Assembly: GCF_007097485.1 (NCBI RefSeq)
Contig: NZ_VKDE01000043.1
Coordinates: 1-32,154, forward strand
Direction: 5' to 3'
DNA: 32,154 nucleotides
From: Carboxylicivirga sp. M1479
GTDB lineage: Bacteria; Bacteroidota; Bacteroidia; Bacteroidales; Marinilabiliaceae
A program made the translations under genes and the position numbers. The notes under the pieces were generated by a model. That model did no database searches. It was not told where the DNA came from and worked only from the letters and a program-made list of their open reading frames with translations. Positions 1-32,154 of the stretch are shown here, one piece after another. How positions within the stretch are numbered: position 1 is the stretch's first letter; each line of letters starts with the position of its first letter.

Positions 1-99
1 ATTTGGCCATCTTAATGACTCCAAATAATCAATGCAGTCCTGTTCGGTTTTAAACATTTTTTCAAATTCCATTTGATCTGCCGGATATTCCATATCCAT
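1..99 (-). CDS. IS1595-family transposase, N-terminal fragment (runs off the left edge)
   Basis: The first 33 codons of a minus-strand frame start at ATG 97-99 (a second ATG lies two codons later) and continue past base 1. The translation begins MDMEYPADQMEFEKMF and ends with LESLRWPN at the window edge. The 'YP..Q.EFE.MF.tE..C..YL..LRWP' pattern is what I know from the start of IS1595/ISXO2-type transposases, just before their zinc-ribbon cysteines. The zinc ribbon and DDE catalytic core would lie outside the window, so intactness cannot be judged. I could not place the terminal inverted repeat in bases 100-207. The assignment rests on the N-terminal pattern alone. Confidence 0.6.
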   Translation of the reverse strand, partial: MDMEYPADQMEFEKMFKTEQDCIDYLESLRWPN

Positions 100-207
100 A
101 AAGTTAAAACTTTACGGGAGATGATTAAATACCCCATAAAAGTTAATTTTACACCTGTAGAAAAAATGTACTAGAGAATTGATGATGTAAAAAATATATG
201 TTTAGTG

Positions 208-888
208 TTATAATTCCGTGTGTAATTTTGATATTTTATCAGTGCTAAAGATTTTATTCATAATGCATTTGACTATTAATACAGAAATATTCTCACTTTC
301 TGTTTTGTTTAGAATGTTTTCCCGGTGTTTATCCACTGTTCGTGTTGAAATAAATAACTTTTGGGCTATGGCCTCTCTTCCAAATCCAGCGCATAAATAT
401 GGTAATATCTCTTTTTCCCTGGTTGTAAGGGTACCTATATTTTTTAACGTATTATTTGGGGAAAGTGCATTTGATGTGCGCCTCGAAAATTCAGCAATAA
501 TATCCATTGAGAAATAATTGCCATTATTAGCCACAGTTTGTATAGCATCATTTACCTCTTTAAGCGAGGCTCCTTTTAAGATGTATCCATTAGCTCCTTC
601 TTGCATCATTTTTTCCACAGAATCTAAATCACTCATGGAGGTAAATGCAATGACCTTAATGTTTGGATGTCGCTTTTTTAAAATAGATGTGGTTTCAATG
701 CCATCCATCTCGGGCATTAAAAGATCTACAAAAACAATATCAATATTTAAATCAACGACTTCACTTAAAAATTGCTTCCCACTTTCGAAAGTGTACGAAT
801 TAAGGACATATTTTGATTCTTCAAGGATGATTTTAAAACCAATTCTTAAAATTGGGTGGTCATCTACAATGGCGATATTTAATTCCAT
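208..888 (-). CDS. NarL/FixJ-type response regulator (receiver + LuxR HTH)
   Basis: This 226-residue protein has an N-terminal receiver (about 3-120): acidic pair D9/D10, phospho-acceptor D55 in the VDLLMPEMDG motif, T83/S84 and K105, so all phosphorylation residues are present. A LuxR-type helix-turn-helix occupies about 152-212 (LTTREKEILPYL, then IAQKLFISTRTVDKHRENIL). It should act as a DNA-binding output of a two-component system. It is transcribed divergently from a hemerythrin/histidine kinase pair whose kinase could be its partner, but this is inference. NarL-type regulators more often pair with HisKA_3 kinases than with the HisKA type seen next door. TACTTTCG on the minus strand at 948-941 resembles a -7 element with one mismatch, with no convincing -33 box. 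Confidence 0.93.
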   Translation of the reverse strand: MELNIAIVDDHPILRIGFKIILEESKYVLNSYTFESGKQFLSEVVDLNIDIVFVDLLMPEMDGIETTSILKKRHPNIKVIAFTSMSDLDSVEKMMQEGANGYILKGASLKEVNDAIQTVANNGNYFSMDIIAEFSRRTSNALSPNNTLKNIGTLTTREKEILPYLCAGFGREAIAQKLFISTRTVDKHRENILNKTESENISVLIVKCIMNKIFSTDKISKLHTEL

Positions 889-1020
889 TATTTAATTAGG
901 TTAGCAATTTTAAAATAACGGAGCGAGGTTTGATATGTCGCGAAAGTAGTAAAAAAATATACACATAAGGTTCGTAGAGTCGAGTTTGTGGTTTTTTACG
1001 GAAAGATACGTATGTGAATG

Positions 1021-1035
1021 TAGGTAATTTACCTA
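1021..1035. promoter_or_regulatory. 15-bp palindrome between the divergent regulator and hemerythrin genes
   Basis: TAGGTAATTTACCTA is a perfect palindrome with 7-bp arms and a one-base centre. A second imperfect one, ACATATTCGTATATGT (6-bp arms), lies at 1047-1062. Both sit in the 242-bp divergent region between the LuxR-type regulator and the hemerythrin gene. Dimeric regulators such as the neighbouring LuxR-type protein bind sites of this form. Assignment to that protein is inference. Confidence 0.35.
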
Positions 1036-1130
1036 TTTTGATTCTCACATATTCGTATATGTCTTTTAATAAGTATTTTCGCCACTGTAATACGATTTTT
1101 TTTAATCTAAAAAGTGGAATCTATAATATA

Positions 1131-1562
1131 ATGGACATTAATAAAAAAATCACCTGGAAAGCAGAGTGGAATATTGGTATTAACCGAATTGATTTTGAGC
1201 ATAAGATATTTCTGGAACTTATTGATTCATTAAGAAATGAAATTAAAAAAAATAGTACTTGGGAAATATTATCCAGAATAATAAGGGAAATTGAAAAATA
1301 TGCTGAATTTCATTTTATTAGTGAAGAGAACTTTTTATTCTTTATTGACTACCCCCAATACATAGAGCATCAAGAAGCTCATTATATTTTATTGGAGAGG
1401 CTTAATATTGCTAAACATAAGGTAGATGATTTATGTGAGTTATTGGAATTTATTTATGAATGGTTTATCGATCATACTTTAAAAGAAGACATTAAGATTA
1501 CTGAGTATTTAAAAGAAAACGGTAAGGAATATCATTTTTCAAAGGGGAGTGGTAATGAGTGA
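1131..1562 (+). CDS. Bacteriohemerythrin (single-domain di-iron O2-binding protein)
   Basis: The protein has 143 residues from ATG 1131 (MDINKKITWK). The frame stays open 39 codons further upstream, but hemerythrins begin with just such a 'W...' stretch, so the shorter start is preferred. All seven expected iron ligands are visible: H24, H61, E65, H80, H84, H115 and D120, in the spacing H...HxxxE...HxxxH...HxxxxD. A cytoplasmic O2-, NO- or redox-responsive four-helix bundle is expected. The stop overlaps the start of the downstream receiver-kinase gene by 8 bases (ATGAGTGA), implying translational coupling. That pairing suggests the hemerythrin is the sensory or oxygen-carrying partner of the kinase. 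The order is hemerythrin then kinase, with the LuxR-type regulator divergent. Confidence 0.9.
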   Translation: MDINKKITWKAEWNIGINRIDFEHKIFLELIDSLRNEIKKNSTWEILSRIIREIEKYAEFHFISEENFLFFIDYPQYIEHQEAHYILLERLNIAKHKVDDLCELLEFIYEWFIDHTLKEDIKITEYLKENGKEYHFSKGSGNE

Positions 1563-2667
1563 AAGAAAGTCCATTTTAATTGTTGATGATATTGTTGAAA
1601 ATCTGGATCTGTTGAAAAAATTGATAGCAGAAACTGACTGTGATATTTATACATCTTGCAATGCCAATCAAGCACATCAATTATGCCAAAAAATTAAATT
1701 TGACTTAATGCTCATTGATGTTAGAATGCCAGGAGTGGATGGAATCGAGGCAACTAGAAGGATTAGAAAGTCTTCAATAAATAGTGATAGTCCTGTATTA
1801 TTTATGGTTGCGAAAACTGATTTGAACAATATTTCCAGAGCATACAAGGAAGGAGGGGTTGATATTATCACCAAACCTTTTCAGTCTGATGAGCTTTTAA
1901 CCCGGCTAGGTACTCATTTGACATTGCAGGAGCAAAAGGTACGTTTACAAGAGCTTGTTGATACCAGAGATCGGTTTATTAATATTTTAGCTCATGATTT
2001 AAATAGTCCATTTACTACTATATTGGGCTTTACACAGTTACTTGCTGAAAACCTAGAATCATTTAATAAGGAGGAGCTTAGGAGGTATCTGAACTTGATA
2101 CACAACGTTTCTGAAAATACGCACGGACTTTTGAATAATTTATTGAGCTGGGAAACGTTGAAGCAAAATAGAATACCATTTAGCCCGCAAAAAGTCTGTT
2201 TGCGGTTAAGACTTGACGAATGTTGTTTATTGATGAGAAGTGTGGCAGCTGCAAAGGATATTGATATTGTAGTCGATGTTGATGAGAAAATAATGCTACA
2301 TGCTGATTTTAAAATGCTCGATACTATTTTACGTAACCTGATATCAAATGCCATCAAATTTACGCCTAATTCAAAGCGTATTATTGTATCTGCAATTGTG
2401 AAAAAGGATACTTGTGAAATTAAAATCTCAGACTCAGGAATTGGTATGTCAGATGACGTTAAATCTAAGCTATTTAAATTAGGAGAAGAAACATCCGTGC
2501 CAGGTACAAATGGAGAAAAGGGGACTGGTTTTGGTTTAATACTATGCAATGAATTTGTTAGAAAACATGGTGGTTCTATTCGTGTAGAGAGTGAAGTTGG
2601 AAAAGGGAGTCACTTTATCTTTTCATTGCCATTGTTTTATGATGAGTTATCATTGGCGGGCACTTAA
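1555..2667 (+). CDS. Receiver-histidine kinase hybrid (REC-HisKA-HATPase)
   Basis: The protein has 370 residues from ATG 1555. A GTG two codons earlier is in frame, but the purine-rich AAGGGGAG at 1542-1549 is well spaced for 1555. The receiver spans about 5-120, with D11/D12, phospho-acceptor D55 and K107. The usual Thr/Ser at the switch position is Val85 (FMVAKTD). A HisKA segment carries H147 in the motif ILAHDLNSP, followed by HATPase_c with the N box (NLISNAIKFT), DSGIGM and a GTGFGL glycine box. There are no membrane segments or PAS domain, so this is a soluble kinase whose input probably comes through the N-terminal receiver or a partner protein. It overlaps the hemerythrin stop by 8 bases, pointing to that protein as the partner. 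Confidence 0.93.
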   Translation: MSERKSILIVDDIVENLDLLKKLIAETDCDIYTSCNANQAHQLCQKIKFDLMLIDVRMPGVDGIEATRRIRKSSINSDSPVLFMVAKTDLNNISRAYKEGGVDIITKPFQSDELLTRLGTHLTLQEQKVRLQELVDTRDRFINILAHDLNSPFTTILGFTQLLAENLESFNKEELRRYLNLIHNVSENTHGLLNNLLSWETLKQNRIPFSPQKVCLRLRLDECCLLMRSVAAAKDIDIVVDVDEKIMLHADFKMLDTILRNLISNAIKFTPNSKRIIVSAIVKKDTCEIKISDSGIGMSDDVKSKLFKLGEETSVPGTNGEKGTGFGLILCNEFVRKHGGSIRVESEVGKGSHFIFSLPLFYDELSLAGT

Positions 2668-3233
2668 CACTCTCTGATTATTAATTATCTACCTTTTAGT
2701 TCTTCGACCTTTTTGTAATTGCATTTCGTAAGCGACTCACTTATACCAATATTACATCGAAACGCGCCTTGTTCTTTTGAATATATGTTTTGTAGAAGAA
2801 TATCACCATGACTAAGCCTTAATTTTCGCCTCACATAAGTTCAAAATATTCAAAATAGTTTAAGTCTTATTTTAAAATAGAATTGGAATTAAATGAGTTT
2901 TGTCGACCATCGTTTGCTACACTGGAGGATTCTGATATGGTATCTGCCACTGGTTGATGAAATAAATTGGACAGTCAGGTTGATGATACCTCCATGTTAG
3001 CCTGAAGTGAGTCCGATACACAGGCCTTGTTATTTTTTTGTTAATACGAAGGGCCTCTAAAAATAAAATAGCTGTCCTTGGAGTATTAAAGTGCATATTT
3101 TAATTAATCTTATGACGGTATAGGTGTATCAAATTGTTGCTAATGAGTAATTTAGTGGTGCTCTGGCGTTCGTCGGTAAAAGTTCAAATTCCAGAGCTAA
3201 AGAGTTGTTTTATAGTGTTGTTATGTTGTTTTC
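2668..3233. other. Gene-poor stretch, no supported gene
   Basis: These 566 bases follow the kinase stop and precede a broken small gene on the opposite strand. Only short open frames exist. A 50-codon minus-strand frame (2685-2834) is protein-like but unrecognised. GCTCTGG at 3160-3166 is repeated inverted as CCAGAGC at 3191-3197. Together with the adjacent broken gene and the nearby transposase end, this looks like decayed accessory DNA. I see no RNA gene or convincing terminator. Confidence 0.4.
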
Positions 3234-3518
3234 TTACTCCTGCGATTGATTATAAATACCCTTACTGTCTATGCGACAACACCACTTCGCCTCAAGAGCC
3301 CAATATTGATGAGTGTTGAGTTCAACAATGCCGCTGGTAATTAAGTTGTCTGTTTCGTGGCAACTGCTAAAGTCGTTTGTTTATAATTTTACACGGAGGC
3401 CTTCACTTAATTCAATGGTATTTCCTTCAGAATCTTTTTTGAAATCTGTTTTTGACAAGAGGACTAGATCCTCTTCAATCATTTCTTTAAAGTCAAGGTA
3501 TAATCGGGCTTCTTTCAT
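3234..3518 (-). pseudogene. Small conserved-looking protein gene interrupted by one in-frame stop
   Basis: From ATG 3516-3518 the minus strand encodes 45 residues (start MKEARLYLDFKEMIEEDLVL) up to a TAA at 3381-3383. The same frame then stays open for another 48 codons to a TAA at 3234-3236. The second part includes TDNLITSGIVE and AKWCCRIDSKGIYNQSQE. The two halves read as one protein of about 93 residues with a hydrophilic beta-rich look. From memory, a family of small uncharacterised Bacteroidota proteins begins 'ARLYLDFNEMIE.DLVLLSKTD' and ends '.KW.CRID..GI', and the TAA sits where that family has Tyr (VKL-Y), a single-base change. Function is unknown. A sequencing error or translational readthrough could mimic the break. 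Confidence 0.55.
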
Positions 3519-3675
3519 TTTTGTTTATTAATCTGTTATGGGATGACTTGTGAATGATACCTATTATTTAATGCTTATTTCCAGTTGTAAATAAGGAGGT
3601 AGTGATTAACACCCACAAGGAGAATAGGTAGAAATGAAAAAATGATCTACCAATATAATATTTCCTTTATGGGTT

Positions 3676-3684
3676 TAATTTTGC
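3676..3684 (+). promoter_or_regulatory. Possible -7 promoter element upstream of the amidotransferase gene
   Basis: TAATTTTGC matches the Bacteroidota -7 consensus TAnnTTTGY exactly and lies about 70 bp before the start codon at 3753. No good TTTG -33 box is visible at the expected distance, so the call is weak. Confidence 0.3.
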
Positions 3685-3724
3685 ATTCGTTTTTGGCGTA
3701 TCTTGCACGTGTTAATTTATTGTT

Positions 3725-3740
3725 TTACTAGCTGTAGTAA
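3725..3740. promoter_or_regulatory. Operator-like inverted repeat before the amidotransferase gene
   Basis: TTACTAGCTGTAGTAA has perfect 6-bp arms around GCTG and ends 12 bases before the ATG at 3753, a position suited to repressor binding or a translational-control hairpin. The binding protein is unknown. Confidence 0.35.
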
Positions 3741-3752
3741 GTATTTTGCGAG

Positions 3753-4328
3753 ATGTTGTTAGTCATTGATAACCAAAGTGCTTTCATAAAGAAATTCAAA
3801 AGACAATTTCTTTCAGAGCAGGATTTTGATTATGTGTTTTTTGATCATAATCAACCCATTACCTTATCTGCCAAGACAGAGATAAAAGGTATTATATTAT
3901 CGGGTGGTAAAGGTAATCCCTACGAGCCATTAAATTTAACCAGTAACTTTGTTGCTTTAATGAACTTTGAAGTGCCTGTTTTAGGCTTTTGTTTAGGTCA
4001 TGAAATTATTGCTGTTAGTTACCGTGGTAGAATTAAAAAGCTGGCACAATATCATGGAAAAAAAGAAGTGATATCCATTACCAAATCATCCGATCCTATT
4101 TTTGATGGTCTAAACAAAAAGGAGGTTTCGTTGGTAAAGCGTCATGCTTATTATGTTGCCGAGTTACCGGCTGCTTTTGAAAGCCTGGCGACATCAGATA
4201 CTTGTTTTACAGAGGTTATTAAGCATAAAGAAAAACCAATTTACGGTTTCCAGTCGCATCCCGAGGTGTCAGGAGATGATGGTATGATGATGGTGAAGAA
4301 CTTCCTGAAAATTTGCAAAATTATATAA
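3753..4328 (+). CDS. Stand-alone class I glutamine amidotransferase (GuaA-subunit-A-like)
   Basis: This 191-residue protein is the length of a bare class I GATase domain. The nucleophile C80 lies in GFCLGHE, and the other triad members are H169 and E171 in QSHPE. An early LSGG motif (50-52) fits the oxyanion region. The chain resembles the glutaminase subunit of archaeal-type GMP synthase, releasing ammonia from glutamine for a partner enzyme. No GMP synthetase domain is adjacent, and the usual 'SH.D' stretch is replaced by KRHAYYV (130-135). The next gene, 182 bp downstream on the same strand, encodes an ATP-grasp ligase. An amidation partnership with it is possible but unproven. Confidence 0.85.
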   Translation: MLLVIDNQSAFIKKFKRQFLSEQDFDYVFFDHNQPITLSAKTEIKGIILSGGKGNPYEPLNLTSNFVALMNFEVPVLGFCLGHEIIAVSYRGRIKKLAQYHGKKEVISITKSSDPIFDGLNKKEVSLVKRHAYYVAELPAAFESLATSDTCFTEVIKHKEKPIYGFQSHPEVSGDDGMMMVKNFLKICKII

Positions 4329-4432
4329 TAAGTAAAGCCTTGACTTTAGGCAGCAAGTGCATCTGTTGTACAGGGTTTTGATGTTTTTATTTGAGTTCAA
4401 TTAGTAATAAAATTTATTAAATGAAACGAGCT

Positions 4433-4449
4433 ATGAAAGTTTCTTTCAT
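4433..4449. promoter_or_regulatory. Palindrome upstream of the ATP-grasp/M20 gene
   Basis: ATGAAAGTTTCTTTCAT has perfect 7-bp arms around a 3-base centre and lies about 60 bp before the ATG at 4511. It could be an operator. It differs from the palindrome in front of the amidotransferase gene, so there is no sign of shared control. Confidence 0.3.
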
Positions 4450-4510
4450 TCATGATAGATGCATAGAATTGGCTAGTTTCAAGCGACCTTTAAACTTAAT
4501 ATGTTAACGC

Positions 4511-6655
4511 ATGAAAGTTGCTTTGATTTACAACAAAGATATCAGTGGTGTAATAAACACCTTTGGTATGCAAAACAAGGAGTTCTACAATGAACAAACT
4601 GTTAAAAAAGTAGCGGAAAGTCTTGAAAAAGCCGGCCATAATGTGGCTGTACTCGACGGCAATAAGCAAATTATTGAACGTTTAGAAAACTTTATGCCCA
4701 GGGTGAACGAGGGTGAACAGATGGGTATGATTTTTAATATGGCATATGGCATTCAGGGTGAATCACGTTATACCCATATACCAAGTATGCTCGAAATGCT
4801 TGGATTACCTTATGTTGGTTCGTCGCCATCGGGCCATGCACTCGCATTAGACAAAGTTCTGACTAAAATAATATGGAAGAACAACGGTTTGCCAACGCCT
4901 GATTTTTGGGTCTTCAACAGCCATGATGAAGATATGTCATCGGTAAAGTTTCCGGTGATTGTAAAGCCCAAAATGGAGAGTGTATCCTTTGGATTAAAAG
5001 TGGTTTATAACCAGGAGGATTTAAGAGAAGCGGTTCATTTTATTGTTGCCGAATTTGGTCAGCAGGCATTGGTGGAGCAGTTTATTAGAGGCAAGGAATT
5101 TTGTGTGGGTTTGATTGGGAACTCCCCTGTTGAATCTTTTCCGGTGTTAGAAATCGATTTGGAAGGAGATCCTGATGCCATTCAAACAGTTGACGATAAG
5201 CAGGGTAAGCCTAAGAGGAAAGTTTGTCCGGCACACATCTCTGAGGAATTGTCAGAAAAAATGCAAAAAATAAGCATTGAAGCATTCAAAGCCTTAAACC
5301 TAAGAGATTTTGCTCGTGTTGACATTCGGCTGGATGAAGACGACAATATATACTTGTTGGAAATAAACTCTATGGCAAGCCTTGGTGAGACGGGTTCGTA
5401 TCCCACGGCTGCAAAGGTTGCCGGGTATAACTTTGAATCTTTGGTCAATAAAATGCTCGATGTAGCTTCGGTGCGTTATTTTACCAATACCTTGCCACAG
5501 GCAGAAGCTTCAAAACCAGTTGCTAAAAGTAATCCAACAGCGCGTATGCGTACGTTTATCAAAACCAGACAACAACGCACTGAGAAACTTCTAAAACAGT
5601 TGGTAGATACCGATACCTATGTTAGGAATGTGGAAGGGGTAAATTATTGTTCTGGAATAATAAGTTCTGAATTGAGTCAGATGGGATTTACACAGGAAGT
5701 TCATCCTCAACTAGAGGTGGGTAATATTCTATATTTCTCCAACTCATTTCATCAGGAAGTGGATTATCTGATTATTCAACCATTGGATAACCGTATTAAG
5801 CTGGCAAAACACGAAAACTATCAGGAGCAGGAACAATATCTTGAGGGGACTGGTATTTGGGAAAATAAAGGTGGAATTGCTATATTAATTTCTGCACTAC
5901 AAGCATTGAAATTTTCAAGGAATCTTAAAAAAATTAATATAGGCATCCTCCTGATCACAGATTCATCGATTGACGGAAGGTATTCTAAATCTATTATTCA
6001 ACAGAAGACAGGAAAAGCTAAAGCAGTTATCTCATTAAGTGGTTCATCTAAAAATGGTGGACTAATTTTGTCTCGTTCAGGATCAGCCTTGTACCGTATT
6101 GAAACAAAATTAATTAAGAAAGATAACCCCGAAAATGTGTCAGCCACAGCCATGAATTTTAATAAGACACTGGCTTCTATATCTGACATATCTTATAATG
6201 ATAGCAACAACATTATTGCTCCTTATAACATTGAGTTTACCAGTAATATTTTTAAAATGACGGCTTATGGCTCTGCCGGCATTAGTATTCGATATAATAG
6301 TCCAGAAAAACTGGATGAAATAGAGAAGAAAATAAAGAAAATATTAGCCGCTCAAAAGCGTAGTAAGATATTTCAGGTTAAAATAGAAGGAGGCTTAAAA
6401 AGGCCTGCAATGGCTGTTTCAACAAAATCTAAGCATTTTTATGACGGTATTTATGACTTGGCAAAGAAAATTGATGTGCGTATAAGTGAAGAGCATCGGT
6501 GGAGTTCGGCAGATATATGCCACATTAATAAAGATATGCCCATCATAGATGGCTTAGGCCCTGTTGGTGAGTATTTGCCTTCAGATAACGAAAGAATAAT
6601 CCGTCATAGTTTAATTGAAAGGGCTTTGCTTCTTGCCTTGGTGTTGAAGAAATAG
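4511..6655 (+). CDS. ATP-grasp (D-Ala-D-Ala-ligase-like) ligase fused to a degenerate M20 peptidase-like domain
   Basis: Residues 1-320 form a D-alanine-D-alanine-ligase-like ATP-grasp unit: K152 in the VIVKPK strand, E189 and E196 around the ATP-binding strand, and the magnesium set D271, E284 and N286 (LLEINSMASLGETG). It looks catalytically intact and should ligate a carboxylate to an amine. Residues about 345-714 follow an M20 metallopeptidase plan, including the inserted dimerisation domain (about 517-620), but the zinc ligands are eroded. The usual 'GHxD' is QPLD (423-426), the bridging 'D.KGG' Asp is E451, the catalytic 'EE' is S485-S486, and the last His position is occupied by EYLP. 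The second half therefore probably binds rather than cleaves. The substrate is unknown. A glutamine amidotransferase lies upstream. Confidence 0.85.
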   Translation: MKVALIYNKDISGVINTFGMQNKEFYNEQTVKKVAESLEKAGHNVAVLDGNKQIIERLENFMPRVNEGEQMGMIFNMAYGIQGESRYTHIPSMLEMLGLPYVGSSPSGHALALDKVLTKIIWKNNGLPTPDFWVFNSHDEDMSSVKFPVIVKPKMESVSFGLKVVYNQEDLREAVHFIVAEFGQQALVEQFIRGKEFCVGLIGNSPVESFPVLEIDLEGDPDAIQTVDDKQGKPKRKVCPAHISEELSEKMQKISIEAFKALNLRDFARVDIRLDEDDNIYLLEINSMASLGETGSYPTAAKVAGYNFESLVNKMLDVASVRYFTNTLPQAEASKPVAKSNPTARMRTFIKTRQQRTEKLLKQLVDTDTYVRNVEGVNYCSGIISSELSQMGFTQEVHPQLEVGNILYFSNSFHQEVDYLIIQPLDNRIKLAKHENYQEQEQYLEGTGIWENKGGIAILISALQALKFSRNLKKINIGILLITDSSIDGRYSKSIIQQKTGKAKAVISLSGSSKNGGLILSRSGSALYRIETKLIKKDNPENVSATAMNFNKTLASISDISYNDSNNIIAPYNIEFTSNIFKMTAYGSAGISIRYNSPEKLDEIEKKIKKILAAQKRSKIFQVKIEGGLKRPAMAVSTKSKHFYDGIYDLAKKIDVRISEEHRWSSADICHINKDMPIIDGLGPVGEYLPSDNERIIRHSLIERALLLALVLKK

Positions 6656-7078
6656 AATAAGATCATAAAAAAGATAAATAACGGTGGTGTCGCAAAAGTA
6701 TTTCTGTAAACCTACACAAATAGTTTCACTTAAGTCTTCTACTGGGGAATTGATGATTGGTGAAGCTAATTAGGTGCAATTAAAAACTACCGAGCTATTA
6801 TATTTTTACTTTCGTGCACTCTCATATTTTTTATTCATTATAAGGTAAAGGAGTTGGTTGTAATGTGTAAGTGAATCTAATTGATTGCATAAATCGAAGT
6901 CAAACAGGGTAATACATGGCGTTAATTTTATGTTTTTTGTAGTCATTGTTGAGTGTACTTTACGGGAAACTAAGGTAGTAAACGTCAAAATATTCCAATA
7001 AATGAACTTATTATTATTAGTTTTAAGTTATTTTTAGAAAAAAAGCATATTTTAGTAAAACTTAAATTTCAAAAAGAT
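6656..7078. other. 423-bp intergenic region upstream of the HU gene
   Basis: No convincing gene on either strand. The longest open frame (60 codons, minus) overlaps nothing recognisable. The last 80 bases before the HU start are very A/T-rich, as expected for a strong promoter, but I find no clear -33/-7 pair and no terminator after the ATP-grasp gene. Confidence 0.4.
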
Positions 7079-7351
7079 ATGAATAAACAAGAATTAGTTT
7101 CTGCTATAGCAGAAGAAGCAGGTATCACAAAAGCTGATGCAGAAAAAGCACTTAATGGCTTTGTTAAAGTAACCAAAGAAACTCTAGCTAAAAAGGAAAG
7201 TATCCAATTAATTGGTTTTGGTACATTTTCAATATCAGAGCGTTCAGCTCGTACAGGCCGCAACCCACAAACAGGTAAGGAAATTCAAATAGCAGCAAAA
7301 AATGTTGCTAAGTTTAAAGTGGGAAAAGCTTTAGATGAAAGTATTAACTAG
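7079..7351 (+). CDS. hup: HU-family nucleoid-associated DNA-binding protein
   Basis: At 90 residues it is the canonical HU length. It begins MNKQELVSAIAEEAGITK, and the signature GFGTFSISERSARTGRNPQTG spans the start of the beta-ribbon arms. The intercalating proline of the RNPQTGKEI motif is present near residue 64. It should form dimers that bend and compact DNA non-specifically. It is monocistronic: a 423-bp upstream gap and a strong intrinsic terminator at 7414-7457. HU rather than IHF is preferred because of the N-terminal sequence and the lack of IHF-type extensions. Confidence 0.96.
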   Translation: MNKQELVSAIAEEAGITKADAEKALNGFVKVTKETLAKKESIQLIGFGTFSISERSARTGRNPQTGKEIQIAAKNVAKFKVGKALDESIN

Positions 7352-7413
7352 GGAATTCACTTGCTATTAAAGGTGAAGGCCTAGATAGAAAGTACATTCT
7401 TTCTTAAAATTAC

Positions 7414-7457
7414 AATCCCTGATGAAGTCAAATGACCGATTCAGGGATTTTTGTTTT
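7414..7457 (+). terminator. Rho-independent terminator of the HU gene
   Basis: AATCCCTGA at 7414-7422 pairs perfectly with TCAGGGATT at 7441-7449 (9 bp), followed by a T-rich run to about 7457. It sits 63 bases after the HU stop. Confidence 0.88.
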
Positions 7458-7718
7458 GTACCATGTTTTTATTTATCCATACTGTACATGGAAATGCTTG
7501 GAGCTTACTTTGTAAGAAGTGCTAAAAGCTAAAGTTATTAATAATTACAAGCAACGTTTGTGAGTATAGCAGACTGTCGTTTGGTTTGGCTTGTACGCTT
7601 ATCTATTTTATCTACATGTAAAAAAGTATACGTCTTCTACAAAAATGTTTAAGTACTTAAGCTCCATATTGTGCGAACTTTGTAGCAAGTTATTTTTTAA
7701 TACTATAAGGTTTAAGTT
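7458..7718. other. Spacer between the HU terminator and the dehydrogenase gene
   Basis: These 261 bases contain only small inverted repeats, such as CCATGT ... ACATGG around 7462-7492 and CTTACTTTGTAAG near 7505-7517. No gene or clear promoter was recognised. Confidence 0.3.
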
Positions 7719-8672
7719 ATGGAGACTAAAAACAAATTTGGCAAGAAAGGCTGGATACCCGAGCGAATTACTTCACTGGCAGGGAAAACGTATTTGATTA
7801 CCGGTACTACTAGCGGTACAGGTTTTGAAGCCGCACGTATACTCCTGTCCAAGGGTGCAAAAGTTGTGATGTTAAATCGTAATGCTAATAAATCAGAGGC
7901 AACAATAGCGACATTAAAACGAGAGTTGGGCGATGCTATCAATGTTTCCTTTATACCTATGGATTTGGCGGAGCAAGCATCTGTGAAAAAAGCTGCAGAG
8001 GAAGTGCTGACAAAGGTGCCTAAAATTGATGCATTAATTTGTAACGCAGCCATTGCCCAGGTCCCGAAACAAACATTTACAGTAGATGGTTTTGAAAGTC
8101 AGCTTGGGGTCAACCATTACGGTAACTTCTTGCTTCAAGCAATGCTTTACCCTCGAATTGAAGCATCCAATGGGCGAATTGTGGTTGTAGGCAGCATGGG
8201 GTATAACTTAGGTATTAAAACCATTCAGTTTGAAGATATGAACTGGGATAAGAATTACGGCCCTAATGATGTTTATAGCCAGAGTAAATTAGCACAGATT
8301 ATGTCGGTATACGAATTGCAAAGAAGATTGCATAAGGCTGGCAAGAGCAATGTGAAAGTGTATGCCTGTCACCCTGGTGCTTCTGCTACTTCATTAATAA
8401 AAACCAGCGGTGGTTTAATGCTTCGTTTCATTTGGCAAATTATGAAGCTAACGCCAATGGTGCAATCGGCAGAAAAGGGCTCTTATCCCGAAGTGATGTG
8501 TGCTACCGAAGAAGATCTGGATCAAACAGCATTTTATGGGCCTACAGGACGAAATTATTGGACAGGTCCGGTTGGAGAGTGTCAATTGGAGCTTCATGCA
8601 AAGGATAAAACAGTAGCGAAAAAACTATGGGATTTATCAGAGAAGCAAACTAATTTTAAGTGGAACTTTTAA
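7719..8672 (+). CDS. Short-chain dehydrogenase/reductase (protochlorophyllide-reductase-like branch)
   Basis: This 317-residue NAD(P)-dependent oxidoreductase has a Rossmann fold. The cofactor glycine motif TGTTSGTG is at 28-35 and CNAA at 108-111. The active site is N132, S159, Y186 and K190 (YSQSK). An N-terminal extension of about 20 residues and a long C-terminal part (PTGRNYWTGP) match the retinol-dehydrogenase/protochlorophyllide-reductase-like SDR group common in bacteria. The substrate cannot be predicted. A membrane protein gene follows after 9 bases, so the two are co-transcribed. The AraC-family gene further downstream is a candidate regulator, since AraC/SDR neighbours are frequent. 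Confidence 0.9.
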   Translation: METKNKFGKKGWIPERITSLAGKTYLITGTTSGTGFEAARILLSKGAKVVMLNRNANKSEATIATLKRELGDAINVSFIPMDLAEQASVKKAAEEVLTKVPKIDALICNAAIAQVPKQTFTVDGFESQLGVNHYGNFLLQAMLYPRIEASNGRIVVVGSMGYNLGIKTIQFEDMNWDKNYGPNDVYSQSKLAQIMSVYELQRRLHKAGKSNVKVYACHPGASATSLIKTSGGLMLRFIWQIMKLTPMVQSAEKGSYPEVMCATEEDLDQTAFYGPTGRNYWTGPVGECQLELHAKDKTVAKKLWDLSEKQTNFKWNF

Positions 8673-8681
8673 ATTTTTATC

Positions 8682-9197
8682 ATGGATATACTAAAATCTG
8701 CAACGGATTGGGCTAAAGCCGAAGTGTTCTCCACTTCTTTCTTCATTGTTATGGGACTTGTTTTTGTTTTGGCCACTATTGGCTTTTGGCAATTGGGAAA
8801 AACAGAAATTGCCAAAGCGTATGTAATTCCCACTTTAGTGGCAGGCGCCTTATTGCTGACCATCGGTTTAGGTTTATTCTTTACCAATAAGGCACGGGTC
8901 AATAACTTTGAAACAGCATATAATTCCAATGCCAAAGCTTTCGTAGCCTCAGAAATTGTTCGTGCCGATAAGGCCTTGAACGAATACCGAACCATAGTTT
9001 TTAAAGCCATACCATTAATTATTGCCATTTGTGCCTTATTGATTGTTTTCATTGACAAACCCCTTTGGCGTGCTAGCATGATAACAACAATTGCGATGCT
9101 GGTTGTTATCTTATTAATCGATGGAACTGCAAAAGGCAGGCTTGATACTTATAAAAAGCAATTGGTAGAGGTGCAAAATCGTGGAGAAGAATATTAA
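8682..9197 (+). CDS. Uncharacterised four-helix inner-membrane protein
   Basis: The protein has 171 residues with four hydrophobic segments at about 18-38, 47-68, 107-126 and 131-148. A soluble loop of about 40 residues (69-106) lies between helices 2 and 3, and the C-terminus is charged (KKQLVEVQNRGEEY). There is no signal peptide, no metal-binding motif and no family I can name. It starts 9 bases after the dehydrogenase stop, so it belongs to that transcript and may anchor or supply substrate to the enzyme. That role is inference only. Confidence 0.8.
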   Translation: MDILKSATDWAKAEVFSTSFFIVMGLVFVLATIGFWQLGKTEIAKAYVIPTLVAGALLLTIGLGLFFTNKARVNNFETAYNSNAKAFVASEIVRADKALNEYRTIVFKAIPLIIAICALLIVFIDKPLWRASMITTIAMLVVILLIDGTAKGRLDTYKKQLVEVQNRGEEY

Positions 9198-9278
9198 CTC
9201 TAGCAGCTATTTTTTTATTAACAAATAATAGCGTCCTAAACGTTTTATTCCATTCCTCGAAACGACTTGTTACGAAAG

Positions 9279-9404
9279 GGCTTCAGCTGGTGAGTCATAA
9301 AACAAGGTTGTTTGACACTTAAAAATCGTTTTCTGTGTGAGCGAAGCGAGTTTAAACGATTTCAGTCAAAGAACTGTAGTTTTATGAGTGAAGCAGGTGC
9401 AGCC
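9279..9404. repeat. Long nested imperfect palindrome (about 126 bp)
   Basis: Paired blocks nest symmetrically: GGCT 9279-9282 with AGCC 9401-9404, CATAAAAC 9296-9303 with GTTTTATG 9379-9386, TTTGAC 9311-9316 with GTCAAA 9365-9370, and AAATCGTTT 9323-9331 with AAACGATTT 9354-9362. The central loop contains GCGAAGC, known as an unusually stable DNA mini-hairpin. A cruciform-capable element of this size without a gene suggests a MITE- or REP-like repeat. Copy number cannot be judged from one window. Confidence 0.6.
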
Positions 9405-9436
9405 TTGATGCTTTTTCCTTAGTTTTTGTCATCAAG
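9404..9436. repeat. Inverted repeat with 7-bp arms
   Basis: CTTGATG at 9404-9410 pairs with CATCAAG at 9430-9436 across a T-rich 19-base loop. It directly abuts the larger palindrome and is probably part of the same structured element. Confidence 0.45.
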
Positions 9437-9442
9437 AACATC

Positions 9443-9477
9443 GGAACGATTAAGAATTGAGTATTCTTAATTGTTTC
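9443..9477. repeat. 15-bp stem-loop
   Basis: GGAACGATTAAGAAT (9443-9457) pairs with ATTCTTAATTGTTTC (9463-9477) around the 5-base loop TGAGT, with two G-T wobble pairs. No T-run follows, so it is not an ordinary intrinsic terminator. Confidence 0.6.
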
Positions 9478-9492
9478 AGCATAAAGTCGGGT

Positions 9493-9509
9493 TTGGGCTG
9501 AAAGCCCAA
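9493..9509. repeat. GAA-triloop hairpin
   Basis: TTGGGCT-GAA-AGCCCAA is a perfect 7-bp stem closed by a GAA triloop, the last member of the hairpin chain. Confidence 0.6.
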
Positions 9510-9593
9510 TTGGTTAAAATAATTAGGACAATATTGGTTAACAAATTAGTAATATGGAGTTATGAGTAAAGTGCTCCATTAATGTTTTAGCAA

Positions 9594-10517
9594 ATGAATC
9601 ATATAAACTATAAAAATATACGTGATTTTAATCTTTCTCAGAATCTGCCTGAGCCAGAGAATCCACTGTTTTGTATTGGGCACAAAAAGCTCAGCTCAAA
9701 TGAATTGATAAAGTGCAGTCCTTCCGGAGAAGAAGTGAGCTACTCCAATCAGTTTTATGTAATCAGCCTTAAAAATATTGTATCAGGCGAATTTCTGTAC
9801 GGACGTACAAAGTACGATGGCAGCACCGGAACAATGATGTTTTCGACTCCCGATCAGACTATTGTAGCCAAGGATGTAGTTGTCAGTTCTGAATCGTGGT
9901 ACATTCTTTTTCACGAAGATTTTATTCGTGGTTTGGACATTCAGAAAAAGATTAAGAACTACAACTTCTTTAATTATAATGTGAATGAGGCCTTGCACCT
10001 TTCGCCCAAGGAAGACCAAACCATAAAATCGATTTGCCACAATATTGAAACAGAATACCAAAATAACCAGGATGAGTTCAGCAAGGAAATAATTATATCT
10101 CATTTAGAGACCTTGTTAAAATATGCCGACCGCTTTTACAAACGTCAGTTCCTTAACCGAACAGAAATTAATAAGGATTTAATATGTCGATTTAAGGATG
10201 TTTTAGATTCTTATTTTGAAAAGGAGCAGCAAATCGAAAATGGTATTCCTTCAATAGAATGGATAGCCGTGCAGCTAGGTATTAGTCATCGTTATATGAG
10301 TGATACCATAAAAGCCGAAACAGGAAAGACTGCCATTGACCAAATTAATTTGTATTTGGTAGAAGAAGCCAAGAATCTGTTATTAGCCCCAAATGCTTCT
10401 ATCTCTGCAACCGCTTATCAATTAGGATTTGAATATCCACAGTATTTTTCTCGCTTGTTTAAAAAGAAAACAGGATTAAGTCCCAAGGAGTATATTGAGA
10501 ACGCGGAGTTTAATTAA
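9594..10517 (+). CDS. AraC-family transcriptional regulator
   Basis: The protein has 307 residues. The N-terminal ~190 form a ligand-binding or oligomerisation domain of the kind found in AraC proteins, with no enzyme motif. The C-terminal ~100 are the double helix-turn-helix: first helices around IEWIAVQLGISHRYMSDTIK, then the hallmark ISATAYQLGFEYPQYFSRLF and KKKTGLSPKEYIE. It is a DNA-binding activator or repressor with an unknown effector. It stands alone, downstream of the dehydrogenase/membrane-protein pair and 538 bp upstream of the glycogen locus, and could regulate either. The dehydrogenase pair is the more usual partner type. Confidence 0.93.
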   Translation: MNHINYKNIRDFNLSQNLPEPENPLFCIGHKKLSSNELIKCSPSGEEVSYSNQFYVISLKNIVSGEFLYGRTKYDGSTGTMMFSTPDQTIVAKDVVVSSESWYILFHEDFIRGLDIQKKIKNYNFFNYNVNEALHLSPKEDQTIKSICHNIETEYQNNQDEFSKEIIISHLETLLKYADRFYKRQFLNRTEINKDLICRFKDVLDSYFEKEQQIENGIPSIEWIAVQLGISHRYMSDTIKAETGKTAIDQINLYLVEEAKNLLLAPNASISATAYQLGFEYPQYFSRLFKKKTGLSPKEYIENAEFN

Positions 10518-11055
10518 GCTTTTCGATTTACCAACCAACAGATTTTTCTCATTTATTTACCTCTATTTTCCTGTTCTTGCAATCAGTTGGAGTGTTATAG
10601 TAAGGCCTGCTGTCTAAGTGAGAGCGTTCTTCGTATGCGTACTTTGCGTACCCTACTATCGAACATGGTAGAAAAATGACTTACACAAATAGCGTTTAAT
10701 TGCCATAATCTCACCCACAAGTATGGCATATTAAAAAATATTGGACGAACTTTTCATTTCCTAAAAATAGGCTGTATTTAAAGTTAATAATTAACTAATG
10801 TATTCTTAATCTAATGTTGTTGTAAAATGATAAATTCAAAATAACGAACGAACAATTAGGGGGTGTAACTGTTTGAAATGTTAAAAAATACAGATTTAAA
10901 GTGAAGAATCAGGGGTGTAACTCTGAAAAAGCTAAAAAAAATTAAAATTTAGTATTAAAACAAGATGTGCAATGAAAAAACAATTACTTTAGATGTGAGT
11001 TTTATATAAGTCTCAGTCAGTTAATCGAATTTAACCAAACTATTCTCTTTAGCCT
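10518..11055. other. 538-bp leader region of the glycogen locus
   Basis: No gene is supported. A 44-codon minus-strand frame at 10549-10680 is protein-like but unrecognised. The 3' half is very A/T-rich and carries the pair of direct repeats listed separately, and it must hold the promoter of the debranching-enzyme gene. No exact TTTG/TAnnTTTG pair was found. Confidence 0.45.
10860..10922 (+). promoter_or_regulatory. Two direct repeats of GGGGTGTAACT upstream of the glycogen locus
   Basis: GGGGTGTAACT occurs at 10860-10870 and again at 10912-10922, 52 bp apart (about five helical turns). Both copies are followed by similar A-rich sequence containing TGAAA. They stand out as the only G-rich words in an A/T-rich leader and lie 134-196 bp before the debranching-enzyme start. 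Binding sites for an activator such as the upstream AraC-type protein are a reasonable guess, not shown by sequence. Confidence 0.45.
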
Positions 11056-12990
11056 ATGAGTTATTTAAAGTTTGATAAGGCTCAATTGGTCAATACCGAA
11101 TACTCTCTAACCAAAGAGTTTATTCGTACCAATAGAGCAGGATCATTTGCTAGTTCAACTATTATTAATTGCAATACACGCAAGTATCATGGCCTATTAA
11201 TTTGTCCAATCGCCGAGTACGGTGGAGATATGCATGTATTGTTATCATCATTGGATGAAACGGTCATACAACGTGGTGCTGCATTTAATTTGGGTATACA
11301 TAAGTATCCTGGGCAGTATAACCCCAAAGGGCATAAGTATGTAAGGGAATATGAGGTAGACCCAAACCCGGCCATTACCTACCGGGTAGGAGGGGTTTTG
11401 CTACGAAAAGAGTTGCTGCTGGTAGAAAAGGAGCAGCGTTTACTGGTTAAATATACCTTATTGGAAGCCAATTCAGCCACTACTATACGCTTTCAGCCAT
11501 TCTTAGCTTTTCGAAATATTCATGCCCTTACCAAAGCCAACATGGATGCTAATACTCGCGCAAAGGAAGTTAAAAATGGTATTGGAATTAAAATGTACGA
11601 TGGCTTTCCCCAGTTGTTTATGCAAACATCGCGTAGCTCAGAGTTTGTTCATGCGCCCGATTGGTTTTATAATATTGAGTACAAGGAAGAGAAGCTACGT
11701 GGTTATGAGTGTCATGAGGATCTTTTTGTTCCAGGTTATTTCGAGATGGAGATTAAAAAAGGAGAACCCATTGTGTTTGCTGCCGGCACCAGTGAAGTGG
11801 CTCCAAACGCGTTGACCCGACAATTTAATGCTGAGCTAAAAAAGCGCATCAACCGCGATAGTTTTGAAAGCTGCTTAACTAATGCGGCGCAACAGTCAAT
11901 AGCCAAAAAAGGCAAGAAAGCTAGTATTATCAACGGTTTTCCGTTTTTGAGCCATAGTGAGCGAAATACCTATTTATCATTACCCGGTTTGTGCCTTGCT
12001 CGTCAGGATGAGGAGGCTTTTTTAGATATTTTAAATACCTCAGTAAAAAGTATTACCAATCGTTTTTACGAGGACAAAGCATTGGTTAAAGATCGAACGT
12101 CTGTTGATGTTCCGCTTTGGTTTTTCTGGACTTTACAAAAGTACATTGAGTTTGGTGCCGATAAAAAAACGATATGGACCAAGTATCGTAAAATAATTAA
12201 GGAGATTTTACAGGCCTACAAAAACGGGAGTCATCTTGCTTCTGAGTTACATGAAAATGGCTTGTTATGGACCAGTAAAAAAGGTGTTACCTGGATGAAA
12301 GTACGCAATAACGGTACCTTTTTACAAAAACGAATGGGGTATGTTGTAGAAGTTAATGCACTCTGGTATAATGCTATTTGTTTTGCTCTTGAGTTATCCG
12401 AAACAACAGGAGACAAAGGTTTTGCCAAAGAATGGGGAGCTTATCCTCAAAAGATAGAAGAGAACTTTATAAAAGTATTCTGGAATGATGAAAAGGCTTA
12501 TTTGGCTGACTATGTGATGAGTGATTATAGTAGTTGGAGTATAAGGCCCAATATGTTATTTGCAGCATCGTTACCCTATTCATGCTTAAGCATGGAGCAA
12601 AAAAAATCAATTTTAGATAAGATTGAAAGTGATTTGTTAACGCCGCGAGGCCTACGAACACTATCGCCAAATAGTCAGGATTATTTGGGTGTTTTAAATG
12701 GGAATGAATACGATCGCAATAGAGCTTTTCATAATGGTTCTGTTTTTCCATGGTTATTTGGGCATTATGCCGAAACTTATTTGAAATTGCACAAATCATC
12801 TGGTGTAGCCAACATTAAACGACTACTTGAGGGTTTTGAAAGTTGTGTGATTGAGCACGGAATAGGCTCGCTCTCACAAGTTCATGACGGTAACCCTCCG
12901 CATAAACCTAATGAAGCAACTTCTTATGCACTTAGTGTTGCCGAAATTCTAAGGGTGGGTAAAATGATTAATAACACATCAAAAAAGTAG
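11056..12990 (+). CDS. Glycogen debranching enzyme homologue (GDE N + amylo-alpha-1,6-glucosidase-type C), probable active-site changes
   Basis: This 644-residue protein is the usual length for Bacteroidota GDE-type debranching enzymes. The N-terminal beta-rich domain (about 1-260) includes NRAGSFASS and NTRKYHGLL. An (alpha/alpha) barrel domain (about 275-640) includes VEVNALWYNA, LLTPRGLRTLSP and PPHKPNEATSYALSVAEILR. It would normally hydrolyse alpha-1,6 branch points in the cytoplasm. Three hallmark acidic residues are replaced: 'RDT.IALPGL' reads RNTYLSLPGL (N304), 'RD.AYH.GT.WPWL' reads RNRAFHNGSVFPWL (N555), and 'S.ElfDG' reads SQVHDG (Q608). 'TWMD/N' is TWMK (K415). All three amide codons were read directly. 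The fold looks conserved, but activity is doubtful. It is the first gene of the locus, 6 bp before the GT4 gene. Confidence 0.88.
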   Translation: MSYLKFDKAQLVNTEYSLTKEFIRTNRAGSFASSTIINCNTRKYHGLLICPIAEYGGDMHVLLSSLDETVIQRGAAFNLGIHKYPGQYNPKGHKYVREYEVDPNPAITYRVGGVLLRKELLLVEKEQRLLVKYTLLEANSATTIRFQPFLAFRNIHALTKANMDANTRAKEVKNGIGIKMYDGFPQLFMQTSRSSEFVHAPDWFYNIEYKEEKLRGYECHEDLFVPGYFEMEIKKGEPIVFAAGTSEVAPNALTRQFNAELKKRINRDSFESCLTNAAQQSIAKKGKKASIINGFPFLSHSERNTYLSLPGLCLARQDEEAFLDILNTSVKSITNRFYEDKALVKDRTSVDVPLWFFWTLQKYIEFGADKKTIWTKYRKIIKEILQAYKNGSHLASELHENGLLWTSKKGVTWMKVRNNGTFLQKRMGYVVEVNALWYNAICFALELSETTGDKGFAKEWGAYPQKIEENFIKVFWNDEKAYLADYVMSDYSSWSIRPNMLFAASLPYSCLSMEQKKSILDKIESDLLTPRGLRTLSPNSQDYLGVLNGNEYDRNRAFHNGSVFPWLFGHYAETYLKLHKSSGVANIKRLLEGFESCVIEHGIGSLSQVHDGNPPHKPNEATSYALSVAEILRVGKMINNTSKK

Positions 12991-12996
12991 TCGCTT

Positions 12997-14292
12997 ATGA
13001 AAGTATTAATGTTCGGGTGGGAATTTCCCCCTCATATATCCGGCGGCTTAGGTACAGCCTGTTATGGCTTAACAAAAGGTTTATCAAAAGTAGATGATTT
13101 AGATATTACTTTCGTTGTGCCAAAAGCTTATGGTGATGAAGATCAGAGTAAAATGCAATTGGTTGGAGCTAACGGTGTTCATATTAAACAAGTGCAAGAG
13201 CACATTCAGCGATTTAAATCGAAACACACCTATTTGGAGGTTGAATCGGCTTTAATACCCTACAACGATCCTGATGAGTATTACTCTTTCAGAGATTCGG
13301 AGCTGTATGGTAAAAACAAATTATTTAAAGTCAATAAAGAGGGGAAGCTTGAGTTTACTGGTAAGTACGGGGCTAACCTCATTGATGAAATATATAAATA
13401 CGCCTACGTGGCATCAACCATAAGTATGGATCATGAGCACGATGTGATTCATGCACACGATTGGTTATGCTATCCTGCAGGCATTGCTGCCAAAGAGGTT
13501 TCGGGTAAGCCATTGGTAATTCATGTGCATGCCACCGATTTTGATCGAAGTGGTGGCAGTGTTAATCCAAAGGTGTTTGAGATTGAAAAAAGGGGAATGG
13601 ATGCAGCGGATAAAATAATCGCGGTAAGCAACCTTACCCGTAACATTGTAATCGAAAAGTATGGCCAAAGTCCAGATAAGGTAGAAACAGTATACAATGC
13701 GGTTGAACCGGTTTCCTTTGAAGAGAAAAAGGCCATAAAAAAAGGAGTGAAAGAAAAAGTTGTGACCTTTTTAGGGCGTATTACTATGCAAAAAGGTCCC
13801 GAATATTTTGTTGAAGCTGCCTATCAAGTGCTAAAACGAACCGATAACGTTCGCTTTGTGATGGCTGGTAGTGGTGATATGCTGGAAAAAATGGTGGCCA
13901 GAGCTGCTCAGCTTGGTATTAGCGATCGCTTTCATTTTACAGGCTTTTTAAAAGGCGATGATGTATTTCACATGTTCAAATTAAGCGATGTGTATGTTAT
14001 GCCATCGGTGTCGGAACCCTTTGGTATTTCGCCCTTGGAAGCCATGCAGTCAAATGTGCCGGTTATCATATCCAAACAGTCAGGTGTATCTGAAATACTC
14101 ACACACGCTGTTAAAGTAGACTATTGGGATATTGATGCGCTCGCCGATGCTATTTACGGCATTATTAAATATGATTCGTTATCGAATATATTTAAGTCAA
14201 AAGGAAAAGAAGAAGTTGATAACCTGAAGTGGACCAATGCCGCCATTCATGTGCATCAGGTGTATTCCAATACCATTAAAGAAACTGTTTAA
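12997..14292 (+). CDS. GT4-family glycosyltransferase (glycogen/glucan synthase-like)
   Basis: This 431-residue GT-B glycosyltransferase begins MKVLMFGWEFPPHISGGLGT, whose glycine loop binds the donor phosphate. The retaining-enzyme E-x7-E pair is E340 and E348 in SEPFGISPLEAM. AHDW (around 147-150) and HVHATDFDRSG resemble starch-synthase-like proteins. It probably transfers glucose from a nucleotide sugar to a glucan. It is sandwiched between a debranching-enzyme homologue (6 bp) and GH57 (18 bp), a conserved Bacteroidota trio. Its exact product, whether primer, linear glucan or modified end, is not evident. The true chain-elongating synthase may instead be the GT3 domain two genes on. Confidence 0.88.
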   Translation: MKVLMFGWEFPPHISGGLGTACYGLTKGLSKVDDLDITFVVPKAYGDEDQSKMQLVGANGVHIKQVQEHIQRFKSKHTYLEVESALIPYNDPDEYYSFRDSELYGKNKLFKVNKEGKLEFTGKYGANLIDEIYKYAYVASTISMDHEHDVIHAHDWLCYPAGIAAKEVSGKPLVIHVHATDFDRSGGSVNPKVFEIEKRGMDAADKIIAVSNLTRNIVIEKYGQSPDKVETVYNAVEPVSFEEKKAIKKGVKEKVVTFLGRITMQKGPEYFVEAAYQVLKRTDNVRFVMAGSGDMLEKMVARAAQLGISDRFHFTGFLKGDDVFHMFKLSDVYVMPSVSEPFGISPLEAMQSNVPVIISKQSGVSEILTHAVKVDYWDIDALADAIYGIIKYDSLSNIFKSKGKEEVDNLKWTNAAIHVHQVYSNTIKETV

Positions 14293-14310
14293 CCCCTAAA
14301 ACCTATTAGA

Positions 14311-15603
14311 ATGAAGTCTGTTTGTTTATATTTTCAGGTACATCAACCATTACGTTTACGTCGGTATCGTTTCTTCGATATTGGTAACGATCATTACTAT
14401 TACGATGATTTTACCAACGAGTCGATCATGAGAAAAATTGCTGACGAGTGTTATTTGCCAAGCAACAAAATATTACTGGACTTAATTAAAGCCAATGATC
14501 AGAAATTTAAAGTTAGTTTCTCCATTACTGGAGTTGCGCTTGATCAATTTGTATCTTATGCACCCGATGTAATAGAGAGTTTTAAAGAGTTGGCTGCCAC
14601 TGGCTGTGTTGAGTTTTTAGCAGAAACCTATTCGCATTCTTTGGCCGCTCTCAAGAATAAAGAAGAGTTTAAATCGCAAGTGAATGCGCATGTTGAGCGG
14701 ATAAAACTTCTATTTGGTCAAAAGCCCAAGGTATTTAGAAATACTGAAATGGTGTATTCCGATGAAATTGGCAAAATGGTGTCGGCTATGGGGTTTAAGG
14801 CCATGTTAACCGAAGGAGCAAAGCATGTGTTGGGATGGAAAAGTCCCAACTACCTCTATTGTAACGCCCTTAATCCCAAGCTAAAGTTATTAATGCGCAA
14901 TTATACTTTAAGTGATGACATTGCGTTTCGTTTTTCCGATGAAGGATGGAAAGAGTGGCCTTTAACAACTGATAAATTTGTGGGTTGGATGAGCCAGTTT
15001 GATGAGAAAGAAGATTTGGTGAATGTATTTATGGATTACGAAACCTTTGGAGAGCATCAGAAAAAAGAGTCAGGAATATTCGAATTTCTAAAGAGTTTAC
15101 CTCAAGCGGTTTTGGAAACCAAACAATTTAAGTTTGCCACACCATCAGAATTAGCGAAAGAGTATCAGCCAATAGCAGTGGCTCATGTGCCAAATGTAAT
15201 TTCCTGGGCAGATGAGGAACGAGATTTGTCGGCATGGCTTGGGAACGACTTGCAAGATGAAGCCTATGGGAAACTTTATGAACTGAGGGATGATGTGCTG
15301 GAGCTAAATGACGAACGACTACTTAAAGACTGGAATTACTTACAGAGTAGTGATCACTTCTATTATATGTGCACCAAGTTCTTTTCCGATGGCGATGTGC
15401 ATTCTTATTTTAACCCCTACGATTCGCCTTATGATGCCTTTATAAATTACATGAACGTTTTAAGTGATTTCAAAATTAGAATCGCAGAGATGAAGGTGAG
15501 TTCGGTACCTGTAAATGGAACTGAATTAGCTAAGAAAGATGAAATAATAGCACAATGTAAAGCGGAGATTAATGCCCTCAAAAAGCAAATTGTTGATCAT
15601 TAA
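14311..15603 (+). CDS. GH57-family glycoside hydrolase/transferase
   Basis: The protein has 430 residues. GH57 landmarks in order are HQP at 11-13, FLAETYSHS at 102-110, catalytic nucleophile E146 in RNTEMVYSDE, and acid/base D242 in MDYETFGEH. The key residues are intact and there is no signal peptide, so it acts on cytoplasmic alpha-glucan. Family members include alpha-amylases, 4-alpha-glucanotransferases and branching enzymes. The length and sequence fit the Bacteroidota 'alpha-amylase' branch, but specificity is not decided. The last ~25 residues form a short charged helix (KKDEIIAQCKAEINALKKQ). It is the third gene of the locus, 18 bp after GT4 and 103 bp before the synthase-phosphorylase fusion. 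Confidence 0.92.
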   Translation: MKSVCLYFQVHQPLRLRRYRFFDIGNDHYYYDDFTNESIMRKIADECYLPSNKILLDLIKANDQKFKVSFSITGVALDQFVSYAPDVIESFKELAATGCVEFLAETYSHSLAALKNKEEFKSQVNAHVERIKLLFGQKPKVFRNTEMVYSDEIGKMVSAMGFKAMLTEGAKHVLGWKSPNYLYCNALNPKLKLLMRNYTLSDDIAFRFSDEGWKEWPLTTDKFVGWMSQFDEKEDLVNVFMDYETFGEHQKKESGIFEFLKSLPQAVLETKQFKFATPSELAKEYQPIAVAHVPNVISWADEERDLSAWLGNDLQDEAYGKLYELRDDVLELNDERLLKDWNYLQSSDHFYYMCTKFFSDGDVHSYFNPYDSPYDAFINYMNVLSDFKIRIAEMKVSSVPVNGTELAKKDEIIAQCKAEINALKKQIVDH

Positions 15604-15706
15604 AAGGCTATTAGATATGACTTGCTCTGGACAAAACGTGTAAATGCACTTACATTCAGTTGCTGAGCTCTAAAAGTTAAACTGTCAAATACTAAATATT
15701 TTGTGT

Positions 15707-18700
15707 ATGAATAAAATAAAGCCAAACCCGGATTTTATTTTTGAAGTTAGCTGGGAAGTTTGTAATAAAGTAGGAGGAATTCATACCGTTATTTCTACCA
15801 AAGTATTATCGCTCAAGCAAAAGTTCAATGATAACATTATATATATCGGTCCTGATTTTAATTCCTCAGAACATCGCGATAAAGAGTTTGAGGAAGATGA
15901 AAAGCTTTATCCTGATTGGAAGAGAAAGGCAATTGAACTAGGTTTGCCAATCAGAATTGGTCGCTGGAAAATTCCTGGCAGGCCTATGGTGATATTGATC
16001 GATTTTAAGCCTTTGCTAAAAAATAAAGATGCTTTCTATGCAAAAATGTGGGAAGTATATGGTCTAGAGTCCTTGTACGGTGATATTGATTACCACGAGC
16101 CTGCTATTTTTGGTTATGCAGCAGGTCAGCTTATTGAGAGTTTTGTGAAAGAGAATATTTCTGTTCGCGAGAAAGTAATTGCACAGTTTCATGAGTGGAT
16201 GACAGGAGCAGGCTGCTTGTATATTGAGCATCATATGCCTGAGGTGGCCACCATTTTCACGACTCATGCAACGATGCTTGGACGTGTTTTGGCAAGTAAT
16301 AATGAAGCTTTGTATGATCAACTTTACCAGTTTGATACTATTGAGAAGACAAAACAGTACAATGTGTCAGCCAAATGTTCTTTGGAGAAGAAAGCTGCAT
16401 TGGCAGCTGACTGTTTAACAACTGTGAGTGAGATTACGGCAAAAGAGTGTAAGCAGTTTTATAACCGTGTGGTGGATGTAGTATTGCCCAATGGTTTTGA
16501 AGATGACTTTGTACCAAAACCTAATGATTTAAAAGGGAAACGTGCAGAGTCAAAAAAACATTTGCGTGAGGTAGCCGAAGCATTATTGGGATATAAGCTG
16601 GCGCCAAATGCCATGTTTATTGGTACAGGCGGGCGTTACGAATTTAAAAATAAAGGCATTGATGTATTGCTGGATGCCTTGGGAGAATTGAATCGTGATT
16701 ATGGGAATGAACGTGAGCTTGTTGCCTTTTTTCTTATCCCGGGAGATCAGCGAGGGCCTCGTCGCGATTTACAACAGAAACTGGAGAATAAACAGGCAGG
16801 TGAAACACTTGTTACACCTTTCTTAACTCATTATCTGGGAAATGTGGATCACGATCCCATCCTAAATAAAATAAAGGAGATTGGTTTTACCAATGGAGCC
16901 AATGAAAAGGTGAAAATCATCTTTGTGCCAACCTACCTTAACGGAAGTGACGGTATCTTTAATAAAGAGTACTATGATTTGCTTATGGGCTTGGATCTCT
17001 CGGTATTTCCATCCTATTACGAGCCTTGGGGCTATACGCCAATGGAAAGTGTCGCTTTTGGAGTGCCTACCTTAACTACATCTTTGGCAGGTTTTGGTAA
17101 GTGGGTCACGCTTTTTGAGGGCGATGGCAAGGGTGGTGTTGAGGTGCTTCATCGCAGCGATTCAAATACCGAAGAACTCACACGCAACATTGCCAACTAC
17201 CTTAAGGCTTTCTCGCACCATAATAGTGTTGAAATAGAAAAAATACGAGAAGATGCCCGCAGTATAGCTGAAAAGGCATTGTGGAAGAATTTCATTGGGT
17301 ATTATCATAAAGCATACGAAATTGCAATAAAAAATAACATGGATAAGGGAATCGATATAACAGAAAATAATCAATTACAAGTGGCCAAAAGTAATCAACT
17401 TCAGTGGCGAAAATTAGTAGTTGAATCAAACCTTCCTAAGGAGTTATTAGGGTTAGAGGAATTGTCAAAAAATTTATGGTGGTGTTGGAATTATCAAGCC
17501 ATTGACTTGTTTGAATCCATCGATCCTTTATTATGGGTTAAGGTAAAAAAGAATCCAATTGTTTTACTGAAAACGGTGACAAGCTCACGAATTAATGAGC
17601 TGGAAAAAGATAAAAATTTTATTGCTCGGTTTGGATCTGTTTATTCCGACTTTAAAGCATATATGGCCGTTAAGCCCAATGCGAAACAGCCACATATCGC
17701 CTATTTTAGTATGGAGTATGGCTTAAGCGATAACCTGAAAATATACTCTGGTGGGCTGGGTATTTTGGCGGGTGATTATTTAAAAGAAGCCAGTGATTCC
17801 AACGTAAACATGGTGGCTGTTGGTTTTATGTATAAATTCGGCTACTTCACTCAGCGCCTGTCTTTAAATGGCGAGCAATTGGTTGAATTAAATGCTCAAC
17901 GTTTTTCTCAATTACCCATTCGCTTGGTTCGCGATAATGCAGGCGTTCCAACAACGATTGATTTCCATTTGGAGGGAAGAACCGTAAAGGCAATGATTTG
18001 GGAAGTGAATGTAGGTCGAATAAAACTGTATTTGCTCGACACAGATACAGATATGAATGACGAGCAGGATAGAGGTTTAACCCATCAGTTGTATGGAGGA
18101 GATTGGGATAATCGCATCAAACAAGAAATATTACTTGGCCTTGGAGGAATCAGAGCCTTAGATGCATTGGGAATTGAGTCCGATATTTTTCATTGTAACG
18201 AGGGGCATGCAGCGCTTATTAATGTTGAGCGCCTACGAAAACTGAGAATTGAAGGCTATTCATACGACGAAGCCATGGAAATTGTGCGCACGTCCTCTTT
18301 ATTTACGACTCACACGCCTGTGCCAGCTGGTCATGATACTTTTGCACCAGATATGATACGCCATTATTTGTATTATATACCAAAGGAATTGGGCATCACT
18401 TGGGAACAGTTTTTGGCACTTGGTCGCGTTAATCCATTGGATGATAACGAGAAATTCTCGATGAGTAACCTGGCTGCTCATACTTCAATTGCTATGAATG
18501 GGGTAAGTTGGTTACATGGTAAAATTTCGCAAGAAATGTTCAATAATTTATACGATGGATATTTTCCTGAGGAATTACACATAGGATATGTTACCAATGG
18601 TGTCCATTACCCTACCTGGACGGCCAAAGAGTGGCGCAGTCTTTACGAGCGTGAGTTTAAAACGGGATTTATTAATGATTTGTCGAACAAGAGTTATTGG

Positions 18701-19930
18701 GAGAAAATTCACGATATAGACGATGATAAAGTTTGGGAAACCAAAACAAAATTGCGAAAGAAGCTTATTGATTATGCCAAAGATCGCTTCCATCGTAATT
18801 GGATTCGCCGCTATGAAGACCCAAAGAGTCTGGTTGATATCCTTGATTCGATTGACGAAAACACCTTAACTATTGGATTTGCTCGACGTTTTGCAACATA
18901 TAAACGAGCGCACCTCTTGTTTAGCGATCTGGAGCGATTATCGAAAATACTGAATAACCCCAAAAAGCCTGTTCAATTTATTTTTGCTGGGAAAGCACAT
19001 CCCGCGGATAAGGCAGGTCAAGATCTGATTAAGTTAATAGTCGATGTGTCACGTCGTCCAGAGTTTGTTGGGAAGATACTTTTCCTTGAGAATTACGACA
19101 TGGAGCTAGGACAGAAATTGGTTAAAGGTGTTGATATTTGGATGAATACCCCAACACGACCACTGGAAGCATCTGGTACATCGGGCGAAAAAGCCGTGAT
19201 GAATGGTGTGATGAATTTTAGTGTACTTGATGGATGGTGGTTAGAGGGTTATCGAAAAGGAGCCGGTTGGGCATTAACTGAAAAGCGTACCTATGAAAAC
19301 CAGGCTTATCAGGATGAGTTGGATGCTCAAACGATTTATTCGATGTTTGAAAATGATATTGTTCCGCTCTTTTATAAAAGAGATGAGAATAATATACCTG
19401 TTGATTGGGTCAAGTACATCAAAAATTGCATCGCTGATATTGCTCCTGATTACACCACTAAACGTATGATGGACGATTATAAAGAGCGTTTTTATGAGCC
19501 GATGTTTAAGCGTCTTAAAAAAGTGCGTTTGAACGATTATGAAATGGCCAAATCAATCACCCAATGGAAACAACGGATTCTTAACTCGTGGGATAAAATA
19601 GAAGTAGTGTCTGTAGATGCACCTAGTACACCTAAGCATAAATATTTATCAGGAGAATCTTATCACATGGAGGTAGCTCTGGATTTGAAAGACCTAATAG
19701 ATGAGAATATCTGTGTGGAGCTGGTAATTCGTACAACTGCTAACGACGAAGAGTCGGGGCCAATTACCACCGAAAAGTTTTCGCAAGTAAGAAAAGTGGA
19801 TTCATTGGCATTTTATGAGTTGGATCTGGAATTGGAAGACCCTGGTGTTTTTGACTTTGGTTTTAGGGTTTATGCATGTAATCCTACTTTAGCGCACCGT
19901 CAGGATTTTTCATATGTGAAATGGATTTAG
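15707..19930 (+). CDS. Glycogen synthase (GT3) - alpha-glucan phosphorylase (GT35) fusion
   Basis: The protein has 1407 residues from ATG 15707 (two further codons upstream start with TTG and are not favoured). Residues 1-545 are a eukaryote-type glycogen synthase: FEVSWEVCNKVGGIHTV near the N-terminus, GRYEFKNKGIDVLL, and E439/E447 of the E-x7-E motif in YYEPWGYTPMES. After a short linker, about 575-655 match the DUF3417 lid of bacterial alpha-glucan phosphorylases (LSKNLWWCWN). The phosphorylase follows to about 1300, with PLP lysine K1162 in GTSGEKAVMNG, then a ~100-residue C-terminal beta domain. One half adds glucose from a nucleotide sugar and the other removes it as glucose-1-phosphate. 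Both catalytic sets look intact. The shared chain implies coordinated control or substrate sharing. Confidence 0.93.
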   Translation: MNKIKPNPDFIFEVSWEVCNKVGGIHTVISTKVLSLKQKFNDNIIYIGPDFNSSEHRDKEFEEDEKLYPDWKRKAIELGLPIRIGRWKIPGRPMVILIDFKPLLKNKDAFYAKMWEVYGLESLYGDIDYHEPAIFGYAAGQLIESFVKENISVREKVIAQFHEWMTGAGCLYIEHHMPEVATIFTTHATMLGRVLASNNEALYDQLYQFDTIEKTKQYNVSAKCSLEKKAALAADCLTTVSEITAKECKQFYNRVVDVVLPNGFEDDFVPKPNDLKGKRAESKKHLREVAEALLGYKLAPNAMFIGTGGRYEFKNKGIDVLLDALGELNRDYGNERELVAFFLIPGDQRGPRRDLQQKLENKQAGETLVTPFLTHYLGNVDHDPILNKIKEIGFTNGANEKVKIIFVPTYLNGSDGIFNKEYYDLLMGLDLSVFPSYYEPWGYTPMESVAFGVPTLTTSLAGFGKWVTLFEGDGKGGVEVLHRSDSNTEELTRNIANYLKAFSHHNSVEIEKIREDARSIAEKALWKNFIGYYHKAYEIAIKNNMDKGIDITENNQLQVAKSNQLQWRKLVVESNLPKELLGLEELSKNLWWCWNYQAIDLFESIDPLLWVKVKKNPIVLLKTVTSSRINELEKDKNFIARFGSVYSDFKAYMAVKPNAKQPHIAYFSMEYGLSDNLKIYSGGLGILAGDYLKEASDSNVNMVAVGFMYKFGYFTQRLSLNGEQLVELNAQRFSQLPIRLVRDNAGVPTTIDFHLEGRTVKAMIWEVNVGRIKLYLLDTDTDMNDEQDRGLTHQLYGGDWDNRIKQEILLGLGGIRALDALGIESDIFHCNEGHAALINVERLRKLRIEGYSYDEAMEIVRTSSLFTTHTPVPAGHDTFAPDMIRHYLYYIPKELGITWEQFLALGRVNPLDDNEKFSMSNLAAHTSIAMNGVSWLHGKISQEMFNNLYDGYFPEELHIGYVTNGVHYPTWTAKEWRSLYEREFKTGFINDLSNKSYWEKIHDIDDDKVWETKTKLRKKLIDYAKDRFHRNWIRRYEDPKSLVDILDSIDENTLTIGFARRFATYKRAHLLFSDLERLSKILNNPKKPVQFIFAGKAHPADKAGQDLIKLIVDVSRRPEFVGKILFLENYDMELGQKLVKGVDIWMNTPTRPLEASGTSGEKAVMNGVMNFSVLDGWWLEGYRKGAGWALTEKRTYENQAYQDELDAQTIYSMFENDIVPLFYKRDENNIPVDWVKYIKNCIADIAPDYTTKRMMDDYKERFYEPMFKRLKKVRLNDYEMAKSITQWKQRILNSWDKIEVVSVDAPSTPKHKYLSGESYHMEVALDLKDLIDENICVELVIRTTANDEESGPITTEKFSQVRKVDSLAFYELDLELEDPGVFDFGFRVYACNPTLAHRQDFSYVKWI

Positions 19931-19959
19931 TTCTTCTGAATTTATAACCCGTATTTGTT

Positions 19960-20026
19960 GATATTGCTAATTGTAATATCCTAATAACTTTATCTCGACC
20001 TCTTGCTTAATCATCGAGAGGTTGAG
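19960..20026 (+). other. Two intergenic hairpins before the branching enzyme
   Basis: GATATT 19960-19965 pairs with AATATC 19975-19980, and CTCGACCTCT 19994-20003 pairs with AGAGGTTGAG 20017-20026 (one G-T pair). Neither has a T-run, so mRNA processing or stability elements are more likely than full terminators. Confidence 0.4.
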
Positions 20027-20110
20027 AGTTGAAATAGTTAAAGCAAGTGCACGAGCTTTTTTACTTGAGTTTTTGTGTCTTATTTATTTAATAGCTTTTC
20101 CAATAAGCCT

Positions 20111-22117
20111 ATGCTTACGCACATAACCCGTCAGGATGCTTTATTGCAGCCGTTTGAAAGTCTTATAAATAGAAGAACTGAGAAAGCCTTTGCTAAGGAA
20201 CAGGATTTGGTTTCAAGCTCTTTGTACGACTTTGCCAACGGACATAATTATTATGGCATTCATTCGCACAACGAGCAATGGGTAATTAGGGAATGGGCGC
20301 CCAATGCCTCAAAAATTTATTTGATTGGGATCTTTTCCGAATGGAAAGAACGTGATGAGTTTTGTTTCCAAAAAAAAGAGAATGGTAATTTTGAGCTCTT
20401 CATTAACAAGTCCATCCTCCAGCATAAGGATATTTATAAACTCAAAATTTATTGGCCTGGAGGTTCTGGTGAGCGCATTCCAGTTTGGGCCACTCGTGTA
20501 ATACAGGATGAAATAACAAAAGTTTTTTCTGCTCAGGTATGGCAACCACAGCAATCTTTTCAATGGCAACACACTGCAAAAACCAGAAACCACAAAGTGC
20601 CATTGATTTATGAAGCACATATAGGAATGGCCACCGAAAAGGAGAGCGTTGGGACCTATAATGAGTTTAGATTAAATGTGCTGCCGCGCATTAAAGAAGC
20701 TGGTTACAACACGATACAGCTCATGGCTATACAAGAGCATCCATATTATGGTTCTTTTGGTTACCATGTATCCAGTTTGTTCGCCGCATCGTCTCGCTTT
20801 GGTACGCCTGATGAATTAAAAGCGTTGGTTGACGAAGCGCATGGCTTGGGCATTAATGTGATAATGGATATTGTGCATTCGCATGCGGTAAAAAATGAGT
20901 TGGAAGGAATTGGGTGGTTCGATGGTTCTCCTTATCAGTTCTTTCATGCTGAAGAGAGGCGTGAGCATGTTGCCTGGGATTCTTTGTGCTACAACTATGC
21001 TAAAGATGAGGTACTTCATTTGCTCTTGTCCAACATCAAGTATTGGATGGATGAGTATCAGTTTGATGGTTTTCGCTTCGATGGTGTTACGAGCATGCTT
21101 TACCTTGATCACGGACTATCTCGCGATTTTACATCATACGATTTGTATTTCGATAATGGACAGGACGAAGATGCGATTACGTATTTTATGCTGGCAAATA
21201 AGCTGATGAAGCAAATTAATCCTGCATCTATCAGCGTTGCAGAGGAAATGAGTGCTTACCCTGGCTTAACGGCTTCTATGGAGCAAGGTGGTTTGGGTTT
21301 TGACTATCGTCTGGCCATGGGAACACCTGATTATTGGATTAAGTTAATCAAAGAGAAGAAAGATGAAGAGTGGGATGTGGGCAATATATTTTATGAATTA
21401 ACCAACAAGCGCATTGAGGAGCAAACCATCAGTTATGCCGAGTCTCATGATCAAGCCTTAGTGGGTGATCAAACTATTATTTTTCGATTGATAGGTGCTG
21501 ATATGTATTGGGGCATGGATAAATCGAATAAAAGCTTGATAGTTGATAGAGGTATGGCTTTGCATAAAATCATCCGTTTGATTACGTTTTGCTGTGCAGG
21601 CAATGGCTATCTTAACTTTTTGGGTAATGAGTTCGGGCATCCCGAGTGGATTGATTTTCCACGCGAGGGAAATGATTGGTCCTATAAACATGCACGCCGC
21701 CAATGGAGTCTGGTTGATAATTCTAACTTACGCTTTGAGCAATTGGGGGCTTTTGACAAAGCGATGGTTCGACTGCAGGAAAAAGAATTGTTTATTAACG
21801 AGCAATTTATTGAGTGTATGGAGGCGAATGTATCTGATCAGGTGTTGGCTATAAAGCGAAAAGATTTACTTTTTGTTTTTAATATGAATCCAAGTGAATC
21901 ATTTACCTTTTATGGTGTTTCTGCACCAGCAGGAAAATACAATGTGGTATTAAATTCCGATGACGAGGTGTTTGGTGGATACAGTCGTGTTGATGGAGAA
22001 AAAGATTATTTTTCGCGACCAGAGGCTCAGCTTTCCAATCGCCACCGATTACACCTGTACTTACCAAGCCGGACGGCTATTGTGTTAAAACATACTCCAC
22101 CAAAACGCATTTTCTAA
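20111..22117 (+). CDS. glgB: 1,4-alpha-glucan branching enzyme (GH13, eukaryote-like type)
   Basis: The protein has 668 residues from ATG 20111. A GTG twelve codons upstream (20075) is in frame, but the conserved part begins near the ATG (DALLQPFESLINRR). An N-terminal CBM48-like segment (about 45-150, EWAPNASKIYLIG) precedes the GH13 barrel. Barrel regions are I (DIVHSH), II with nucleophile D324 (GFRFDGVTSMLY), III with acid/base E378 (SVAEEMSAYPG) and IV with H446/D447 (YAESHDQALVGD). The GVTSMLY and AEEMS motifs mark the branching enzymes shared with plants and animals (GH13_8) rather than the E. coli GlgB type. It cuts alpha-1,4 chains and re-joins them by alpha-1,6 bonds. It is followed after one base by the GH13 amylase gene. 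Confidence 0.94.
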   Translation: MLTHITRQDALLQPFESLINRRTEKAFAKEQDLVSSSLYDFANGHNYYGIHSHNEQWVIREWAPNASKIYLIGIFSEWKERDEFCFQKKENGNFELFINKSILQHKDIYKLKIYWPGGSGERIPVWATRVIQDEITKVFSAQVWQPQQSFQWQHTAKTRNHKVPLIYEAHIGMATEKESVGTYNEFRLNVLPRIKEAGYNTIQLMAIQEHPYYGSFGYHVSSLFAASSRFGTPDELKALVDEAHGLGINVIMDIVHSHAVKNELEGIGWFDGSPYQFFHAEERREHVAWDSLCYNYAKDEVLHLLLSNIKYWMDEYQFDGFRFDGVTSMLYLDHGLSRDFTSYDLYFDNGQDEDAITYFMLANKLMKQINPASISVAEEMSAYPGLTASMEQGGLGFDYRLAMGTPDYWIKLIKEKKDEEWDVGNIFYELTNKRIEEQTISYAESHDQALVGDQTIIFRLIGADMYWGMDKSNKSLIVDRGMALHKIIRLITFCCAGNGYLNFLGNEFGHPEWIDFPREGNDWSYKHARRQWSLVDNSNLRFEQLGAFDKAMVRLQEKELFINEQFIECMEANVSDQVLAIKRKDLLFVFNMNPSESFTFYGVSAPAGKYNVVLNSDDEVFGGYSRVDGEKDYFSRPEAQLSNRHRLHLYLPSRTAIVLKHTPPKRIF

Positions 22118-22118
22118 A

Positions 22119-23819
22119 ATGGAAACTCAAAAACTAGTTATTTATCAGTTATTTCCACGTTTGTTTGGTAATAAAAGCACCAATTTAATAGTTAATGGTG
22201 GCAGAGATGAAAATGGATGTGGTAAGCTAAACGACATTAATGATATTGCCTTATCCGAACTAAAAAAGATGGGGGTAACGCACGTTTGGTTAACGGGAGT
22301 TATTGAGCATGCAATTGTAAAAGGCTATCCCGCAAATGGTATTGAAGATGGTAACCCACTGCTTATAAAAGGCAATGCAGGATCGCCATATGCTATAAAA
22401 GATTATTACGACGTTAACCCAGATCTTGCCACTGATGTAAGTGAACGTTTGACAGAATTTAAAGAATTAGTTAAACGTTGCCATGCTCAAGGTTTAAAGG
22501 TAATAATTGATTTTGTACCTAATCATTTGGCAAGAGAGTATAAGTCTGATATGAAACCAGAATACATAGATGATTTTGGTGTTCATGACGATCATAGCAA
22601 GGCTTTTTCTGCCAATAATAACTTCTACTACCTACCATCTAGCACTTTGCAATTGCCAACTGAACTAACGCAAAGGTTTCCCGAATGTAATTATGAAGAA
22701 ACGCCTGCTAAAGTTACTGGCAATGATCGATTTGTAGCGGAGCCAGATGTGAACGATTGGTACGAAACCATCAAGCTTAATTACGGAGTTGATTACGAAA
22801 ATGGAGGTACAAAACACTTTGATCCTATACCTGATACATGGCTGAAGATGAAAGATGTGCTTAGCTATTGGAACAGCTTGGGTGTTGATGGCTTTCGATG
22901 TGATATGGTGGAAATGGTTCCTGTCGAGTTCTGGGCTTGGTTAATTCCTCAAATTAAACAAATCAGCCCTTGGATGTGCTTTATAGCTGAGGTTTATAAT
23001 CCTAAGCTGTACCAATCCTATATTCAATGTGGAGGCTTTGATTACTTGTATGATAAGGTGGGCTTGTATGATACCTTGCGATCGGTAATGTGTCATAATA
23101 AGTCGGCCACTGCTATTTCAGAATGTTGGCAAAACCTACAGGGAATAGATAAAAACATGCTGCGTTTTCTCGAAAATCATGACGAACAACGTATTGCATC
23201 GCATCATTTTGTTGGTCAGCCCCAAAGAGCAATTCCTGCAATGGCTCTTTCAACATTCCTACATCAGGGACCCGTAATGCTATATAATGGTCAGGAACAT
23301 GGAGAGCAGGCTGTTGGTATTTCAGGATTTAGTGGCGATGATGGACGTACGACAATTTTTGATTATTGGAATATGCCCGAACACCAAAAGTGGATGAACA
23401 ATGGCGCATTTGATGGTGCACTTTTGTCAGATGAACACAAGCAACTACGTCAAGCCTATGCTGATATGTTCAAATATGCCCAATTACCAGCCATTCGAGA
23501 CGGCTTGTTCTACGATGTAATGTGGCAAAATAATGATGTTGGTTTGTTTAATAAACACCGATGTTATGCCTTCATACGCTATAGTTCAACCCAGCAATTA
23601 TTAATCATTTGTAACTTTGATGATACCTCGCAGCATGTTCATTTAAAAATACCATCTGATGCCTTACAAATTTTAGATATCCCAAGGCCTATTTTAGTTC
23701 GCTTTGCAAATATTGCTGATCAACAGCTTAGTAGTATAGGTAGCGAAGAATTAATAAATGATGGTTTAAAACTTATCATTCCCGCATTCGGATATCAAAT
23801 TTTAGATATTTCCAGCTGA
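22119..23819 (+). CDS. Cytoplasmic GH13 alpha-amylase-type enzyme
   Basis: This 566-residue GH13 enzyme has all four conserved regions: DFVPNH, GFRCDMVEM with nucleophile D262, FIAEVYN with acid/base E291, and ENHDEQR with H354/D355. A C-terminal beta domain covers roughly 475-566. There is no signal peptide, lipobox or carbohydrate-binding extension, so it works on intracellular glucan rather than as a Sus-type exported enzyme. Its ATG is separated from the branching-enzyme stop by a single base, which implies a tightly coupled transcript. It could hydrolyse maltodextrins released by the phosphorylase, or supply debranching if the GDE homologue is inactive. Specificity cannot be read from sequence alone. 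Confidence 0.9.
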   Translation: METQKLVIYQLFPRLFGNKSTNLIVNGGRDENGCGKLNDINDIALSELKKMGVTHVWLTGVIEHAIVKGYPANGIEDGNPLLIKGNAGSPYAIKDYYDVNPDLATDVSERLTEFKELVKRCHAQGLKVIIDFVPNHLAREYKSDMKPEYIDDFGVHDDHSKAFSANNNFYYLPSSTLQLPTELTQRFPECNYEETPAKVTGNDRFVAEPDVNDWYETIKLNYGVDYENGGTKHFDPIPDTWLKMKDVLSYWNSLGVDGFRCDMVEMVPVEFWAWLIPQIKQISPWMCFIAEVYNPKLYQSYIQCGGFDYLYDKVGLYDTLRSVMCHNKSATAISECWQNLQGIDKNMLRFLENHDEQRIASHHFVGQPQRAIPAMALSTFLHQGPVMLYNGQEHGEQAVGISGFSGDDGRTTIFDYWNMPEHQKWMNNGAFDGALLSDEHKQLRQAYADMFKYAQLPAIRDGLFYDVMWQNNDVGLFNKHRCYAFIRYSSTQQLLIICNFDDTSQHVHLKIPSDALQILDIPRPILVRFANIADQQLSSIGSEELINDGLKLIIPAFGYQILDISS

Positions 23820-23826
23820 TTAGATG

Positions 23827-23862
23827 GAATATTGTTCTTTGCAAAACAATATTCTTGCATTT
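23827..23862 (+). terminator. Terminator-like hairpin closing the glycogen locus
   Basis: GAATATTGTT (23827-23836) pairs perfectly with AACAATATTC (23845-23854), 8 bases after the amylase stop, followed by the T-rich TTGCATTTTA. The stem is A/T-rich and the T-run is interrupted, so strength is uncertain. Confidence 0.6.
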
Positions 23863-23929
23863 TACTATAATAAACTATTTTTACAAGCGTTCTTATAGTC
23901 GTCAATTATAATTAAAGTGCTTTAGTATA

Positions 23930-25834
23930 ATGAATCGTTTATTAAGCTTAGTATTATTGAGCCTTACTATGGTAGGAGCTCTTGCTCAGGATAATGTTAT
24001 TTTATCTATTGAAAATCAGCAGTTCTCAGTTGATGAATTCAATTATATTTTCGAAAAAAATAATGCTTTAACCCAAGAGCCTGTCAGTAAAAATGAATAC
24101 GTAGACCTGTTTGTCAACTATAAACTTAAGGTGGCCGAAGCAATGGCACAAGGGTATGATACTTTGAGTAGCTTTAAGCAAGAATTAAATTATTATAGAG
24201 ACGAGCTGGCTAAACCTTATTTAAATGATAAAAAGGCAACTGAAGAAGTTGTTGAAGAAGCTTATCAACACATGTTGTATGAGATTGAAGCATCACATAT
24301 TCTTATCAAACTGCCAAAATCGCCAAGCCCAAAAGATACATTAGAGGCCTATAACAAGGTGGCTAAAATAAAAAGCCAGTTAAGCAAAGGAAAGGATTTC
24401 AAACAGATGGCTATTGAGTTTTCTGAGGGGCCCTCTGGAAAGAACGGTGGTCATTTGGGTTATTTTGGTGCTTTTATGATGGTATATCCGTTTGAAAAGG
24501 CGGCTTATAATACTCCTGTTGGTGAAGTGTCGGACATAACGCGTACTTCATTTGGATACCATTTGATTAAAGTTCATAACAAGAGAAAAAACCAAGGTGA
24601 AATATTAGTTGCTCACATTATGAAGGCTTTTCCCTATCAAGCCAACGAGCAAATTCAAAACCAATCTAAGATCGCAATTGATTCTATTCATCGTAAGTTA
24701 ATGAATGGTGAGTCGTTTGATGAGATGGTAGCGCAGTTTTCTGATGATAAACAAACAGTAGCCAATAAAGGACAGCTTCCTTGGTTTGGTTCGGGGCGAA
24801 TGGTGCCTGAATTTAGTGATGCAGCCTTTGGTTTGGCAAAAGATGGCGATATTTCTCAACCCGTTAAAACACAGTTTGGTTGGCACATTATTCAGCGTTT
24901 AGATAGTCGCCCTGTTAAACCAATTGATGAATGCAAGGATGAAATTATGCAAAAGATAAAGCGCGATGAGCGTGCTTTTGCTGGAAAAAAGGCGACCGTT
25001 GAGCGATTAAAAAATGAATATAATTACACGGTTAATGCTAATGATTATCAGCAATTGACTCAAATTGTAGTTAAGAATAGTCAATTGGAAAAAGAGGCTT
25101 TCATTAAAAAGATAAATGATGCTTCTTTAAAAGTTGCCTCATTCGCTGATGTAGTTTTTGATTCTGAGAAGATAGCCAATGAAGCCTTTCCGTTTAATTT
25201 GCCTGAAAAAGGTTTAAGCGATGCTGATTTTCAACAAGTGTGGGATGCTTATGTTGAAGACGAATTGCTTGCATATGAGAAGAGTCAATTGGAAGCGAAG
25301 TATCCAGAATTTAAGTTTCTGATGAACGAATACCACGATGGTTTATTAATTTTTGAGATTAGTCAAAAGGAAATTTGGAACAAAGCATCAAACGATAGTA
25401 TTGGTTTGGCTTCATTTTACGAACACAATAGTTCGAATTATATTCTGGACGAACATTTTGAAGGGCAACTATATTATTGCAAATCAAAAAAAGTACTGAA
25501 ACAGTTGAAAAAAGCTTTAAAGAAACAACCTGAACTGGTATTAGACTCATTAAGTGCTGAATTAAAAGATAATATCTTATTGAAAGAAGGGCGTTTTTTT
25601 AAAGGTGATGAAGTGCAGTTAGATGCCCAGATTTGGAAAGAAAAAGCTAGTGTTATCAATGTCAATTATCCATACTTATTCACGCAAGGAACAAAAGTAG
25701 CAGAAAGTACTCAGATGCTTGATGAGGTAAGAGGGCGTGTTATTTCTGATTATCAGGAGCAGTTAGAGAAAGAATGGATTAACTCACTACATGAAAAGTT
25801 TAAACCAGAGGTAAATACTTTTGTAATTAAGTAA
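23930..25834 (+). CDS. Periplasmic PpiC-type peptidyl-prolyl isomerase with two rotamase domains
   Basis: The protein has 634 residues. A signal peptide is visible (MNRLLSLVLLSLTMVGALA, likely cut after A19). A SurA-N-like helical part covers about 20-115. Two parvulin domains follow at about 118-218 (ASHILIKL, GGHLGYFG, SFGYHLIKV) and 222-328 (LPWFGSGRMVPEF, FGWHIIQRL). The C-terminal 300 residues have no family I recognise and may bind substrate. It should act as a foldase/chaperone for outer-membrane or secreted proteins. It leads a cluster with a lipoprotein (44 bp gap) and a SurA homologue, a pattern also seen in Bacteroides. Confidence 0.9.
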   Translation: MNRLLSLVLLSLTMVGALAQDNVILSIENQQFSVDEFNYIFEKNNALTQEPVSKNEYVDLFVNYKLKVAEAMAQGYDTLSSFKQELNYYRDELAKPYLNDKKATEEVVEEAYQHMLYEIEASHILIKLPKSPSPKDTLEAYNKVAKIKSQLSKGKDFKQMAIEFSEGPSGKNGGHLGYFGAFMMVYPFEKAAYNTPVGEVSDITRTSFGYHLIKVHNKRKNQGEILVAHIMKAFPYQANEQIQNQSKIAIDSIHRKLMNGESFDEMVAQFSDDKQTVANKGQLPWFGSGRMVPEFSDAAFGLAKDGDISQPVKTQFGWHIIQRLDSRPVKPIDECKDEIMQKIKRDERAFAGKKATVERLKNEYNYTVNANDYQQLTQIVVKNSQLEKEAFIKKINDASLKVASFADVVFDSEKIANEAFPFNLPEKGLSDADFQQVWDAYVEDELLAYEKSQLEAKYPEFKFLMNEYHDGLLIFEISQKEIWNKASNDSIGLASFYEHNSSNYILDEHFEGQLYYCKSKKVLKQLKKALKKQPELVLDSLSAELKDNILLKEGRFFKGDEVQLDAQIWKEKASVINVNYPYLFTQGTKVAESTQMLDEVRGRVISDYQEQLEKEWINSLHEKFKPEVNTFVIK

Positions 25835-25850
25835 CAATACTATACTTTCG
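25820..25850 (+). promoter_or_regulatory. Candidate promoter (-33 TTTG / -7 TACTTTCG) for the lipoprotein gene
   Basis: TTTG at 25820-25823 and TACTTTCG at 25843-25850 are separated by 19 bp, the spacing of Bacteroidota -33/-7 promoters (TTTG-N19-TAnnTTTG, one mismatch in the -7). The start codon is at 25879. The -33 box lies inside the end of the preceding gene. Confidence 0.45.
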
Positions 25851-25878
25851 GCAAATTATTTGATTAAAAAGTGTTTTC

Positions 25879-26739
25879 ATGAATCAAAAATATGTATTTG
25901 CCAGCCTTTTTGTGCTGTTTGCTATTTTTCTCACTAGTGCCTGTAAGGTAAATGGTGAACAAGAGCAAGCTGAACCTTTGGTACGCATTAATTCCACGGT
26001 GTTAACCAAAGGGAAAGTGTACGATGCGGTGCCAAACAGTTTGTCGAAAGAAGATAGCGCCATTTTTGCACAGGATTTTATTAACAGGTGGATTCGTTCA
26101 GAATTGTTATTGAGTAAGGCTGAGTTAAACCTTACGCCTGGCGAAAAGGATGTTGAACAATTACTGGAAGAGTATCGTCGTTCGTTGTTAATCCACCAAT
26201 ATCAGCAGAAGTTGTTGGAACAGAAATATAGTCCCTTAATCACCAGTTCCGAAATTAAATCGTATTACAACGATATGATTGATAACTTTAAACTATCAGA
26301 GCCTGTAATAAAAGGAGTTTTTGTTATTGTGCCAAAGTCGGCGCCAAATATTGATGATGTAGAAAAGTTGTATCGATCAGATGAGGCTGAGGACATTGTA
26401 GCCTTAGAAGCCTATTGCTTTAAGAATGCGAAAAAATATGAAGTGTTTCTTGATCATTGGTTAACTATGCAGAATATTAACAAACGCCTGCCAGTGGCCT
26501 TAAATCGTCCAGAGCGTTTTATTCGGAACAATAACTATTATCATACAACAGATTCTTTATATCAATACTTTTTGTCGATTAAAGACTATAAAATGAGCGG
26601 TGAGGTGGCTCCCTTAGACTTTGTTGAGAGTAAAGTAAAAGCTATCCTTTTAAATAAAAAGAGGCTTGAATTTATAAAGCAGCTTGAAAAGGATTTGTAT
26701 GACGAAGCCTTGAAAGGAAAGTATATCACTTTTTATTAA
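25879..26739 (+). CDS. SurA-N-like lipoprotein in the folding cluster
   Basis: The protein has 286 residues. An N-terminal lipoprotein signal ends in the lipobox LTSAC with lipidated C22. The body is mainly alpha-helical, resembling the N-terminal chaperone part of SurA (FAQDFINRWIRSELLLSKAELN, then paired helices), without the two parvulin domains of its neighbours. It is probably membrane-anchored on the periplasmic side. The role is inferred from position between two PpiC-type isomerases: a chaperone or adaptor in outer-membrane protein biogenesis lacking isomerase activity. No catalytic motif is visible. It is followed by a 294-bp gap before the SurA gene. Confidence 0.82.
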   Translation: MNQKYVFASLFVLFAIFLTSACKVNGEQEQAEPLVRINSTVLTKGKVYDAVPNSLSKEDSAIFAQDFINRWIRSELLLSKAELNLTPGEKDVEQLLEEYRRSLLIHQYQQKLLEQKYSPLITSSEIKSYYNDMIDNFKLSEPVIKGVFVIVPKSAPNIDDVEKLYRSDEAEDIVALEAYCFKNAKKYEVFLDHWLTMQNINKRLPVALNRPERFIRNNNYYHTTDSLYQYFLSIKDYKMSGEVAPLDFVESKVKAILLNKKRLEFIKQLEKDLYDEALKGKYITFY

Positions 26740-26929
26740 ATCCAAGGTAAGAAATGGCTTGATGCCATTGGAGCAACTTTAGATTTAATTCGAGTGTTTT
26801 CGTTAAATTTAAAATGATTTTTCAAGCCGAATCAACAAGATTTAATCATGGGCTTTTGAGGAGTATCTATTGTAACTCCTAAGTGGCTAAAAACTCCACT
26901 ACAATTGATAATTGCAGCAAAAAATTATG

Positions 26930-26938
26930 TAGGTTTGC
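26930..26938 (+). promoter_or_regulatory. Probable -7 element of the surA-like gene promoter
   Basis: TAGGTTTGC matches the Bacteroidota -7 consensus TAnnTTTGY exactly. ATTG at 26904-26907, 22 bp upstream, is a partial -33 match. The gene starts about 95 bp downstream at 27034, leaving a leader of roughly 90 bases. Confidence 0.5.
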
Positions 26939-27033
26939 AATTGCCTTTTTAAGATGCCATAATTTGTTGGAGAGAATTAATGGCAAGTGCATCTTGAGAC
27001 TTGAATAAGAAAAAGATATACAAAATTAAAAGT

Positions 27034-28392
27034 ATGAAGAAATTCATTAAGATAAGTACATTATTATTAGCGTTAACTATCTCGTACCAAGTAGTTGAGG
27101 CGCAAACCAATGTCATTGATGAAGTAATTGCTGTAGTGGGTGATAATGCTATTCTTAAATCCGATATTGAGCATCAGTATGAACAGGCTTTAGTTGAGGG
27201 TGCCAATTATGCTGGCGATTTAAAGTGCCATTTGTTTGAGCAAGCTTTGATTAGTAAGTTACTATTAAACCAGGCTGAACTGGATAGTGTTGAAGTTGGA
27301 GAGAACGAAGTTGTGAACCAGGTTGATCAGCGTGTGAACTATTTTATCTCTCAAATAGGAGATAAAGAGAAGCTAGAAGAATATTTTAATAAGTCGCTGT
27401 TGCAAATTAAGCGCGATCAAATGGAAATGGTGCGCACACAAATGCTAACTCAGCGTATGCAACAAGAAATTACGAAGGACATTAATGTTACCCCTGCTGA
27501 TATACGTGGATACTACCGAAACTTGCCAAAAGATAGTTTGCCTATGGTGCCAACACAATACGAATTACAAGAGATTGTGTTGCATCCGAAAGTAGACCAG
27601 GAAGAAGTAGATCGCGTAAAGGCTCAGTTGAGAGGGTTTCAAAAGCAAGTGAATGAGGGGCGAGATTTTGCTACTTTAGCTGTATTATACTCTGAGGATA
27701 AAGGATCGGCTACACGAGGTGGAGAATTAGGCTGGATGCCACGTTCTAGTTTAGTGCCTGAGTTTGCAAGTGTGGCTTTTAATATGCAGGATAAAAAGAA
27801 AGTATCAAAAATTGTTGAAACTGAATTCGGTTACCATATTATTCAACTGATTGATCGTAAAGGAGAGCGCATTAATTGTCGACACATTCTAATTAAGCCA
27901 AAAATTAATGATGAGGCTCGCAAAGAAGCTGAAGCAACATTGGATACCATCAGAGGTTTAATAGTTGATGAAACCATGTCTTTTGAAGAGGCTGCCTTGC
28001 GTTTCTCAATGAATAAAGACTCACGTACAAGTGGCGGACAAATGGTAAATCCTCAAAGTGGAACGGCAAAATTTCAAATGTCTGAAATACCAGTAGCCAT
28101 TAATAAAGAGTTGCAGAATTTGAAAGAAGGAGAGATGTCTGAATCTTTCTTTATGTTAGATGAACGTAAAGGAAAAGAAACATTCAGACTGCTTAAGCTT
28201 AAAAGAAAATCTCCTCCGCATAAAGCCAGCTTAAAAGAAGATTATCAATTGTTACAATCCATGTTAGAAAATAGCATGCGAAAAGAAACATTAGATAAAT
28301 GGATTATCGCCAAGCAGCTTGATACCTATATTACCATTGATGAAAAATGGGTAAATTGTGATTTCGAATATAGCAACTGGATCACCAAGTAG
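27034..28392 (+). CDS. surA: SurA-type periplasmic peptidyl-prolyl isomerase/chaperone
   Basis: The protein has 452 residues from ATG 27034. An in-frame TTG eleven codons earlier would place charged residues before the signal peptide and is not favoured. The signal peptide MKKFIKISTLLLALTIS... is likely cut after A23 (VEA-QT). The SurA N-domain (VIDEVIAVVGDNAILKSDIE) covers about 24-165. Parvulin domain 1 (GGELGWMPRSSLVPEFASVAF, FGYHIIQLID) is about 170-275 and a weaker parvulin domain 2 (CRHILIKPK, TSGGQMV) about 278-385. It should assist folding of outer-membrane beta-barrels. It is third in the folding cluster with its own upstream promoter candidate, and is followed by a strong terminator. 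Confidence 0.92.
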   Translation: MKKFIKISTLLLALTISYQVVEAQTNVIDEVIAVVGDNAILKSDIEHQYEQALVEGANYAGDLKCHLFEQALISKLLLNQAELDSVEVGENEVVNQVDQRVNYFISQIGDKEKLEEYFNKSLLQIKRDQMEMVRTQMLTQRMQQEITKDINVTPADIRGYYRNLPKDSLPMVPTQYELQEIVLHPKVDQEEVDRVKAQLRGFQKQVNEGRDFATLAVLYSEDKGSATRGGELGWMPRSSLVPEFASVAFNMQDKKKVSKIVETEFGYHIIQLIDRKGERINCRHILIKPKINDEARKEAEATLDTIRGLIVDETMSFEEAALRFSMNKDSRTSGGQMVNPQSGTAKFQMSEIPVAINKELQNLKEGEMSESFFMLDERKGKETFRLLKLKRKSPPHKASLKEDYQLLQSMLENSMRKETLDKWIIAKQLDTYITIDEKWVNCDFEYSNWITK

Positions 28393-28417
28393 CAGCTTTA
28401 AAATATTATATCAATTG

Positions 28418-28450
28418 AAGCTCTGGGATTTTATTCCAGAGCTTTTTTTT
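28418..28450 (+). terminator. Rho-independent terminator after surA
   Basis: AAGCTCTGG (28418-28426) pairs with CCAGAGCTT (28436-28444), followed by a run of eight T. It starts 26 bases after the stop codon. Confidence 0.9.
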
Positions 28451-28543
28451 GTGATTGATACATTTTGGACGAAAAAAAACAGGTTCATATGTACATGAGG
28501 TGATAAAAATGTTTAAATTTGAATTATTGCAATTATGTAAGGT

Positions 28544-28843
28544 GTGAAACGAGTAACCTATCAGTTCAAAAACTCCCATTTAGAAGCTTATTTTTGGTTA
28601 ATCGCCCTTGTTTCACTAGCCGTATCATCACCTGATGATGCATCGCATTACACACTTTGTATTTTTAAAAATTTAGGTTTTGACTTTTGTCCGGGTTGCG
28701 GATTAGGGCATGCAATAACATACTTATTTCATGGCCAGTTAATTGAATCTTGGCAATCACACCCTTTAGCACTTGTTGCTATTATTGTGTTAGTCTATAG
28801 ATCAGTCAGCATCTTGAAAAGAGGCATAACCATAACACGTTAA
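28544..28843 (+). CDS. DUF2752 small membrane protein
   Basis: The protein has 99 residues. The family signature CPGCGLGHAITYLFHG (about 49-64) identifies DUF2752, flanked by hydrophobic helices at about 16-28 and 74-90. A TAA directly precedes the GTG at 28544 in frame, and no ATG follows early, so GTG is the only plausible start. The function is unknown. The paired cysteines and following His suggest metal or redox chemistry, which is speculation. The TM2-domain gene follows after 11 bases, a pairing I recognise from other Bacteroidota. Confidence 0.85.
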   Translation: MKRVTYQFKNSHLEAYFWLIALVSLAVSSPDDASHYTLCIFKNLGFDFCPGCGLGHAITYLFHGQLIESWQSHPLALVAIIVLVYRSVSILKRGITITR

Positions 28844-28854
28844 AAAAACAGACT

Positions 28855-29199
28855 ATGAACAAAATTTACACCTTATTGCCAGAAGTAGAAGGCGAAGAAG
28901 CTATTTTTCTTGATTCGCTGATGAAGGATATGAATGAAGAGCAAGCTCAAAACTTCATTCTTATTTATCGAGGACGTCGCAAAGACTCTCAAACGATTTT
29001 ATTGACTGCATTACTCGGGTTTTTTGGGTTTGCTGGTATTCATCGTTTTTTTATTAACCATATTGGTATGGGTATCTTGTATTTTTTTACAGCAGGTTTA
29101 TGTTTTATTGGTACCATAGTTGATGTGGTAAATCATAAAAACCTGGCTTTTGAACACAATCAGCAAGTGGCTCGCGAAGTGAAGATACTACTAGGCTAG
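28855..29199 (+). CDS. TM2-domain membrane protein
   Basis: The protein has 114 residues. A charged N-terminal part (1-45) precedes a TM2 domain with GFFGFAGIHRFF, the glycine-rich first helix and HRF turn, then a second helix (MGILYFFTAGLCFIGTIVDVV). The biochemical role of stand-alone bacterial TM2 proteins is unknown. It is co-transcribed with the DUF2752 gene. Its TAG stop (29197-29199) overlaps the stop of the convergent SRAP gene, so the two transcripts must run into each other. Confidence 0.88.
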   Translation: MNKIYTLLPEVEGEEAIFLDSLMKDMNEEQAQNFILIYRGRRKDSQTILLTALLGFFGFAGIHRFFINHIGMGILYFFTAGLCFIGTIVDVVNHKNLAFEHNQQVAREVKILLG

Positions 29200-29924
29200 T
29201 CTTCATCAAAGATATACGGTAAAGCTCCACTGGTTGGGGCTTTTGTTGTTATTGGATTATATATTTCTGCTTTTAATAACTCTTGCGGATAAGGCTTTAT
29301 GTAATCTGATATGCCTTGTTGAGAGGAGGCCTTTAACCAAGCATTTTCATCCTCATGGCTAAGAATAACTGGCATACGAGCTTCCTTTAGTTTGGGGTTA
29401 TTATGAATTGTAGTCAGCATGGCATTGGCTGTTGTGGTTATAATAGTGCATGAATGAGTATTGATGCCAGAGGAATTGTCAAGCCATTCGCTCCACAACC
29501 CAGCAAGCATTAACGGTTCGTTATCTCTACTTGTGATGTAATATGGAATCGTGCCTTTATTTTTATGATGATACTCATAAAAGCCAGCAACCGGCATTAA
29601 ACAGCGTTTGTGCATTGAAGCTTCCTTAAACGATGGCTTTTCAAAAATTGTTTCTCCTCTTGCATTCAGTGTTTTGTTCCAGATATCCTTGGCCTGTTTT
29701 GTGTTTTTTACCCAATTAGGTATTAATCCCCAAAACGACAAAATAGGATGATGTGGTCTTTCGTTCGTGTATATGATTACTTCTGGGTGCGTAAAGCCTG
29801 AAACCTTTTCGTGATCTTTAAAGCGTTTTAACTCCTTTTCGTATCGTTTTATATCTTCAGATACACCGTAGTGCCGCGCTCTTTTTAAAGCTTTTTCGAT
29901 TAGAAATTTAGCTGAATAACACAT
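29196..29924 (-). CDS. SRAP-domain protein (YedK/HMCES family)
   Basis: The 242-residue protein begins Met-Cys, so that after Met removal the catalytic cysteine C2 is N-terminal. Other landmarks are LNARGET (Asn-Arg-Glu loop), GFYEY with the conserved Glu, and IHNNPK...RMPVIL near the C-terminus, with the conserved His in the short insertion form seen in Bacteroidota. Members form a thiazolidine crosslink with abasic sites in single-stranded DNA and so protect them. The role is established for YedK and HMCES and assumed here. It is a single gene divergent from the following dehydrogenase, with no LexA-type box recognised. Confidence 0.92.
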   Translation of the reverse strand: MCYSAKFLIEKALKRARHYGVSEDIKRYEKELKRFKDHEKVSGFTHPEVIIYTNERPHHPILSFWGLIPNWVKNTKQAKDIWNKTLNARGETIFEKPSFKEASMHKRCLMPVAGFYEYHHKNKGTIPYYITSRDNEPLMLAGLWSEWLDNSSGINTHSCTIITTTANAMLTTIHNNPKLKEARMPVILSHEDENAWLKASSQQGISDYIKPYPQELLKAEIYNPITTKAPTSGALPYIFDED

Positions 29925-29989
29925 GACTTGTTTTATTAATCAAACACTTAAGGACTGTATTTGTTGATTATATGAATGAAAGTGATTTA

Positions 29990-30014
29990 TATACATCAAT
30001 CGGTAAAATGTATA
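29990..30014. promoter_or_regulatory. Inverted repeat in the divergent SRAP/dehydrogenase promoter region
   Basis: TATACAT (29990-29996) and ATGTATA (30008-30014) form an inverted repeat with an 11-bp spacer. Half-site centres are 18 bp apart, nearly two helical turns. It is a possible operator for either divergent gene. Confidence 0.35.
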
Positions 30015-30066
30015 CACAGAACATTTGTATTAGAATTAGTTTTGTTATCAAATTAAAATCTAAAAT

Positions 30067-30843
30067 ATGCAAGCAACAGCTTTAATTACAGGAGCATCAA
30101 CAGGTATTGGTAAGGATTTGGCAGAGATACACGCTAGTAAAGGTGGCGATTTAGTTATTGTAGCCCGAAGCAAAGATAAATTGGATACAGTGAAGTCGGA
30201 GTTGGAATCTAAGTACGGTATTAAGGTATTAGTATTGGTAAAGGATCTAACGAAGCTTACTGCTGCACAAGAGGTTTATGATGAGGTTAAAAAAACTGGT
30301 TTAAACATTGATATTCTTATAAATAACGCCGGATTTGGTGGTTTAGGACAGTTTAATGAGCAAAATCCAGAGTTGTTAATGCAAATGATAAATCTTAATG
30401 TGACAACGCTAACACTGTTAACCCGCTTGTTTATGCCCGATTTTCTTGAAAGAAATAGAGGTAAAGTACTTAATGTTTCATCTACAGCCAGTTTAATGCC
30501 AGGGCCATTACAGGCTGTTTATTTTGCAACGAAGGCATATGTTACCTCATTTAGTAATGCTATTGCCGAGGAATTACATAATACAGATGTGACAGTAACC
30601 AACCTGATGCCTGGAGCTACGGAAACGGATTTTGGCTCTCGTTCAGGTATGGATAAAACGGAGATGTTTAAAACTGCAGTTAGTTCAATGGGAGTGGCAA
30701 AAGCAGGTTATGCGGCTATGATGAAAGGTAAGCTAGATGTAATTTCAGGCCTTACGACTTCACAAAAGATGATGATGGCCATGATTCCTTTTATGCCTAA
30801 GAAAATGATGCTATCGCAAATGCGTAAGATGCAAACAGTTTGA
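30067..30843 (+). CDS. Short-chain dehydrogenase/reductase (DltE/YqjQ-like classical SDR)
   Basis: The protein has 258 residues. The cofactor motif TGASTGIG is at 8-15, with R34 after the second strand (ARSKDKL) favouring NADP(H). NNAG lies at 86-89. The catalytic set is N111, S139, Y152 and K156 (YFATK). The end is Met- and Lys-rich (KKMMLSQMRKMQ), common in this SDR branch. The substrate is unknown. It stands alone, divergent from the SRAP gene and convergent with the Crp/Fnr-type regulator, sharing a palindromic terminator with it. Confidence 0.9.
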   Translation: MQATALITGASTGIGKDLAEIHASKGGDLVIVARSKDKLDTVKSELESKYGIKVLVLVKDLTKLTAAQEVYDEVKKTGLNIDILINNAGFGGLGQFNEQNPELLMQMINLNVTTLTLLTRLFMPDFLERNRGKVLNVSSTASLMPGPLQAVYFATKAYVTSFSNAIAEELHNTDVTVTNLMPGATETDFGSRSGMDKTEMFKTAVSSMGVAKAGYAAMMKGKLDVISGLTTSQKMMMAMIPFMPKKMMLSQMRKMQTV

Positions 30844-30848
30844 TGCAG

Positions 30849-30901
30849 CATGTTAAAATAACAAATCCGCCTTGCGTTAGGCGGATTTGTTGTTTAACAT
30901 G
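30849..30901. terminator. Bidirectional terminator between convergent genes
   Basis: Nested perfect arms: CATGTTAAA 30849-30857 with TTTAACATG 30893-30901, and AACAAATCCGCC 30860-30871 with GGCGGATTTGTT 30880-30891, loop TTGCGTTA. It sits 5 bases after the dehydrogenase stop and 45 bases from the end of the opposing Crp/Fnr gene, so it can serve both strands. Confidence 0.85.
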
Positions 30902-30945
30902 TTTGTGACTAAGAAAGTCAATAATCGGAATTGATGAATCGGGAA

Positions 30946-31590
30946 TTAACTAATAATACTTACTCGTTTTAGCCCTTTTATATTGATGATCTTTATGGTG
31001 TCCTTGTCCATGTCTATTAGTTTTTCACGTAGAAAATCATTGAGTGATCGACTAACGGACTCTTTGGATGTGCCAATCCAACTCGCCATATCGGTTCTGG
31101 ATATGCGCAAGGGAAATTGTTCGCCTTCTTTCACCTGAAACAGGTTCATTTGTTTGATTAAGATGTTCGCTGCTCGTCCGCGAACTGTTTTCTGACTCAT
31201 GTCGATGATGGATGTGCATGTGTCTTTCATCTCAGAGCAAGCCTTTTGTAGCATTGAAAAAGCTAAGTTACTATCTGTTTTAAAGGCATATTCTAAGTTG
31301 TTGTTTGATAATTCACATAAAACTGAATTGATCATGCACTCACAGCCTGTAACTTCCGGTTGGTCTGTGAATTGCGAATAATAGCCAACAATTTCGCCTT
31401 CGCGTACTAAACGTACAATTTGTTTTGTGCCTTTAGCGCCAATGCTATATAGTTTAACCATGCCTTTTTTAACCAAATAAGCAGTTCTTGATTTACTGTT
31501 GGCATCATAAATGGTTTCGCCACTACGGTACATCGAACATTTATCAAATGAAGTAAATAACTGACCATTGTTTTCCATAACGTTTTCCAT
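30946..31590 (-). CDS. Crp/Fnr-family transcriptional regulator
   Basis: The protein has 214 residues. The cNMP-binding-like beta roll spans about 10-115 (GETIYDANSKSRTAYLVKKGMVKL). The cAMP-contact signature (R-x-S-A/T) is not recognisable, so the ligand is probably not cAMP. A dimer helix covers about 115-145, and a winged helix (ISRTDMASWIGTSKESVSRSLNDFLREKLI, 163-192) contains the Crp-type recognition helix. Six cysteines (18, 83, 85, 92, 118, 125) do not follow the E. coli FNR cluster spacing. Oxygen, NO or another signal is possible. An ATG five codons in is an alternative start. A minus-strand terminator-like hairpin lies ~50 bases upstream. Confidence 0.9.
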   Translation of the reverse strand: MENVMENNGQLFTSFDKCSMYRSGETIYDANSKSRTAYLVKKGMVKLYSIGAKGTKQIVRLVREGEIVGYYSQFTDQPEVTGCECMINSVLCELSNNNLEYAFKTDSNLAFSMLQKACSEMKDTCTSIIDMSQKTVRGRAANILIKQMNLFQVKEGEQFPLRISRTDMASWIGTSKESVSRSLNDFLREKLIDMDKDTIKIINIKGLKRVSIIS

Positions 31591-31636
31591 CGGAGTACAT
31601 TTTCTAGGTTATACGAATAATGGGACATGGAATAAG

Positions 31637-31676
31637 AAAAAAAGAGACACCAGATTTCGCCAGAAAAGTGCCTCTT
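31637..31676 (-). terminator. Terminator-like hairpin upstream of the Crp/Fnr gene
   Basis: On the minus strand AAGAGGCAC (31676-31668) pairs with GTGTCTCTT (31650-31642, one mismatch) and is followed by seven T (31643-31637). It lies about 50 bases before the Crp/Fnr ATG, in the same direction, so it would stop a transcript entering from the right or act as an attenuator. Confidence 0.55.
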
Positions 31677-32018
31677 AACTTAAACCTTTTGTACTCTATA
31701 GACACTCATATACTCGTATAGGGTGACAATGGCATAACTTTTTTTTCTATTTGGGATCTTTATTTATGAATAAAGCTATTTACGAAGCTGTCTCTTTTGA
31801 AGCAATTCGCGAATTATTTTGCACTAGTAGTTGCTTACTTGTGTTAATCGACTGTGTTCTTTTATTGAAGATGGGATATCGGTTTTAATAAGGTATATAG
31901 CTTATTTATAGCTTACTCTAATGATAAAAAGTAGAAGCCTATTATAGATACGTTATTGTATAAATGTAATTGTCTAAAATAAATATTTAATGTTACATAT
32001 TAAACATAGATAAGTAAT

Positions 32019-32052
32019 GAGGGTGTCCAAAATTACGGCATCCTCTTTTTTT
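32019..32052 (+). terminator. Orphan rho-independent terminator
   Basis: GAGGGTGTC (32019-32027) pairs with GGCATCCTC (32037-32045) with two wobble pairs, followed by seven T. No recognised plus-strand gene precedes it within 400 bases. A short RNA or the 40-codon frame at 31766-31888 are the candidates. Confidence 0.6.
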
Positions 32053-32154
32053 ATGTTTTAAAATTGAATCGCGTTTGTTAATATGCTATACCGCTGAGAG
32101 GCTGTAGTTGAGCTGGTATTTTGTTTTAAAGCTAGATATGGAGGCTATTATTCG

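What the first reader, a model, noticed from the sequence alone, without database searches (positions are those of the whole stretch)
11056..12990. Debranching-enzyme homologue with three acid-to-amide changes at hallmark positions
Three signature acidic residues are replaced by their amides: RNTYLSLPGL (N304) for 'RDT.IALPGL', RNRAFHNGSVFPWL (N555) for 'RD.AYH.GT.WPWL', and SQVHDG (Q608) for 'S.E.fDG'. TWMK (K415) also departs from TWMD/N. The codons (AAT, AAT, CAA) are clear and the flanking motifs are intact, so this is not a frameshift. Three isosteric replacements in one chain suggest a protein that still binds branched glucan but does not cleave it, possibly a scaffold or sensor for the locus, or one with altered chemistry. 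The family motifs are from memory.
Basis: partly seen in the sequence, partly recalled or inferred. Interest (0 to 1): 0.75.

Follow-up and report, generated by a model that had tools for sequence, protein, structure and literature searches.

The report
Catalytically dead debranching enzyme kept by selection
A marine bacterium's glycogen gene cluster carries a debranching-enzyme relative that has lost its acid, its base and its sugar-gripping aspartate, yet its altered active site is identical in nine related species, so it probably works without cutting glycogen.

Summary
ORF 11056-12990 (+) is a full-length GDE_N/GDE_C (GH133-type) protein with N304, K415, N555 and Q608. Aligned to Candida glabrata GDE, N304 matches Asp1078 (D1078N abolishes glucosidase activity), K415 the general acid Asp1241 and Q608 (by spacing) the general base Glu1492.

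All three catalytic positions are non-acidic in 9 of 14 genomes of the window's genus (Carboxylicivirga-like) and in 0 of 218 other rows (intermediate L059, two of three, kept apart). The nine differ only silently at the changed codons; dN/dS is 0.04-0.07 (3 usable pairs of 36). It is the only GDE found in its genome and heads the GDE-GT4-GH57-GlgA/P cluster. An intact and a half-changed relative outline a stepwise path.

Most likely it is a selected pseudoenzyme: a non-hydrolytic alpha-glucan-binding partner of the glycogen machinery, comparable in logic to plant ISA2. Catalytic loss is well supported; the binding or partner role is inference. Caution: losses at single positions recur in the family, and new fixed acids (E302, E620) leave altered chemistry open.

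The parts
11056..12990 (+). GDE-like protein (644 aa), predicted catalytically dead amylo-1,6-glucosidase homologue
11113..11772 (+). N-terminal GDE_N domain (residues 20-239)
11965..11967 (+). N304 (AAT), aligned with Asp1078 of C. glabrata GDE (-1 subsite anchor)
   Evidence: PMC4837477
12298..12300 (+). K415 (AAA), aligned with the general acid Asp1241; preceded by a 2-residue deletion and followed by loss of the PVTPR motif
12718..12720 (+). N555 (AAT), family-conserved Asp with no acidic counterpart in C. glabrata GDE
12877..12879 (+). Q608 (CAA), aligned (by equal spacing, via chain 8zeq) with the general base Glu1492
12997..14292 (+). GT4-type glycosyltransferase, operon partner; next to GDE in both the altered and the ordinary loci compared
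14311..15603 (+). GH57 protein, operon partner; catalytic motifs look intact by eye
15701..19930 (+). glycogen synthase-like / alpha-glucan phosphorylase fusion (1409 aa)
20075..22117 (+). GlgB-like GH13 (680 aa); catalytic motifs look intact by eye
22119..23819 (+). GH13 alpha-amylase-like protein (566 aa), relatives widespread in the family, so not a dedicated replacement

Best explanation
The protein is a pseudoenzyme derived from a bacterial GH133-type amylo-1,6-glucosidase. It is predicted to fold like the enzyme but cannot carry out the inverting hydrolysis: the proton donor is Lys, the water-activating base is Gln and the Asp that holds the -1 glucose is Asn (shown at sequence level by homology to C. 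glabrata GDE). The changed pocket is itself conserved, so it has a function (shown: purifying selection). Most likely it binds alpha-glucan branch ends, or a partner enzyme, without cutting, and so acts as a non-catalytic subunit or regulator of the GT4/GH57/GlgA-P glycogen machinery with which it is co-encoded (inferred). Trimming of branch stubs in these cells would fall to other enzymes, for example the GH15 protein found in every genome of the genus (inferred).
For: Alignment of N304 and K415 with Asp1078 and Asp1241, and of Q608 (by equal 16-residue spacing to Q1508) with Glu1492 (PMC4837477 section 7; PMC13299489 passages). In yeast GDE D1078N abolished glucosidase activity, and D1241A and E1492A had no significant debranching activity. 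The set is in 9 of 14 genus genomes and absent from 218 other rows. Synonymous codon variation at all four sites and dN/dS 0.04-0.07 in the 3 usable pairs of 36. Within the clade the GDE/GH57 distance ratio is 0.96 against 1.18 for ordinary pairs. Of 98 columns at least 96% conserved in 113 relatives, 85 are kept in all nine and 6 have the same replacement in all nine. The only GDE found in the genome, at the head of the GDE-GT4-GH57-GlgA/P cluster; the same order in the three other altered loci fetched with long flanks, and GDE-GT4-GH57 in L059. A stepwise series in one clade: L183 fully acidic, L059 N304/N415/N555 with E608, then the nine. GH15 in 14 of 14 genus genomes. Precedent: noncatalytic ISA2 in plants (PMC12510319, abstract and passages).
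Against: No activity, binding or interaction data. Losses at the same positions recur in presumably functional relatives: 415 is Asn in 42 of 218 and 304 is non-Asp in 13 of 218, so the mapping from yeast may overstate the damage. Measured against GT4, the GDE of the clade is faster than in ordinary pairs (distance ratio 2.38 against 1.37); GH57 is fast there too, so I read this as a slow GT4, but mild relaxation of GDE is not excluded. New fixed acids E302 and E620 could rebuild a reaction centre. No model coordinates were available to inspect the pocket. GH15 is equally present in the genomes with an ordinary GDE, so it does not explain the loss.
Confidence: 0.6

Rival explanations
1. Altered chemistry: the pocket was rebuilt rather than killed. 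New acids E302 and E620, lysine 415 and the reshaped 416-425 loop form a different active site or bind an anionic ligand (sugar phosphate, nucleotide sugar).
For: E302 (0 of 218 others), E620 (2 of 218) and K415 (0 of 218) are fixed in all nine, and E302 and E620 are already in the intermediate L059. A 2-residue deletion before K415 and loss of PVTPR. Further replacements near the motifs are invariant in the nine. The best Foldseek matches are GH94 phosphorylases.
Against: Inverting hydrolases and phosphorylases of this fold need a general acid at or near the position now Lys (recalled for GH94/GH65). GH94 similarity is expected for the GH133 fold in general (recalled). No coordinates to show that E302 and E620 face the pocket.
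Confidence: 0.15
2. It is still an ordinary amylo-1,6-glucosidase: these positions tolerate change and the enzyme remains active.
For: Across 228 rows position 304 changes between Asp and other residues at least 12 times (8 times between acid and non-acid) and 415 between acid and non-acid at least 14 times. Asn at 415 is common in rows labelled Bacteroidaceae, Prevotellaceae and Dysgonomonadaceae.
Against: Position 608 changes only 3 times on the tree and none of 218 other rows loses all three. D1078N, D1241A and E1492A are each inactivating in yeast GDE.
Confidence: 0.17
3. A decaying gene: function was lost and the reading frame has merely not broken yet.
For: Catalytic residues were lost stepwise; one relative in the family (G704) has a GDE in pieces with stops; GDE is faster relative to GT4 in the clade.
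Against: dN/dS 0.04-0.07 (3 of 36 pairs usable), silent-only codon variation at the four sites, full-length frames in nine genomes whose proteins are 71-81% identical to the window's.
Confidence: 0.04

Closest known systems
GH133 / archaeal-type glycogen debranching enzyme (Pfam GDE_N + GDE_C; TIGR01561)
   Same: Both domains full length, conserved R303, W413, R426, G428, E432, H559 and G561; GT4 and GH57 neighbours as in ordinary relatives.
   Different: General acid, general base and -1 Asp replaced; PVTPR loop and 2 residues lost; TIGR01561 score 301.9 against a cut-off of 364.15.
Candida glabrata GDE glucosidase domain (5d06 and mutants)
   Same: Related barrel domain; motif-level alignment and Foldseek matches.
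   Different: No glucanotransferase domain; Asp1078, Asp1241 and Glu1492 correspond to Asn, Lys and Gln.
Plant isoamylase 2 (ISA2), noncatalytic GH13 debranching paralogue
   Same: A debranching-enzyme homologue that lost its catalytic residues and is kept by selection in a storage-glucan pathway (PMC12510319, abstract and passages).
   Different: Different family (GH13); ISA2 has an active paralogue ISA1 as partner, here no GDE paralogue was found in the genome.
GT4-GH133-GH57 gene cluster of Picrophilus torridus (archaea)
   Same: Same three-gene grouping (PMC11046441, passages).
   Different: That GH133 protein is described there only as a putative amylo-1,6-glucosidase; its residues were not examined here.

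Membership tests
GH133 by homology (GDE_N + GDE_C) | GDE_N and GDE_C domains above the curated cut-offs | tested here: met
   259.4 bits against 27 and 232.1 against 21
Active amylo-1,6-glucosidase (EC 3.2.1.33) | General acid at the Asp1241 position | tested here: not met
   K415
Active amylo-1,6-glucosidase (EC 3.2.1.33) | General base at the Glu1492 position | tested here: not met
   Q608; mapping to Glu1492 is by equal spacing through chain 8zeq
Active amylo-1,6-glucosidase (EC 3.2.1.33) | -1 subsite Asp (Asp1078) | tested here: not met
   N304
Active amylo-1,6-glucosidase (EC 3.2.1.33) | Hydrolysis of alpha-1,6 glucose stubs | not testable with these tools
   needs purified protein
NCBIfam TIGR01561 (gde_arch) | Score above the curated cut-off 364.15 | tested here: not met
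   301.9 bits; ordinary relatives were not scored for comparison
Pseudoenzyme under selection | Catalytic residues lost in a retained, constrained gene | tested here: met
ISA2-like noncatalytic subunit | Physical complex with an active glucan enzyme, or glucan binding | not testable with these tools
   only co-encoding with GT4/GH57 is shown
Inverting phosphorylase of the same fold (GH94-like) | General acid retained (recalled) | tested here: not met
   Lys at the acid position
Inverting phosphorylase of the same fold (GH94-like) | Phosphate site in place of the base (recalled) | not tested
   no coordinates available

The most novel reading that the evidence does not exclude
In Bacteroidota the GH133 protein of the GT4-GH57 glycogen cluster has a second, non-hydrolytic job (glucan-binding subunit or regulator of the GT4 glucan-making step). 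That job is sufficient by itself, which would explain why catalytic residues have changed repeatedly in this phylum and been lost completely in the Carboxylicivirga clade, without a second copy.
Probability: 0.25. Interest if true: 0.72.

Novelty: new variant of a known kind. Interest (0 to 1): 0.56.

Why it matters
A debranching enzyme that lost catalysis but stays single-copy and constrained inside a glycogen operon would give bacteria a counterpart of plant ISA2 and a simple genetic system to test what debranching-enzyme folds do for glycogen besides cutting it. The stepwise series (intact, half-changed, fully changed) in close relatives makes the order of events testable at the bench.

Tried and rejected
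Replacement by the neighbouring GH13 gene (22119-23819): rejected, relatives of it occur in 63 of 71 family genomes, also in genomes with an ordinary GDE. A pullulanase or GlgX as a new debrancher: 0 of 14 genus genomes pass the cut-off for TIGR02104 or TIGR02100, although all 14 have weaker GH13 matches. Of those in the own genome, three look secreted or lipoprotein-like by eye, two are the window's own GH13 genes, and one (G000:C40, 541-aa frame) was not examined. GH77: 1 of 14, an ordinary-GDE genome. GH15: 14 of 14, so no contrast between altered and ordinary genomes. GH31 and other alpha-glucosidases were not searched. Sequencing error or frameshift: rejected by nine genomes. A second GDE: none found. 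N304 as a single ancestral event shared with L062: not favoured, because L183 and L184 are intact, though the L062/L184 branch has support 55 only. Correlated change of 304 with 555 or 415: suggestive counts but the phylogenetic pair test was not significant (median p 0.125 for both; 304 with 608 median p 1). Promoter and terminator scan of 10400-20100: counts near the shuffled mean (28 against 31.5; 9 against 7.1), nothing to use. Literature: no paper on a catalytically dead GH133 was found by 'glycogen debranching' + 'pseudoenzyme' (1 paper listed, not opened), 'GH133' + 'catalytically inactive' (1 listed, not opened), 'Bacteroides' + 'GH133' + 'glycogen debranching' (3 listed, passages of one seen), 'Carboxylicivirga' + 'glycogen' (2 listed, not opened) and a B. 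thetaiotaomicron search (none); this covers only the held open-access library.

Rows dropped before counts. One search used 119 other rows (113 for the column test) and one search used 122 (with L062, L183 and L184 among them). Loci with under 93% coverage of the protein, a fixed list of duplicate and re-fetched loci, partial rows (L112, L116) and three very divergent rows whose motifs aligned poorly (L047-L049) were left out. One search added 96 of 100 loci fetched (4 dropped as duplicates), making 218 others. Those 100 were taken in order of score from the list (one, G035, passed over), so the sample leans to close relatives: about 130 of the 265 matching genomes were read. The 63 rows were chosen by hand. 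In one search the altered set held re-fetched copies of three loci. One search's sample of the phylum gave 23 hits of 395, 20 over the cut-off.

Full report
What is there. ORF 11056-12990 (+) encodes 644 aa with full-length GDE_N and GDE_C domains. It scores 301.9 bits against TIGR01561, the archaeal-type debranching enzyme, below that model's cut-off of 364.15. It heads a glycogen cluster: GT4 glycosyltransferase, GH57 protein, a 1409-aa glycogen-synthase/phosphorylase fusion, a GlgB-like GH13 and another GH13. A search of the own genome found no second homologue. The nearest named sequences are Carboxylicivirga species (71-81% identity), so I take the window to be from that genus; the genome itself is unnamed.

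The residues. N304, K415, N555 and Q608 are as reported. A profile of 44 relatives aligned to C. glabrata GDE (5d06/5d0f) puts R303-N304-T on R1077-D1078-V and T-W-M-K415 on T1238-W1239-M1240-D1241; counting the printed letters gives these numbers. H559 falls on H1425. Q608 aligns with the Glu of 'LPELTNEN' in chain 8zeq. That Glu lies 16 residues before a TQAWS Gln, the same spacing as C. glabrata Glu1492 to Gln1508; Gln1508 is named among the glucosidase-site residues in PMC13299489 (passages). The Glu1492 assignment is thus by spacing, not by a printed alignment to that chain. PMC4837477 (section 7 read) places Asp1241 and Glu1492 on glucoamylase Glu179 and Glu400 (acid and base), reports that D1241A and E1492A lack significant debranching activity, and that D1078N abolishes glucosidase activity. 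So K415 is at the general-acid position, and N555 (aligned with no acid in that enzyme) is the least telling of the four.

How unusual. In one search I compared 218 relatives other than the nine altered ones and the intermediate L059. Position 608 is Glu in 216 (Gly in L064, Gln in L287); 304 is Asp in 205 (Glu 5, Asn 3, Gly 2, Gln, Tyr and His 1 each); 415 is Asp 169, Asn 42, Glu 7; 555 is Asp in 200. Counting 304/415/608, 168 have acids at all three, 48 at two, 2 at one and none at zero. On a FastTree tree of 228 rows the least number of changes of state is 12 for Asp304 (8 for acid against non-acid), 14 for an acid at 415 and 3 for Glu608; such counts cannot tell loss from regain. The sample leans towards close relatives (see Tried and rejected).

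The clade. All 14 genomes of the genus have one GDE match. Nine carry the altered form; five carry an ordinary form at 47-49% identity, all five with the order GDE-GT4-GH57-GlgA/P, which was also seen in three other altered loci with long flanks. In the tree of 63 rows (quick method), the nine form one group (100*), with L059, from a contig labelled Marinifilum MAG, as sister (100*), then L183 from an unnamed family (96*), then L062 and L184. L183 has the complete acid set. L059 has N304, N415, N555 and E608. The nine have N304, K415, N555, Q608 (for the window and L128; for the rest). An Asn-to-Lys step at 415 fits the codons (AAT in L059, AAA/AAG in the nine). L062 carries N304 and S555 with D415 and E608, probably an independent event. 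The GT4 tree has the same grouping, and the five ordinary genus members fall with their family, so the GDE-GT4 pair of the altered genomes appears to have a different origin from that of the other five. The GH57 tree does not resolve this, and in the GlgA/P tree, which has no row from the L183 family, the altered clade is sister to the own family (99*), so the whole operon need not share that origin.

Selection. At each of the four sites the nine genes use both synonymous codons (AAT/AAC, AAA/AAG, AAT/AAC, CAA/CAG). dN/dS is 0.040, 0.041 and 0.069 in the 3 pairs of 36 that were usable, like the one usable ordinary pair of 10 (0.053) and GH57 (0.046 and 0.052, 2 of 21), and higher than GT4 (0.009 and 0.017, 2 of 21). 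Distance ratios to GH57 show no speed-up inside the clade (0.96 against 1.18 for ordinary pairs) and a modest excess between altered and ordinary (1.34); ratios to GT4 are higher inside the clade (2.38 against 1.37). Since GH57 shows the same against GT4, I read it as a slow GT4, but it is the one rate result that could mean relaxation. Of 98 columns at least 96% conserved in 113 relatives, 85 are unchanged in all nine, and six carry one and the same replacement in all nine: A293N, W297F, D304N, D555N, E608Q, G620E. The segment 290-312 is on average 49% identical to L183 although L183 and L184 agree at 96% there. A 2-residue deletion before TWMK and loss of the PVTPR segment reshape the same area. 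This looks like a remodelled, conserved pocket, not random decay.

Fold. AlphaFold2 gave mean pLDDT 92.3 and pTM 0.90. Foldseek against the PDB lists GH94 phosphorylases first, then among the top 50 the T. gammatolerans amylo-1,6-glucosidase 7vma, C. glabrata GDE, GH116 and GH63 entries.

Mechanism. Without acid, base and -1 Asp the inverting hydrolysis should not run. The conserved remainder (R303, W413 and H559, aligned with yeast ligand contacts, and R426, G428, E432, G561, all kept) suggests the cavity still binds something. Co-encoding with GT4, GH57 and GlgA/P points to a role on glycogen. I therefore propose a non-catalytic glucan-binding partner, comparable in logic to plant ISA2, a debranching-enzyme paralogue that is noncatalytic and conserved (PMC12510319, abstract and passages). 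The binding and partner steps are inferred. Other enzymes could remove branch stubs: a GH15 protein is present in 14 of 14 genus genomes, while pullulanase and GlgX models pass their cut-off in 0 of 14 and GH77 in 1 of 14.

What speaks against it. There are no activity data. Asn at 415 is common in gut families whose enzymes are presumed to work, and 304 varies. New invariant acids (E302, two residues before N304; E319; E620, twelve residues after Q608) could support different chemistry. These are carried as rivals.

Novelty. The family, the gene cluster and the idea of noncatalytic debranching-enzyme homologues are known. A single-copy, selection-maintained GH133 protein without its acid and base in a bacterial glycogen operon was not found in the searches. 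I rate it a new variant of a known kind.

Noticed in passing
L032, L083, L091, L096, L118 and similar rows; window-equivalent position 415: Many GDE rows labelled Bacteroidaceae, Prevotellaceae or Dysgonomonadaceae have TWMN, Asn at the position aligned with the general acid of yeast GDE (42 of 218 rows over all groups). Whether those enzymes are active is unknown.
   Followed up: partly
L064, L249, L268, L231, L277, L237, L245, L261, L283, L287: Other candidate impaired GDEs: L064 has E304 with G608; L249 Q304/N415; L268 N304/N415; L231 and L277 G304; L237 N304/N555; L245 E304/N415; L261 Y304; L283 H304; L287 Q608 with D304 and D415.
   Followed up: no
genus g1: G685, G686, G687, G696, G697 against the other nine: Apparently two origins of the GDE-GT4 pair within one genus, in the same operon order, suggesting replacement or transfer; GH57 and GlgA/P trees do not settle it.
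   Followed up: partly
G704:C211:74641-76555: GDE in three pieces with stops inside, a likely pseudogene in the same family.
   Followed up: no
window 20075-23819: The GlgB-like and GH13 genes lie directly behind the GlgA/P fusion in the window, but the GH13 gene's relative lies on a different contig from the GDE operon in the other eight altered genomes.
   Followed up: no
window 23930-28392: Three neighbouring genes downstream: two PPIC-type peptidyl-prolyl isomerases (23930-25834 and 27001-28392) with a gene between (25879-26739) that has only a weak EpsD-type isomerase match.
   Followed up: no
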